Source of the DNA: Naasia aerilata
GTDB lineage: Bacteria > Actinomycetota > Actinomycetes > Actinomycetales > Microbacteriaceae
Length of the DNA stretch: 64,000 nt
Reading direction: 5' to 3'
NCBI RefSeq assembly: GCF_030296595.1
Contig: NZ_AP027731.1
Span: forward strand, 1,612,001 to 1,676,000
Shown piece by piece: positions 1-64,000 of the stretch. A program made the position numbers and the translations under genes. Below the pieces are notes generated by a model that was not told where the DNA came from, ran no database searches, and was given only the letters and a program-made list of their open reading frames with translations. How positions within the stretch are numbered: position 1 is the first letter of the stretch; each line of letters begins with the position of its first letter.

Positions 1-95
1 CGGCCAGCGAGGAGATCCTCGAGGCGGACGCGGGCGTCGGCGCGGCCGCGCACGCTGCCGCGCCTGTCGTCGAGCGGGTGGGCGCGGACGCGTGA
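1..95 (+). CDS. 3' end of an unidentified gene
   Basis: An open frame enters from the left edge and stops at TGA 93-95. Only about 30 C-terminal residues are visible; they are rich in Ala, Glu and Val and carry no recognisable motif. The gene converges on the epimerase gene that ends 14 bases further on. I cannot assign a function. By context it may belong to the same polysaccharide locus. Confidence 0.4.
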   Translation, partial: ASEEILEADAGVGAAAHAAAPVVERVGADA

Positions 96-108
96 GAATC
101 GCGCTGCG

Positions 109-926
109 TCAGTCCGAAGCGGCTGAGGCGGCGAGCTCCTCGACCCGGTGGCGGGCGCGGAAGCCGAGCAGGGTCGCGGCCAGCTCGGGATCGGCGACGC
201 TGAACGTGTCCTCGCCGGGCGGCACCGGCTCGTAGGCCTCGGAGGGGAACAGGCCCGCCAGGTCGGCGTTGCTGACGGCGCGACCGGTCCCGGCGTTGAC
301 GGCCGCGAAGCCGTCGAGCTCGGCATCGAGCGCCGAGGCGAACGCGCGAGCGACATCGTCCGCGTGGATGTAGTCGCGCACGAAGCGGGGGAGACCTGCA
401 GCCGGGGCCTGTCCTCCGGGTCCGCGAGGCGGTTCAGGAGCGAGGCGGAGCAACCGGGTCCGTAGGCGTTGAAGATGCGCAGGGCGACGACGGACAGGCC
501 CGAATGGGCGGCCGCCTCGAGCACGCTCTCGCTCTCCGCCTTGAGGCGGGCGTACTCCGAAGCCCCGTGCAGGGGAGCGGTCTCCGGGCGCGGCTCCCGC
601 GTGCCCGTGCCGTAGACGGCGCCGCTGGAGGCGAACACCAGGCGCCGGGCGCCGGCGTCCCTGGCGTGGTCGGCGAAGTCGGCCAGAGCGTGCAGGTAGC
701 GCCTCGTCGTGAACGGGTCCGCTGACGAGGGGTTGGCGAGATACGCGATCCGCTCGTACCCGTCCGCGAGAACGGCCGCGACGGACGCGCCATCGGTGAC
801 GTCGAGGGTCACCGGACCCCGCCGCGAGGCGAGGGCGGGCTGCTCGCCGGAGCGCCGCAGCTCGGCGGCGACCGCCGCACCGAGCGGGCTGGATGCGCCG
901 ACGATCAGCGTGCGGCGGGCGGTCAC
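109..926 (-). CDS. NAD-dependent epimerase/dehydratase (frameshifted)
   Basis: An extended short-chain dehydrogenase acting on a nucleotide sugar. The N-terminal part has a Rossmann glycine motif (VGASSPLGA, about residues 9-17) and a YARLK catalytic pair near residue 120. The C-terminal part contains the family block RDYIHADDVA. The two parts are in different frames; restoring one C in a C5 run near 386-390 joins them as VSPRFVRDYIH and gives 272 residues, a little short for the family. The GTG start overlaps the stop of the upstream dehydratase gene by four bases (GTGA), so the two are probably translationally coupled. Substrate unknown. Confidence 0.8.
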
Positions 927-2350
927 TGCAGCGCGTCGAAGCCGAACCGGACGAGCTCGGCCCGAAGCTCCGCGTCCGAGATCGTGTAGGTGCGCGTGCG
1001 CTCGAGGAGCGCGCGCGCCCACGCCACCGTCTCTCCGCGAGCGTGCTGGTCGTCCTCGCGCACCACGAATATCTTCGGATGCGTGGTGGCGTCGACCGAG
1101 CTGGCGCGGTAGGAGAGCTCCTCGTACATCTTCTCGCCCGGCCGCAGGCCGATGATGTCGATGGCGAGCGAGGGGTTCACAGCGTCGATGAGCCCGCGCG
1201 CGAGGTCCAGGACGCGCACCGGCTCGCCCATGTCGAGCACGAACAGGTCGCCGTGACGGCTCGACGTCGCCGTCTGGATCACGAGCTGCGCCGCCTCGTC
1301 GATCGTCATGAAGTAGCGCGTGATGTCGGGATGCGTGACGGTCAGGTTCTTGCCGGCGGCGAGCTGGCGGCGGAAGGTCTGCATGACGCTCCCCTCGCTC
1401 TCGAGCACGTTGCCGAAGCGCACCGCGGAGAGCACGGTGGAGCTCCCGGCGTCGAGGTCGCGCAGGATCAGCTCGCCGATCCGCTTCGTGGCCCCCATCA
1501 CGTTCGTGGGGTGCACAGCCTTATCGGTCGAGACGTTGACGACCCGGCTCACGCCCGCACGGATGGCCTGGGTGACCACGTTGAGCGTGCCCCAGACGTT
1601 GTTGTTGAACGCCTCGACGGCGTTGTCCTGCATCAGCGGGACGTGCTTGTAGGCGGCGACGTGGAAGACGAACTCCGGCTTGTACTTGTCCATGAGCTGC
1701 GCGATGCGCCCCTCGGACTGGATGTCCGCCATCTCGAGGGCAAAGTTCGGGATGTCCGCCAGGCTGCGCCCGAGATGGAAGATCCCGCTCTCGGAGCGGT
1801 CGACGCAGACGACGAGCTCCGGGTCGAGCAGGTGGATCTGGGCGACGAGCCGGGATCCGATGGATCCGGCCGCGCCGGTCACGAGCACGCGCTTGCCGGC
1901 GAGCAGCTCGCGGGCGCTCATCATGTCGTGCTTGACCGGTGCCCGCCCGACGAAGTCGAGCACGTCGACGTCTGTGAGGTCGTCGATCGAGACCCGCTCG
2001 CGCGACACGATCCGGTAGGTCCTCGGGATGATCGCGAGCTCCACCCCGGGGCGGGGCACGCGCGACACGAAGTCGCGCAGCACGTCGCCGTCCGCCGAGG
2101 GGATCGCGAAGTACACGACGTCCACCCGCTCGCGCGCTGAGACCTCGGCGACGTCCTCCAGGCGGCCCAGGACGTCCGGGGCGTCCGAGGAGTCGTCGAG
2201 GAATCCCACCGCGACATCGCCTGCCGCGACCACATCCGCCGCGAGCGAGGTTCCCGCGGTGCCGCGGCCCGCGATCAGGACGCGCTTGCCTCCTGCAGGA
2301 CCGGCGGCTGAAGGGCGATCGGCCGTTCCGGCCCCGTTGGCGTTGCTCAT
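923..2350 (-). CDS. CapD/FlaA1-type nucleotide-sugar 4,6-dehydratase
   Basis: Polysaccharide biosynthesis protein of the CapD/WbpM group, 475 residues and intact. Residues 20-150 form a CoA-binding/Rossmann-like sensor domain. The dehydratase domain begins at GAAGSIG (159-165) and has TDK (275-277) and the MxxxK pair (285-289), with Met in place of the usual catalytic Tyr, as in the large UDP-GlcNAc 4,6-dehydratases. The four N-terminal membrane helices of WbpM/FlaA1 are absent, so this is a soluble short form. Likely makes a 4-keto-6-deoxy sugar nucleotide, perhaps passed to the coupled epimerase downstream. The exact product cannot be read from sequence. Confidence 0.85.
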   Translation of the reverse strand: MSNANGAGTADRPSAAGPAGGKRVLIAGRGTAGTSLAADVVAAGDVAVGFLDDSSDAPDVLGRLEDVAEVSARERVDVVYFAIPSADGDVLRDFVSRVPRPGVELAIIPRTYRIVSRERVSIDDLTDVDVLDFVGRAPVKHDMMSARELLAGKRVLVTGAAGSIGSRLVAQIHLLDPELVVCVDRSESGIFHLGRSLADIPNFALEMADIQSEGRIAQLMDKYKPEFVFHVAAYKHVPLMQDNAVEAFNNNVWGTLNVVTQAIRAGVSRVVNVSTDKAVHPTNVMGATKRIGELILRDLDAGSSTVLSAVRFGNVLESEGSVMQTFRRQLAAGKNLTVTHPDITRYFMTIDEAAQLVIQTATSSRHGDLFVLDMGEPVRVLDLARGLIDAVNPSLAIDIIGLRPGEKMYEELSYRASSVDATTHPKIFVVREDDQHARGETVAWARALLERTRTYTISDAELRAELVRFGFDALQ

Positions 2351-2451
2351 CGCCCTCGATCGTACCCGGCCCGATCCGGCGCCCCTCGTCGCCGCGAGGG
2401 CGGGCGTCAGCGCGCCGACGTGCCGCAGGCGAGGTCGGGCCCTGCGGCCTC

Positions 2452-2457
2452 TAGGGT
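2452..2457 (+). promoter_or_regulatory. -10 box of a leaderless promoter
   Basis: TAGGGT followed by exactly 7 nt and then ATG at 2465. The TANNNT-N7-start geometry is typical for leaderless actinobacterial mRNAs. No Shine-Dalgarno sequence precedes the ATG. Confidence 0.55.
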
Positions 2458-2464
2458 GTCAGCC

Positions 2465-3467
2465 ATGGCACATCGCGTGGCGGTCATCGTGCGGACCAAG
2501 GACCGGCCCTACTTCCTCCGACGGGCGCTGGCGGACATCGCCGGCCAGACCTTCACCGACGCCGAGGTCCTCGTCGTCAACGATGGCGGCGACGAAGCCG
2601 CGGTCCAGGCGGTGCTGGAGGAGTCGGGCATCCAGGACCGGATCACGGTGCTGAACACCCCGGGCAAGGCGGGCCGCTGCGCCGCCGCCAACGCCGGCAT
2701 TCGGGCGACCACGGCTCCGTATGTCGTGCTGCACGACGACGACGACCTCTGGCACGCCGACTTCCTCCTCCGCACGGTCGCCACGCTCGACGAAAGCCCC
2801 GCCGACGCGGGAGTCGTGGTCGCGACCGAGATCGTCATCGAGGAGCGCAGCGAGGACGGCTGGTCGGCCGTCGGCCGGGCCCCGTTCTGGGAGGGCCTCA
2901 CCGGGATCACCTTCACCAGCCTCCTCGAGGTCAACCGAGCCGTTCCGATCTCCTTCCTCTACCGCCGGTCGATCCATGACGAGGTCGGGTACTACGACGA
3001 GTCGCTCCTCACCGTCGAAGACTGGGACTTCTACCTGCGCGTGGCCGCGAAGCACCCGGTCGCCTTCCTGGGCGGCGAGGCGCTCGCGTTCTGGACGCAT
3101 CGTCCGGCCGCGGAGGGCGCGGACAGCAACAGCATGTTCGAGCTCGCCGGCCAGCACTCCCGCGACGACCTCGCCGTCCGCGATCTCGCCCTGCGCGCCT
3201 GGGTGGCCGAGAACGGCCCCGGCCTGCCCCTCTACATCGCCCTCGTCGAGCGGCGGCTGAGGAGGACTTCAACCGCAGCCTCGAGCTGAAGCTCGACGAG
3301 CAGCGGCACCGGATCGTCGCGGAGATCAACGCGACGCACCCGTTCTGGTCGCGCGTGCGCCGGGTCCGGTCGAAGGTGCTGCGCGTTCTCGAGCGCCGCG
3401 CCATGACCGCGGGCGCGCAGGAGGAAGCCGCGGGCCGCTCGAGTCTTCTCGCGGCCTTCGGCCCTAG
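2465..3467 (+). CDS. Glycosyltransferase family 2 (two frameshifts)
   Basis: GT-A fold glycosyltransferase, expected at the cytoplasmic face and using a nucleotide sugar. It opens with VAVIVRTKDRPYFL, has the metal/nucleotide motif HDDDDLW (90-96), and VEDWDFYLR near 184-192 as the acceptor/catalytic ED motif. The frame breaks near 3252-3262 (restoring a G continues into EEDFNRSLELKLDEQ) and again near 3462 (restoring a C yields AAFGP and stop TAG 3465-3467), giving 334 residues. It ends 3 bases before the ABC ATPase gene on the other strand. Donor and acceptor unknown. Confidence 0.8.
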
Positions 3468-3470
3468 GGC

Positions 3471-4226
3471 TCAGCCGGCGCGCATCAGCGCGACGGCCTC
3501 CTTGCTGTCGCCGTCGAAGGCGATCTGGCCGCCGCGCAGCAGCACGCCGCGCTGGCACAGGTTCGACACCATGTTGAGGTCGTGGCTGACGACCACGAGC
3601 GTCTTGCCCTCGTCGTGGAGTCCGCGGATCCGGGCCAGGCACTTCTCCTGGAACGGCTCGTCGCCCACGGAGAGGATCTCGTCGATGAGCAGGATGTCGA
3701 CCTCCGTGTGGATGGCGACGGAGAACGCCAGGCGGAGGAACATGCCGGACGAGTAGTGCTTCACCTCGGTGTCGATGAAGCGCTCGATCTCGCTGAACGC
3801 GACGATCTCGTCGAAGCGGGCCTCGGTCTCCCGCTTGGACATGCCGAGGATGGCGGCGTTGAGGTAGACGTTCTCCCGGCCGGAGAGATCCGGGTGGAAG
3901 CCCGCGCCCACCTCGATGAGCCCGGCGACCCGGCCTCGCGTGAGGACGCGCCCGTGGTCGGGTGCGAGGACGCCGGAGATGAGCTTGAGCATCGTCGACT
4001 TGCCCGAGCCGTTGAAGCCGAGCAGGGCGAGGGATTCGCCGCGCGCGACCGAGAAGGAGACGTCGTTCAGGGCGTTGAAGTCGGTCGTCAGCGGCTTCCG
4101 CTTCATCGCGGCGAGGAACGTCTCCTTGAGGGAGTGCGTGTGGCGCAGCTTGAACGACTTGCGGAGGTTCTCGACGACGATCGCCTCTTCCACCGCGGTC
4201 TGGGTGGTGTCAGAGCTCTTGAGCAA
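3471..4226 (-). CDS. Polysaccharide ABC exporter ATPase (Wzt/TagH type)
   Basis: ATP-binding subunit of a polysaccharide exporter, 251 residues, without the C-terminal carbohydrate-binding domain found in some Wzt. Walker A GFNGSGKST (70-78), signature HYSSGM (157-162), Walker B ILLIDE (178-183), H-loop VSHD (213-216). Its closest functional analogues are Rv3781-type galactan exporters and TagH. The start is TTG at 4226, which lies inside the last codons of the permease gene; the 17-base overlap implies coupled translation. With the permease it should move lipid-linked glycan across the membrane. Confidence 0.9.
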   Translation of the reverse strand: MLKSSDTTQTAVEEAIVVENLRKSFKLRHTHSLKETFLAAMKRKPLTTDFNALNDVSFSVARGESLALLGFNGSGKSTMLKLISGVLAPDHGRVLTRGRVAGLIEVGAGFHPDLSGRENVYLNAAILGMSKRETEARFDEIVAFSEIERFIDTEVKHYSSGMFLRLAFSVAIHTEVDILLIDEILSVGDEPFQEKCLARIRGLHDEGKTLVVVSHDLNMVSNLCQRGVLLRGGQIAFDGDSKEAVALMRAG

Positions 4227-5075
4227 AGCGGCCCTCCAGGCGCCGGAAGACGAACTGCCCGAGCAGGAGCGTCAGCAGCGCGATCACGAGCCCGAGCATC
4301 CCGAACGTCATCAGGTCCGGCAGGGCCGCGGCCGAGTGCGGATCGAGCGGGAGCCAGAAGCCGGCGTGGGCCAGCTCCACCGCGGCGGTGATCGGGTTCA
4401 GCCGGTAGAGCGTGAACCCGACGGGGCCGAGCCGGTCGGCGACCGCGGTCCACGAGTACATGACGGGAGAGGCCCACACGGCGCACATGCCGATGATGTC
4501 GACCAGGCTCTGGGCATCGCGGTAGGCGACGTTGATGGCGCCGAAGAGCATCCCGAGCCCTGTGGCGAAGATCGCGACGATGATGAGGGACAGCAGGATG
4601 GCGCCGACGGCCGCGAGGAGAACTGCCAGCCGGAGAACAGCGCGATCACGATGACCACGACCACCTGCGGCAGCGTGTTGACCGTCGCGACGAGCATGCT
4701 CGCGACGGGGAAGAGCTCGCGCGGCACGAAGATCTTCTTGATCAGCGCCGCGTTGTCCACGATGCTCCGCGTGCCGTTCGAGAACGCCTCGGTGAAGAAC
4801 GTCACCACCGTGATGCCCGACAGGAGATAGAGCGGGTAGAACCCGACGGAGCTGTTGAGCCGCAGGAAGATGCCGAGGGCCACGAAGAAGACCGCGAACT
4901 GGATCAGCGGCTTGACATAGGACCACAGCCACCCGAGCACGGAGCCGCGATACCGGATCTGCACCTCCTTGCGCACCAGGAGTGCGAGGAGGTGGCGCCG
5001 GCGGACGACATCGATGAGGCCCAGGCCGGAGCCGGGCGCGCGGAGGGGCACGCCCGATGCGGTATCGGTGGTCAT
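4210..5075 (-). CDS. ABC-2 type polysaccharide exporter permease (frameshifted)
   Basis: Membrane subunit (Wzm/TagG/Rv3783-like) pairing with the overlapping ATPase. The N-terminal part carries the typical amphipathic entry and RKEVQIRYRGSVLGWLWSYVKPL, then several membrane helices; the C-terminal part has ILLSLIIVAIFATGLGMLFGA and the conserved end RFVFRRLEGRFAQEL. The two parts are in different frames; restoring one base near 4615-4622 gives 288 residues, the usual family length. Start ATG 5075. With several glycosyltransferases nearby, the likely cargo is a galactofuranan or related undecaprenyl/decaprenyl-linked polymer (inference). Confidence 0.88.
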
Positions 5076-5215
5076 GATCTCCCTTAGGACCGCTCCGTGC
5101 GGCCACCGGATTAGTGTAGGTGGCGCCGCGCACACAATGGACCAAGACGGACGGGGGAGCCTGTGGCCCGAACGCGCCCTCCGGCGGTCCTGCCCTCGCC
5201 CGCGCAGGCACACGC

Positions 5216-7314
5216 GTGAGCGCACCCGAGATCTCGGTCGTCGTGGCCGTCGGGCGTGCCGGGCGCGCCGTGCTCCCGAGCGTCCGCTCCGTGCTCGAGT
5301 CCCGCGATGCGGCGTCGCTCGAGGTGGTCGTCGTGTGCTCCCCGGCGGATGAGCGAGCGGTCCGCGCCGTCCTGTCCGGAGCCGGGCTCGACGCCCGGGT
5401 CGTGGTCGCGGAGGACGGGTCCCGATCGTCTCAGCGCAACGCCGGGCTCGGCGCAGCGCAGGGCGGCCTCGTCGGCGTGCTGGACGCCGGCGACCTCGTC
5501 TCGGACGGCTGGCTGCGTGCGGCGTCCGCCGCCGTGTCGGGAGCGGAGGGCCCGGTGGTCGCCCACCCCGAGACGGCCGTGAGCTTCGGCCGCCGGAGCG
5601 GCTGGTGGCCCCAGCCGGCGCACGAGGAGGGCGTGGTGCTGCTGCCCGTCGCCACCGCGTGGAGCTCGGCGGTGCTCGCCTCGGCCGAGACCTGGAGCCG
5701 GCTGCCGTATCCGGAGGCGCCCGACGCGGTCGCCGACGCCGCTTGGCAGGCCGCCGTCGTCGGGGCGGGCGTCCGCCATGCGGCGGTGCCCGGCACCCTC
5801 CACTTCCCGCGCGTGTGGACGAAGGCGGCTCCGTGGGAGCGGCACGCCGAGCTGCTTCCCCGCGTGCCTTTCCTGTCGAGCGAGATCTTCGCCGCCACCG
5901 TGCCCGCTCCGCGTGCCGAGCGCCGCCGCTCCGCGGACCTCGTCGTCCGGGGGCTGCCCGTCGGCCGGGCCGTCCGCACCGTGGCGGAGCCGTGGGTGCG
6001 CGGGGCCCGCCGCATCGCGCGGTCGCGCACCGGGGCGTTCCCCTCCTGGGTGCAGGAGGCCTGGCGGGCCGCCAACCGGCTGGAGCCGCTGGTGTCCTAC
6101 CCGCGCGCCGACGTGGGCCGGTGGTACGAGCGGGTCGCGGAGACCCGCAAGCCGATCGAGCAGGCCGCGCGCGGCTACTGGTGGATGCTCGCGCGGGTAG
6201 GCTCGACCGTCGACTACCTCTTCTTCGCGCCCTGGGTTCGGACCGGGGAGGGGACACCGTGCTGCGCCAGTACGTCGCGGCCGTCGAGCGGCTCGACCCC
6301 GGTGCCCGCACCGCACTCATCACGACGGAGCCCGACCCCTCCCCGCAGCTGTCGGCGATGCCGGCCCACGTGCGCATCGCGGAGTCGCGACAGCTGCTCG
6401 AGGCGGGCCTGCACCGGGACGACCTGGTGGAGTCGATCGTCCCCTCCCTCATCGCTCAGCTGGCCCCCCACACGGTGCACGCGTTCAACTCCACGGTCGC
6501 CTTCGACGTCCTGGAGCAGCACGGCCCCGACCTGCCCTCTGCGCTGTTCCTCACGACCTTCGCGATCGACAGGTCGCCGGACGGCGAGCGGCTCTCCGTG
6601 CTCTTCCTGCGCCGGCCCGGGTTCCTCGACCCGGTGCGGGCTGTCCTGGTCGACAGCGAGCAGTTCGTCGACACGGCGGTCCGCGAGCTGGGGTACCCGC
6701 GGGAGAAGTTTGCGGTGCAGCGCAGCGTGGTCCAGTCCGTCGAGCGCCCGATGCCCTCGTCCGCGGGATCGCCGCTGCGCGTGTTCTGGGCGGGTCGGTT
6801 CGACCTGCCCAAGCGCATCGACATCCTGGCGAGGGTCGTGCGAGCCGCGCGCGACGCCGAATTCCCGCTGGAGATGCACTACTACGGGCTCGAGGTGATG
6901 GGCACCCCGGCGCTTTCCGCCAGCCTCGCCGAGCTCGAGGAGCTGGGCGCCGTCCGCCATCCGCCGTACAGCCGGTTCGCGGAGGTCCCGCTCGGCGACC
7001 TCGACGCGTACGTGCTGACCAGCGAGTGGGAGGGCGTGCCGCTGACGGTCCTGGAGGCGATGACCGCGGGGGTGCCCGTCGTCGCGCCGCTGGTCGGCGG
7101 CGTCGGCGAGGTCCTCAGCGCCGAGACGGGCTACCCGGTGCCGGCGTTCGATGACGCCGCCGGCTACGTCGCGGCCTTCGCCGCCATCGCGGCGGACTTC
7201 GGCGAGGCGCAGCGCCGCGCCGCCGCGGCGCAGCAGGCCGTGCGGCGGCGCTTCAGCACCGAGGCCTTCGACGAGGTGCTGCGCACCCTCGACGGCTACC
7301 TCCGCGAGGGCTGA
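5216..7314 (+). CDS. Two-domain glycosyltransferase, GT2-GT4 (frameshifted)
   Basis: A large cytoplasmic glycosyltransferase: an N-terminal GT2-like domain (EISVVVAVGRAGRAVLPSV, then VLDAGDLVSDGWL) and a C-terminal GT4 domain with VFWAGRFDLPKRIDIL and SEWEGVPLTVLEAMTAGVPVVAP. The domains lie in different frames; restoring one G in the run at 6251-6254 reads WVRTGEGDTVLRQYV and gives 699 residues. The same GT2-linker-GT4 layout occurs in the intact gene that converges on it, so I read this as one protein. In the GT2 domain the usual DxD is reduced to DAGD, so this half may be weakened or have a different role. Start GTG 5216; no clear ribosome site. Confidence 0.75.
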
Positions 7315-9653
7315 GGCGAGCGCCCCGCGGCGGGAGCCGCGGCGAGCATCGCCGGAGAGATCAGGTCGCGCCCGATGGTCGCCTGGAACGCGCTCCAGGA
7401 GTGCTGCGCCTCGGCGTAGGCCCGCCCCCGCTCGATGACCGAGCGCCGAAGGCCGCGGTCGCCCATCATCCGCTGGATCGCGTCGGCGAACCCCGGGGCG
7501 TCGTCCGGCCCCGCCGTGAGCAGGCCGGTCTCGCCGTCGTGGATGATGTCCGGCACGCCGCCGACGGCCGAGGCGATGACCGGCAGGCCGAGCTGGAGAG
7601 CCTGCACCAGCACGAGCGGGAGCCCCTCGGACTTCGAGGTCAGCAGCAGCGCGTGGTACCGCGCGAGGTCGATGGACGAGAGCCCGCCGGAGTAGGGACC
7701 GCGATAGACGACGCCGGCCTTCTCCAGGTCCCGCATCAGCGCGCTGCCCTTCGACGACAGCACGCGCTGTCCCCACACCTCGATCACGGCGGGGACACCG
7801 CGCCGGCGAAGCTCGTCGGCGATAGCGACCAGGGCGTCCGGGCGCTTCTCGTCGTCGAGACGGTGAGGCCACAGCAGGCGGAAGGGGGTGCCATCGGTGA
7901 AGCGCTCGTCGTTGAACGCGGCGGACGAGGCGTCGTCGAGCGGCGCCTTCGTCGCCGCGGGCTGGCGGTGCACCAGGATCCTGCCGGGCGGCAGAGCGAG
8001 GATGTCCTCGATCAGCGCGGCCGTCGTCGTGTTGTCCGTGATCAGGCCGTTGAGATGGTCCAGGTAGGCGCGCTGGCTGTCGTCCGTGATCGGGTTGGTC
8101 GGGTAGCCGTCGCCGATGCGGTCGAACGCGAAGAGCGTCGAGTAGGCGTCCGTCCCGTCGAGGATCTGAGCCGCGTGGGCCTGCAGCGCCTCGGTGAAGT
8201 GGAAGCTGTTGACCGACACGATCAGCTTCGGCCGGGCGAGGACGATGATCTGCGCGAGCAGCCGCTTGCGCACGTGCGGCGGGAACGCGAGCCAGCGCTC
8301 GTCCAGGTGCGCGTAGGCGACCCCGTCCGGAACCATCTCGGGGAGCGTCTTCTCCTCCAGGTAGGTGCCGAGCATCGTCGTCCGGCCGCCGAAGAGCTCC
8401 GTCGACTGCAGCGCCCTCGCGTAGTTGATCGAGACGAGATCCGCGCCCCCGACCCCGACCCACGGGACGGCCACGAGTGCTCCGTGCCGCTCGCCGATCG
8501 CCGCGAGGGCGTCCTCGATGACCTCGGCGTAGCCATCGTCCCGGGCGCGCCACGCGGGCAGCTTCTCGAAGTCGTAGGCGGTCCACGAGATGGCGGGCTC
8601 GATCTCGGCCGCGGCCATGAGCGCGCCCTTCACGCTCAGCGAGGCGCGGCTCGCGTTGCGCCGCCCGGTCACCGCCCGGAGCGTCCAGCGTGCCGACTGG
8701 TACATGACCCGCTTGACGTCGTGGCTCAGCCAGCTCGTCGCGGCCCTCGCGACGGGCAGGGCGGTCGAGTAGACCTTGGCCGCGAGCTCCTGCGTGGTCC
8801 GCTTGCCCGCGGGCGCCTCGTCCGCGCTCACGATCGGCAGGTTGCGCCGGAGCCCCTCGAGGTCGAACTCCGGGAGGATCGAGACCGAGTGCCGGTTGTT
8901 GACGCCTCCGGTCTCGCGCACCCGGTAGAAGAAGACCGTGTCGGGTGCGAGGTCGTGGGTGATGCCCGCGGCGCTCGTGTCGATGTTCCAGATCCAGTCC
9001 TCGGGTCCGTAGCCGGCCTCCGGCGGGAGGGACCGGTACGGGTGCTCGAGGTAGACGCTTCGGCGGGTGACCGCCGAGGAGGGCCACAGGTTGTGGCGCA
9101 TCAGGTCCCGGTAGCTGATGTCGTGCCGGCGCGTCGACTCGGCCCGCCAGAGCAGCGACCGTGCGCCGAAGTTGAGGATGTACTCGGGGTGCACGATCGT
9201 CGGCGTGTCCGCCGCGCGGAGCAGCCGCAGGGCCTCGGAGAAGTAGTTCGCGGACACGAGGTCGTCGCCGTCGACGAAGGCGACGAACTCGCCCGTCGCC
9301 TCCCGGGCGCCCGCGTTGCGCGACGCCCCGGACTCGCCGAGGTGCACCTCGTGGATGCGCACGGGGAAGGGCAGATCGGGCAGGTCCCGCCAGCGCTGCG
9401 CCTCCGCGAGCGTCCGCGCGTCGGCGTTGTCGCAGACGAGGAGGAGCTCGACCGTGTCTCCCGAGAGGGCGGCCAGAGCCGCCCGGATCGACCGGAGGGT
9501 GGGGCGCAGCAGCCGGCCCTCGCGGTGGGCGGTGACCACCACGGTCAGGTCGGGGCTCTGCGGAAGCGGCATCGAGATGTGGTCTCCAGACGTAGGGGCC
9601 AGGCCGGAGAGTCGGTGTGCCGACACCTGCGGCCCGAACATCGATTCTGACAC
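7296..9653 (-). CDS. Two-domain glycosyltransferase, GT2-GT4 fusion
   Basis: Intact 785-residue protein. N-terminal GT2 domain: DLTVVVTAHREGRLLRPTL and FVAFVDGDDLVSANYFSEA with the DxDD metal motif. C-terminal GT4 domain: FRLLWPHRLDDEKRPDALVAI, and LLTSKSEGLPLVLVQALQLG followed by PVIASAVGGVPDIIHDGETG, the donor-binding E-x7-E type region. Two fused activities suggest two consecutive sugar additions. The start is uncertain: the longest frame begins GTG 9653, but ATG 9572 (MPLPQSPDL, directly before the GT2 domain) is also likely. It overlaps the convergent paralogue by 19 bases at the 3' end. Confidence 0.85.
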   Translation of the reverse strand: MSESMFGPQVSAHRLSGLAPTSGDHISMPLPQSPDLTVVVTAHREGRLLRPTLRSIRAALAALSGDTVELLLVCDNADARTLAEAQRWRDLPDLPFPVRIHEVHLGESGASRNAGAREATGEFVAFVDGDDLVSANYFSEALRLLRAADTPTIVHPEYILNFGARSLLWRAESTRRHDISYRDLMRHNLWPSSAVTRRSVYLEHPYRSLPPEAGYGPEDWIWNIDTSAAGITHDLAPDTVFFYRVRETGGVNNRHSVSILPEFDLEGLRRNLPIVSADEAPAGKRTTQELAAKVYSTALPVARAATSWLSHDVKRVMYQSARWTLRAVTGRRNASRASLSVKGALMAAAEIEPAISWTAYDFEKLPAWRARDDGYAEVIEDALAAIGERHGALVAVPWVGVGGADLVSINYARALQSTELFGGRTTMLGTYLEEKTLPEMVPDGVAYAHLDERWLAFPPHVRKRLLAQIIVLARPKLIVSVNSFHFTEALQAHAAQILDGTDAYSTLFAFDRIGDGYPTNPITDDSQRAYLDHLNGLITDNTTTAALIEDILALPPGRILVHRQPAATKAPLDDASSAAFNDERFTDGTPFRLLWPHRLDDEKRPDALVAIADELRRRGVPAVIEVWGQRVLSSKGSALMRDLEKAGVVYRGPYSGGLSSIDLARYHALLLTSKSEGLPLVLVQALQLGLPVIASAVGGVPDIIHDGETGLLTAGPDDAPGFADAIQRMMGDRGLRRSVIERGRAYAEAQHSWSAFQATIGRDLISPAMLAAAPAAGRSPQPSRR

Positions 9654-9746
9654 GGAGGCATTGCTCCGCCCGCCCCGGCCCGCGGATGACGCCGTTCTGA
9701 GGCCCTCCCGGTCGTGTCCGGCGCGGGGGAGAATCGGCCGCCCCGT

Positions 9747-9752
9747 TATCCT
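9747..9752 (+). promoter_or_regulatory. -10 box, near-leaderless promoter
   Basis: TATCCT with 5 nt to the GTG start at 9758. There is no ribosome-binding site in between. Confidence 0.45.
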
Positions 9753-9757
9753 CGGGT

Positions 9758-11718
9758 GTGCTCAACACCGTCGCGGGGAACGTCGGCCTCCTCCTTCAGG
9801 CGGTGCTGTTCGCCGGGACGTACCTGCTCGCCGCGCCGCGCCGCGGGAGGCCCGTCGCCCTGCTCTACGCCGCCATGGTGGCGGTGAACGGCTACGCGCT
9901 CGTGCTGCTCGGCGCGATGCTCCTCGGCATCCCGTGGCAGTCCGCGAACCTCATCCTGGCCCTGGCCGCCGGAGTGTCGCTCGCGAGCGCCCCGCTGCGC
10001 TCGCGGCTGCGCCGGGCGTCGGCGGACATCGCCCCCATCCTGCGCCGGAACTGGGGCGCGATCGCGATCGTGGGCGCCCTCGTCCTCGTACAGGGCGTCG
10101 CCGCGGCGCTCGCGCCGGAGCTCTCCATCGACGGCCAGCTGTACCACGGGCCGACCCTCGCGCAGCTGGTCCAGCAGGGGACGCTGTGGGGCTGGGACGC
10201 GCCCAACCAGTACCTCTTCTACACCGACCTCACCATGGTGAGCGGACTCAACCTGGCCACCTTCACGGGCGCCGCGGTCTTCGACAACGGCATCCAGATC
10301 CCGCACCTGGTTCTCCTGATGCTGGCGATCAACGCGGCGCTGCGCACCCGCTTCGCCCGGTCCTGGATCCGCATGGCGCTCGCGGCCCTGCTGGTCACCG
10401 CGCCGGTGGTCTGGATGCAGCCGCGCATCCTCTACGTCGACGTCGCCTACGCGGGGGCCCTGGTCGCCCTCGTCGTGATGATCGCGACCGTGCGGCACAC
10501 CCGCTCGCTCGACTTCGTCGTCGCCGGCATCGCAGGAGTCTCCATCGTCGCCATGAAGCCGGCGGGGATCCTGACCGGCGCCCTCCTCCTCGTCGCCTAC
10601 GCCGCGGTCGCCGTGTGGCGCCTGCGCCGCGACGGTGCCCGGGTGCTGCCCACCCTCGGCCGGATCCTCGCCGCCTTCGTCCCCGCAGCCGTCCTCGCGA
10701 GCGGCTTCTACCTGCGCAACTTCGTCGTGTTCGGGAACCCGGTGTATCCGGTGAAGACGAAGGTCGGGCCCTCGACTTCCCGGGCATCATCGACCTCAGC
10801 GTCTTCGCCTCGGGGGACCGCGGATCGGGCCTCGTCGACCCGCTCCGCTGGCTCACCTACTCGCTCGACATCGGGGACGGGATCCTGCACGGCGTGACCA
10901 AGGTCGACTACGACCCCCGGTCCGGCGGCTTCGGCTACCTGCCCCTCCTCGTCGTCCTCCTCCTGGTCGCCCTCCTCCTCGCGCAGGCCGTCTGGCTGCG
11001 GCGTCGGCGGAGGGCGGGAAACGCTTCGCTCGTGCGCGGCGGCGGCTGGCGGGCGCAGGGCGTGATCGTCGTCCTGGCCCTCATCATCCTGCTGGTGCAG
11101 CCGGCCACCTTCGACGCGCGCTACGTGATCGGGCCGACGATCCTGCTGCTCACCGCGCTGCTGCTCACCACCCTCACCGTGACCGCGCCGCTCGTGTTCG
11201 AGGTGGTCGCCGGGGTGCTGGCGCTGCTGGCGGTCGTCGGCCAGGTCGCGTGGACCGAGAAGATGGTCTTCCCGGGGCTGTCCGACATCCGCCTCCTGCG
11301 GGCGCTTCCGGAGTCGGCCCAGCCGATCACCCCGGGCGGCGTGTGGGGGCGCGGCGAACCGATCTCCTGGCTCCCGGACGACGAGGGCTGCTACGACATC
11401 GCCCTCCAGACCTCCGGCGGGCTGTCGGAGGCCGGGATGCGCGAGTCGGCGCTGCTGTCGACCCTGCCGTACGGGCTCTACGGGCCGTCGCTGTGCAACG
11501 ACGTGGAGCCGATCCAGATCGAGTCCTACGAGAGCACGGGATTCCGCTTCGCCGACCCGATTCCGACGGCCGACTACCTCGTCCTCTACCAGGACGACCT
11601 CGCCCGATGGCGCCGCCTGGTGCCCGACTCGGCGGACTGCTGGGTGCGCGTGCAGGAGATCGACGGGAACGAGAACTACCCGACCGCGGTCGACGTGCTC
11701 CGCAACGAGTGCCGCTGA
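9758..11718 (+). CDS. Polytopic membrane protein, GT-C-like glycosyltransferase candidate (frameshifted)
   Basis: About 653 residues with roughly 11-13 predicted membrane helices and a C-terminal soluble part of about 140 residues. The first large loop has ELSIDGQLYHGPTLAQLVQ, an acidic DG-x-x-YH motif in the position where GT-C enzymes (polyprenyl-phosphate-sugar dependent) carry their catalytic Asp. The frame breaks near 10767-10770; restoring a G gives KVGALDFPGIIDLS. I infer an extracytoplasmic glycosyltransferase; an unknown membrane protein of another fold is possible. Start GTG 9758, chosen from the -10 box 5 nt upstream. Confidence 0.65.
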
Positions 11719-11825
11719 GCTGAACCTGCGCGCCGGCGCATCGGCTGCCGAGGCTCAGCCGCGGGTCGAGAATCGCACCCGCGCGAACCGCGTGCGGCCA
11801 CCGGGGAACCGGAAGGGAGTCCGCT

Positions 11826-11831
11826 TACCAT
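11826..11831 (+). promoter_or_regulatory. -10 box of a leaderless promoter for purE
   Basis: TACCAT followed by 7 nt and ATG at 11839. Confidence 0.5.
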
Positions 11832-11838
11832 TGCGAGC

Positions 11839-12392
11839 ATGTCCGACGACCTTCTGGCCGCACGCCCGAACGACGACCGCGCGGCGGCGCCCTCGTCGGC
11901 GTCGTCATGGGCTCCGACTCGGACTGGTCCGTGATGAGCGCCGCCGCGCAGGTCCTCGCCGAGTTCGGGGTGGCCCACGAGGTCGCAGTCCGCAGCGCGC
12001 ACCGCACCCCGGACCGGATGATCGAGTACGGCCGCACCGCGGCGTCCCGGGGCATCCGGGTGATCATCGCGGGCGCCGGGGGCGCCGCCCATCTGCCCGG
12101 CATGCTCGCGAGCGTCACGACGCTCCCCGTCATCGGCGTCCCGGTGCCGCTTGCCCGCCTCGACGGCCTCGACTCGCTGCTGTCCATCGTGCAGATGCCG
12201 GCCGGCGTGCCGGTCGCCGCCGTGTCGATCGGCGGTGCGACCAACGCCGGCCTGCTCGCGGTGCAGATCCTCGCCTCGGGCGACGCGGCACTGACCGCCC
12301 GCCTCGAGCAGCACCGCGCCGGCCTCGCCGAGCTCGTCGAGCAGAAGGACGCCGCGCTCCGCGCGAGCCTGAACCCTGTGGACAGCCCGTGA
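11839..12392 (+). CDS. purE: N5-carboxyaminoimidazole ribonucleotide mutase (frameshifted near start)
   Basis: Purine biosynthesis enzyme converting N5-CAIR to CAIR in the cytoplasm. Class I PurE motifs: [37 protein letters not shown] and [16 protein letters not shown]. The ATG at 11839 is joined to the conserved body after restoring one G near 11885 (then [14 protein letters not shown]), giving 184 residues. The stop overlaps the GTG of the next gene (GTGA). PurE next to an LCP gene is common in Actinomycetota. purK is not adjacent here. Confidence 0.92.
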
Positions 12393-13822
12393 CCAGGGTT
12401 CCGTCGCAGGTCGCCTACGCGGGCGCCGGACGAGCTCGCGACCGGTCCGGCGGCGGGCTGGGGGCGAGCAGCACCCTCCGGACGCCCAATCCCGTGACCG
12501 AGTCGGTGATGACCCGCCGCGGCTGGTTCCTGGTCGTGCTCAACCTCCTGGTCCCCGGATCCGCACAGGTGCTCGCGGGCAGCCGTCGGCTCGGCCGCTT
12601 CGCGCTCGGCGCGACGCTGATCCTCTGGGCCCTCGTCGTCCTCGCGGTCGTGCTGGCCGTCACGGCGCGCGGCGTCCTCTTCACCCTCGTGACCAATCCC
12701 ATCGTCCTCTGGGTCGCGCAGGGGCTCCTCATCGCCTACGCGGTGCTGTGGGTGATCCTCACGCTCGACACCCTCCGCCTGGTGCGCTTCGTCCGCGTGC
12801 GCGGCGCGGCCCGGCCCGCCATCGCCCTCTTCTCCGTCGTCGCCCTCGTGCTGCTCACCGCGGGTGCCGGCTACGGGGCGGTGCTGGCGGGCGTCACGCG
12901 CTCGACCATCTCGAGCGTGTTCTCGGCCGCTCCGCCGGAGCCGCCGATCAACGGGCGCTACAACGTGATGCTGCTCGGCGGCGATGCGGGCCCCGACCGG
13001 GACGGACTCCGGCCCGACAGCGTCTCCGTGGTCAGCGTGGACGACTCCACCGGCAGCGTCGCGATGTTCGGTCTTCCCCGCGACCTCACGAACATCCCCT
13101 TCTCGGCCGATTCGCCGATGCTCGCGACCTACCCGAACGGGTACGGCTACGACGACACGTGCAACGTGGACGTCTGCCAGCTGAACTCGATCTACACCGA
13201 GGTCACGCTGAAGAGCCCGGAGCTCTACCCGAACGCCGTCGCCGAGGGCAGCGACCCGGGCATCGAGGCGATGCGCGACGCGGTCGAGGGGGCGCTCGGC
13301 ATCCAGATCCAGTACTACGTCCTCATCGACATGCAGGGGTTCGAGCAGCTCATCAACGCGCTCGGCGGCATCACGATCGACGTCAAGGAGCGCCTGCCCA
13401 TCGGCGGCGACGTCGACGAGGACGGCAACCCGATCACCGACGCGTGGCTCGAGCCCGGCGTGCAGCACATGGACGGCAACCACGCGCTCTGGTACGCCCG
13501 CTCCCGGCACGGCACGAGCGACTACGACCGGATGGTGCGCCAGCGCGAGGTGCAGGAGGCGATGCTCAACCAGCTCGACCCCGCCAACGTGCTGGTGCAC
13601 TTCGAGAGCGTCGCGAAGGCCGGCGCCGACGTGGTGAAGACGGACATCCCGCAGGGGACGCTCGGCCACTTCGTCGACCTCGCGCTCAAGGCGAAGGGGC
13701 AGGCCGTCAACGACATCGAGTTCGTCCCGGACCTGATCGACCCGTCCGACCCCGACTACGACTTCATCCACCAGAAGGTGGCGGAGGCGATCGCCCCGCC
13801 TGCTGCCACGACGGGCGGCTGA
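12389..13822 (+). CDS. LytR-CpsA-Psr family glycopolymer transferase
   Basis: Membrane-anchored LCP protein expected to transfer lipid-linked glycopolymer to peptidoglycan outside the cell. An N-terminal region holds three to four hydrophobic helices (roughly residues 45-150), then the LCP domain with [10 protein letters not shown], the Arg/Asp pair [21 protein letters not shown], and the conserved [19 protein letters not shown]. 477 residues from GTG 12389, which overlaps the purE stop. An internal ATG at 12509 (MTRRGWFLV) would remove 40 residues and still keep all helices. In this locus it is the natural candidate for attaching the exported polymer to the wall. Confidence 0.88.
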
Positions 13823-13850
13823 GTCCGCGCCCCGGCGGGAGCCGACCCTG

Positions 13851-13931
13851 TCCCTCAACAGGCGTTTCTGCCCTGAACAGGAGGATCGGGCCGACTTCTG
13901 CCTGTTGGAGGCAGGAATGCCTGTTGAGGGA
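13851..13931. repeat. 81-bp palindromic intergenic element, copy A
   Basis: Ends are a perfect 13-bp inverted repeat TCCCTCAACAGGC (13851-13863) / GCCTGTTGAGGGA (13919-13931). Inside are a second pair of half-sites, CCTGAACAGG and CTGCCTGTTG. It lies between two convergent genes. Copy B at 41002 has the same length and the same half-site layout but different spacer sequence. Confidence 0.75.
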
Positions 13932-13975
13932 AGGTGACAAGGGCGGCAGAAGCGCCGGCGACGGCAGGCCCGCGC

Positions 13976-15106
13976 TCAGAGGTCGGCGTGGAGCTGCCAG
14001 ACCTTCTCGCCCGAGTCGCGCCAGCTGAACGCCCGCGAGCGGTCGAGGCCCAGCACCGAGAGCTGGCCCAGGCGGTCGGAGTCGCTCAGCGTCTCGGTGA
14101 TGGCGGCGGCGAACCGCTCGGCATAGCCGGCGCCCGGCTCGCGCGCGACCAGCACGGCGGCGCCGTCCGCAATCTCGACCAGGGCTGGCGCGTCCGAGCA
14201 GATCACCGGGGTGCCGAGCGAGAACGCCTCGACGACGCTGAGCCCGAAGCCCTCGCTGAGGCTCGGCATGACGTAGGCGGCGGCGCCGTCCAGCACGACC
14301 GCGAGCTCGGCGTCCTCGAGGACGCCCACGGCGTGCACCCGCTCGGCGGGGAGGCCCGCCTCCATCACGGCCGTGGCGAGGGTGCGACCGCCGTGCGCGT
14401 CCGGACCGACGACGACGAGGGGGAGGTCGGGGACACCGGGAAGGGCGAGGGCCTCCAGGACCACTTCGAGCGCCTTGCGCCGCTGCAGGCCACTCATGGC
14501 GACGAGGTAGTCGCCCGGCAGCTTGAGGCGGGCGGCGATCGCGTCCCGGTCCTCGGGGAGCACCAGGGAGGGCGCGCCGCCGATGACCCGCACCCGCTCG
14601 CCGAAGTCGATGTGCTGGGCGAGGTCGGTGGCCACCGCGTGGCTCGGCACGACGACGGCGTCCGCGTGCTTCCGGGCGCGCTTGGCCATGGCCCGGACCC
14701 AGCCGCCGCGGTCGCCGGCGGAGTCGGGATGCAGCCAGGGCGACGCGTCGTGGATGGTCACGACGGTCTGCTCCCCGGGCAGCCGGTTGCGGTCGTGGCC
14801 GCGCAGCGGCGCCAGCAGGGTCGTCGAGTGCACCATGCCGTGCAGAGGGACGGTGCTGATCCCGTGCTGCCAGGCGGCGTAGAGCTCGCGCCGGCTGAGG
14901 ACCGTCTTGTGCAGGCCGCGGAGGCCGGGGAGACGCGCCAGCAGCGCGGCGTGCTCGGCGTCCGGCGCGGCCGAGACGACCCCCTCCACGTCGCAGTCCT
15001 GAGGCGCCGTGGCGATGAGTGCGCGGGTCAGCTCCTCGGCATAGCGGGCGATCCCGCGCGGGGACCCTTCGAGCGCGCTGTCGACGATCACGCGGAGGGT
15101 CACCAT
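13976..15106 (-). CDS. Glycosyltransferase family 4
   Basis: GT-B glycosyltransferase, intact at 376 residues. It opens with VTLRVIVDSALEGSPRGIARYAEELTRAL (split here as VTLRVIVDSALEG and RGIARYAEEL), has VVTIHDASPWLHP, the hinge region VRVIGGAPSLVLP, and the donor-site block YVMPSLSEGFGLSVVEAF followed by GTPVICSDAPALVEIA. The overall pattern is mannosyl/rhamnosyltransferase-like. ATG 15106; a TAGGCT box at 15117-15122 lies 10 nt upstream, so the leader would be very short. Confidence 0.85.
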   Translation of the reverse strand: MVTLRVIVDSALEGSPRGIARYAEELTRALIATAPQDCDVEGVVSAAPDAEHAALLARLPGLRGLHKTVLSRRELYAAWQHGISTVPLHGMVHSTTLLAPLRGHDRNRLPGEQTVVTIHDASPWLHPDSAGDRGGWVRAMAKRARKHADAVVVPSHAVATDLAQHIDFGERVRVIGGAPSLVLPEDRDAIAARLKLPGDYLVAMSGLQRRKALEVVLEALALPGVPDLPLVVVGPDAHGGRTLATAVMEAGLPAERVHAVGVLEDAELAVVLDGAAAYVMPSLSEGFGLSVVEAFSLGTPVICSDAPALVEIADGAAVLVAREPGAGYAERFAAAITETLSDSDRLGQLSVLGLDRSRAFSWRDSGEKVWQLHADL

Positions 15107-15204
15107 GGCGCTGAGGAGCCTATCGGGGGAGCCAGCGGGGGTTGGGGATTGCGCGGCGAGCCGATCCTCAGAACGACCGGCGAACCGGTCCGCCGCTCCT
15201 CGAG

Positions 15205-17181
15205 TCAGCCGCAGGCGGTGATCCGGTAGAGCGCCGCGTCGCCCTCCCGGGCGACCTCCTCGCCGATGGCGGCGGGGTCGGTCCGGTCGATGGCCGCGAA
15301 GGCCCCCGCCTGCGGATCCCCGTTCCACAGCAGCCCGGGCGCGACGAAGAGGTACTCGGCGCCGAGGCGGCCGAGGGCCGCGCACACCTCGGGGTTCGCG
15401 GCGAGCTGGTCGAGGCCGTTCGCGACCGTGAGACGGTCGGCGCCCCAGTCCCCGGTGAGGTGGGGGAACAGCGGCTCCCGGTCGCCGACGGCCCAGCTCA
15501 GGGTCGAGCCGTTCCAGGGGTTCCCTACGACGACCGCATCCTTCGGCGTGAGCTCGGGCAGGCGCTCGAGGAGGTCGAGCTCGTCCCGGTTCAGCAGCGC
15601 GCCGTCCTTCGGCCCATCGGGCACTTCGTAGACCGTGGCGATGGCCGCCCGCGTCTGGGTGAGGCTCGGTCCGAACCAGGCGGCCGCGAGGATCCCTGCG
15701 GTGAGGAGGGCGAGCCCGGCGGCGCCCGCGGTGCGCCTCGCCCGGCCCGCGGTGGCCGCCGCGCCCGCGTAGCGTGCCAGAGCTGCTGCCGCGAGAGGGA
15801 CCAGGATCACCGGGAGGAGGGAGATCAGCCGGTACTTGTCCTTGTACCAGATGCCGGTGGCCAGCTTCGCGAAGTCCGAGTTGGAGCCGGCTGCCAGGCA
15901 GTAGAGGGCGGCAACGAGGAGCCAGGCGACCGCGGCCCAGCGCCATTCCGGGGTGACCACGGCCACGGCGAGAGCCGCGACGGCCAGCAGGCTCAGCAGC
16001 CAGGTGGGCGAGACGGCGGTCTCGGCGGGGGACGACCGGTGCGCCGAGCAGCGCCTGGAGGAACGACTGCCACATGTCCTGGTGGGCGGTCGCGGGACCG
16101 CCGTTGAGGTGGTCGGAGATGGGGCGGTTCGCGACGTCGAACGTGCGGTACACGTAGAGCCAGCCCAGCGTCCCCGCGACCACCAGCACCGCGAGCCCGC
16201 CGCCGCCGATGATCAGCACACGCCGCCGGCCCGCGGGGTCCGCCCACTGGCGGGCCACGATGCGCGCCCCCAGAGCAGGACGAGGGGCAGGCCGAGCACG
16301 ACGAGGCCGAACAGCGACCGGGGATGGCTCATCCCCGCCGCGAGCGTCCACAGGGCCGCGCACGCGATGAGCACGAGCGGCCCGAGACGGGCCGCGTCGG
16401 GCTGAGGCACGACCCGCAGCACCAGGACGAGAAGAGCGAGTCCGGAGGGCAGCAGAGCGTAGGCGAGGCCGGTGGGGAAGAGCGTCCCCCAGTCGAGGAG
16501 CAGGTAGGGGGCGGCCGCGAACACGGTGGCGAGCGGGGCGGCGAGCAGTGCGACGAGCACGCGCGCCCGGTCCCCGAACGCGGTCGCGGCCAGGTAGACG
16601 ACGCCGGGGATCCAGACGCCGCCGGTCACCGCGATCCAGGTCGCGTTTGTGGCGAGGGGGATGGGTGCGCCCGTCAGCTGCACCGTGGCGGCGACGAGGT
16701 CGTGCCAGGCCGCGGGGTAGAACTCGAGATCGGTCCCCGGGTGGGTCATCCGATAGAGGTCGAAGGAGGATCCGTCGCCCGTCGACAGGATGTAGGCCAC
16801 CGCGTTGAGGTGGAAGATCCCGTCGTAGGTCGAGTTGACGGCGCCGAGCGGCACCCCGCCGAAGGCGATCAGTCCCGCGACCGCACCCGACGCGGCGATC
16901 GCCGCGAGCACGGCCAGCCCCCAGCCCGACAGGGGAAGGGCGGGCAGCCGCCGCCGGATCGCGACGCGGACGACCAGAACGAGGACCGCCGCCGCGAGGG
17001 GCTGCCACCAGAGGAAGGGGATGCCGAGGGGCGCGAGGAGCACGGCGATGCCTGCGGTCAGCGCGACGCTGAGCGGACCGGCGAGGCCCAGGAGGTGCAG
17101 GCCGCGCAGGCCGAGGGCGTAGGCCGCCACGGCGCCCGGAAGGACCACGATCAGCACGGCGCCGGCGAGGGCGGCGATCAT
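15205..17181 (-). CDS. Large polytopic membrane protein, DUF6541-like (two frameshifts)
   Basis: About 658 residues: the first 440 or so hold 10-13 hydrophobic helices starting MIAALAGAVLIVVLPGAVAAYALGLR, the last 200 are soluble and end at DAALYRITACG. A loop has FHLNAVAYI and YPAAWHDLVAA. The pattern matches actinobacterial DUF6541 membrane proteins, some of which sit in galactan loci; catalytic role unknown, a GT-C-type enzyme is possible. Two frame breaks: a lost G in the run at 16269-16273 (WGARIVARQW when repaired) and an extra C at 16026-16030 (VVPAETAVSPTW when repaired). The opposite signs keep the overall length in frame. Confidence 0.65.
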
Positions 17182-17317
17182 CGCCGGGACGTCCCGGCGG
17201 CGGCGTGTCGGTTCAGGTCAGCTCCGTGTCTCGGGCGGAGCTCCACCCTAACCGCCGGGGTTGAGGGGAGCCGGGAGGGTCCGGGCGCGGCATGCGGAGT
17301 GCCCTCTCCGGGCCAAG

Positions 17318-17387
17318 TCACGGAGATCCGAGGTTGGCAGGAATCGCGCATGCGGCTCCGGGCGGATCTCGCGCTGGATCTCCGTGA
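17318..17387. repeat. 12-bp inverted repeat in a divergent intergenic region
   Basis: TCACGGAGATCC (17318-17329) is perfectly complementary to GGATCTCCGTGA (17376-17387). It occupies the centre of the 272-bp gap between divergent genes, so a regulatory or cruciform role is more likely than termination. The rest of this gap shows only the -10 box before 17454. Confidence 0.5.
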
Positions 17388-17440
17388 TTCGGTCCCGAAC
17401 CGCGCGCGGCCGGGCGCCCGGCCTCCGCGGAGCGGGCAAG

Positions 17441-17446
17441 TAAGCT
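17441..17446 (+). promoter_or_regulatory. -10 box of a leaderless promoter
   Basis: TAAGCT followed by 7 nt and ATG at 17454. Confidence 0.5.
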
Positions 17447-17453
17447 GTCGGCG

Positions 17454-18414
17454 ATGGCAGCGACGAACGAGCGCGTCGCGGTCGTGGCCGTGATCGTCTC
17501 CTACAACAGGCGCGAGCTGCTCCTCGAGGCCGTGCAGGCGGTGCGCGACCAGACCGTCCCCGTCGCGGGGATCGTGGTGGTCGACAATGCCTCGACCGAT
17601 GGCTCCGCGGATGCGGTGCGCGACGTCCCGGGGTCGACCTCCTCGAGCTCGACCGCAACGTCGGCGGGGCGGGAGGCTTCGCCGTGGGGCTCGCGCACGC
17701 GGTCGCCGTCCGCGGCGCCGACTGGGTGTGGCTGATGGACGACGACACCATCCCCACGCCGACGGCGCTGGACGCGCTCCTCGCCACCCTGGCCCGCATC
17801 CCGGCCGCCGTGCTCGGCGGATCCCGGGTGATCTGGACCGACGGCAGCGACCACCCGATGAACACGCCGCGCGAGAATCCCTTCGCATCGAAGCGGGCCA
17901 AGGCGGCCGCGACCGCCGCCGGGGGCTTGCCGTCCGCAGCTCATCCTTCGTCTCGATGCTGGTCAGCGCCCCCGCCGCGCTCCGGGCCGGGCTGCCGATC
18001 GCCGACTACTTCATCTGGAACGACGACTTCGACTTCTCGACGCGGGTCCTTCGCGGCCGGCCCGGCATGTTCGTCCCCGCGAGCGTCGTGGTGCACAAGA
18101 CGAAGGCGCTCGGCTCGACCGACGTCGACCCTGGACCCCGCTTCTACTACGAGGTGCGCAACAAGCTCTGGCTGTTCCTCCGCTCGCGAGGGCTCAGCCT
18201 CCTCGAGAAGGCGGTGTACGGCGCGTCGACCGTGGTCCGCTGGGCGCGGACCATCGCCCGGTCCGCCGACCGTCGCGCCCTCCTGGCGCAACTGCCCAAG
18301 GCCGTCACAGACGGCCTCCGCCCGCCCCGCCCGAACGTCGAGGTGCTGGCCGGCCTGGGCGCGGGAAGCGCCGCCGTGACCGAGTTCGAGCGGCTCCGGG
18401 CCCTTCATGGCTGA
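17454..18414 (+). CDS. GT2 glycosyltransferase, GlfT1/rhamnosyltransferase-like (two frameshifts)
   Basis: After repair of two lost G bases (runs near 17632 and 17922) the protein has 320 residues. Motifs in order: VAVIVSYNRRELLLEAVQAV, IVVVDNASTDGSAD, DRNVGGAGGFAVGLAHA, WVWLMDDDTIP (DDD metal site), and YFIWNDDFDFSTRVL. The VGGAGGFAxG block and the DDD and NDD sites are those of the galactofuranosyltransferase GlfT1 and related enzymes, so I propose it starts galactan elongation on the lipid-linked primer; the closely related rhamnosyltransferases cannot be excluded. It overlaps the next glycosyltransferase start by 8 bases, so the two form an operon. Confidence 0.75.
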
Positions 18415-19243
18415 CGAGCCGTTCTCGCTCCTCCTGCCGGTCTACTTCCGCGACGACCCCGAGCACTTCCGGCTCGCGTTCAAGAGCAGCGTGCTCGACC
18501 AGACCCGGGCCCCCGACGAGGTCGTCCTCGTGCAGGACGGCCCGATCCCGCCCGCGCTCGACGAGGCGATCTCCGAGAGCGTGGAGGCCAGCCCCGTCCC
18601 GGTCACGCGCGTGCGCCTGGCGCAGAACGTCGGCCTCGCGGTTGCGCTCGAGAAGGGCCTCGAGGCCTGCAGGCACGGCATCGTCGCCCGGATGGACGCC
18701 GACGACGTCTCCCTGCCGGACCGCTTCGCCCGGCAGCTGGAGGTCCTCGCCACCGGCGTCGACATCGTGGGGACCGGAATGCTCGAGTTCCTCGACGACA
18801 CGAAGGTCGTGAGCGGCCGCCGGGTCCCGCCCACCGGGCAGCAGGAGATCGTCCGGTACTCGCGGTTCCACGACCCCTTCAACCATCCGACGGTCGTGTA
18901 CCGCAAGGCCGCCGTCCGGAAGGCCGGCGGCTACCAGCCGCTCGGGCTGATGGAGGACTACTGGCTCTTCGTGCGGATGATCGACTCGGGCGCGAAGGTC
19001 GCGAACCTGCCGGATCCGCTCGTGATGTACCGGGTCGGCGCGGGCGCCTACAACCGCCGCGGCGGCCTCGGCCAGTTCCGTGCCGAGCTCCGGCTGCAGC
19101 GACTGATGCGCGGGCGCGGCTTCACCACCCGCTCGCAGTACGCCCGCAACCTGGTGACGCGCGGGCTGTACCGGTTCCTGCCCGTCGCGGTCCGGAAGGT
19201 CCTCTACCAGCGCATCATCGTGCGGAACGTCCCGCACGGCTGA
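18407..19243 (+). CDS. Glycosyltransferase family 2
   Basis: Intact GT2 enzyme of 278 residues. FSLLLPVYFRDDPEHFRLAF at the N-terminus, EVVLVQDGPIP, GIVARMDADDVSLPDRF (DADD metal motif) and LMEDYWLFVRMI (acidic acceptor-side motif). Resembles amylovoran/colanic acid type galactosyl- or glucosyltransferases. The ATG lies inside the end of the preceding GlfT1-like gene, which suggests coupled expression and consecutive steps. Donor unknown. Confidence 0.85.
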   Translation: MADEPFSLLLPVYFRDDPEHFRLAFKSSVLDQTRAPDEVVLVQDGPIPPALDEAISESVEASPVPVTRVRLAQNVGLAVALEKGLEACRHGIVARMDADDVSLPDRFARQLEVLATGVDIVGTGMLEFLDDTKVVSGRRVPPTGQQEIVRYSRFHDPFNHPTVVYRKAAVRKAGGYQPLGLMEDYWLFVRMIDSGAKVANLPDPLVMYRVGAGAYNRRGGLGQFRAELRLQRLMRGRGFTTRSQYARNLVTRGLYRFLPVAVRKVLYQRIIVRNVPHG

Positions 19244-19265
19244 CCGACCTCGCGGCTGAGCGCAG

Positions 19266-22200
19266 CTAGCGCAGGACGCCCGCGCGCTTCGCGGCCACGA
19301 TCTGCGAGGCCTCCCCGAACGGCGAGCTCCAGCCCATCGCCGTGCGCGGCGTGGAGCTGACGGTGTAGCCGTCCGTTGGATAGGGGTACGCGAAGGTCTC
19401 GACGCGGCCCCACAGGGAGCCGGCCTCGACCATCTCGGTGGCGGGAGTCGAGACGGTCGCGATGCGGGCGACCCCGGCGAGTGCCCCGCCGCGGCGCTCG
19501 ACCCAGATGTTGTCGGGGGCCACGTTGCCCCACGTCGTTGCGACGGCGGGCGGCTCGAGAATGCCGTCAGCGATGCGAATCGGCCGCTCGCAGGGGAACC
19601 AGAAGCTCGACTGCCACGCGACCAGGGTGGGTTCGCCGTGCTGCACGTAGTCGTTCATCCGCACGCCGTCCGCGAGCCGTGGCTCGCTGAAGCCGAACCA
19701 CTTGCCCGCCCCGGTGCTGCCATCCACGCCGACCAGGCGGAGCACGGCACCGTCGCCCAGGTCGGCCGGTCCGAGGTCCATCGTGATGCTGCGCCAACCC
19801 GGCCGCACGGCGGCGTCGGTCAGCCAGAGCTCGTGGCGGACCGTCACGCGGTCGCCGCTGCGGGTGCCGACCTGCGCGATGACCCCCGTCGCGTCCTCGT
19901 CGGTGGCCGTTCCGCCCACGAGCACCGCGACACGCTGGCGATCGGCGAGGCTCGCGGGCAGCTCGTACCAGCCCGTCTCGCGCGCCGCGGACAGGCCGTC
20001 GGCGGAGTCCGCCCAGACGTCGAGATCGCCGGCAGGTGGCGGATCGCTCGCCGGCCAGCCGCCGAGGGGCAGCGCGTCGGGGTCGATCATCTCGGGCGCG
20101 GGGGTCTGCGCGATCGGCGCGGCGACGGGAATGACGGCCGCCACCCCGGTCGCCGCCGGCAGAGCGGAGCCGGAGGGGGCGTCCCACAGCGTGATGGCGT
20201 CCTCGGTCAGACAGGCCCGACCGCTGGGGTCCTTGAGGTTGGCGGCGCCCACCGAGTAGCTCGACAGGCCGCGCACGGCCGCGTTGGCGAACGTGCCGTA
20301 GAGGAACCCGGTGCTCAGGAGGAAGAAGACGCTGACGACGCCGGTCGCGGCGAACAGGATGCCGCCGCTGCGCCAGTCGAGACCTCGCCGGCGCAGCAGC
20401 AGGGCCACGCCGACGAGGGCGAGGACGAGGACGGGGCCCCAGATCTTGAGGCTGGCGAGGCCGAGGCTGCCGACCTGCGGCGGGACCCACGCGCGGTACA
20501 GGAACTGCCCCCAGGCGTACGCCCAGCTGTTCGGCCCCTGGAGGGACACGATGATGGGCGGCAGAAAGCTGACCGGCACGAGCACCAGCAGCCAGACGGG
20601 AAGGCGCCGGCCGCCGAGGACCTCCCGGACCACGCCCGGGGCGAGGAAGAACACCGTCGCGAGCAGCACCGGCCCCAGCACCGACAGGGCGCCGAAGTGG
20701 TGCGTCCACTTGCTCGTGGTGATCCAGAGCGCGACGAGCCCGATGGCGAGCGACCAGCCGGCGAGCGTCATCCGGAAGCCCAGCGGAGTCTTCCGGATGC
20801 GGCTCGCCACCCAGAGCAGTGCGAACCAGAGCAGGGCGACGAGGGCGACGAGGACCACGGCACGCTTCGCGAACGCGCCCATCGGCTCGCCCGACAGCAG
20901 GAGGCCGTAGCGGGCAGCCTCGTCGGTCCAGGTGAGCGGCTTCTCGACCGCGGCAAAGCGGGAGCTGCCGACGAGGAAGTCGTGCAGGCTGGCGTCGGCG
21001 AAGGCCGCGAACAGCGGCACGCTGCCCACCGACAGCACGGCGACCGTGCGGGCGACCGCCGAGGCGACCGTGCCGTTGCGCCGCGCGATCCGCCAGAGCG
21101 CCGGGATCGCCAGCAGCAGAGGGGCGAACGCGACGCCGCCCGTCGGATGCGCGGCGAAGGCGAGCCCCGCTGCCATGGCCCCGAACGCCGCCGGGAGCAG
21201 CGACCGCCGCTCGACGGCGCGTGCGACGAGCACGAGGGCGATGGCCGAGCCGAGTGCGCCGAGGATCTCGGGGCGCGTGCCGATCGCGTAGGGCAGCCAC
21301 CACGCGCAGTAGACGAGGCCGAGGAACAGGTGGTCGCCCCGCCGGAACCAGGCGGTGCGCTCGCCCATCATGCGGTCGAGGAAGTGCCGCGTGAGGAACC
21401 AGGCGATCACGGCGGCGGCGAGGGCGGGCAGCCGCAGCCACACGGGGAGCGCCCCCGAGCTCCTGCCAGAAGTAGAACGCCTGCCAGAGCCACGTGAACG
21501 GCGTGAACGACTGGTTGAACATCTGGTAGTAGTTGCCGACATAGCCGCCATCGCCGTAGTTCAGCGCCATGTTGGCGTAGTAGCCGTCGTCGTCGGTCAT
21601 CGGTCCGATGAACACCCAGCCCACCAGCGCGAGGACGACGACGGCGTCGGTGACCACGAAGCGGCGCCACCACGGGCGAGCCTCGGGCGCGGCGATGGCC
21701 CTCCAGCGCTCGCGGCTGTCCCGCTCGTCGAGCCACAGCAGCACGAGCGCGGCCGCGAGCGCGAGCCACAGCAGGATCATCAGGCCGACCTTGACCGGCG
21801 TCGGCGTGGTGTTGAAGTCGTCGACGACCTGCAGCTTCGCAGTCAGTGACGGGTCCTGCACGGTCGTGACTAGGGCGTCCACCTCGGGCGGCAGCACAGA
21901 GGGCCAGGTCAGCACCTGCTCGCCGTCCCGGGTCAGCGTCATCCCGCCCACATCCGAGTGCAGAGCGAAGGAGGCGCCTGCGGGGACCGGCACGTCCTCG
22001 GAGCTGCCGCCCGACGCGACGGTCAGGACGTCGCTGTCCACCGTCATCACGAGGCCCAGGGTCCTCGCGTCGTCGCGCTCGGGGTTCATGGTGGCGAACA
22101 GGGTGCCGCCCTGGGCGTCCCGGGCCGCCGACGAATCGAAGGCGAGGTCGAGGCGATACGGCGTCTGGTTGGTGAGGAGGAGGACCGTGGACCCCGCGCC

Positions 22201-22395
22201 CTCCTTGGGCCAGGACACGATCGTGTCCGACACCGTCACGGGTGCGACCGCCAGCCCGGCGCCGGCCAGGATCGCGAGCAGGCCGGCGATCCCCGCGCGG
22301 AGCGCGAGGCGTCGCTGCGGGGGCGCTGCGGGCTCGACCGGGACGGAGCCCTCCCCGGGCCGGATGCCTTCCCTGCTGCCCACGCTCACGAGCAT
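19266..22395 (-). CDS. Emb-like arabinosyltransferase (frameshifted)
   Basis: About 1042 residues when an extra G in the run near 21451-21455 is removed (ELGALPVWLRLPAL). Layout as in mycobacterial EmbA/B/C: one N-terminal helix, an extracytoplasmic jelly-roll domain, a helix, FIGPMTDDDGYYANMALNY near residue 265 carrying the catalytic-loop DDGYY motif, many helices with TSKWTHHFGAL (Emb consensus TKWTHHFG), and a C-terminal carbohydrate-binding domain with WFPCERPIRIADG. Such enzymes use decaprenyl-phosphoryl-arabinofuranose outside the membrane. The donor-pathway enzyme UbiA is 2.5 kb away. Finding this in a probable Microbacteriaceae suggests an arabinan-containing wall glycan without mycolates. 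Confidence 0.85.
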
Positions 22396-22422
22396 CGAGG
22401 GTAATCGACGGGGACCGCGGGC

Positions 22423-22428
22423 TAGGCT
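22423..22428 (+). promoter_or_regulatory. -10 box of a leaderless promoter
   Basis: TAGGCT followed by 6 nt and ATG at 22435. The 39-bp gap to the divergent arabinosyltransferase start is too short for two full promoters without overlap. Confidence 0.5.
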
Positions 22429-22434
22429 GGCGGG

Positions 22435-23714
22435 ATGGCGAGTCCCGTGTCGTCTCGGCGGCACGTCGCCCACACGGTCGGCGCAACGCTTCTCGCCGGC
22501 GCCCTCACCTACGTGTTCCTCGGCACCGTCTCGCGGTCGCTCGGCGCCGCCCAGTACGACCTCTTCTCCGTGTACTGGTCGCTGTCGCTCATCCTGGGCT
22601 TCGGCCTCTTCCTCCCCGTCGAGCAGGAGCTGTCCCGCGCCGGGGCGGGGGCCGCGGATGCGGCGGCGGCGGGGCGAGCGGGGCTGCGCATCGCTGCGGA
22701 GGTGGCCGGGGGATCGTGCTTCTGCTCCTCCTCTCCTCGCCCATCCTGATCTCGGCGGGGCTTCCCGCGGAGCCGCTGCTCGTCGCTGCAGGGTTCGTGG
22801 TCGTCTCGGCGATCCAGTTCGCCGCGCGCGGCTACCTCCTGGGCGCCCGTAGGTTCTCCGCCTACGCCAACGTGCTCGCCCTCGACGCCGTCCTCCGGGT
22901 CGTGCTCGCCGGCGCGCTGGCGCTCGCCGGAGCCCTCGTGCTGACGGGCCGCCTCTCGGCCCTCGCCTTCGCGCTCGCGCTGATGGTCGCGATCCTCCTG
23001 GCGCACGGGCCGATGCTCCGCCGGCCCCTGGCGAGCGCCCCCGCCGGCAGGGAGGATGTGCGGCGGATGCGCCGGGCCGTGCTCGGCCTCCTCGCCGGAA
23101 CCGCGGCGGCCCAGGTGCTGCTCAACGTCGGCCCCATCCTCATCAACGCGGCGGCGGTCGAACCCGGGACCGCGGGCGCCTTCCAGTCGACCTTCTCGCT
23201 CGCGCGCATCCCGCTGTTCCTCCTCGTGCCGCTCCAGGGGGCGGTCGTCGCGCCGCTCGCCGGCCTCGTCGCGGAGGGGCGGACGGCGCGGATGACCGGC
23301 CTCATGCTGCGGCTGGCGGCCGGGATCGCCGTCGTCGGCGTGGTGGGCGCCGGCCTCGCGTGGCTGATCGGGCCCTGGGCGGTGGAGCTCGTCTTCGGTG
23401 CGGGACGATCGCTGCCCGGTGTGGATGTCGCACTGCTGGTGCTCGGCGTGTGCGTGCACGCGGGCCTCGTGCTGACGGCGGGAGCGCTCATCGCGGCGGA
23501 GCGGCACGGGCGGGCGTCCGTCGCCTGGGTCGCCGCCGTCCTGCTGTTCGCGATCGGCTGCGCCGCGCTGTGGGCGCCGCTCGGTCCCGTGGCCGCGGTC
23601 GCGGTCTCGTTCCTCGTCAGCTCCCTGCTCGGCTGGGTCCTCGCCCTGGGAGAGCTGGTCGCCGTCGGCCGGAGGGCCGCCGCCGGGGTGCCCGAGGTGC
23701 AGCGGGCAGAATAG
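22435..23714 (+). CDS. Wzx/MATE-like polysaccharide flippase (frameshifted)
   Basis: Polytopic membrane protein of 426 residues with about 12 helices after restoring a lost G in the run at 22709-22713 (VAGGIVLLLLLSSPIL). The N-terminal HVAHTVGATLLAGALTYVFLGTVSRSLGAAQYDLF and the mid-protein block VEPGTAGAFQSTFSLARIP fit the oligosaccharide flippase superfamily. Expected to flip a polyprenyl-linked glycan. It is followed 4 bases later by a GT4 gene, so they form an operon from the leaderless promoter. Confidence 0.75.
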
Positions 23715-23718
23715 GCGC

Positions 23719-24864
23719 ATGGTGGACTGCGTTCTCGCCCTCAACTACTACGCCCCGTACGTCAGCGGCCTGACCAACGTCGCGCGGGACATCGCGGAGG
23801 GCCTGGCTGCTCGCGGCCACAACGTGACGGTGGTCGCGGCACAGCACGACAAGGACCTGCCGCTCGAGGAGGTCCGGGGCGGAGTGCGCGTTCTCCGGAC
23901 GCCCGTCCGCCTCCGGATCGGCAAGGGCGTCGTGAGCCCGTCCCTCGTCGGGACGGTCCTCCGTGAGGCGCGGAACGCCGACGTGCTGAACCTGCACCTG
24001 CCGATGCTCGAGGCGGGATACATCGCACGCCGGGCCCGCAAGCTGCGTGCGGCCGTCGCGCTCACCTACCAGTGCGACGTGGCCCTGCCGCCCGGAGCTC
24101 TCAACCGCGTCCAGCAGCTCGCGATGGACCGCTCGAGCCGCACCGCCGCGCGGGCCGCCGACGCGGTGGCCGTGTCGTCGGACGACTATGCGGACGCCTC
24201 ACGGATCGCCTCGGACCTCTCCGCCCGCCGCGTCGTGATCCCGCCCGGCTGCCACGACCGCACCGGCGGCGCCCCCACGTTCCGCGAGACGCCCGGCCTG
24301 CACGTCGGGTTCCTCGGCCGGCTGGTCGAGGAGAAGGGCATCGAGTACCTCGTGGAGGGGTTCACGAAGCTTCAGGATCCGGACGCCCGCCTGCTCATCG
24401 CCGGCAGCTTCTCGGCGGTGGCCGGCGGGTCCGTGATCGACCGGGTGCGGGCCGCGATCGGCGGCGACGAGCGCATCCGCGTCCTCGGGTTCCTGCCCGA
24501 CGAGCAGCTCGCCGACTTCTACGCCTCGCTCGACGTGTTCGCCCTCACGTCGGTCAACTCGTTCGAGGCGTTCGGGATCGTGCAGGTCGAGGCGATGATG
24601 GCGGGCGTGCCCGCCCTCGCGTCGGACCTGCCCGGTGTGCGCCGCCCGGCCATGGAGACGGGCTTCGGCGTGGTCGTGCCGCGCCGCAACTCGGAGGCCA
24701 TCACGCGGGCCCTCACCGAGCTGCCCGGCATGGCGTTCGACCGCGAGGCGTCCGCGCAGGAGGCGGCTCGGCTCTACGGCCTGCCAAGCGTCCTGGACCG
24801 CTACGAGGCGCTGTTCGAGCGGCTCGCGACCGGCGGCCGCGGACGGGATCAGGCCGGGAAGTAG
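23719..24864 (+). CDS. Glycosyltransferase family 4
   Basis: Intact 381-residue GT-B enzyme. NYYAPYVSGLTNVARDIAEG near the start (glycine-rich acceptor loop), VGFLGRLVEEKGIEYLVEGF, and the donor site TSVNSFEAFGIVQVEAMMAG followed by VPALASDLPGVRRP. Typical PimB/alpha-mannosyltransferase-like layout. It directly follows the flippase gene and overlaps the end of the convergent UbiA gene by 16 bases. Sugar unknown. Confidence 0.87.
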   Translation: MVDCVLALNYYAPYVSGLTNVARDIAEGLAARGHNVTVVAAQHDKDLPLEEVRGGVRVLRTPVRLRIGKGVVSPSLVGTVLREARNADVLNLHLPMLEAGYIARRARKLRAAVALTYQCDVALPPGALNRVQQLAMDRSSRTAARAADAVAVSSDDYADASRIASDLSARRVVIPPGCHDRTGGAPTFRETPGLHVGFLGRLVEEKGIEYLVEGFTKLQDPDARLLIAGSFSAVAGGSVIDRVRAAIGGDERIRVLGFLPDEQLADFYASLDVFALTSVNSFEAFGIVQVEAMMAGVPALASDLPGVRRPAMETGFGVVVPRRNSEAITRALTELPGMAFDREASAQEAARLYGLPSVLDRYEALFERLATGGRGRDQAGK

Positions 24865-25763
24865 ATCGCGAGCGCGAGGATCACGAGCCACGCGGCCGCG
24901 AAGATCTGCAGCAGCCGGTCGCCGATGGCGATGTCCTCCGGCGCCTCGGCGTCACCGCGGTCGATGTGCTGGCAGTACCGCAGGACCGCCAGGATGAACG
25001 GCGCGACGGAGAGCGAGATCCACAGTCCCTTGGATCCGGCGAACGTCTCGAAGGCCCAGAGGCTGTAGCCGAGGATGAGGATCGTCGCGGCCGAGTGCCA
25101 GGCGAAGCCGAGGTAGCTCTGCGTGTAGCCCTTCAGGGAGCCGCGCACCTCGCCGGTGCGCTCGGCCTGGGCCAGGATCTCGGCGTAGCGCTTCCCGGCC
25201 ACCATCAGCAGGGAGCCGAACACGGCGACGAGGAGGAACCAGCGGCTGAGGGCGATCCCGGTCGCCGCGCCGCCCGCGATCATGCGGAGCAGGAAGCCGG
25301 ACGACACCACAGCGATGTCGAGGATCGGCTGGTGCTTGAGCCAGAAGCAGTACGCGAGCTGGACGACGTCGTAGACCGCCATGACGACGACGAGCTGCCA
25401 GTTCGCGAAGAAGGAGATGCCGAGGCCGGCGGCGAACAGGAGGACGGCGGCAGCGATCGCGATCGGGATGGGAACGGAGCCGGACGGGATGGGGCGGTGC
25501 CGCTTCTTGGGGTGCGCGCGATCCGATTCGACGTCGAGGACGTCGTTGACGAAGTACACGGCGGAGGCCGAGAGGCAGAAGGCGGCGAACGCCACGATCG
25601 TGGCGAGCGCCACGTCCAGCTCGAGGATGCGCGCGCCCACGAGCGGGGCGGCGAAGACGAGGAGGTTCTTCAGCCACTGCCGCGGGCGGGCGGTGTGGAG
25701 GATGCCCCCGAAGACGGAATGGCCGACAGGCGCTTCATCGGGGATGAGATCCGGCTCGCTAAT
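24849..25763 (-). CDS. ubiA: Decaprenyl-phosphate phosphoribosyltransferase (UbiA family)
   Basis: Transfers phosphoribose from PRPP to decaprenyl phosphate, the first lipid step toward decaprenyl-phosphoryl-arabinose. 304 residues, about nine helices. The Asp-rich site reads NDVLDVESDRAHPKKRHRPI (about 72-91), the same spacing as Rv3806c; a second Asp-containing loop is VYDVVQLAYCFWLK. The conserved N-terminal ARPRQWLKNLLVFAAPL lies upstream of the first GTG (25640), so the true start must be earlier. No ATG/GTG/TTG exists in frame there; an ATT at 25763 sits 5 nt after AAGGAG and is my choice, unless a base is wrong. Its product would feed the Emb-like enzyme. Confidence 0.87.
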   Translation of the reverse strand: MSEPDLIPDEAPVGHSVFGGILHTARPRQWLKNLLVFAAPLVGARILELDVALATIVAFAAFCLSASAVYFVNDVLDVESDRAHPKKRHRPIPSGSVPIPIAIAAAVLLFAAGLGISFFANWQLVVVMAVYDVVQLAYCFWLKHQPILDIAVVSSGFLLRMIAGGAATGIALSRWFLLVAVFGSLLMVAGKRYAEILAQAERTGEVRGSLKGYTQSYLGFAWHSAATILILGYSLWAFETFAGSKGLWISLSVAPFILAVLRYCQHIDRGDAEAPEDIAIGDRLLQIFAAAWLVILALAIYFPA

Positions 25764-25768
25764 CGGTG

Positions 25769-25774
25769 CTCCTT
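25769..25774 (-). promoter_or_regulatory. Ribosome-binding site that decides an unusual ATT start
   Basis: AAGGAG on the minus strand, 5 nt before ATT at 25763. A TAGGGT -10 box lies further upstream (25800-25805 on the plus-strand numbering), giving a leader of about 30 nt. Confidence 0.5.
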
Positions 25775-25829
25775 GTTCGAACCGGCCAGGTCGCCTGCCA
25801 CCCTACCCGCCCCCGCCGAACCGGCCCCT

Positions 25830-25835
25830 TAGGCT
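25830..25835 (+). promoter_or_regulatory. -10 box of a leaderless promoter
   Basis: TAGGCT followed by 6 nt and GTG at 25842. Confidence 0.5.
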
Positions 25836-25841
25836 CGGAGG

Positions 25842-26485
25842 GTGACCGCCACCCGACTGCACCTGGTCCGCCACGGCGAGGTCGCCAATCCCGGCAAGGT
25901 GCTCTACGGCCGCCTTCCCGGATTCGGGCTCTCGGACCGCGGGCGCGAGATGGCGGCCCGTGCCTCCGAGGCGCTGGCCGAGCTCGGCCGCCCCGTCTCG
26001 CGGATCCTCTCCTCGCCGCTCGAGCGGGCCGTTGAGTCGGCGGAGCCGATCGCGCAGCGATTCGGCCTCGAGATCGAGAAGCGCGAGGGCCTCATCGAGG
26101 CGATGAGCCACCTCGAGGGCGGGCAGTACTCGATGGACCTCTCGATCCTCGGCAAGCCCGCGGCCTGGCGGTACCTGGTCAACCCGCTGCGGCCCAGCTG
26201 GGGGAGCCCTTCCGCGTCGTGGCCGACCGGGTCCGCGCCGAGATGGACGAGGCCTGGACGTCGACGGCCGGCGGCGACGTCGTGATCGTCAGCCACCAGC
26301 TGCCGATCTGGATGGCGCACCGGTTCGTGGCCCGCAAGCCGCTCTTCCACGATCCTCGCGCCCGGCGCTGCGCCCTCTCCAGCATCACGAGCTTCGAGCG
26401 GGAGGGGGACACCTGGCGCGAGGTCGGCTACGCGAGCCCCGCTCAGGACCTGGTCGACGCGAAGCGGGACACCGGCGCGGTCTGA
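25842..26485 (+). CDS. Histidine phosphatase (phosphoglycerate-mutase-like; frameshifted)
   Basis: 214 residues after restoring one G in the run at 26201-26205 (RPSWGEPFRVVADRV). The catalytic motif is LHLVRHGEVANPG with the phosphohistidine in RHGE; the second catalytic His is in VVIVSHQLPIWM and the acidic residue in SSPLERAVESA. A soluble phosphomonoesterase. It is divergent from UbiA with a 78-bp gap. In mycobacteria the gene beside ubiA encodes a PAP2 phosphatase proposed for decaprenyl-phosphoryl-5-phosphoribose; this enzyme could fill that place (inference), though many such phosphatases have unrelated roles. Confidence 0.88.
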
Positions 26486-26556
26486 GCGCCGCACGGCCGG
26501 GTCCGCGACGCTCGTGCGCCCGCTCACGTATCGTGTAGCGGTCGGGAGGGGATCGG

Positions 26557-27783
26557 GTGGTCGAAGCGCGCGTCGAGCTGGCGTCGAGGTCGCAATCGCG
26601 TCTGCGGCTGCTGGATCTGCTGAGGCTCGTCGCCGCGCTCGGCGTGGTCGCCTACCACTACACCGCTCGCCAGAATCCGGCATGGGGAACGGACGAGCCG
26701 GCGCGGCTCTGGTCGCCGCTCAGCTCGGTGACGGCGTACGGCTCGCTCGGCGTCCAGCTGTTCTTCCTCATCAGCGGTTTCGTGGTGCTGATGAGCGCCA
26801 TCGGGGCCGACGTGCCGCGCTTCGTCGCCTCCCGGGTCAGCCGCCTGTTCCCCGCCTACTGGGTCGCCGTGCTGGCAACGGGCGCCCTGCTCTTCCTCGA
26901 CCGCAGCATCACCCTCGGCGGCAACTGGGAAGGCCTCGGCGTCCCGGGGGTCCTGGTGAACCTCACCATGATGCAGCAGGCCTTCGGAGTGCCGCATGTC
27001 GACGGCGTGTACTGGACGCTCTGGGTCGAGCTCAAGTTCTACGTGATCCTCGGCGTCTTCCTCCTGGTGGGCATCACGCGGCAGCGGATCCTCGCGCTCG
27101 CAGTGGTCTGGCCCGTCGCGGCCGCTCTCCTCGCGGGAGCGCAGATCCCGATCGCCGACGAGCTGCTCATGCCCTCGTATGCGCCGTTCTTCGCGACAGG
27201 GATGCTGCTGTTCCTCGTCTATCGCGAGGGGTGGTCGCTCGTCTCCGCGTTGGCGCTGCTGCTGAACTGGACCCTCCTCGTCCGGCTCGCGTTCACGGAC
27301 GGCGTCAAGTTCGTCAGCGACAACACAGCGGTGGGGTCCAGTCCGTACCTCGTCGCCGCTGTGTTCACCGCGTTCGTGGTCGGCATCGCGCTCGTCACCC
27401 AGACGCGGCTCGCGCTCGTGAACTGGAAGTGGCTGACACTCGCCGGTGCGCTCACCTACCCGGTCTACCTCCTGCACGAGGTGTGGGGCTGGTGGCTCAT
27501 CTCGAAGCTCGCGCCCGTGCTGCCGAAGACGGTCGTCCTGGCGCTCGTCGTCGGGATCATGCTGGTGGCGGCCTACCTCCTGCACCGGCTCGTCGAGCGG
27601 CCGCTCGGGCCGGCGCTCCGCCGGCGGCTCGAGGCGGGCCTCCGCTTCCCTCCCGCGCTGAGGCGGCCCGCCGGAGCGTCGCCGGCGCCCGCGCCGGCGC
27701 CGGCGCCGGCAGCGGAAGCACCCGCGGGAGCCGGAGCCGATCGCCCGTATGCCGCTCAGCCCGAGCGCGTGCCCTCCGCCTGA
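26557..27783 (+). CDS. Acyltransferase 3 family O-acyltransferase
   Basis: OafA/YrhL-type membrane acyltransferase of 408 residues with about 10 helices. RLRLLDLLRLVAALGVVAYHYT contains the conserved R-x10-H (RLVAALGVVAYH) of the family, FFLISGFVVLMS and SRLFPAYWVAV follow. It lacks a C-terminal SGNH domain and ends in a Pro/Ala-rich tail (residues about 375-408). Expected to acetylate a glycan or lipid-linked sugar using cytoplasmic acyl-CoA. GTG 26557 is supported by GGGAGGGG 5 nt upstream and a TATCGT box at 26529-26534. Confidence 0.87.
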   Translation: MVEARVELASRSQSRLRLLDLLRLVAALGVVAYHYTARQNPAWGTDEPARLWSPLSSVTAYGSLGVQLFFLISGFVVLMSAIGADVPRFVASRVSRLFPAYWVAVLATGALLFLDRSITLGGNWEGLGVPGVLVNLTMMQQAFGVPHVDGVYWTLWVELKFYVILGVFLLVGITRQRILALAVVWPVAAALLAGAQIPIADELLMPSYAPFFATGMLLFLVYREGWSLVSALALLLNWTLLVRLAFTDGVKFVSDNTAVGSSPYLVAAVFTAFVVGIALVTQTRLALVNWKWLTLAGALTYPVYLLHEVWGWWLISKLAPVLPKTVVLALVVGIMLVAAYLLHRLVERPLGPALRRRLEAGLRFPPALRRPAGASPAPAPAPAPAAEAPAGAGADRPYAAQPERVPSA

Positions 27784-27810
27784 CGGCGTCGAGGCGCCCC
27801 CTGTGCGTGA

Positions 27811-29081
<1,271 letters not shown>

Positions 29082-29082
<1 letters not shown>

Positions 29083-31094
29083 TGACGTCCACCCTGCCCG
29101 CCGCCGTCCCGGTCGGGACGGCCGTCGACCTCGACCTCGTGCAGCGGGTCATCCTGCCTGCCGAGCACGACCCGGACATCCTCCCGCTCTACGTCGACGC
29201 GGACACGTGGACGTCGTTCCCCCTCTACGAGGACGAGGGGACGCTGCAGCAGCAGCGCGGCTTCCTCCAGCCCGACACGGACCGCGCGGTCGTGCGGCTG
29301 TCCGAGCGCGGCGTCCTCGGCTCCCTGATCGAGGACCGCGGCTTCCGCGTCCCGCATCGCAGGAAGGTGTCCTTCGGCACCTACTTCAACGCCTTCCCGA
29401 CCTCGTACTGGCGCCGCTGGACGACGCTCGAGGGCATCACGCTCCGGGTGCGCACGAGCGGCGAGGGCCAGATCCTCCTCTACCGCTCGAACGCCCGCGG
29501 TGTGGTGCAGCGGGTCGACTCCGTCAGCGTCAGCGGCGACAACACGGCCGAGTTCGAGCTCGACTTCGCGTTCTTCACCGACGGCGGCTGGTACTGGTTC
29601 GACCTGGCGGCCGAGGAGCAGGACTTCGCGCTCGAGGAGGCCGGCTGGTACGCGCCGGCCGGCTCCTCGCCCACCCGCGGTCGCTCCGGCACCACGAGCG
29701 TGGCGATCACCACCCTGAACAGAGGCGAGTACTGCGCCAAGCTGCTCGCCGACATCGGCTCGCGCCCCGATGTGCTCGCGCTCGTCGATCGCGTCTTCGT
29801 CGTCGACCAGGGCAGCGAGAAGATCAAGGACGCGGCGGGCTTCGCGCTGGCGCAGGAGCGCCTCGGCGCGAAGCTCCGGGTCATCGAGCAGGCGAACATC
29901 GGCGGCTCCGGCGGCTTCGCGCGGGGCATGTTCGAGACGCTCGAGGCGGGGGAGAGCGACAACGTCCTCCTCCTCGACGACGACATCGCGATCGAGCCCG
30001 AGAGCATCCGCCGGGCGCTGAAGTTCGGCGACTACCTCACCGCGCCAGCCATCGTCGGCGGCCACATGTTCGACATGTACGACAAGAGCCACCTCCTCGC
30101 CTTCGCCGAGGGGGTCGAGCGCTGGAACTTCATGTGGGGCCCCATCACGCCTCCCGGGCACGACTTCGCGACGTCGAACCTGCGGCAGACGCGATGGCTG
30201 CACCGGCGCGTCGACGCCGACTACAACGGCTGGTGGATGTCGATGATCCCCGTCGAGGTGCTCCGCGAGACGGGGCTGTCCCTGCCGGTGTTCATCAAGT
30301 GGGACGACGCCGAGTACTCCCTCCGCGCGGCCGAGCGCGGCTTCCCCACCGTCACGCTGCCCGGCGCCGCCGTGTGGCACATCTCGTGGGTGGACAAGGA
30401 CGACTCGCAGGACTGGCAGGCGTTCTACCACGCGCGCAACCGACTGGTCGCCGCGCTGCTGCACTCCCCGTTCCCGAAGGGCGGCGGGCTCACTCGCGCG
30501 AACCTCGCACTCGACCTCAAGCACCTGCTGTCGATGCAGTACTTCGCCGCGGCGGCGCGCGCCGAGGCGTATCGGAGCGTGCTGGCCGGGCCGGAGTCGC
30601 TCTTCGCCGAGCTCGGCACCCGGCTGCCGAAGGTCCGGGAGCTGGCGAGCCGCTTCCCGGACGGCGTCCCCATCCGCGACAAGAACGCCCTTCCCGTCGT
30701 CCGGCCGGGCGGTCCTGCTCCGCAGTCGCACAAGCGCAACTACCCGACGCGGGCCGAGACGCTGCCGTGGCTGGCGAAGACCCTCCGCCGGCACTACCTG
30801 CAGCCGGCCTCGGTGAAGGACGAGACGCCGCCGCAGGTCCACCTGCCCTTCTCGGACGCGCGCTGGTGGGTGGTGCCGGCCTACGACAGCCTCCTGGTCA
30901 CCAACGCCGAAGGGTCGGGCGTCCTCTGGCACCGCCGGGACCGGGGGCTGTTCCGGTCCGGACTCTGGCGATCCATCCGCTTCCGGCAGCGGCTCCGCGC
31001 GGAGTGGCCGGAGCTCTCCCGCCGCTACCGCGAGAGCCTCGGAGACCTGACGAGCGTGGAGTCCTGGCGGCGGGTCTTCTCCGGCACGGAGTGA
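29082..31094 (+). CDS. glfT2: Polymerising galactofuranosyltransferase, GlfT2-like
   Basis: 670 residues, close to the 637 of mycobacterial GlfT2. An N-terminal beta-barrel-like domain (to about residue 205) precedes the GT-A domain beginning VAITTLNRGEYCAKLL. The metal motif is LLLDDDIAIEPES (DDD at 299-301), the second acidic pair IKWDDAEYSLR is at 408-409, and VWHISWVDKDDSQDWQAFYH holds the metal-binding His and the conserved region that follows. It should add alternating beta-1,5 and beta-1,6 galactofuranose units at the membrane. Overlaps glf upstream and the LicD gene downstream (GTGA). Confidence 0.92.
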
Positions 31095-32623
31095 GCCGGC
31101 CGGCGCCGGCCCCCGCCCCGGGCGAGGTCCGGGTGCTCCCGGAGGGGATCGTGCTCGCGCAGGGACTCTCCGGTCCGGTGGACGTGCACATCAACGGCCA
31201 CCGCGTGTGGTCGCCTGCGCTGCCCGCGGCGACCGGCCCGGTGGAGCTGAGCTGGCCGCCCGCCCTCCTGCCCTACCTCGTGGGCACGGCGGAGGTCGAG
31301 CTGCGGAATCCCATCGACGGGTCGCTCCTGGCGGCCGGCTCCGGGCGGTTCGGCGACTCGGACGCCCCGATCGAGCTCGTCGACGACCACGGACGCCGCC
31401 TCGTGGTCACGAAGTGGGGCAACGTCGGCGTCTCCATCGAGGGTGCGGACGAGGAGCTCGGGGCGCGCATGCTGCACCGTGCGACGGTGCTCATCGACGA
31501 CGTCCGCGCGGACGGCTACGTGCCGTTCATCGTCGGCGGAACGCTTCTCGGCGCTGCTCGGAGCGGGAACGTGCTCCCGCACGACGACGACATCGACCTC
31601 GCCGTTCTGCTGCCCGCGGACAGCTCGCCCGCCGACCTCGTGCTCGAGTCCTTCCGCCTGCAGCGGCTGCTCGAGCAGCGCGGGTACGCGATCGTGCGGC
31701 ACAGCGCCGCCCACCTGCAGATCACGTTCCTCTTCGACGGCGGCGTGACCGACCACTACATCGACATCTTCCTCGCCTGGTATCGGGACGGGTGGTTCTA
31801 CGAGCCGCTCGCCATGCAGGTCCCCGCCGAGGCCGTCGCGATCGAGCCCCTGACCACCGTGAAGCTCGGCGGACTCGACTTCCCGGCCCCGGCCGACGTC
31901 GACGGCTGGCTGGCCGCCTGCTACGGCCCCGGCTGGCGCACCCCCGATCCGTCGTTCCGCTTCGAGGTGCCGCTGCGCACCCGGCGCCGCTTCTGGAACT
32001 GGTTCGGCAACTTCAACCTGCACCGCACCTACTGGACTCGTCCGGGCGCCGCGCTTTCCGGCGACGCTCGGGTGACCGACGACCTGCTCGCCTGGCTCCC
32101 GCCCCGTGGACTCGTCGTGGACCTCGGGTCCGGCGACGCGGGCGCCAGCCGCTGGTTCGCGGAGGCGGGCTTCGACGTCCTCGCCGTCGACTTCGAGTTC
32201 CTCGCGATCGCCGCAGCCGAGGCGGCGGGGGTGCGCGCGCGGCGGACGAACTTCAACGACGACAGCGACGTCCTGGATCTCGCCGTCGACCTGATCCGGA
32301 CCGGAAAGCCGGTGTCCTTCTACGCCGGCCACACGTACGAGGGGCTGAGCGCCGAGGGCGAGCGGAACATCCTGCGCCTGCTGCGCTGGACCATGTCCGA
32401 GGGCAGCGTGGCGGTCTTCGACTGCTGGAGCGAGATCGCGGGCGCCTACCGGTTCGAGGACCCCACGACCTGGCACGTCGACTTCGAGGACATCGCGCGG
32501 AACGCGCACCTGGCGCGGTGCTCGGCGACGCTCGTCGAGGAGGGTGTGCGTGCGACGCCGCATGGACCCAGGTCCTGGCAGCGGACCAGGCTGACCCGAC
32601 TACCCGAGGGAGAGAGCACATGA
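31091..32623 (+). CDS. LicD-family phosphotransferase fused to a methyltransferase-like domain
   Basis: 510 residues, intact. The first 100 residues are beta-rich and unassigned. A LicD/fukutin-type nucleotidyltransferase fold follows: IVGGTLLGAARSGNVLPHDD with the DDDID acidic cluster near 163-167, and DHYIDIFLAWYRDGWFYEP. From about residue 340 there is a class I SAM-methyltransferase-like domain: LVVDLGSGDAGASRWFAEAG and VLAVDFEFL. LicD-family enzymes transfer phospho-polyols or phosphocholine from CDP donors to sugars; FKTN and FKRP transfer ribitol phosphate. With a probable CDP-ribitol synthase encoded next door, I infer ribitol-phosphate transfer to the galactan. GTG start overlaps the glfT2 stop. 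Confidence 0.82.
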   Translation: MSRPAPAPAPGEVRVLPEGIVLAQGLSGPVDVHINGHRVWSPALPAATGPVELSWPPALLPYLVGTAEVELRNPIDGSLLAAGSGRFGDSDAPIELVDDHGRRLVVTKWGNVGVSIEGADEELGARMLHRATVLIDDVRADGYVPFIVGGTLLGAARSGNVLPHDDDIDLAVLLPADSSPADLVLESFRLQRLLEQRGYAIVRHSAAHLQITFLFDGGVTDHYIDIFLAWYRDGWFYEPLAMQVPAEAVAIEPLTTVKLGGLDFPAPADVDGWLAACYGPGWRTPDPSFRFEVPLRTRRRFWNWFGNFNLHRTYWTRPGAALSGDARVTDDLLAWLPPRGLVVDLGSGDAGASRWFAEAGFDVLAVDFEFLAIAAAEAAGVRARRTNFNDDSDVLDLAVDLIRTGKPVSFYAGHTYEGLSAEGERNILRLLRWTMSEGSVAVFDCWSEIAGAYRFEDPTTWHVDFEDIARNAHLARCSATLVEEGVRATPHGPRSWQRTRLTRLPEGEST

Positions 32624-32814
32624 CGGACGCACCGAGCGGCGGGGGCGTGGACGCCCCGCAGCAGAGCATCCAGGAGCTCACCGCGAGAGTGGATGCCCTG
32701 GAGACGGCGATCGCCGAGCTCCGGGAGGAGATCGACGAGACCCGCCGCGACGACCGCAGGGTGGCCGAGCTCTACGACCTGGTCTTCGAGCGATTGAAGT
32801 CCGCCCGGCTCTGA
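32620..32814 (+). CDS. Small coiled-coil protein, function unknown
   Basis: 64 residues beginning at an ATG that overlaps the LicD gene stop (ATGA). Residues about 17-50 have a heptad pattern (IQELTARVDALETAIAEL, then EEIDETRRDDRR), followed by VAELYDLVFERLKSARL. No signal peptide or membrane helix. It is the last gene of the glf operon, so it may act as an assembly or length-control partner of the galactan enzymes. This is position-based inference; the family is not one I can name with certainty. Confidence 0.75.
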   Translation: MTDAPSGGGVDAPQQSIQELTARVDALETAIAELREEIDETRRDDRRVAELYDLVFERLKSARL

Positions 32815-32902
32815 GCGGAGGTGCGCGTGGTGCGGACATTCGCCACCCCGCCGCCGGCCCGCGCCTGTCCGCACGACCCGCGGCATCGAAGCGCGCGGCG
32901 CG

Positions 32903-34323
32903 TCAGCCCTGGCGGACGTCCACGACCTGACCGGTCAGCGTCGACGCCAGGGTGTCGATGGACGCCTCGGCGACGCGCTCGGGACTCAGCAGGGTCGCCT
33001 CGTCCTCGTCGCCGAAGGCCGCTGGCGCATCCCCGTCCTGGTGCGCTGGGGGCTGATGCAGTTGACGCGAACGCCCTCCTCGTCCCACTCCTCCGCGAGC
33101 GCCTGCGTGAAGTTCACGAGGCCCGCCTTGGATGCGGAGTAGAGGCTGTACCCGGCCCGACCGCGCGTGTACGAGCTCGAGGTGAAGTACAGCAGGTGGC
33201 CGCCCTGCTTCCGCAGGTGGGGAAGCGCCTCCTGCGCGAGCAGGATCGGCCCCATCAGATTGATGTCGATGGTGCTGCGCACCTCGGACGCGTCGACCTC
33301 GCTGAGTGGCCGCACCTCCAGCACGGCCGCCGTGTTGACGACGTAGTCGATGCGCCCGGTCGCCTCGGCCGCCGCCCGCAGCGCCGCGGCGATGTCCTCA
33401 CGGCGCTCGATGTGCGTGTCGGTCTCGGTGCGGCTGAAGGAGAAGACCCGGGCTCCGTAGCTCTCGGCGAGCCGGCACACCGCCTGCCCGATGCCTTCGC
33501 TGCCGCCGAAGACGACGAGCGTCGTCCCCTCGAGTGCGCGCCGGCGGCCCGCGTCGTCGAGCGCGCCGGCGATCGCCGTGCGGAGCTGGAACAGCTTGTC
33601 GGCGAACGAGATGTCCACCGGCTCGGTGATCTTCATGTTCTCGTCGGAGCCGGCGACGACCGCGATGGGCACCTCGGGCAGGTAGCGGAGCACCACCGTG
33701 CAGTCGTCCGTGGCGGTGAAGTCGGGATCGCGCGCGGCGCGCGAGTAGGCCTCCCGGATCACCGAGAGCCGGAAGGCCTGGGGCGTCTGGCCGCGCCGCA
33801 GCCGCGCCCGCTTCGGCACCTTCCGGATGAACTCGCGGCCCTCCTCGTCGGTCGCGACACGGATGATGGTGTCCGCCGAGGGGATCGCGGTGTCCACTGC
33901 GTCGAACGCGTCGAGGGCGACGACGCACTCGTGCACGATCCGCTGGTCCACGAACGGCCGGACGGCGTCGTGCAGGAGCACCTTCGCCTCCCCGTCCGGG
34001 ATGGCAGCGAGGGCGAGCGCCGTGGTCCGGTTGCGCGTCTCGCCGCCCGGAAGCACGCGCGTCAGCTTGCCGTAGGTCCCGGCGGCGCGGATCGCCTCGA
34101 TCGACTCGAGGTGGTCCGGCTCCATCATCACCAGGACCTCGTCGACATCGGGGGAGGCGTCGAGAGCGGCGATGGTGTGCTCGATGACCGTCTTGCCCGC
34201 GATGCGGAGCAGCTGCTTCGGCATCGAGGCGCCCATGCGGGCTCCGACGCCGCCGGCGAGGACGACCGCGACCGTGCGGAGGCGGTCGGGGGAGGCCAGG
34301 CGGTCGGCGGGCGGTGGTGGCAC
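32903..34323 (-). CDS. Bifunctional cytidylyltransferase / short-chain reductase, probable CDP-ribitol synthase (frameshifted)
   Basis: 473 residues after restoring a G near 33025. The N-terminal IspD/TarI-like domain has VAVVLAGGVGARMGASMPKQ, LLHDAVRPFVDQRIV and RRGQTPQAF. The C-terminal SDR domain has TTLVVFGGSEGIGQAVCRL (Rossmann) and the catalytic YSLYSASKAG. This order is that of Bcs1-type enzymes, which reduce ribulose-5-phosphate and activate ribitol-5-phosphate with CTP. It would supply CDP-ribitol for the LicD-type enzyme encoded just across the convergent junction. Other CDP-polyols are possible. It follows the wzy-like gene after 43 bp, so both are probably one operon. Confidence 0.82.
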
Positions 34324-34366
34324 GAACTCCCCTTTCAGGTCGTTCTGCCCACCCTACCGACGGGGG

Positions 34367-35643
34367 TCAGCGCAGGCCCCGTCGCCAGCTCAGCTCCTGG
34401 GCGGCCTTGACAGCGCACACCACGAGCAGGAACCAGCAGTACTCGACGAGCACAGTGCTCTCGGCCATCGAGGTGAGCGCGAGGACCACCAGCACGAGCG
34501 CCGGCCACACATGGGTCACGCTGCGGCGGCTGGAGGCGACGAACCAGGCGCGGACGAGCGCGAGGCCGAGCAGCACCGAGAAGAGCGCAAGGCCAACGAG
34601 CCCGGCCTGGAACCAGGTGTCGAGGAACGCGTTGAGGGCGGACGTCGGCGTGCGGCCGTTGACGGTGCCGATCGCGAAGAACGGGGCGAGCTCGGGGCGC
34701 CACGTGCCCACCCACCCGAAGCCCTCGAGCGGGTGCAGGCCCGTGAGCGACTGGACGCTGTCCCAGAGGGCGAAGCGGACGTTGAGCTCGCCCCGGATTC
34801 CCACGAAGTCGATGATGCGGGTGCGGAACGCGTAGCCGAGGGCGATGCCGACCGCGGCCACGGTGAGCGTGACCGCCTGCAGGGCCGGGCGCCGCTCGGG
34901 CGGGGTCCGCCGGAGGCCGATCAGCGCGAGCGCGACGAGTCCGACGACGAGGAGAGATCGAGCGACACCGGCGACCGCGTGAACAGCAGGGTCACGACCG
35001 CCGTGGCGAGGGACGCTGCGGCCACACCGCGCTGCACGGAGCGGGTCGCGTATTCGACGGCGAAGGTGATGATCGCGATGAGGGCGAGGACGCCGAGCAG
35101 GTTCCGCGAACCGGCCACGCCCTGGATCGGCCCGCCGGAGGCCAGGTTGCCCTCGATGCCGAGGAAGGGGAAGGGAAGGTCGAGCAGCAGGCCGGACAGC
35201 ACCTCGAGCGCGAGCGAGAGGCCCAGCAGGATGCGCAGGACGTCGCCGAACGAGCGCACCACCTGGATGAGGTCGCGGGTGAGCGCCACGTAGAGAGCGA
35301 GGAAGCCGACGGTCAGCTGGTACAGCACGCCCGTGAGCGTCGCCCACTGGTACTGGCTCCACAGCAGGGTGAGTGCGCACCAGCCGACGAAGAGCAGGAT
35401 CGAGACCGGCAGGATCCCCTGCCACTCGAGCACCCGGTGCCGGGCGAGGAGTGCCCCGATCGCGAGCACGAGCAGTCCGCTGAGCGCGCCGATGTAGCCC
35501 GGCCAGCCGATCAGCGCGCGCAGCAGATGCGGGAACAGGACGGTGGCGATCGTCGCGGCGGTGAGCGCCGCGCTGAAGCCGGCCGACCCGATGACCTCGG
35601 CCACCTGGGCGGGAAGGCGCGGTCGACCGGGCTGTGTGGTCAT
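34367..35643 (-). CDS. Wzy/O-antigen ligase-like membrane protein (frameshifted)
   Basis: 425 residues and about 11 helices after restoring one base near 34955-34965. The O-antigen-ligase region is visible: VAGSRNLLGVLALIAIITF, then the periplasmic loop with NVRFALWDSVQSLTGLHPLE and GFGWVGTW, and ALNAFLDTWFQAGLVGLALF. Such proteins polymerise repeat units or ligate polymer on the outer membrane face. Start ATG 35643 with GGAGGG just upstream. It is divergent from the DUF4012-rml operon, and the GC-palindrome at 35699 lies between them. Confidence 0.8.
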
Positions 35644-35698
35644 CGTCCCTCCACCGTAGCGTCGAGCCCCGCGGCCGCCGGGCAGTGCGCGGGCGGGT

Positions 35699-35751
35699 CC
35701 CCGCACTGGGGGTGCCGGCCGGCCGTTTTCAGCGGACGATCAGGTTATCCT
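35699..35751 (+). promoter_or_regulatory. DUF4012-rml operon promoter with GC-palindrome (site 2)
   Basis: CCCC-GCACT-GGGGG (35699-35712), then 33 bp, then the -10 box TATCCT (35746-35751), which stands 7 nt from ATG 35759, so the transcript is probably leaderless. The palindrome also lies about 40 bp upstream of a TACGGT box for the divergent wzy-like gene. Confidence 0.5.
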
Positions 35752-35758
35752 GTGGCGG

Positions 35759-37572
35759 ATGGAGACCCTTCCCGAGTCGGCTCCCGCGGATGGAGCGGAC
35801 TCCGAAGGAGCGCGGCTCCCGTCTCGCCGTTCACGGCGCCTCCTGATCTGGGGGATCGTCGCGATCGTCGTGCTCGGCGTCGCGGCGTCCGTTCTCTGGG
35901 TCGGCTCGCGGGCGCTCGCCGCCAAGGCGTCGCTCGAGCGAGCGGAGGCCCTGGTGAGCCAGCTGAAGGACGCGGTCACCGCCGATCCGTCGACGGCTCC
36001 GGCCCTCGCCGACCGGCTGGTGCGCGAGACTACGGCGGCACGGGCGGACACCGACGGCATCCTGTGGCGCATGGGGGAGGCGGTCCCGGTCCTCGGGGCG
36101 AACCTCTCGGTGACGCGGCAGCTGGCGGCGTCGGTCGACGATGTCGCCCGCGGTGCGGTGCGGCCGCTCGCCTCGGCGGGCACCGCGATCTCCTCCCTGC
36201 GCCCTGTCGACGGAGCCCTGGATCTCGCCGAGATCCGCGACCTGGTCGGTCGGCTGCAGCGCGCCGGCGCCGTCCTCCAGCGCGCCCAGCAGCAGGTGCA
36301 CGAGCTCGACGCGTCCGGCACGGTCGGCCAGGTGTCGGCTGCCCGGGACCGGCTGGACACGCTGCTCGGCTCGGCGACCGAGGCGGTCGCCCCCGCGCTG
36401 AAGGCAGCGCCGCTGCTGGTCCCGATGCTCGGCGGCGACGGTCCGCGCACCTACCTCGTCATGTTCCAGAACCCGGCGGAGGCGAACTCGCTGGGCGGCA
36501 ATCCCGCGTCGATGATCCTGATCGGGGCCGACCAGGGGCGCATCTCGCTGCTCGCGCACGCCAGCAGCGGGGACTTCGTGCAGTATGCCCCGCCGCCGAT
36601 CCCGCTCGACCCGAACCTGGCGCAGGTGTACGAGCCGCGATTCCCCCTGCTCGTGCAGGACATCGCCACCCGGCCGGACTTCCCGACCATGGCGGCCCTC
36701 GGCAAGGGCTACTGGGAGCGCCAGTTCGGCGGCCGCATCGACGCGGTGGTGTCGTTCGATCCCATCGCCCTGGCGGGGCTCCTCCGCGCCACCGGGCCGA
36801 TCTCTCTTCCATCGGGCGACACCGTCACCAGCGACAACGCGGTGAGCCTCCTCCTGTCGGAGGTCTACTCGCGCTTTCCGAACCCGGTGGACCAGGATGC
36901 CTTCTTCGCCGCGAGCGCGGACGGCATCTTCCAAGGGCTCACCTCGGGCGAGGTCGCACCCGTCGCCCTGCTGTCCGCGCTCACGGAGGCGGCGGACCAG
37001 GGGCGGCTGATGCTCTGGAGCACGCGTGCCGACGAGCAGGAGGTGATCGCCGCATCCCCGCTGTCCGGGATCCTGCCCGTCGACAACTCGGCCTCGACCA
37101 CGGTCGGGGTGTATTTCGACGACACCTCCGTCTCGAAGCTCGACTACTACGTCGACACGGCCGTGCAGGCGTCCGGCACCTGCTCGGCGCGGGGGGACCG
37201 AACCTACACCGTCACGTCCACGATCTCCTCGCGTCTGACGCAGGAGCAGGCGGATCGCCTGCCGTCCTACGTGGCGAGCGGCTGGCTCCCCTCGGGAGAG
37301 GTGGGCACCGACCTCTACGTCGTCGGACCGCCCGGGTCCTCCTTCCAGGGCTGGTCCGTGACCCAGCCCGGACTCGACGACCGGATCATCTCAACGGGGA
37401 CCGACCTCGGGCGCCCGGTCGCGCGCTTCGCCACGATCCTCGGCCCGTCCGGGACGACGACGATCAGCGTCACCTTCACGGCCCCGCCGGGGAGTACGGT
37501 GCGCTCGCCGTCCGCACCACTCCGATGGTCAATCCGACCGCCGTCACGGTGCAGCAGCCGACCTGCGGCTGA
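35759..37572 (+). CDS. DUF4012 membrane-anchored protein (frameshifted near 3' end)
   Basis: 604 residues. A short cytoplasmic N-terminus is followed by one helix ([20 protein letters not shown]), a helical stalk (about 50-200) and the DUF4012 domain beginning [20 protein letters not shown]. The reading frame breaks near 37492; restoring a G (G4 to G5) gives [16 protein letters not shown] and a natural stop. DUF4012 proteins are common in actinobacterial polysaccharide loci, but their biochemical role is unknown to me. Position at the head of the rml operon suggests a part in rhamnose-containing glycan assembly outside the membrane. Confidence 0.85.
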
Positions 37573-37623
37573 TCCGTCACCACAACGGGGATTTGCCGCC
37601 CCTCCGGCCGCCCGCCATGCTGA

Positions 37624-39500
<1,877 letters not shown>

Positions 39501-39501
<1 letters not shown>

Positions 39502-40900
39502 TGGCCCTCGAGTACGGCCGTCCGCTGTCCGTGCGGACGACGGACATCCCGGGCCTGCTCATCCTCGAGCTGCCGGTTCACGGCGACTCGCGCGGCTGGT
39601 TCAAGGAGAACTGGCAGCGCGCGAAGATGGTGGCCGAAGGGCTGCCGGACTTCGCTCCGGTGCAGAACAACGTCTCGTTCAACGAGAAGGTCGGCACCAC
39701 CCGGGGCATCCACGCCGAGCCGTGGGACAAGCTCGTGTCGGTCGGCACCGGGCGGGTGTTCGGAGCCTGGGTCGACCTGCGCGCGGGAGAGACCTTCGGC
39801 GCGCTCGTGACCGTCGAGCTCGACCCGTCCGTCTCCGTCTTCGTGCCCCGCGGCGTCGGCAACGCGTTCCAGACGCTCGAGCCGAACACCGTCTACAGCT
39901 ACCTGGTCAACGACCACTGGAGCGCGGGCGCCCAGGCGCAGTACACCTTCCTCAACCTCGCGGACGAGACGGTCGACGTGCCGTGGCCGGTGCCGCTCGC
40001 GGATGCGGAGCTCTCCGACAAGGACCGGTCGCACCCGCGCCTGGCCGAGGTCCGGCCGATGGCGCCACGCGGCACCCTCGTGCTCGGTGCCGGCGGCCAG
40101 CTCGGCACGGCACTGCGCGCCGTCTTCCCCGACGCCGACTTCCTCACCCGCGCCGACTTCGACCTCGCCGATGCGGCCGCCTACGGGCGCATCCGCTGGA
40201 AGGAGTACGGCACGGTCGTGAACGCCGCGGCCTACACGAAGGTGGACGCCGCCGAGACGGCGGAGGGCCGCAGGGCGGCCTGGGCCGCGAACGTCGCCGG
40301 CGTGGGCCTGCTCGCGCGGGCCGCGACCGAGAACGGCCTGACGCTCGTGCACGTGTCGAGCGACTACGTCTTCGACGGCACGCTCGAGGTCCACACCGAG
40401 GACGAGCCCTTCAGCCCGCTCGGCGTCTACGGCCAGACCAAGGCGGCCGGGGATGCCCTCGTGGCGACCGTTCCCCGCCACTACATCGTCCGCACCAGCT
40501 GGGTGATCGGCGAGGGCGCCAACTTCGTGCGCACCATGGCGTCGCTGGCGGAGCGCGGCGTGACCCCGACCGTCGTCGGCGACCAGATCGGGCGCCTCAC
40601 GTTCGCCGAGGACATCGCGGCCGGCATCGCGCACCTGGTCGGCTATGCGGCGCCCTACGGCACGTACAACCTCACCAACGAGGGGGAGCCGCAGTCGTGG
40701 GCGGACATCGCGGCGCGCGTCTACGAGCTCACGGGCCACGATCCGGAATCGGTCACTCCCGTCTCGACGGCCGACTACTTCGCGGGCAAGGAGGCGGCGC
40801 CCCGCCCCTGAACAGCGTCCTGACCCTGGAGAAGCTGGCCGCGACGGGCTTCGTGCCGCGCGACGCGGACACCGCGCTCCGCGCCTATCTCGGCGCCTGA
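39501..40900 (+). CDS. rmlCD: Fused dTDP-4-dehydrorhamnose 3,5-epimerase / reductase (frameshifted near end)
   Basis: Residues 1 to about 180 are RmlC-like (cupin): LPVHGDSRGWFKENWQRAKM, FAPVQNNVSFNEKVGTTRG followed by IHAE (the His pair region), and GNAFQTLEPNTVYSYLV. From about 188 RmlD-like: GTLVLGAGGQLGTALRAVF, HVSSDYVFDG, YGQTKAAGD (YxxxK). The frame is lost at the C4 run 40804-40807; restoring a C gives APRPLNSVLTLEKLAATG and 466 residues in total. The fusion performs the last two steps to dTDP-L-rhamnose. RmlC-RmlD fusions are frequent in Microbacteriaceae and support that placement. Confidence 0.92.
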
Positions 40901-41001
40901 CCCCAGCGAGCCGCCTGCGGTCACCCTCCGCCGATGATCGAGGAGCGCCGCAGGCGCGTCACGAAATAGGGCCGCTGCTCGGACCTGTGCCGACCTCTCT
41001 T

Positions 41002-41082
41002 TCCCTCAACAGGCAGAGATCCCGTCAACAGGGCGGAGGCCACCGCTCCTGCCTGTTGACGGCAGAACTGCCTGTTGAGGGA
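41002..41082. repeat. 81-bp palindromic intergenic element, copy B
   Basis: Same 13-bp inverted ends as copy A: TCCCTCAACAGGC (41002-41014) and GCCTGTTGAGGGA (41070-41082), and the same internal half-sites (GTCAACAGG, CTGCCTGTTG) at the same offsets. It lies between convergent rmlCD and the toxin gene, in a 353-bp gap. Confidence 0.75.
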
Positions 41083-41102
41083 CAGGGTCCGAACGCCCTC
41101 GC

Positions 41103-41185
41103 TCGCTCAGCAGGCCAGAGCCCGCCTCAGCAGGCCGGATCGGCGGTTTCAGGCCTGCTGGAGTCGGTTCCTGCCTGCCGAGCTA
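41103..41185. repeat. Diverged palindromic element, copy C
   Basis: Directly follows copy B. Its half-sites read CTCAGCAGGC (41106-41115), CCTCAGCAGG (41125-41134), GGCCTGCTG (41152-41160) and GCCTGCCGAG (41173-41182): the same four-site layout with CAACAGG changed to CAGCAGG, over 83 bp. Beyond it (41186-41253) I see nothing further in the gap. Confidence 0.55.
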
Positions 41186-41253
41186 AGGGGCGGACGGCCG
41201 ACTGGGCGGGGGAGGACCCGACGAAGCAGGAGGGATCCGGCGGTATCGCGGCG

Positions 41254-41682
41254 TCAGGGGGCGACCGGCGGCCAGGGGCCGAGGCGCTGGCCGATCCGCT
41301 GCGCCAGCTCCTGGGTGGAGATGTAGCCCTGCGCCACCTCGCGCAGGAGGCTGAAGGTCTCGTTGTCGCTGAACTGCATCGCCGCCCGGTTCAGCTCCAG
41401 GAACACGTTGGTGGCGAGCCAGGCGAGCCTCTTGTTGCCGTCGAAGAGCGCATTGTTGCGGGCGAGGCTCTCCATGAGCACGGCGGCCTTCGCGGGCAGG
41501 TTCGGGTACACGTCGCGGCCGCCGTAGCGCATGGCGGGACGGTCCACGGCGGAGATGAGCAGGCCCATGTCGCGGACCGACTCCCGAAGGGGCGCTTCGG
41601 TGAAGATCTCGATGATCTGGACGACGTCGTCGACGCTCAGATACTCATAGGAGGGAGCGTCGGCCGGAAGACCGGCAGACAC
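41254..41682 (-). CDS. Doc/Fic-like toxin of a toxin-antitoxin pair
   Basis: 142 residues, death-on-curing family. The signature reads ARNNALFDGNKRLAW; the family consensus in this subgroup is NHALxDGNKR, so the catalytic His is replaced by Asn (AAT for CAT, one base). YLSVDDVVQIIEIFTE and the N-terminal region fit Doc. Doc toxins phosphorylate EF-Tu. The GTG start is 2 nt behind the antitoxin stop, so the two are one operon. Loss of the His would predict an inactive toxin, unless the base is a sequencing error. Confidence 0.82.
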   Translation of the reverse strand: MSAGLPADAPSYEYLSVDDVVQIIEIFTEAPLRESVRDMGLLISAVDRPAMRYGGRDVYPNLPAKAAVLMESLARNNALFDGNKRLAWLATNVFLELNRAAMQFSDNETFSLLREVAQGYISTQELAQRIGQRLGPWPPVAP

Positions 41683-41684
41683 CG

Positions 41685-41885
41685 CTATGCGTTGGCCAGG
41701 CGAGTCATCAGGTCAGCGTAGCGGGACAGCTGACGGGCCATCGAGTCCGCGACGAACTGCTCGTGGTTGGGCCGCGGCGCGGCCAGGATGATCGCCTCCG
41801 CCGCAGCCGAGTTCTTGCTGATGCGCAGCGTCTCCGCGAGCTGCTCGAGCGTGCGCTCGCGCTCTTCGCTCAGTCGCAGGGTCAT
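41685..41885 (-). CDS. Antitoxin of the Doc-type pair
   Basis: 66 residues: MTLRLSEERERTLEQLAETL then RISKNSAAAEAIILAA, a ribbon-helix-helix (CopG/Arc-like) DNA-binding pattern, followed by a tail with FVADSMARQLSRYADLMTRL that should wrap the toxin. It precedes the toxin gene, as usual for such pairs, and probably represses its own promoter. ATG 41885 is chosen with GAGG 9 nt ahead; a GTG at 41891 is an alternative. Confidence 0.8.
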   Translation of the reverse strand: MTLRLSEERERTLEQLAETLRISKNSAAAEAIILAAPRPNHEQFVADSMARQLSRYADLMTRLANA

Positions 41886-42032
41886 GGCCACAAGCCTCAG
41901 GGTAAGACTGAGCGTTGGCGCCGCTTCGGAGGCGGGGCCGTCGCGCCGGCCGGGGCGCGGCCCCACTTCGGGGGCAGGTCGTGTCCGCCGACACGGGGAC
42001 GCGATTCGCGGCATCCCACCGCATTCCTTCGG

Positions 42033-42083
42033 ACTATCCGCAACCGGAGACCGATGCGGATGGTCCGAAACGATGCGGATAGT
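42033..42083. terminator. Inverted repeat after the flippase-kinase gene
   Basis: ACTATCCGCA (42033-42042) pairs with TGCGGATAGT (42074-42083). A third related segment, TGCGGATGGTCCG, lies in the loop and could form an alternative stem. It follows the stop of the 42104 gene and precedes the antitoxin promoter, so terminator or operator are both possible. Confidence 0.4.
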
Positions 42084-42103
42084 GGACGGTGGCGAGAGCG
42101 GCG

Positions 42104-44593
42104 TCAGGCCGCGGGCGGCCAGCTGCGGCCGAGGCTGAACCAGAAGCGTCCGCCGTGCGTGCGCGCGTGGTGCTCGGCGGCGAGGAGCGCCGCGGCGCGG
42201 AGGAGGAGCTCGTGGTCTCCGGCGGGAGCGCCCGCGGCCGCGCCGAGCGCGGCGAAGTCCTCGTCGAACTCCCCGGTCCGCAGGGCGGCGAGCAGCTCGG
42301 CATCGCGGAGGAGCAGCACGTAGGGGTCGTAGAAGTAGGGACGGAGTCCCGCGTCCTCGAAGTCGATGGCGCTCCAGCCGCCGTCCTCGGCGACGAGGAG
42401 GTTGAGCCCGGTGAGGTCGCCGTGGCTGAGGACGAGCGGCCACGCGGAGGCGGCGGCCCGCAGCTGGGGCGCGAGCGCCTCCACCTCGGCGACGATCGCC
42501 TTCGGCGCGCCCTCCCGGGATTCGGCTGCGCGCGTCAGCGCCGCGTCGACCGCCGCACGCGCGTCGCCGGAGCGCGCGGACCGGGCGAGCGCGGTGTACG
42601 CGCGGACGACCCCGTGCACGGTCGCCACCCGCAGGTCGAGGGGCGCCCGAGAGAACTCGACGCCCGAGGCCAGGCCCTCGCGGAGCACGGTGCGGTCCTC
42701 GGTGAGGGACCACGACGGGTTGGGGAGGACCTGCGAGAGGGCCTCACGGTGCTCTTCGTAGCCGGCGGGGAACGGGGCGCGGCGCACGTGCGTGACGGAT
42801 CCGCCGGTGCGGTCGAAGAGCACGAGGCCGCGGTCCTTGGTCAGGAGCGCCTCGACGGCTCCGCCACGGGGGTCGCCGCCGGGAACCGTGATGGTGCGGG
42901 GACCGGCCAGCTCGGTGCGGCGGCGGACGATCCGCTCCTTCGCGTTCCGGGGCGGGCGACGGCGGGCGGCGGCGCCCTGGGAGGCGAGCCGCCCCTCGCG
43001 CCCGGTGTGGAAGGCGGAGCTCACGGTGGGCAGCGACCAGCGCCCCTCGCGGAGGTGCGGCGCCGCCTGCTGGAGAAGCTCGGCGAACGTGCGCTTCTGC
43101 TCCCGCTCCCAGGTGATGCCCTTGCGGCCCGAGCGGCGGCCCACCATCCGGCGGGCGAAGGAGAGGACGACCTCGACGTCGGCGCGCACGAAGGGGAGGA
43201 GCAGCGCCGCGAGCACGACGTAGACGAGGGCGAAGCCGAGCCCGGCGAGCAGCTGCACGATCGAGGGCGCGGGGATCAGCGTCCCGAGCCAGGCCAGCAC
43301 GCCGCACGGGATGCTGATGGTGACGATCGTGCGGATCGCGTTGGCGAACAGCGGCCTCGTGTCGACGCCCGTCACGACGCCCACGCGCCAGAGGGAGACG
43401 ACCCAATGCAGCGCGTAGGCGACGGTCGAGCCGATCGCGACGCCGAACGGACCCCACGGGAGCCCGGCCAGGATGATGAGGATCATGAAGGGGCGGACCG
43501 CGAGGAACATCCGCAGTTGCGCCCCGGTCCGGCCGGTGGCGAGGTAGATCCAGTAGGAGATCTGGGCGATGGCCCGGAGCATGCCGCCCACGGCGAGGGC
43601 GGCGAAGATCGGGGCGACGCCCGTCCACTTGGGTCCGAACAGCACGAGCACGAGCGGCACGGACAGGCCGGCCGCGACCGCGAAGACCGTCGCGGTCAGG
43701 TAGGCGCCGACCAGCTGGGACCGCTGCAGGTAGCGCGCGAACACGTCCCGCTGCTCGTGCACGCGGGACAGGATGGGGAGCGCCACGCGCGTCATCGGTG
43801 CGTTGATCTGGTTGAGCGGCGTCATGAGCAGCTGATACGCCCGGTCGTAGAGGCCGAGCGGAGAGGCGCCCCAGACCGCGCCGATCGCGACGTTGTCGAC
43901 GTTCTTCGTGACATAGGAGATGGTCTGGGTGCCGAGCACGCCGAGGCCGAACTTCACGAAGCGCCGGATGGACACCGACCGCTTCGGCAGGCCGGGCTTC
44001 CATCGGGAAGCCGCCACGTTGAGGAGGCATGCGATCGCGACGGTCGACACCTGCTGCACGACGATCGCCCAGTAGGACCAGCCGAGGATGGCGCCGGTGA
44101 TGCCGAGCACGAAGCCGCCGACGACGCCGGCGGTCTCGATGCCGGTCAGGAGCCCGAAGCGAAGCGAGCGGGTGAGATCCGCCTTGAACTGGGTGTTGAT
44201 GCCGCTGAAGACGAACGTGGTGGACATCGCGGCCACGATCGGAACGAGCCGCGGCTCGCCGTAGAGCAGCACGATCAGGGGGCTGATCAGGATCACGACG
44301 ACGCTCGAGAGGACCCCGAGCCCGGTGTTGACCCAGAAGAGGTTGGTCCGCTCGTCGTCGGTGACGTTCTTCGCCTGGATGGCGGCGCTCGAGAGGCCGA
44401 AGTCCCTGATCAGCTCGGAGATGCCGATCACTGCGGCCACCATGGCGATGAGACCGAAGTCCTCGGGCGTGAGCAGGCGCGCGAGGATGACCGTCGACGC
44501 GAACTGAAGCAGGACACGCACGGCCTGGCCCAGCAGGGTGACGCCGGTCCCGCGGGCGGCGGAGTCGCCGAGGCTCGGGGTGGTGGTCGTCAC
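42104..44593 (-). CDS. Wzx-type flippase fused to an APH-like kinase domain
   Basis: 829 residues in one uninterrupted frame. Residues 1 to about 480 are a polysaccharide flippase (WzxC/PST group): GVTLLGQAVRVLLQFASTVI, LARLLTPEDFGLIAMVAAVI, and about 12-14 helices. After a basic linker (RRMVGRRSGRKG) comes a cytoplasmic domain with the aminoglycoside/choline-kinase signature SHGDLTGLNLLVAEDG (about 720-735) and SAIDFEDAGLRPYFYDPYVL (DFE near 741). The kinase N-lobe is poorly conserved. A flippase with its own small-molecule or sugar kinase is unusual. GTG 44593 lies 8 nt after a TAGGTT box. Confidence 0.85.
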   Translation of the reverse strand: MTTTTPSLGDSAARGTGVTLLGQAVRVLLQFASTVILARLLTPEDFGLIAMVAAVIGISELIRDFGLSSAAIQAKNVTDDERTNLFWVNTGLGVLSSVVVILISPLIVLLYGEPRLVPIVAAMSTTFVFSGINTQFKADLTRSLRFGLLTGIETAGVVGGFVLGITGAILGWSYWAIVVQQVSTVAIACLLNVAASRWKPGLPKRSVSIRRFVKFGLGVLGTQTISYVTKNVDNVAIGAVWGASPLGLYDRAYQLLMTPLNQINAPMTRVALPILSRVHEQRDVFARYLQRSQLVGAYLTATVFAVAAGLSVPLVLVLFGPKWTGVAPIFAALAVGGMLRAIAQISYWIYLATGRTGAQLRMFLAVRPFMILIILAGLPWGPFGVAIGSTVAYALHWVVSLWRVGVVTGVDTRPLFANAIRTIVTISIPCGVLAWLGTLIPAPSIVQLLAGLGFALVYVVLAALLLPFVRADVEVVLSFARRMVGRRSGRKGITWEREQKRTFAELLQQAAPHLREGRWSLPTVSSAFHTGREGRLASQGAAARRRPPRNAKERIVRRRTELAGPRTITVPGGDPRGGAVEALLTKDRGLVLFDRTGGSVTHVRRAPFPAGYEEHREALSQVLPNPSWSLTEDRTVLREGLASGVEFSRAPLDLRVATVHGVVRAYTALARSARSGDARAAVDAALTRAAESREGAPKAIVAEVEALAPQLRAAASAWPLVLSHGDLTGLNLLVAEDGGWSAIDFEDAGLRPYFYDPYVLLLRDAELLAALRTGEFDEDFAALGAAAGAPAGDHELLLRAAALLAAEHHARTHGGRFWFSLGRSWPPAA

Positions 44594-44601
44594 AAGGCCC
44601 T

Positions 44602-44678
44602 AACCTAACTCCGGCGCGCGGGGCGGATCGGCCCCCAACTATAGGGGGCATACCGATAGAAGGCCTGGCCGGTACAGT
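44602..44678. promoter_or_regulatory. Divergent promoter pair around a GC-palindrome (site 3)
   Basis: GCCCCC-AACTATA-GGGGGC (44631-44649) is centred between two -10 boxes: TACAGT (44673-44678) for the rightward wzy gene and TAGGTT on the minus strand (44602-44607) for the leftward flippase gene. The distance from the G/C blocks to each box is 24 bp on both sides. The strongest of the six sites. Confidence 0.65.
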
Positions 44679-44684
44679 GATTGC

Positions 44685-44696
44685 CTACCCGAACCC
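44685..44696 (+). other. Leader block shared with the giant-protein genes
   Basis: CTACCCGAACCC, 13 nt before the GTG of the wzy gene. The identical 12-mer occurs in the leader of the 60244 gene, again 13 nt before the start codon, and with one extra base in the leader of the 54817 gene. Confidence 0.4.
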
Positions 44697-44709
44697 CGAA
44701 AGGCACATC

Positions 44710-46032
44710 GTGTCCGGACAAGCCACCCGGCTTCAGGAGCGCAGGGCCGTACTCACCGGCCCGCGCCGTGAAGTGACTCCCGCGCCCCTCACGGGCCCCT
44801 GGCTGGTTCTCGCCCGCTTCGTCGCGCTCGCCGCGATCCTGCTCCTGTCCTCGCGCCAGTTCCTCGGCCAGGGCATCACCTTCGGGCACCTCGCGAGCCT
44901 CGCGCTCATCCCGCTCTGGCTCCCGGCGTTCCGCCGCTACGCGGGCGGGCTCTGGATCGCCGTGCTCGGTCTGCTCGGCCTGATCTTCTCGCTCTGGCTC
45001 ACCGACGTCGCCTCCCTCGACCACATCGTCACCCAGAACAACCTCATCTCGAACACCCTGCTGCTGGTCGGCACGGTCGCGGCGGTGGGCGTCATCTTCT
45101 GGGCGCGCGACTTCCTGCCGATCTGGGCGCTCGCCCTCGTCTACGGCGTTGGCATGCTCATCTCGGCGCTCACCCGTGAGGAGAGCTTCCTGGTGAACCC
45201 GTGGAAGTTCGCCCTCGCGGTCCCGCTCGCCGTGGTCCTGCTGGCGCTCGCCGAGTGGACGGGGAAGCGCTCGCTTCAGGTCATCGCGCTGCTCGTCCTC
45301 GCCGCCGCATCGCTCGCCTTCGACTCCCGCGCCTACTTCGGCCAGTTCCTGCTCGCCGCCGTCCTCGTCGGATGGCAGCTCATCCCGCTGCTGCCCGGCC
45401 GCAAGGGCTCCGCGGCGCGCGTCCTCTTCACCTTCGCCGTCATCGCCATCGTCGTCTTCGTGGCGAGCAGCCAGCTCATCGCGAACGGCGTGCTCGGCGA
45501 GGAGGCGCAGGCCCGCACGGTCGAGCAGCAGGACCGGGCGGGCAACGTGCTCCTGGGCGGACGCCCCGAGGCCGCGGCCACCGTCGCGCTGTTCCTGTTC
45601 CGGCCTCTCGGCTTCGGCGCCGGCGCCCTCGCGAACTCCAACGACGTGCAGGTCGCGAAGACCGGCATGCACCAGATCAACTACGACCCGAACAACGGGT
45701 ACGTCGAGAACTTCCTCTTCGGGCAGAAGTTCGAGCTGCACTCGATGCTCGGCGATCTGTGGGCCTACTTCGGCTGGGCGGGCATCGCCTTCGCCGCCCT
45801 CTCCCTCGTGCTGCTGCTGCACGTCGTGGGCAGGGGCGTCGCGGACCGCACCGTCGGCGGCGTCGTCATGTTCGTGGCGACCCAGAGCCTCTGGAACCTG
45901 TTCTTCAACCCGCTCTACACGTCGGCTCCGGTCCTCGCGCTCGCGCTCGGCCTCGGCCTCGCGGCGAAATACCGTGGGAGCGCGGGACGCGACGGAGCGC
46001 TCACAGCACCGGCCATCGCCGCCGCGCGCTGA
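44710..46032 (+). CDS. Wzy-type polymerase / O-antigen ligase-like membrane protein
   Basis: 440 residues, intact, about 11-12 helices. The periplasmic part after helix 7 has AGNVLLGGRPEAAATVALFL, FRPLGFGAGALANSN and NNGYVENFLFGQKFELHSML, resembling the Wzy_C/ligase loop with Arg and His residues. Together with the divergent flippase and the downstream Wzb/Wzc it completes a Wzx/Wzy-dependent exopolysaccharide set. Start GTG 44710 is supported by GAAAGG 7 nt upstream. I cannot tell polymerase from ligase by sequence. Confidence 0.8.
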   Translation: MSGQATRLQERRAVLTGPRREVTPAPLTGPWLVLARFVALAAILLLSSRQFLGQGITFGHLASLALIPLWLPAFRRYAGGLWIAVLGLLGLIFSLWLTDVASLDHIVTQNNLISNTLLLVGTVAAVGVIFWARDFLPIWALALVYGVGMLISALTREESFLVNPWKFALAVPLAVVLLALAEWTGKRSLQVIALLVLAAASLAFDSRAYFGQFLLAAVLVGWQLIPLLPGRKGSAARVLFTFAVIAIVVFVASSQLIANGVLGEEAQARTVEQQDRAGNVLLGGRPEAAATVALFLFRPLGFGAGALANSNDVQVAKTGMHQINYDPNNGYVENFLFGQKFELHSMLGDLWAYFGWAGIAFAALSLVLLLHVVGRGVADRTVGGVVMFVATQSLWNLFFNPLYTSAPVLALALGLGLAAKYRGSAGRDGALTAPAIAAAR

Positions 46033-46062
46033 CCCCGCGGCCCTGAGCTGCGCACACGCCGC

Positions 46063-46650
46063 TCAGGAGGCGACGGCGAGGAGCTCGACGAGCCGGTCCA
46101 CGGTGTCGTGCACCTGCCGGAGCGCCGACGAGTGCGCGATGCCCGAGATGTTGTGACCGTCCTCGATGTCGAGCGGGCTGCGGTGCCGGCGATGGCTCGG
46201 GGGCAGCACGAGGCGCGGGCGCGCGGAGTGCAGCTCGCCGACCAGGTCGGACAGCGGCCCCGCGCTGCGGCCCGCCCCCACGGGAGCCGGCAGGAGCGCG
46301 CCGAGCTTCACCGCCTCCAGCATCGTGAACGTGCGGCGCGTGGCCTGCGCGTCCAGCCGGGCGACGCTGCTGCGGTGCGAGGTGTCCGCGGTGAGGATGA
46401 GGTCCGCCCGCCGCACCATGTCGTGATCGAGCCGCCGGGACTCGTGCACGAGTGCCTCGTCCTTCAGCTGCTCCCGCTCCATGCGCTCGAGCACGACGGG
46501 ACAGACCGACTGGCCGGCGACGGCGAGGGTCCCCGCGCTCGTCACCACCCAGGGCTCGCCGACTCGCACGGCGAGGCGATGGGCGAGGAGCATGCCCGCA
46601 TAGGCGGAGCGGCAGACGTTCGCCGTGCAGACGACGAGGATGCGTGGCAT
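46063..46650 (-). CDS. Low-molecular-weight protein tyrosine phosphatase, Wzb-like
   Basis: 195 residues. The P-loop is LVVCTANVCRSAYAGML (Cys and Arg of the CX5R site at about 8-15). The usual DP general-acid loop near the C-terminus reads SPLDIEDGHNISG, with Gly after the Asp. Expected to dephosphorylate the divergent Wzc-like kinase and so control polymer length or export. A TACGAT box (46690-46695) lies about 40 nt before the ATG. Confidence 0.85.
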   Translation of the reverse strand: MPRILVVCTANVCRSAYAGMLLAHRLAVRVGEPWVVTSAGTLAVAGQSVCPVVLERMEREQLKDEALVHESRRLDHDMVRRADLILTADTSHRSSVARLDAQATRRTFTMLEAVKLGALLPAPVGAGRSAGPLSDLVGELHSARPRLVLPPSHRRHRSPLDIEDGHNISGIAHSSALRQVHDTVDRLVELLAVAS

Positions 46651-46740
46651 GGGACCCCGTTCGAGTCGGGGAGGGTTTCGGGTGGGAACATCGTACCCGC
46701 AAAAAAGGGCGCCACCAGGGGATGTGCTGTTAGGATCGTG

Positions 46741-46783
46741 CCCCTATCTGGGGGCGGCATGTTGGGATGCCCGGTTCTAGCAT
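46741..46783 (+). promoter_or_regulatory. wzc promoter with GC-palindrome (site 4)
   Basis: CCCC-TATCT-GGGGG (46741-46754), 23 bp, then the -10 box TAGCAT (46778-46783). The start GTG is at 46816, preceded by GAAGGA. Confidence 0.55.
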
Positions 46784-46815
46784 GGAATCCCCGACCACCC
46801 GAAGGAAACCCACCC

Positions 46816-48282
46816 GTGGATACTCGCCGTTATTTCACGGCCCTGCGCAAGCATTGGCTCGTCCTCACCGCCCTGACGGTGCTCGGCGGGCTGCTCGCGG
46901 GCCTCTACTCCGCTACCCAGCCGGTCCTCTACCAGGCCACCAGCAGCGTCTTCGTGTCCACCCAGCGCGGTGAGACCACGACCGAGCTCCTTCAGGGCTC
47001 CTCCTACACTCTCGCCGCCGTCGAGTCCTACGCCGAGCTCGCGACCCTTCCCGCGGTCCTCCAACCGGTCATCGAGAAGCTTCAGCTGGACACGACGCCC
47101 GGCGCACTCGCGAACCACATCACCACGCAGATCCGCCTCAACACCGTGATCATCGAGGTCACCGCGAGCGCCGGCACCGCACAGGGCGCGGCCGACCTCG
47201 CCAACGCGGTCACCGAATCGCTGTCGACCGTCGTGACGTCGCTCGCCCCGACGGCCACCGACGCGACCCCCGCGGTCACGCTCAGCCCGGTCGCCCCGGC
47301 GGCCCCGCCGTCGGCGCCGTACTCGCCCCGCTACCTCCTGCTGATCCTCGCCGGACTCGGCATCGGCCTGCTGCTCGGCATCCTCTACGCGATCGGCCGG
47401 GACCTGTTCGACACCCGCCTCCGCACCGAGGACGACGTCCGCGCCGCCGCCGACACCGTGCCGTACCTCGGCTCCGTGGAGCGCCGCCGCAGCTCCGATC
47501 TGCCGCACCTGATGTTCCTCGCGGAGCCGAACAGCGCAGCCGCCGAGGACTACCGCCGCCTCTGCACCAACCTCGAGTTCGCGGGCATCGACAACCGCGT
47601 CCGCGCGATCTCGGTGACGTCGGCCCTCGCGGGCGACGGCAAGACGACGACCGCGCTCAACCTGGCAGCGGCCATCGCCGAGCGCGGGCACCGGGTGCTC
47701 GTCGTCGACGCGGACCTGCGCCGCCCGGCGCTCGCCGGCTACGTCAACATCGAGGGAGCCGTCGGCCTCACGAACGTCCTGCTGGGCGGCGTGAGCGCGG
47801 ATGACGCCATTCAGCGCGTCGGCACCTTCGACGTCCTGCCCTCGGGCACGACCCCGCCGAACGTGACGCAGCTCGTCACCTCGGAGTCGATGGGCCGGCT
47901 GTTCGCGGAGCTCCGCACCCGCTACGACTTCGTGGTCGTGGACACTCCGCCGGTCCTCGCCGTGCCGGACGCCCTCACCATCGCGAACCTCACCGACGGC
48001 GCTCTCCTGGTCGCCCGGTCGAAGGTCACCCGCAGCAAGCAGCTCGTCGAGGCGGTGGACGCGCTCACCTTCGTGAACGCGGTCGTCCTCGGCATCGTCC
48101 TCAACGGCGTGCCGCACGGCAACGCCTCCACCTACGGCTACGACCAGATCGAGCGCGGCGACACCGCGGCGCTCCCGGCCTCGGCGCAGCCGCCGACCTC
48201 CTTCTTCCGCGGTGGGGCATCCTCGCAGCAGTCGGCGGGCTCGAACTTCGCGGAGGTCGGTGGCGGCTCCGCCGCCTCCTGA
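46816..48282 (+). CDS. Wzc/CapAB-like chain-length determinant and tyrosine autokinase
   Basis: 488 residues, intact. Residues about 1-200 are the Wzz domain: RYFTALRKHWLVLTALTVLG with helix 1, a 130-residue extracytoplasmic part, and helix 2 at LLLILAGLGIGLLLGILYAI. The BY-kinase domain has Walker A SALAGDGKTTTALNLA (about 270-285), Walker A' VLVVDADLRRP (about 294-304) and Walker B FVVVDTPPVLA (about 373-383). The C-terminal tail has only two tyrosines (YGYDQIE), fewer than the cluster in enterobacterial Wzc. Controls polymer length and export with the divergent phosphatase. Confidence 0.92.
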   Translation: MDTRRYFTALRKHWLVLTALTVLGGLLAGLYSATQPVLYQATSSVFVSTQRGETTTELLQGSSYTLAAVESYAELATLPAVLQPVIEKLQLDTTPGALANHITTQIRLNTVIIEVTASAGTAQGAADLANAVTESLSTVVTSLAPTATDATPAVTLSPVAPAAPPSAPYSPRYLLLILAGLGIGLLLGILYAIGRDLFDTRLRTEDDVRAAADTVPYLGSVERRRSSDLPHLMFLAEPNSAAAEDYRRLCTNLEFAGIDNRVRAISVTSALAGDGKTTTALNLAAAIAERGHRVLVVDADLRRPALAGYVNIEGAVGLTNVLLGGVSADDAIQRVGTFDVLPSGTTPPNVTQLVTSESMGRLFAELRTRYDFVVVDTPPVLAVPDALTIANLTDGALLVARSKVTRSKQLVEAVDALTFVNAVVLGIVLNGVPHGNASTYGYDQIERGDTAALPASAQPPTSFFRGGASSQQSAGSNFAEVGGGSAAS

Positions 48283-48400
48283 CCGTGACCGGGCCCTGCG
48301 CCCGTCCGGTCGCCGAGCCGGCGCGAGTGTCCCGCATCCCGCGGGGCACCGCGCCGCTCCGGCGGCCCGGAGAAGCTGAGAACACAGGAAGCACGAGCTC

Positions 48401-49154
48401 ATGACCGATCTGGCCGACGACACCTCCCGCTTGACCGTGCCCGTGGCGCTCGAGCGGCTCCGCAGCTCGCAGAAGTCGTCGAAGGGCGCCGCGGCGTACT
48501 CCCGCTTCGTGAACCGGCCGCTCGGCCGCGTCCTCGCCGCGGTGGCCGCCACTGCGGGCCTGCGACCCAACCAGGTGACGGCGATCAGTGCGGTCTTCAC
48601 CTTCGCCGGCATCGTCCTGCTCGCGACCGTTCCGCCGAGCCTCGGCCTCGGCGTGGGCGTGACGCTGCTGCTGCTGGTCGGCTACGCGCTCGACTCGGCG
48701 GACGGGCAGGTGGCGCGCCTGCGAGGTGGCGGCTCGCTCGCGGGGAGTGGCTCGACCACGTCGTCGACGCGATCAAGACCACCTCCATCCACATCGCGGT
48801 GCTGCTGTCGTGGTTCCGCTTCACCGACCTCGACGCTGCATGGCTGCTCGTGCCGCTCGGCTACCTCATCGTCGACAACGGCCGGTTCTTCGGCCTCGTC
48901 CTGAGCGACTTCCTGCGCCGGCTGCACAGGGGTCCTCCGCCATGATCCTCAAGCGCGAGGGCAGGACCAGCGTCCTCTACTCGCTCGCCGTCCTGCCGTT
49001 CGACTACGGCCTGCTCCTGCTCAGCTTCGTGCTGATGGCGTGGATGCCCCTGTTCGTCGGGTTCTACTCCCTCCTGTTCCTCGCGAACCTGCTCGTGCTG
49101 CCGGTGGCGTTCTTCCGCTGGTTCCGCGAGATGAAGCGGCTCGGCAGTGCCTGA
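48401..49154 (+). CDS. CDP-alcohol phosphotransferase family membrane protein (two frameshifts)
   Basis: 251 residues after restoring a G at 48741 and another at 48929-48932. The catalytic motif D-x2-DG-x2-AR-x8-G-x3-D-x3-D is complete once repaired: DSADGQVARLRGG then SLAGEWLDHVVDA (98-123). The C-terminal part (MILKREGRTSVLYSLAVLPF onward) carries two more helices; read literally it looks like a separate small gene, but its join to the domain is typical of the family. These enzymes move a phospho-alcohol from a CDP donor to an acceptor in the membrane. The donor could be CDP-diacylglycerol or a CDP-polyol; not decidable here. The preceding 118 bp hold no clear signal. Confidence 0.82.
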
Positions 49155-50286
49155 GCGCCGCGTGCTCGTCCTGCACTCATCCATCGAGCTCTACGGCTCG
49201 GACCGGATGCTGCTCGCCGTGCTCGCGACGCTCCCCGAGGACTGCCACGTGGAGGTGTGGCTGCCCGACGACGTGCCGTTCGTCGCCGAAGGGCTCCCGG
49301 CCGCCCTGACGGCCCTCGGGGTCGAATGGAGCGTCCAGCCGGTTCCCGTCCTGCGGAGGCGGTACCTGACGCCGCGCGGGCTCCTGAGCCTGGTTCCGCG
49401 CCTCGTGCGGCTGCGCAGCGCCCTCCGACAGGCTCGCCCCGATGTCCTCTACATCGCGACGTCCGCGATGCTCCTCGCCGCGCCCGTCGCCTGGCTGGCG
49501 GGGATCCGGGCGATGCTCCTGCACGTCCAGGAGATCTGGACCGGAGTCGAGGGCCGCATCCTCGCCGCTCTCGCGGGACCGGTGCGGCAGGCGGTCTGTA
49601 TCTCGCGTCCGGTGCAGGAGGCCCTCCCGGCATCGCTCCGACGGCGGTCACGGGTCATCGAGAACGCCGTGCCGGACTCGTCCTCCCCGTGGGTCGACCG
49701 GTCTACCGCGACGGGGCCCCTCGAGTTCCTGGTGGCGAGTCGCTGGAATGCGTGGAAGGGCTACGAGACGCTGCTGAGGGCCTGGAGCTCGGGTGCGACC
49801 CCCGGCCGGCTGACCGTGCTGGGCGGGATCCCGCCGCTGGGCGAGTCCGTCGACGTCCGGGAGCTCATCCGCGATCTGGAGCTCGGCGACTCCGTGCGCG
49901 TCGTCGGCGAGGTCGACTCGGTCCACCCGTACCTCGACGCCGCGGACGTCATGATCGTGCCGAGCGACCGGCCGGAGCCTTTCGGCCTGGTGGCGATCGA
50001 GGCCTTCTGCCGGGCCCGACCCGTCATCGCCAGCGACGGCGGAGGCCTGGCCGACATCGTCGACTCCTCGACCGGGTGGCGCTTCCCGCTGCGGGACGCG
50101 GCCGCGCTCCGGACCGTGCTCGAATCGGTTGATCGGGCAGCAGTGACCGAGAAGGGCCGCCGGGCCCGTGAGGTCTACGAGGAGCGGTACTCCCCGCAGC
50201 GCTTCGCCGCCGAGTTCGGCGGCGTGTGGACGGAGCTCCTCGGCGCTGAGGCGCCCGCGGTGCGCCCGGCCGACCGCGCCCGCTGA
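49147..50286 (+). CDS. Glycosyltransferase family 4
   Basis: Intact, 379 residues. VLVLHSSIELYGSDRMLLAV (acceptor loop), CISRPVQEALP, LEFLVASRWNAWKGYETLLR, and the donor site IVPSDRPEPFGLVAIEAFCR followed by ARPVIASDGGGLADIV. GTG 49147 overlaps the end of the CDP-alcohol enzyme by 8 bases, so the two are one operon. Sugar unknown. Confidence 0.87.
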   Translation: MPERRVLVLHSSIELYGSDRMLLAVLATLPEDCHVEVWLPDDVPFVAEGLPAALTALGVEWSVQPVPVLRRRYLTPRGLLSLVPRLVRLRSALRQARPDVLYIATSAMLLAAPVAWLAGIRAMLLHVQEIWTGVEGRILAALAGPVRQAVCISRPVQEALPASLRRRSRVIENAVPDSSSPWVDRSTATGPLEFLVASRWNAWKGYETLLRAWSSGATPGRLTVLGGIPPLGESVDVRELIRDLELGDSVRVVGEVDSVHPYLDAADVMIVPSDRPEPFGLVAIEAFCRARPVIASDGGGLADIVDSSTGWRFPLRDAAALRTVLESVDRAAVTEKGRRAREVYEERYSPQRFAAEFGGVWTELLGAEAPAVRPADRAR

Positions 50287-50330
50287 CCGCACCGCAGGCG
50301 CGAAGCCCGCGCCTTCCCGCGACGACGCAG

Positions 50331-50391
50331 CGCGGGTGAAGCCGCCATCCCGCCCCTGAACGACAGGGGCATGATGGCGGCTTCACCCGCG
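50331..50391. terminator. Long two-part hairpin between convergent genes
   Basis: A 19-bp perfect stem, 50331-50349 with 50373-50391 (inner sequence GCGGGTGAAGCCGCCATC), encloses a 2x2 internal loop and a second 7-bp stem GCCCCTG/CAGGGGC with loop AACGA. It lies 45 bp after the GT4 stop and 14 bp after the giant-protein stop on the other strand, so it can end transcription both ways. No U-tract is seen. Confidence 0.75.
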
Positions 50392-50404
50392 GTTGCGGTC
50401 GGCG

Positions 50405-53400
50405 TTACGGGACCGTGGTGACCGCGTAGTCGTCGTACGCCAGGGTGTACGGCGTGTTGGTCGCGCTGCTGTAGATGCCGAGGCCGAACGAGCCGGCCGT
50501 CTGCAGGGCCGCCGTCGTGTCGGTGATCGTCTTCTGCCACGCGGCGGGCTCGGGCGTGCCCACCTTCCACACCTTCACGTTGAGCGTCGTCGGCGACGTG
50601 CCGACCACCTGGAAGCGGACCTGCAGGGCATCGCCGGCCGCGAAGGTGAGTCCGCTGATGGCCGTCGTGCCGCCGATCGTCGTGCCCGCGGCCTGGAACT
50701 GGACGCCGACGGCGCCGGTCGTGTTCAGCTGGATGCGCGCGCGGTAGTCGGTGCTGCTCACGCGGCGGCCGATCACGGCGGCGTAGACGGTTCCGCCGGT
50801 CGGGACGGCGCCCGGCCGGATCACCGCGGTGACCTCGGAGCGGGTGCTCGTGACGCCGCGCAGGTATACCTCGGCGGCCTGGCTGGGGGCCGACGTGGTC
50901 AGCTTGCCGGCCCCGTCCACCGAGTAGTACCCGGGGTTGGTGCTGCTGCTCGAGGTCCAGGCGCCACCCGTGGTGGCGGTACCCCAGGTGCCGGTGAGCG
51001 CCCGGTTGAAGTCGTCCGCGGCGATGGGGGTGGCCGGAGGCGGCGTGACCGTCCCGACGGTGACCGACTGGGTGGTGGTGCCGGTGGCGCCCTTGTCGTC
51101 GGTCACCGTGAGGGTGATCGTGTAGGTGCCCGCGGCGTAGGTGTGCGTCGCGGTCGCCCCGGATCCGGCGGCGCTGTTGTCGCCCCAGTTCCAGGAGTAC
51201 GCGGCGATCGTGCCGTCGGTGTCGGCGGAGCCGGATCCGTCGACGCTCACGTCCAGCCCGTTCGTCGCGGCCGTGAAGGACGCGGTGGGGGCGGCGTTGG
51301 CGGGCGGCGGGGCATCAGCGACCGTCACCGACCGGGTGGTGGTGCCGGTGGCGCCCTTGTCGTCGGTCACCGTGAGGGTGATCGTGTAGGTGCCGGCGGC
51401 GTAGGTGTGCGTCGCGGTGGCCCCGGATCCGGCGGCGGTGTTGTCTCCCAGTTCCAGGAGTACGCGGCGATCGTGCCGTCGCTGTCGGCGGAGGCCGACC
51501 CGTCGACGCTCACGCCGAGCCCGTTCGTCGCGGACGTGAAGGACGCGGTGGGCGCGGCGTTCGCGGGCGGCGGAGGCGTCGCCGAGACGACGCCGGCCCA
51601 GAAGTCGTCGAAGCTCACGGTGTACGAGGCCGGGGAGGCGCTCGCGCTCAGGTAGCTCGAGATGCCGACCGAACCGGCGGCCTGCAGCGCGGCGGTGGAG
51701 TCGGTCGTCGTGGCCGTCCATGCCGTGGGCTCGGTGGTGCCGACCTTCCAGACCTTGGCCTGCAGGGTGGTCGGGGACGTGCCGATCGCCTGGACCCGAA
51801 CCCGGAGGCTGTCGCCCGCCGCGTAGGTCAGGCCGGAGACCGAGACGGTCCGCAGCGTGGTGCTGCTCTGCTGGAGCTGCAGCTGGACGGCGCCGGACGA
51901 GGCGACGACGACGCGGGCCTGGTAGAAGGCGCTGCCGACTCGCCGGGCCTGGACGGACGCGTAGGCGCTGCCGGACGTGGGTCGCACGGAGAACGCCACG
52001 GTCGCCTGGGCCTCGTTGTCGGTGGCGTTGACCGTGCCGAGGTAGGCCGTGCGGGTGGAGCCGGCCGGCGTGAGGACCTGCGCGGCGCCCGATGCGACAG
52101 AGTACGCGGACGCCGGGCTCACGACGGACCACAGGCCGCCGGTCTCCGCGGTGCCAAGTCCGTTCGTGGCCGTCCGGCCGAAGCCGTCCTGTGCCAGCAC
52201 GGCGCCGGCGACAGGGGGATCGGTCGGGCTGACGGTCGCGGTGCGGGTCGCCGTGGCGCCGCCGTTGTCCGTCACCGTGAGGGTGACCGTGTAGGTCCCG
52301 GCCGTCGCGTAGCTGTGGGTCGCGGTCGCGCCGGTGGCCGTGCCGCCGTCTCCGAAGCTCCACGCGTAGGACGCGATCGTGCCGTCCGAGTCGGTGGACC
52401 CTGAGCCGTCGACCGTCACGTCCAGGTTGGCGGTCTTGGCGGTGAAGGACGCGGTGGGAGCGACGTTGATCGCCGCGCCGCTCGTGCCGAGGTCGTAGTG
52501 GCTCTTCACCGTCGCGGCGTCGAGCTGCCGGTCGTAGACCGCCACCTCATCCACCGTGCCGTTGAAGTACTTCACGCCCGACGCGGTGGTGTCGCCGCCG
52601 ATCCGCCAGAAGCCCGGGTAGGTCCAGGCCGCCGTGTTGGTGCCGGTGCGCTGGGCGACCCGGACGCCGTCGACGAAGATCTGCAGCCCGTTGCTGCCGA
52701 CCGTGCCGACCGCGTGGTGCCACCCGTTGTTGTTGTAGCGCGCGGTCGTCGTGACCGAGACCGTCGTGGCGCCGGAGCGCACGCCGAAGACCAGCTGACC
52801 GTTCGAGTTCATCGTGATGTCGCGGTCGTAGTTGTTCGTCGAGTTGCCGGTGGCCATGTTGCCGAAGCCGACGATCTTGCCGCCCGCGGTCGTGTTCGTC
52901 TTGAACCAGGCCTCGACCGAGAGCGTGCTCGGGGGCAGGACGGACGTCGAGGTCGCGATCATGCCGTTGGGCGAGGAGCCGGAGGTCCGGACCGCGGTGT
53001 TGGTGTCGCCCGTGATGGCGCCCGCCTGGGACCGCGTCACTCCGGTGCCGGCGACCGCGTTGTTGGTGCCCGCCCAGTCGGTGACCGCGGTGCCCGAGGA
53101 CTCGCCGAGGCGCCAGAAGGACGCGGGGCGGTCGGCGAGGACCGCGTTCGCGTAGCTGCTCACGGTTCCGCTGGTGGCGACCGTCGTGGTGGCGGGGTCA
53201 CCCCACGACACATTGCCGAACGGGTCGGTCACGCGCAGCCGGTAGCTGTGGGTGCTGCCCGGCGCGACGCCGCTGTCCAGGAAGGTCATGGACGGCCGGT
53301 CGTACCAGTTGTGCGACGTCTGCGTGACCGAGTAGATCGGCGCCGCGTTGTTGCCGTCCCGGATGAGGTCGTAGGTCAGCGACGCGTTGTCACGGTCGTA

Positions 53401-54817
53401 GTTCGCACGCCAGTTGATGCGCACGGAGCCCGAGGACGCCGAGACGAGGTTCGGGATGAAGTTCGTGCCGCTCAGGCGCGGGCCGTCGTCGTTCGGAGCG
53501 ACCGCCTTGGTCGCGAAGCGGACGATGCCCTGCTGGTCGGTGCTGTTCACCTTGGTGAACTCGCCGGCGTAGACCACATAGGTCTCGTTCGCGGCGACGC
53601 TCCACGGTCCCTGGCCCTGGCCGGTGAAGGTCCCGGTGTCGAACGAGGGCCACCAGTCCAGCACGGTGGGTGCGGGGGTGCCCGCCCACTTGGTGCCGGT
53701 GCTTACCGCGCCGGACGGGTTCTTCGCCCAGGCCATGCCGCGCTGGTACGTCCAGTCGGGGGACGTCTGCGGGAAGCCGCCGTTGTTGGTCGAGCAGTCA
53801 TGGTGGTGGCCCGCGATGTAGGCCACGTTGGCGGTGAGGCCCAGCGAATAGGTGTCACCGAGGCAGCTGTCCGCCCAGACGAGGTCGCCGTTGGTCCAGT
53901 CGGCGCGGAACGCGCCCTCCTCGTTGCCGCCCGCGCCGTAGACGTAGCCGGTGCCGTAGACGCCCGTGGAGTCCGAGGTGAGGCTGTAGATCGCGGAGTT
54001 CACGCCCGCGTTGCGCACCTTGCTGTTCGCGTTCCAGGTCATGGACGTGCCGGTGCTGGCGTTGACCGCTCCGAGGCCGTAGCCGGGGTTGCCGGAGCCG
54101 TTGAGGGTCGTGAAGGAGCCGCCGAGGACGACCTTGCCGGCGTCGGGGGAGATCGCGATGCCGAGGACGTGGCCGCCCTCCGCGGTCGCGGTGAAGGGCA
54201 GCACGGCGCCCGTGCTCGCGTTGAGCGCGGCCACGCGGGTGCGCGTGGAGCCGCTGACGGCGGTGAAGTTGCCGCCGATGTAGACGGTGGAGTTCGTGGC
54301 CCGGACGGCGTCGACGACGGCGTTGGCGGAGGGGCGAAGCCGGCGACGACGGCGCCCGAGGCGACGTCGAAGGCGACGACGCGGTTGCGCGTCAGCCCGT
54401 TGACCTGGGTGAAGGACCCGGCAGCGTAGACGCGAGTGCCGTCCGGCGACACCGCGAGCGACTTGACCTCGCCGTTGAGGGTCGGAGCGAATCCGGTGAT
54501 CAGCTCGCCGGTCGTCAGGTTGTAGGCGAGGAGGTTCGATCGCGGCACCGTGTTGACGCCCGCAGGGGAGCCGGCGGGGCGCGCGGTCGTGAAGTTGCCG
54601 CCCGCATAGACGGTGTTGCCGGCGATCACCTGCGACCACACCACGCCGTCGATCTGGACGGTGGGCAGCGGGTCGGTCGATACCGTCTCCGGCACGCCCG
54701 CGGGGGCGCGGTGTCCGCGAAGGCGGCACCGGAGGAGATGACGGCACCGAGCACCAGGGCGACGGTGGTGGTGACGGCAGCGAGCGCGCGCGTGCGCGAC
54801 TGATTGCGTGAGGACAC
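50405..54817 (-). CDS. Giant secreted multidomain protein A (beta-propeller, FnIII, LamG, PKD; three frameshifts)
   Basis: About 1471 residues after restoring one C at each of three sites (near 54703, 54332 and 51447). Signal peptide MSSRNQSRTRALAAVTTTVA to about residue 36. Then a beta-propeller-like region (40-435) with repeats such as NTVYAGGNFTTARPAG and AVSPDGTRVYAAGSFTQVNG, FnIII (440-550), LamG (555-785), PKD1 (790-865), jelly-roll module 1 (875-1080, ending SFDDFWAG), PKD2 and PKD3 (1085-1255), and module 2 (1262-1471). No LPxTG or C-terminal anchor. Probably an adhesin or matrix protein held by lectin-like contacts. Start GTG 54817; its promoter carries palindrome site 5. Confidence 0.85.
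51058..51575. repeat. Tandem duplication of a PKD-coding unit
   Basis: Two direct copies of about 260 bp (roughly 51058-51315 and 51321-51575) encode PKD3 and PKD2 of protein A and agree at more than nine bases in ten by eye. They share segments such as GTGGTGCCGGTGGCGCCCTT. Other PKD units in the window are much less alike, so this duplication is recent or kept alike by recombination. Confidence 0.65.
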
Positions 54818-54828
54818 GGGTAAGCCTC

Positions 54829-54841
54829 GGGCTTCGGGTAG
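54829..54841 (-). other. Leader block related to the wzy leader
   Basis: CTACCCGAAGCCC on the minus strand, 11 nt before GTG 54817. It differs from the wzy and 60244 leader block by one base. Confidence 0.35.
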
Positions 54842-54874
54842 CGGGTGCCGGCATCGGGGGTTGCCGGTCTAGGA

Positions 54875-54917
54875 ATGTTAGAGCTTCGAGCGATCTCGGC
54901 GCGCCCCACAATGGGGG
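54875..54917 (-). promoter_or_regulatory. Promoter of giant protein A with GC-palindrome (site 5)
   Basis: On the minus strand: CCCCC-ATTGT-GGGG (54904-54917), 23 bp, then -10 box TAACAT (54875-54880). The leader is about 50 nt. Confidence 0.55.
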
Positions 54918-54966
54918 ACAAACGGGTGCGGATCGGGGGACGGAACAGGGGAGGAGGAGCAGAAAC

Positions 54967-55000
54967 GGCTGCGCCGCCCCGCGAGCGGGACGGCGCAGCC
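54967..55000 (-). terminator. Terminator hairpin after giant protein B
   Basis: GGCTGCGCCG (54967-54976) pairs with CGGCGCAGCC (54991-55000), continued inside by CCCGC/GCGGG. It lies 13 bp past the TAA of the 55014 gene on the minus strand. Confidence 0.7.
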
Positions 55001-55013
55001 GATCAGTCGGTGC

Positions 55014-58000
55014 TTACGGCTCCGTGACGACGAAGTCGTCGAAGGAGACGGTGGAGGGCACCGGCACGTTGCCGATGTACGCGCCGAGCCCCGGGGAGCC
55101 GGCCGCCTGCAGCGCCGCGACGGTGGTGTCGGTCGCGGTGACCCTCCAGGTCGTCGGCTCCGGAGTGCCGACCTTCCAGATCTTGACCCGCAGGGTGGTC
55201 GGGCTGGTGCCCGTCACCTGCAGGCGGATCCGGAGCTGGTCGCCGGCCGCATAGGTGAGGCCGGTCGCCGCCGACTGGACCGTCGAGCCGTTGACCTGCA
55301 GCTGGGCGGTGATGGCTCCGCCCGCCGCGATGGCGGCGCGGGCGCGGTAGTCGCTCGTGCCGACGCGGCGGCCGATCACCGAGACGTACACCGTGCCGCC
55401 CGAGGGAACCGCGCTGAGCGAGGCGGTCGCCTGCACATCCGCGTTGGTGCTCGTGACCCCGTTGAGGAAGCTCTCGAGCGTCTTTCCCGGGGTGGTCGTG
55501 GTGAGAAGGCCGACGCTGCCGTCGGTCGAGTACGCCGTGGTGGTGCTGCTGCCCCGCGTCCACGCTCCGCCGACGGTGGCGCTGCCCCAGCCGCCGGACG
55601 TCGTGCGTGCGAAGTCGTCGCTCGCGAGGGCGTTGCCGGCCGGCGGAGGCGTGGTGGCCACGGTGACCGACGCGGTCTCCGTGTCGGTCGCGCCGCCGTT
55701 GTCGGTGACCGAAAGCGTCACCGTGTAGGTGCCCGCCGCGACGTAGGTGTGACTGGCCGTCGCGCCGCTGCCGGCGGGCGTCCCGTCACCCCAGTTCCAC
55801 GCCGTCCCGGTCACGGTGCCGTCGGAGTCCGTGGACGTCGACGTGACGTTCACCGTCAGGCCGCTCACCGAGTTGGTGAACGACGCGACCGGGGCCGCGT
55901 TTCCGGCCGGCGGAGCCGTCACCGTCACCGCGTGGGTGACCGTGCCGGTGGCGCCGCCGTTGTCGGTGACCGTGAGGACCACGTTGTACGTGCCGGCCGC
56001 CGCGTAGGTGTGCGTCGCCGTGGCGCCGCTGCCGGCCGCCGTGTTGTCGCCCCAGTTCCACGAGTACCCGGTGATGGTGCCATCGGAGTCGGCGGACCCG
56101 GCGCTGTTGACGCTGACGCCCAGGCCGGTCACGGTGCTCGTGAAGGCGGCCGTCGGGGCGGCGTTGGCGGGCGGCGGGGTGGTGCCGCCGGACGGGCCGG
56201 CGCTGAAGTCGTCGAACGCGTAGGTCACGCTCGTCGGCGCCGCGCTGGCACTGAGGTAGCTGTACAGCCCGACGCTGCCGTTCGCCTGGAGCGCTGCGGT
56301 GGCGTCGGTGATGGTCGCCTGCCAGGCGGTCGGCTCCGGGGTGCCCACCTTCCAGACCTTGGCGTTCAGGGTCGTCGGGCTGGTGCCGACCGCCTGCACG
56401 CGGATCCGGAGCTGGTCGCCCGAGGCCACGGACAGGCCCGTGACGTTCACGGTCCGGAGCGTCGTGCTCGTCTGCAGCAGCTGCAGCGAGACCGAGCCCG
56501 ACGCGGCGACCACGGCGCGGCCGAGGTAGAAGGACGAGCCCACGCGCCGGGCCAGCAGGCCGACGTAGGCGCTCCCGGACGTCGGCCGGGTCGTCACCGT
56601 CGCGGTGGCCGCGACATCGGAGTCGGTGACGGACACCGAGCTCAGGTAGCCCGTGCGGGTGGAGCCCGCCGGGTTCGTGAACCGGGCCGCGCCGTTCGAG
56701 ACCGCGTAGTTGGATGCCGTGCTGGAGACCATCCACGCGCCGCCGGTGTTGGCGGTGCCGAGTCCTCCGGTGGTGGTCCGCGTGAACGTGTCGTTCGCGT
56801 AGGCGGTGCCTCCCGGCGCCGCCGAGACCGTGACCGATGCGGTCTGGGTGTCGGTGGCGGCGTCGTCGTCGGTCACCGTGAGGGTGATCGTGTACGTGCC
56901 GGCCGTGGCGTAGGTGTGGGTCGCGGTCACACCGGTGCCGGGGGTGGTGTTGTCGCCCCAGTTCCAGGAGTAGGACGCGACCGTCCCGTCGGTGTCCGTG
57001 GAGGTGCTGCCGTTGACGCTCACGCCGAGGCCGTTCACCGTGTTGGTGAAGGCCGCGGTGGGCGGCGTGTTCGGCGGCGTGGCGCCACCGACCGTGATGC
57101 TGCCCGATGTGGTCCCGGAGGCGCCCTTGTCGTCGGTCACCTTGAGGGTGATCGGGTAGGTGCCCGCGTTGGCGTAGGCCTTGTTCGGGTTCGCCAGGGT
57201 CGACGTCGTGCCGTCACCGAAGGTCCACGCGTAGGCCGCGATGGTCCCGTCCGGATCGGTCGACGTCGAGGTGAAGGCGACCGTGAGGCCGTTGACCACC
57301 GACGTGTAGGAGGCGGTCGGGGTGGCGTTGGTGTTGTTGCCGGCGACGGTCACCACGCCGGTGGTCACGCCGGTCGCGAAGGCGTTGTCCCTGACCGTGA
57401 GGGTGATCGTGTAGCTCGCGGCGGAGGCGTAGGCGTGGCTCGCCGTCGGCGTCGTGGTCGTCGTGGTCGGGCTGTTGTCACCCCAGTTCCACAGGTAGCT
57501 GGAGATCGTGCCGTCGGTGTCCGTCGAGGTCCCGCCGTTGACGTTGACCGTGAGGCCGTCGGTTGTCGACGTGAAGGCCGCGGTGGGCGGGTTGTTGGTG
57601 TTCGGGCGGACGGTCGCGACGAAGTCGTTCGTCGCGCCCTGGTTGTCCGTGACCGTCAGAGTGACCACGTAGTTGCCGGCCACCGAGTAGGCGTGGCTGG
57701 GGGTGGCGCCGGTGCCGGTCGTGCCGTCACCGAACTGCCAGGAGTAGCCGGCCACCGAGCCGTCCGGGTCCGTCGACGCCGAGGCGTTGAAGGCCACGTT
57801 CAGCTGGTTCGTCACGCTGGTGAACGTCGCGTTGGGGGCGAGGTTCCCGGCTGCGCCGACGGTGCGACCCGACAGCGTGTAGTGCTCCGAGATCTGCTCC
57901 GGCGCGAGCTGGGCGGCGTAGACGGCCACCTCGTCCACGGTTCCCGAGAAGTACGTCGGGCCTCCGGCGACGCGGGCGACGTCGCCACCGACCCGCCAGT

Positions 58001-60244
58001 AGCCCCAGGCAGAGCGCAGCGCCGTCACCGACGTGTTCTGTCCGGCGAGGACCCCGTCCACGTACAGACGGGCTCCGGTGGCGCCGACCGTGACGGCGAC
58101 GTGGTGCCACTGGTTGTCGTTGTAGCCGGACTTGGTCGTGTTGAGGCTGACGCTGCCGCGGGCGCTGTTCGCCGAGTAGGCGATCTTGCCCGAGGAGTCG
58201 ATGGAGACGACGCGGTCAGAGGTGGTCGCGTTGTCGACCGTCACATCGATGGCGGGGCCGGAGCCGAAGCTCAGGATGTTGCCGCCGGTCGTGCTCGAGG
58301 TCTTGAACCACGCCTCCTCGGTGTAGGCCGCCGGGGCCTGCACCGTGTTGACCGAGGTGGCGACACCCGCCTGGGTTCCCGGGAAGCTGGCCGCGCGGTC
58401 GGCGTCACCGGAGAGCGCGCCTGCCTGGTTGCCGCTGACGCCCGTGCCGCCGTTGAGCGCGTTCACGCCGATCTGGTCGGCGAACCGGGTGCCGCTCGTC
58501 TCTCCCAGGCGCCAGTACGCGGTGGGCGCGTCCCCAACCACTGCGGGCGAGTAGCCGCTCGGGCTGCTCGAGGGGATGGTCACCGTGACCGCGTTGCCCG
58601 TGACCGAGTTGCCGAACGGGTCGGTGGCGCGGATCCGGTACTGCTGGCTGCTGCCCGGCGTCAGGCCGCTGTCCCGGTAGGTCATCGTGGGCCGGTCGAA
58701 GTTGGCCCGCGAGCCCTGCACGGCGGTGTAGATCGGCGTGGCCGTCGCGGCGCCGCGGATGAGGTCGTACGTCAGGTACTGGTTGTCCCGGTCGTAGTTG
58801 GTCTGCCACTTGACGTCGACGACGCCGGAGCTGACGCCGACGACCGTCGGCACGAAGCTGGAGCCGGTGACTCGGGGGCCGTCGTCGTTCGGCGCGATCG
58901 CCTTGCTCGCGAAGCGCACGATGCCCTGCTGGGCGATGTTGTTGACCCGGGTGAACTCGCCGGCGTAGACGACGTAGTTGTCGGTCGCCGCGATGGCCCA
59001 GGGTCCCTGGCTCTGGCCCGTGAAGGTGCCCGTGTTGAAGTCGGGCCACCAGCTCAGCATGGTCGGAGTGGGCCAGTTGGCGAACTCGCCGGAGAGCACC
59101 TTGTTCGAGGAGGCGTTCTTGCTCCACGCCATCGCGCGGTGGTACACGCGCGGGTTCTGCTGGCTCGCGTCGGGGAAGCCGTTCGCGATGGTCGAGCAGT
59201 CGTGCGGGTGCCCGGCCAGGTACAGGGTCGTGGAGTTCATGGCGACGTCGTAGCTGTCGCCCTTGCAGCTGTCGAGCCAGACGATGTCGCCGTTGGCCCA
59301 ATCGGCGCGGAAGGAGCCCTCCAGGGTGCGGCCGCTGACCGGGTACATGTAGGCGGTGCCGTACACGCCGGTGGCGTCGGACTTGAGGCTGTAGATCGCC
59401 GCGCTCTGGGAGAAGGCGCCGCCCGCGGACGCCCGGCCGGCCTGGCGGATGGTCTTGTTGATGTTCCAGGGCATGACCTGGCTGGTCGACGTGTTGACGG
59501 CGCCGAAGCCGAAGCCCGGGTCCGTGGAGCCGTTGATGTTCGTGAAGTAGCCGCCGATGACGACCTTCGAGCCGTCCGGCGACAGCGCCATGGCGAGGAT
59601 GCGGTCGTCGACCTGGATGCTGAGCGGGTTGAGTGCGCCCGTGCTCGCGCTCACCGAGGCGAGGCGGTTGCGTGCGGTCCCGCCCACGGAGGTGAAGTTG
59701 CCGGCCGCGTACACGGTGGTGTTGTTGGCGACGACCGCCTCCACCGCGCTGTTGAAGGAGGGCGCGAAGCCGGAGATCACGGCGCCGGTCGTCGGGTTCA
59801 GCGCGGCCACCCGGTTGCGCGTCGTGCCGTTGACCGTCGTGAACGTGCCGCCGATGTAGATGCGGGACCCGTCAGGCGAGGACGTCACCGAGTTGACGAC
59901 GCCGTTGGTGTTCGCGACGAAGCCCGTGATGAGCGCGCCGGTCTGCAGGTTGAAGGCGAGCATGTTCGCGCGCGCCGTCTGGTTCTGGCCTGCGGCTGCG
60001 CCGGCCGGACGGGCGTTCGTGAACTGGCCGCCGGCGTAGACCGTGTTGCCCACGATGGTGGTCGACCACACGACTCCGTCGACCTGCACCGTGCCGAGCA
60101 CGTCGGTCGAGACCGTCTCCACGTCGCCGTTCTGCGGGGCAGTGTCGGCGTAGGCGGGGAGGCCGCGTAGAGGATGCCCGCCGTGACGACAGCAGCCGTG
60201 GCGAGGGCGAGAGCGCGCAGGCGCGCAGGAAAGGAAGTGGGCAT
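55014..60244 (-). CDS. Giant secreted multidomain protein B (frameshifted in the signal peptide region)
   Basis: 1743 residues after restoring one C near 60158. Signal peptide MPTSFPARLRALALATAAVV ending near AYADTAPQ. Beta-propeller-like (40-435; NTVYAGGQFTNARPAGAAAG, VTSSPDGSRIYIGGTFTTVN), FnIII (450-560), LamG (568-790), four PKD domains (800-1141), jelly-roll module 1 (1148-1350), two PKD (1360-1528), module 2 (1535-1743). The modules share the block GTSPTTLNAKVWKVGTPEPT and close with AFDDF. Six PKD units make this the longest stalk of the three paralogues. No sortase signal. Likely a surface or matrix protein; ligand unknown. Confidence 0.87.
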
Positions 60245-60257
60245 CGGGTACGCCTCT

Positions 60258-60269
60258 GGGTTCGGGTAG
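60258..60269 (-). other. Leader block identical to the wzy leader
   Basis: CTACCCGAACCC on the minus strand, 13 nt before ATG 60244, the same distance as at the wzy gene. Confidence 0.4.
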
Positions 60270-60304
60270 CCGGCAGCAGTCGGGGTTCTGCGAGCCGTGG
60301 CTGG

Positions 60305-60353
60305 AGTATAGAGGGCAAAGGGCCCGCTTGACTACCACCCCCAGTTGACGGGG
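60305..60353 (-). promoter_or_regulatory. Promoter of giant protein B with GC-palindrome (site 6)
   Basis: On the minus strand: CCCC-GTCAACT-GGGGG (60338-60353), 27 bp, then -10 box TATACT (60305-60310). The leader is about 55 nt. Confidence 0.55.
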
Positions 60354-60430
60354 TGCTGAACGGATCCCGAGAAGGCGCCCGGAGGAGGGGCGGTGGCACC
60401 GCCCTCTCGTGGAAGGCTCTCGGATCCGCG

Positions 60431-60472
60431 CGAACGGGGCTCAGCAGGCTTGCGCCCACTGAGCCCCGTTCG
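60431..60472 (-). terminator. Terminator hairpin after the GT2 gene
   Basis: CGAACGGGGCTCAG (60431-60444) pairs perfectly over 14 bp with CTGAGCCCCGTTCG (60459-60472), loop of 14 nt. It lies 23 bp past the GT2 stop and separates it from the promoter of giant protein B. Confidence 0.72.
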
Positions 60473-60495
60473 GCTGTGCCTGCTGCTGCGCGCGC

Positions 60496-61440
60496 TTACG
60501 CGCGCTTGTATTCGGCGTAGACGGACCCGAAGGCGCCCGCGAGCAGACCGGCGCCGCGTGCCACCGCCTTCATGCCCTTCGCGTGCCAGCCGATGCGCCG
60601 GGTCGCGGCGCCGATGACCACGAGGCCGCCGCCCGCCACCACCCGGCCGAGGCCGCGGGCCGCGAGCGACAGCCTCGTCGTGAGGCGGCCCACGGCCGTC
60701 GGCTGGACGGCGAGCGAGGTTCGCATCCAGCTGTTGCCGCTGCGGAACGCCCGCCGCACGACCCAGTCCCGCGTGGCGCGGGAAGCGGGGACGACGTCGG
60801 TGACGATCGCCTCGTCGCACCAGATCATGGTGCCGCCCTGGGCGATGAGCTCGCGGGAGAAGAGGGTGTCCGAACCGCCCGTCAGCCCGAAGCGGACGTC
60901 GAAGCGCAGCCCCATCCGCCGGATCTCCTGCATGTCGAGCAGCAGGTTGTTGGTCGCCGCGATGGTGACCGGGGAGCCGGTGGGGAGGCGGCGGCGGGTG
61001 AAGAAGCCGCCGGCGCGGATCCAGTCACCGGGCTCGACCTCGAAGGACGAGATCACCGGGCCGACCACCGCCGTGCTGCCGTGCTCACGCCAGGTGGCGA
61101 CGAGCCGGGCGAGCCAGCGGCTCACCGGCCTCTCGTCGTCGTCGATGAACACGAGGAGGTCCGCGTCGCCGGCGGCATCGAGCGCCACGTTGCGGGCTGC
61201 GGCGATGCCGGGCTCCGCCGCGTGGACGTACTCGACGCCCTCGCCGAACGAGGCGATCTGCTCGCGCGCGCCGGCCGCCGGATCGTTGTCCACGATCAGG
61301 ATGCGGACGTCGTCCTGGGACGCGGAGCGCTGAGCGACCAGGTCGGGCAGCAGCTCGGAGAGGTCTCCCGGGCGGCGGTAGGTGAGCGCGGCGACCACCA
61401 CCGTGAGGTGGCCGCCGCGACTCGTCTCTGGATTGGACAT
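60496..61440 (-). CDS. Glycosyltransferase family 2
   Basis: Intact, 314 residues. TVVVAALTYRRPGDLSELLP, ILIVDNDPAAGAREQ, LLVFIDDDERPVSRWLARLV (DDDE metal motif) and RFGLTGGSDTLFSRELIAQG (GGSD acceptor-side motif). A basic C-terminal region with one hydrophobic stretch (GRVVAGGGLVVIGAA) suggests membrane contact. It lies 10 nt behind giant protein C, but a TAGGGT box formed partly by that stop codon stands exactly 7 nt before its ATG, so it may also be transcribed on its own. Could glycosylate the giant proteins or the polymer; not decidable. Confidence 0.85.
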   Translation of the reverse strand: MSNPETSRGGHLTVVVAALTYRRPGDLSELLPDLVAQRSASQDDVRILIVDNDPAAGAREQIASFGEGVEYVHAAEPGIAAARNVALDAAGDADLLVFIDDDERPVSRWLARLVATWREHGSTAVVGPVISSFEVEPGDWIRAGGFFTRRRLPTGSPVTIAATNNLLLDMQEIRRMGLRFDVRFGLTGGSDTLFSRELIAQGGTMIWCDEAIVTDVVPASRATRDWVVRRAFRSGNSWMRTSLAVQPTAVGRLTTRLSLAARGLGRVVAGGGLVVIGAATRRIGWHAKGMKAVARGAGLLAGAFGSVYAEYKRA

Positions 61441-61447
61441 CGGTGGA

Positions 61448-61453
61448 ACCCTA
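61448..61453 (-). promoter_or_regulatory. -10 box of a leaderless promoter for the GT2 gene
   Basis: TAGGGT on the minus strand, 7 nt before ATG 61440. Its TAG is the stop codon of the upstream gene. Confidence 0.45.
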
Positions 61454-64000
61454 CTGGGCCGCGGTCACGACGAAGTCGTCGAAGGCCACGACGGCGGGGA
61501 GCGCGGTCGAGCTGCCGGAGAGGTACTCGCCGAGGCCCACGAAGCCGGCTCCCTGGAGTGCGGGCGCCGCGTCGGTCGCGGTGACCTGCCACGTCGTCGG
61601 CTCGGCGGTCCCGACCTTCCACACCTTCGCGCGGAGAGTCGTGGTGCCCTCGCCGACCACCTGCAGGCGGATCCGGAGCTGGTCGCCCGTCCCGGCGGTG
61701 AGGCCGGAGATCGCCTTGGTGAGCAGCGTGGTCGCGCCGGAGCGCAGTTGCAGGGAGACGGCGCCGGTGGAGGCGACGATCACGCGGGTCCGGTAGTCGG
61801 CTGTGCCGATCCGGCGGCCGATGACGGAGACGTAGGTCCCGCCGCCGGTCGGTGCCGTCTCGAGAGTCGCCGTCGCCTGCACGTCCACACCGGAGGAGGA
61901 GACGCCGGTCAGGTAGGCCTCCGCCTCGCGCCCGGCCGCCGGGACCGAGATTCGGCCGACACCGTTCACCGAGTAGGTCGAGGAGCCGGAGCTCGCCGTC
62001 CATGCGCCGCCCGTGAGGGCGCTGCCCCAGCCGGAGCCGAGGACGCGGGCGAAGTCGTCGCTCGCGAGCGCCGCATCGGCCGGGGGCTGGACCACCGGCG
62101 CGGTCACCGTGACGGTGCCCGTCGTGCTGGCGGTCGCGCCCTTGTCGTCGGTCACCGTGAGGGTCACCGTGTAGGTGCCCGCAGTGGCATAGGTGTGGCC
62201 GGCCTTCGCTCCGGTGCCGGTGGCGCCGTCACCGAACGCCCAGGCGTACGAGGCGATCGTGCCGTCCGAGTCCGCGGATGCGGATCCGTCGACCGAGGCC
62301 GTGAGGTCCGACGTGCTGCTCGTGAACGAGGCCGTGGGGGCGACGTTCGCCGGCGGAACCGGCGTGACGGGACCCTGCGGCGTGGTGCCGGGGGCGCCCG
62401 CCCACAGGTCGTCGAAGGCGAACGTGATCCGGGTGGGCGTCGCGCTCGCGCTCAGGTAGCCCGCGATGCCGATGGAGCCGGCGGCCTGGAGGCCATCGGT
62501 GCTGTCGGTCGTCGTGACCTGCCACGCGGTGGGCTCGGTGGTGCCCACCTTCCAGACCTTCGCCTGGATGGTGGTGGGCGAGGTGCCCGTCACCTGGACG
62601 CGGACCTGGAGCCTGTCCCCGTTCCCGACCGTGAGGCCGGTCACGTTGACGGTCTTGAGGGTCGTGCCCGTGCGCTGCAGCTGCAGCTGGACGGCGCCGG
62701 TGCTGGACACGATCGTCCGGGCCCGGTAGTCCTCAGTGCCGATGCGGCGGCCGAGGACCGACGCGTAGGCGCTGCCGGCGGTCGGGATCCCGGAGAGGCC
62801 CACCGTCGTCGTCACCTCCGTGCTGGGCGAGGACACCGTGCCGAGGTAGGCGGTGCGGGTCGCGCCGGCATCGACGACGATCTTCGCCGCGCCGTCCACC
62901 GAGTAGTTGGACGCGGTGCCGGACGTGGTCCAGGCGCCGCCGGTCTCCGCCGAGCCGAGCCCGCCGGTGACGGTGCGGCCGAAGCCGTCCTTCGCCAGGT
63001 CGGTGCCCGGAGCGGGAGCGGAGACGGTGACGTCGTGGCTGACGGTGCCGGTGGCGCCGTCGTCGTCCTTCACGGTGAGAGTCACCGTGTAGGTGCCTGC
63101 CGCGGCGTACGAGTGGGTCGCCGTCGTGCCGGTGGCCGTGCCGCCGTCGCCGAAGGTCCAGGCGTAGGAGGCCACGGTGCCGTCGGAGTCGCTCGACGCG
63201 CCGGCATCCGCCGTCACGACGAGGTCCTTCGGCGTCGCGGTGAACGCGGCGGTCGGGGCCACGTTGGCCGGCGTGACCGAGACGCTGCGCGTGGTCTGCG
63301 CGGTCGCCCCGTCGTCGTCGGTCACCGTGAGGGCGATCGTGTAGGTGCCGGCTGCGGCGTAGGTGTGCGCCGCGGTCTTCCCGGTCGCCGTGCCGCCGTC
63401 GCCGAACGTCCAGGCGTAGGAGGAGATGGTGCCGTCGCTGTCCGTGGACGCCGAGGCGTCGGTGGACACCGCAAGGTCCTGCGCGGCCGTCGTGAAGGAG
63501 GCGGTCGGCACCTTGTTCGGGACGGGAGCGAGACCGCTCGCCTGGTAGTGCTCGGCCACCGAGGTGGAGGAGAGGGCGTAGCTGTAGACGGCGGCCTCGT
63601 CGATGGTGCCGCGGAGGTAGGCGCTCGTGGAGCCCCACGTCGTGTCACCGCCGACTCGCCAGTAGCCCGTGTAGTTCTGGGCTCCGGTGACCGCGTTGCT
63701 GCCCTGCAGCACGCCGTCCACGTAGAGGCGCATGCCTCCGTTGGACTGGGCGGCCACCACGTAGTGCCAGGCGCCGTCGTTGTACGCGCTCGAGGTGGTG
63801 AGCACGTTCCGGACGTTCGTGTTGGTGCCGAAGACGAGCTTGCCGTCGTTCTGCATGTACACGTGGCGGTCGTAGTTGGCGGACGCGCCGGTCTTCGAGC
63901 TGCCGAAGCCGATGATCTTGCCACCGGTCGTCGTCGTCGTCTTGAACCAGGTCTCCAGCGAGTAGTTGGCCGGGTTGCTGACCGCCGTGCTGCTGCTGAC
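61451..64000 (-). CDS. Giant secreted multidomain protein C (5' end outside window)
   Basis: The C-terminal 849 residues or so of a third paralogue, open to the right edge, no frameshift in the visible part. A LamG domain is cut by the edge (YSLETWFKTTTTGGKIIGFG, YLRGTIDEAAVYSYALSSTS), then PKD1 and PKD2, jelly-roll module 1 (DLAKDGFGRTVTGGLGSAET to FAFDDLWAG), PKD3, and module 2 ending VAFDDFVVTAAQ. PKD units have the usual FGDGGTATG and HTYAAAGTYT strands. No C-terminal anchor. By analogy, a beta-propeller and signal peptide should lie just beyond the window. Confidence 0.88.
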   Translation of the reverse strand, partial: VSSSTAVSNPANYSLETWFKTTTTTGGKIIGFGSSKTGASANYDRHVYMQNDGKLVFGTNTNVRNVLTTSSAYNDGAWHYVVAAQSNGGMRLYVDGVLQGSNAVTGAQNYTGYWRVGGDTTWGSTSAYLRGTIDEAAVYSYALSSTSVAEHYQASGLAPVPNKVPTASFTTAAQDLAVSTDASASTDSDGTISSYAWTFGDGGTATGKTAAHTYAAAGTYTIALTVTDDDGATAQTTRSVSVTPANVAPTAAFTATPKDLVVTADAGASSDSDGTVASYAWTFGDGGTATGTTATHSYAAAGTYTVTLTVKDDDGATGTVSHDVTVSAPAPGTDLAKDGFGRTVTGGLGSAETGGAWTTSGTASNYSVDGAAKIVVDAGATRTAYLGTVSSPSTEVTTTVGLSGIPTAGSAYASVLGRRIGTEDYRARTIVSSTGAVQLQLQRTGTTLKTVNVTGLTVGNGDRLQVRVQVTGTSPTTIQAKVWKVGTTEPTAWQVTTTDSTDGLQAAGSIGIAGYLSASATPTRITFAFDDLWAGAPGTTPQGPVTPVPPANVAPTASFTSSTSDLTASVDGSASADSDGTIASYAWAFGDGATGTGAKAGHTYATAGTYTVTLTVTDDKGATASTTGTVTVTAPVVQPPADAALASDDFARVLGSGWGSALTGGAWTASSGSSTYSVNGVGRISVPAAGREAEAYLTGVSSSGVDVQATATLETAPTGGGTYVSVIGRRIGTADYRTRVIVASTGAVSLQLRSGATTLLTKAISGLTAGTGDQLRIRLQVVGEGTTTLRAKVWKVGTAEPTTWQVTATDAAPALQGAGFVGLGEYLSGSSTALPAVVAFDDFVVTAAQ

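Follow-up and report, generated by a model that had tools for sequence, protein, structure and literature searches.

Is the C/G-run palindrome that recurs upstream of surface-polysaccharide and large surface-protein genes of Naasia aerilata the operator of a common regulator and, if so, what kind of protein would bind it and which functions would it connect? We addressed this question for a window of 64,000 bases (bases 1,612,001-1,676,000 of a genome that consists of a single contig of 3,391,135 bases) and for the corresponding regions of related genomes; coordinates are those of the window unless marked as genome positions. The palindrome is conserved before sugar-coat and large surface-protein genes, and our analysis indicates that a regulator very probably docks there. 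For a little-studied group of actinobacteria, this defines by sequence a putative operator of surface-polysaccharide and adhesin-like genes.

Dyads at promoters in the window

A preliminary description of the window had listed six sites of the form CCCC-N5/7-GGGG(G), followed by TANNNT boxes at 19, 33, 24, 23, 23 and 27 bp, and all of these were recovered as claimed. Between the divergent wzx and wzy genes lies the dyad GCCCCC-AACTATA-GGGGGC (44631-44649, no strand assigned), with the wzy -10 box TACAGT (44673-44678, plus strand) on one side and the wzx -10 box TAGGTT (44602-44607, minus strand) on the other. The equal distance of 24 bp to both boxes that had been reported is exact both ways, and corresponds in either direction to 32.5 bp from the dyad centre. 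The wzc dyad CCCC-TATCT-GGGGG (46741-46754, plus strand) is followed 23 bp on by TAGCAT (46778-46783, plus strand; centre distance 30.5). On the minus strand, the dyad 54904-54917 of the gene for a giant PKD/LamG protein (51367-54921) stands 23 bp from TAACAT (54880-54875; centre distance 29.5), and the N7 dyad 60338-60353 of the gene for a giant PKD protein (55014-60338) stands 27 bp from TATACT (60310-60305; centre distance 35.5). The two remaining sites, both on the plus strand, precede glf (C5/G5 arms, 27853-27866; TATCGT at 27886-27891, 19 bp; centre distance 26.0, non-canonical) and the gene for a DUF4012-nucleotidyltransferase protein (35699-35712; TATCCT at 35746-35751, 33 bp; centre distance 40.5). 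Thus, four of the seven promoter directions (wzx, wzy, wzc and giant 54921) have centre distances of 29.5-32.5 bp and three deviate (glf, giant 60338 and DUF4012). An evident -35 box is absent by eye from the 44631 and 46741 promoters, in line with the preliminary description, which had said so of the promoters generally.

The wzx flippase gene (Polysacc_synt_3; 42104-44593, minus strand) carries a C-terminal APH-like phosphotransferase domain and would be nearly leaderless if the start codon of its longest frame, at 44593, is correct. The wzy-like gene (44677-46032, plus strand; the in-frame GTG at 44710 is a likely start) has orthologues in two genomes of the same genus, G002 and G003, and has no Pfam or NCBIfam match, its 'Wzy' label coming from the preliminary description and the context. 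The wzc gene (46816-48282, plus strand) combines a Wzz domain with a tyrosine autokinase, and the other dyad-bearing genes encode GLF (glf), DUF4012 fused to a nucleotidyltransferase, and the PKD/LamG giant proteins. The fusion is a single frame of 914 amino acids (35759-38503), with which the G002 orthologue aligns over nearly its full length. A small Fic/DOC-family protein with about 93% identity in G003 is encoded at 41254-41682, right on the 3' side of wzx, between the latter and the frame 39447-40811.

The 5' leaders of several dyad-bearing surface genes also contain a doubled element, TACCCG-N9-15-TACCCG, that sometimes reaches the start codon (54840 and 60268 on the minus strand; 66595, 76508 and 82241 on the window scale; also in the G003 and G002 clusters). 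TACCCG alone shows no clear excess over its reversed form (73 vs 58 in the own genome, 49 vs 28 in G003 and 50 vs 77 in G002). The doubled element possibly constitutes a second signal that acts at the RNA level.

Frequency and location of the dyad

As a bare string, the dyad is not over-represented in the N. aerilata genome as a whole: CCCCN5GGGGG occurs 45 times vs 36 for the reversed pattern, and CCCCN5GGGG 113 times vs 109. The distinct G5 sites are concentrated in location, with 10 of 36 in the interval 1.60-1.70 Mb of the genome (binomial p = 6e-8, which is optimistic because this 100-kb interval was picked after the list had been seen) and 5 of 36 inside the window (p = 6e-4). Outside the interval, 2 of the 26 sites (genome 257517, and 1202903 on the minus strand) have a TANNNT box 19-28 bp downstream. 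In intergenic DNA, as defined by simple gene calls from G+C by codon position, the counts of C4N4-7G4 and G4N4-7C4 are 7 vs 1 for the window, 12 vs 2 for the cluster of G003 and 13 vs 2 for that of G002; across a 164-kb region of the own genome the excess is small (16 vs 10). CCCCN5GGGGG exceeds its reversed form in all seven other genus genomes counted (G002 97 vs 34, G003 70 vs 39, G004 57 vs 40, G008 57 vs 27, G001 45 vs 32, G005 41 vs 23, G007 41 vs 35); for G003, G004, G005, G007 and G008 this comparison is one of totals only.

Spacing between dyad and -10 box

Among 134 oriented dyads from the own region and from two relatives, G002 and G003, the distance between the dyad centre and a TANNNT box peaks at 30-33 bp, with 19 cases vs 1.8 expected from the neighbouring distances (p = 1.5e-13). 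Reversed dyads have no such peak (1 of 84 at 26-33 bp), and a relaxed composite scan for dyad plus TANNNT returned 26 hits vs 4 controls, two of which (positions 13725 and 48232 of the G003 cluster) were judged by eye to overlap with true dyads. The peak is also absent for G-runs without a C-run partner, which implies that the whole dyad is needed; a single G-run half-site was thus rejected as the signal. With the T of the -10 box taken at -12, the dyad would be centred at approximately -43.

The spacing is not universal. Some dyads lack a TANNNT box at the canonical distance (e.g. own genome 1678642 and 1600271), and the counts at 40 and 46 bp are only weakly raised, such that we do not claim a helical series of spacings beyond the 41.5-42.5 bp seen beside the regulator gene RR1 (see below). 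For two of the three deviating promoters of the window an orthologue has the canonical spacing (DUF4012 of G003, 32.0; giant 60338 of G002, 31.5); the glf orthologue of G003 has a spacing even shorter than the own 26.

G001, which had not been used in defining the peak, provided a replicate; it lacks a match to the 44677 gene, and its wzc is only 35% identical. In two stretches of this genome, chosen where the listed dyads cluster, 5 of 10 dyads are located 31.5-32.5 bp from a TANNNT box (p = 3e-6). These canonical dyads precede genes for a GDP-mannose dehydratase, a bacterial sugar transferase and a CBM96/LamG protein, as well as, judged by eye, a secreted-looking frame of 674 amino acids and a lipoprotein-like gene.

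Conservation of the dyad in related genomes

The dyads of the wzc and wzx/wzy promoters are retained in orthologous positions; the lack of conservation that the preliminary description had named as speaking against a regulatory site is not what is seen. In G002 and G003 the 44677 gene has orthologues with 65-68% identity and wzc has orthologues with 68-70% identity. The wzc site CGTGCCCCTATCTGGGGG is identical over 18 bases in the three species. The wzx/wzy site retains its arms in all three and has an altered loop in G002; its two -10 boxes still conform to TANNNT. Further wzc homologues within the genus (35-43% identity) are preceded by the dyad in 5 of 11 cases, one each in G001, G004, G006, G007 and G008, at 98-173 bp upstream of the aligned start; the other six lack it in their upstream regions. 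When all wzc loci of genus and family with a fetched upstream region are taken together, the three discovery orthologues included, the dyad is present in 14 of 41, vs 4 of 41 for the reversed form and 6.2% of shuffles; many more family wzc matches had no locus and fall outside these 41. In G002, contigs C3 (588-680 kb) and C4 (96-188 kb) share the same dyads at a constant offset, a sign that this part of the assembly is either duplicated or overlapping.

Association with flagellar genes

A FliS search indicates that seven of the nine genus members are flagellated, G001 and G005 being the two without a match. The dyad is present between fliS and a flgB-like gene in six of these seven, the own genome included, and is absent from that stretch in G008 (flgB and flagellin were named by eye, flgB without a Pfam hit). 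Every dyad found in the seven FliS loci sits in the stretch behind fliS; three of the seven loci also contain reversed dyads, in two cases within this same stretch, and the placing of the flgB dyad relative to a -10 box looks different from the canonical one. In G002, dyads separate fliS from the flagellar genes that follow it, and others precede a flagellin-like gene and the gene for a sigma factor next to flgN, which we take to be FliA. From the recurrence of the dyad before flgB in six of the seven, coat and motility would appear to share a single regulator. Compared with the regulon that had been proposed before, i.e. galactan, rhamnose, Wzx/Wzy/Wzc and surface proteins, the actual extent appears wider, as dyads also occur before flgB and, in relatives, before the gene divergent from RR1.

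A proposed operator for a class II activator and its alternatives

The reading that we consider highly probable, from the form and position of the sites, is that the dyad is the operator of a dimeric class II activator of a surface and motility regulon, acting near -43; that judgement covers the operator and the mode of activation, and not the identity of the regulator. A dimeric regulator would bind CCCC-N4-7-GGGG in place of a -35 box, with the dyad centre 30-33 bp before the first T of TANNNT, and would from there recruit RNA polymerase. In this genus it would coordinate the genes for Wzx/Wzy/Wzc export, the giant PKD/LamG proteins and the DUF4012-nucleotidyltransferase, perhaps also glf, together with flagellar genes in those members that are flagellated; the single dyad at 44631-44649 would drive wzx and wzy symmetrically. 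The preliminary description had suggested class II activation from the position of the dyad, and a dimer-type site centred at about -43 beside the -10 box supports this proposal, the mechanism itself being deduced from that position.

The same position overlaps a -35 element, so that a dimer at about -43 could instead block RNA polymerase, or be moved away by an inducer. Some dyads elsewhere would suit such a repressor, e.g. the one at own genome 2605523 with TANNNT 4 bp downstream, or one that lies on the -10 box upstream of a LuxR-type gene (L059, discussed below). Activators need a narrow, fixed spacing, whereas repressors usually tolerate looser placing; the narrow distance between dyad and TANNNT and the want of an evident -35 box at the promoters argue for the former and make a repressor operator unlikely. 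That the palindromes are RNA hairpins, i.e. terminators or attenuators, is very improbable: CCCC-N5-GGGG is able to fold and some dyads are without a canonical TANNNT, but a fixed distance to the -10 box would be meaningless for a terminator, and the wzx/wzy site, which lies upstream of both divergent -10 boxes, is absent from the transcripts that would start from either box, for which reason a terminator was rejected there.

CsoR-family operators carry C/G tracts, and a metal-repressor operator of this kind would show a similar C-tract followed by a G-tract. The sole CsoR-family gene found in the genome (genome 2098158) is preceded by TATACCCCCAGGGGGTATA, which has a spacer of one base and TATA flanks and sits just before the gene, unlike the N4-7 dyads at -43; because the dyads do not share this spacer and the TA flanks and differ in promoter position, a CsoR operator was rejected and we give it next to no weight. 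Equally negligible is the explanation that the dyads are random pairings of C and G runs in a genome of 72% G+C. It draws on the near equality of the genome-wide count and the reversed control, but fails on the clustering of the sites, the TANNNT spacing peak, the G001 replicate, the conservation and the stretch before flgB, with spacing and conservation ruling it out; the equal frequency in random sequence that had been named as refuting a regulatory motif is not what is seen once location and spacing are counted.

A wider form of the activator reading is somewhat less than an even bet on the sequence evidence: a genus-wide, partly family-wide regulator, placed at -43 and at some promoters about one helical turn higher (centre distance 40.5-42.5), may switch between a sessile coat and motility. 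Its targets would be Wzx/Wzy/Wzc export and the giant adhesin-like proteins; flagellated species would add the flgB operon, and at least one of them fliA and fliC.

Candidate regulators

The activator is probably a response regulator of the NarL/LuxR type. The own genome has 23 matches to the LuxR-type GerE domain, and a promoter-side dyad is present at three of these loci, i.e. those of RR1, L057 and L059, in a scan for oriented dyads with spacers of 3-7 that reached 1.5 kb upstream from the GerE domain, a range beyond which the promoters of the longest proteins lie. That RR1 shares this feature with two other loci counts against it. RR1 (genome 158098-158760) has a receiver domain (Response_reg, 1.1e-10), a Sigma70_r4_2 match (9.4e-8) and a weak GerE match, which scored 1.4e-4 and 21.9 bits in one scan, below the cut-off of 23.5, and 24.3 bits in another, above it; the gene is followed by those for a histidine-kinase-like protein and for a further candidate, RR2.

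Homologues of RR1 (68-100% identity) are present in all nine genus genomes, and the dyad CCCCA(A/G)TCCGGGGG, or a close variant, occurs upstream of RR1 in seven, which are the seven flagellated genus members examined. Beside six of these seven dyads, the TANNNT box at 41.5-42.5 bp reads away from RR1, towards a divergent small frame that was seen in the own genome and, by eye, in G004; towards RR1, a -10 box is located 28.5-30.5 bp from the dyad in three genomes. In G001 and G005, RR1 is present and the dyad beside it is absent, and it counts against RR1 that the polysaccharide cluster of G001 nevertheless keeps its canonical dyads. Outside the genus, the dyad was found at none of three RR1 orthologues. 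In addition, each of the six extra-genus genomes with a wzc dyad yielded only one homologue in the RR1 search (41-44% identity, E <= 1e-40; RR1 was searched in 27 of 299 genomes), an identity which implies that these homologues are RR2-like, again a point against RR1. RR1 is thus proposed tentatively, as a doubtful best of several candidates. RR2 and RR3 were set aside, with the dyad at 0 of 18 promoters, and so was a WhiB-like gene as an autoregulated master, since dyads are present upstream of it in one of nine genomes (G002). The latter gene (genome 1721905-1722237) is located on the right side of the surface cluster and, in several relatives, about 12-63 kb from a wzc homologue.

That the regulator is another LuxR-type protein, namely a RamA-type orphan LuxR, RR4 or the L057 response regulator, is a serious possibility that we rate below even. 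In seven genomes an RR4-like gene is located 53-89 kb from a wzc homologue (in the own genome about 64 kb to the left of wzc), and G4 direct repeats are found in the promoters of RR4-like genes; the dyad, however, is present in none of the three RR4 promoters scanned (five further upstream regions, the own included, were read by eye), and RR4 was set aside on these grounds. In several relatives the repeats at RR4 (L009:2408-3145; L263-L270) are direct copies of TGGGG spaced by about 13 bp close to a TANNNT box, e.g. TACGAT, and thus present the G-run of the dyad in another arrangement. The L057 gene is preceded by CCCC-TAG-GGGGG, centred 7 bp from TACCGT and just before the start, as an autorepressor might have it, but the spacer is 3 and L057 has no other support. 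The gene itself (genome 2835565, minus strand) encodes a response regulator, with CCCCTAGGGGG adjoining the TACCGT box and the start codon, and its autoregulation is possible. At L059 the dyad contains the TAGGCT box; it is non-canonical, like that of L057, though an autorepressor could look so. A RamA-type protein is suggested by the half-site of the dyad, which resembles that of RamA (PMC4847777); the RamA motifs, however, are described as single runs, and here single G-runs come without the spacing peak.

Comparison with known systems

The kind of operator proposed here is known, while this operator and its regulon were not found in the literature searched (titles and abstract openings), nor was a description of one regulator for coat and motility in this group. 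In LuxR/NarL-type class II activation the lux box overlaps the -35 element. The present dyad, which near -43 replaces the -35 box, is alike in this respect and differs in its sequence, and in that its regulator is a candidate only. The box of DevR/DosR, a NarL-type response regulator of Actinobacteria, is likewise a G/C-rich dyad, GGGAC...GTCCC, but proceeds from G to C, whereas the arms found here proceed from C to G. RamA of Corynebacterium glutamicum has its main known role in carbon metabolism. It is a LuxR-type protein of an actinobacterium that recognizes half-sites of four G or four C, given as A/T/C-GGGG-N and A/T/C-CCCC-N (PMC4847777). Compared with the single runs described for RamA, the site in N. 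aerilata and its relatives is a rigid inverted repeat, which precedes surface genes and keeps a constant distance to the -10 box.
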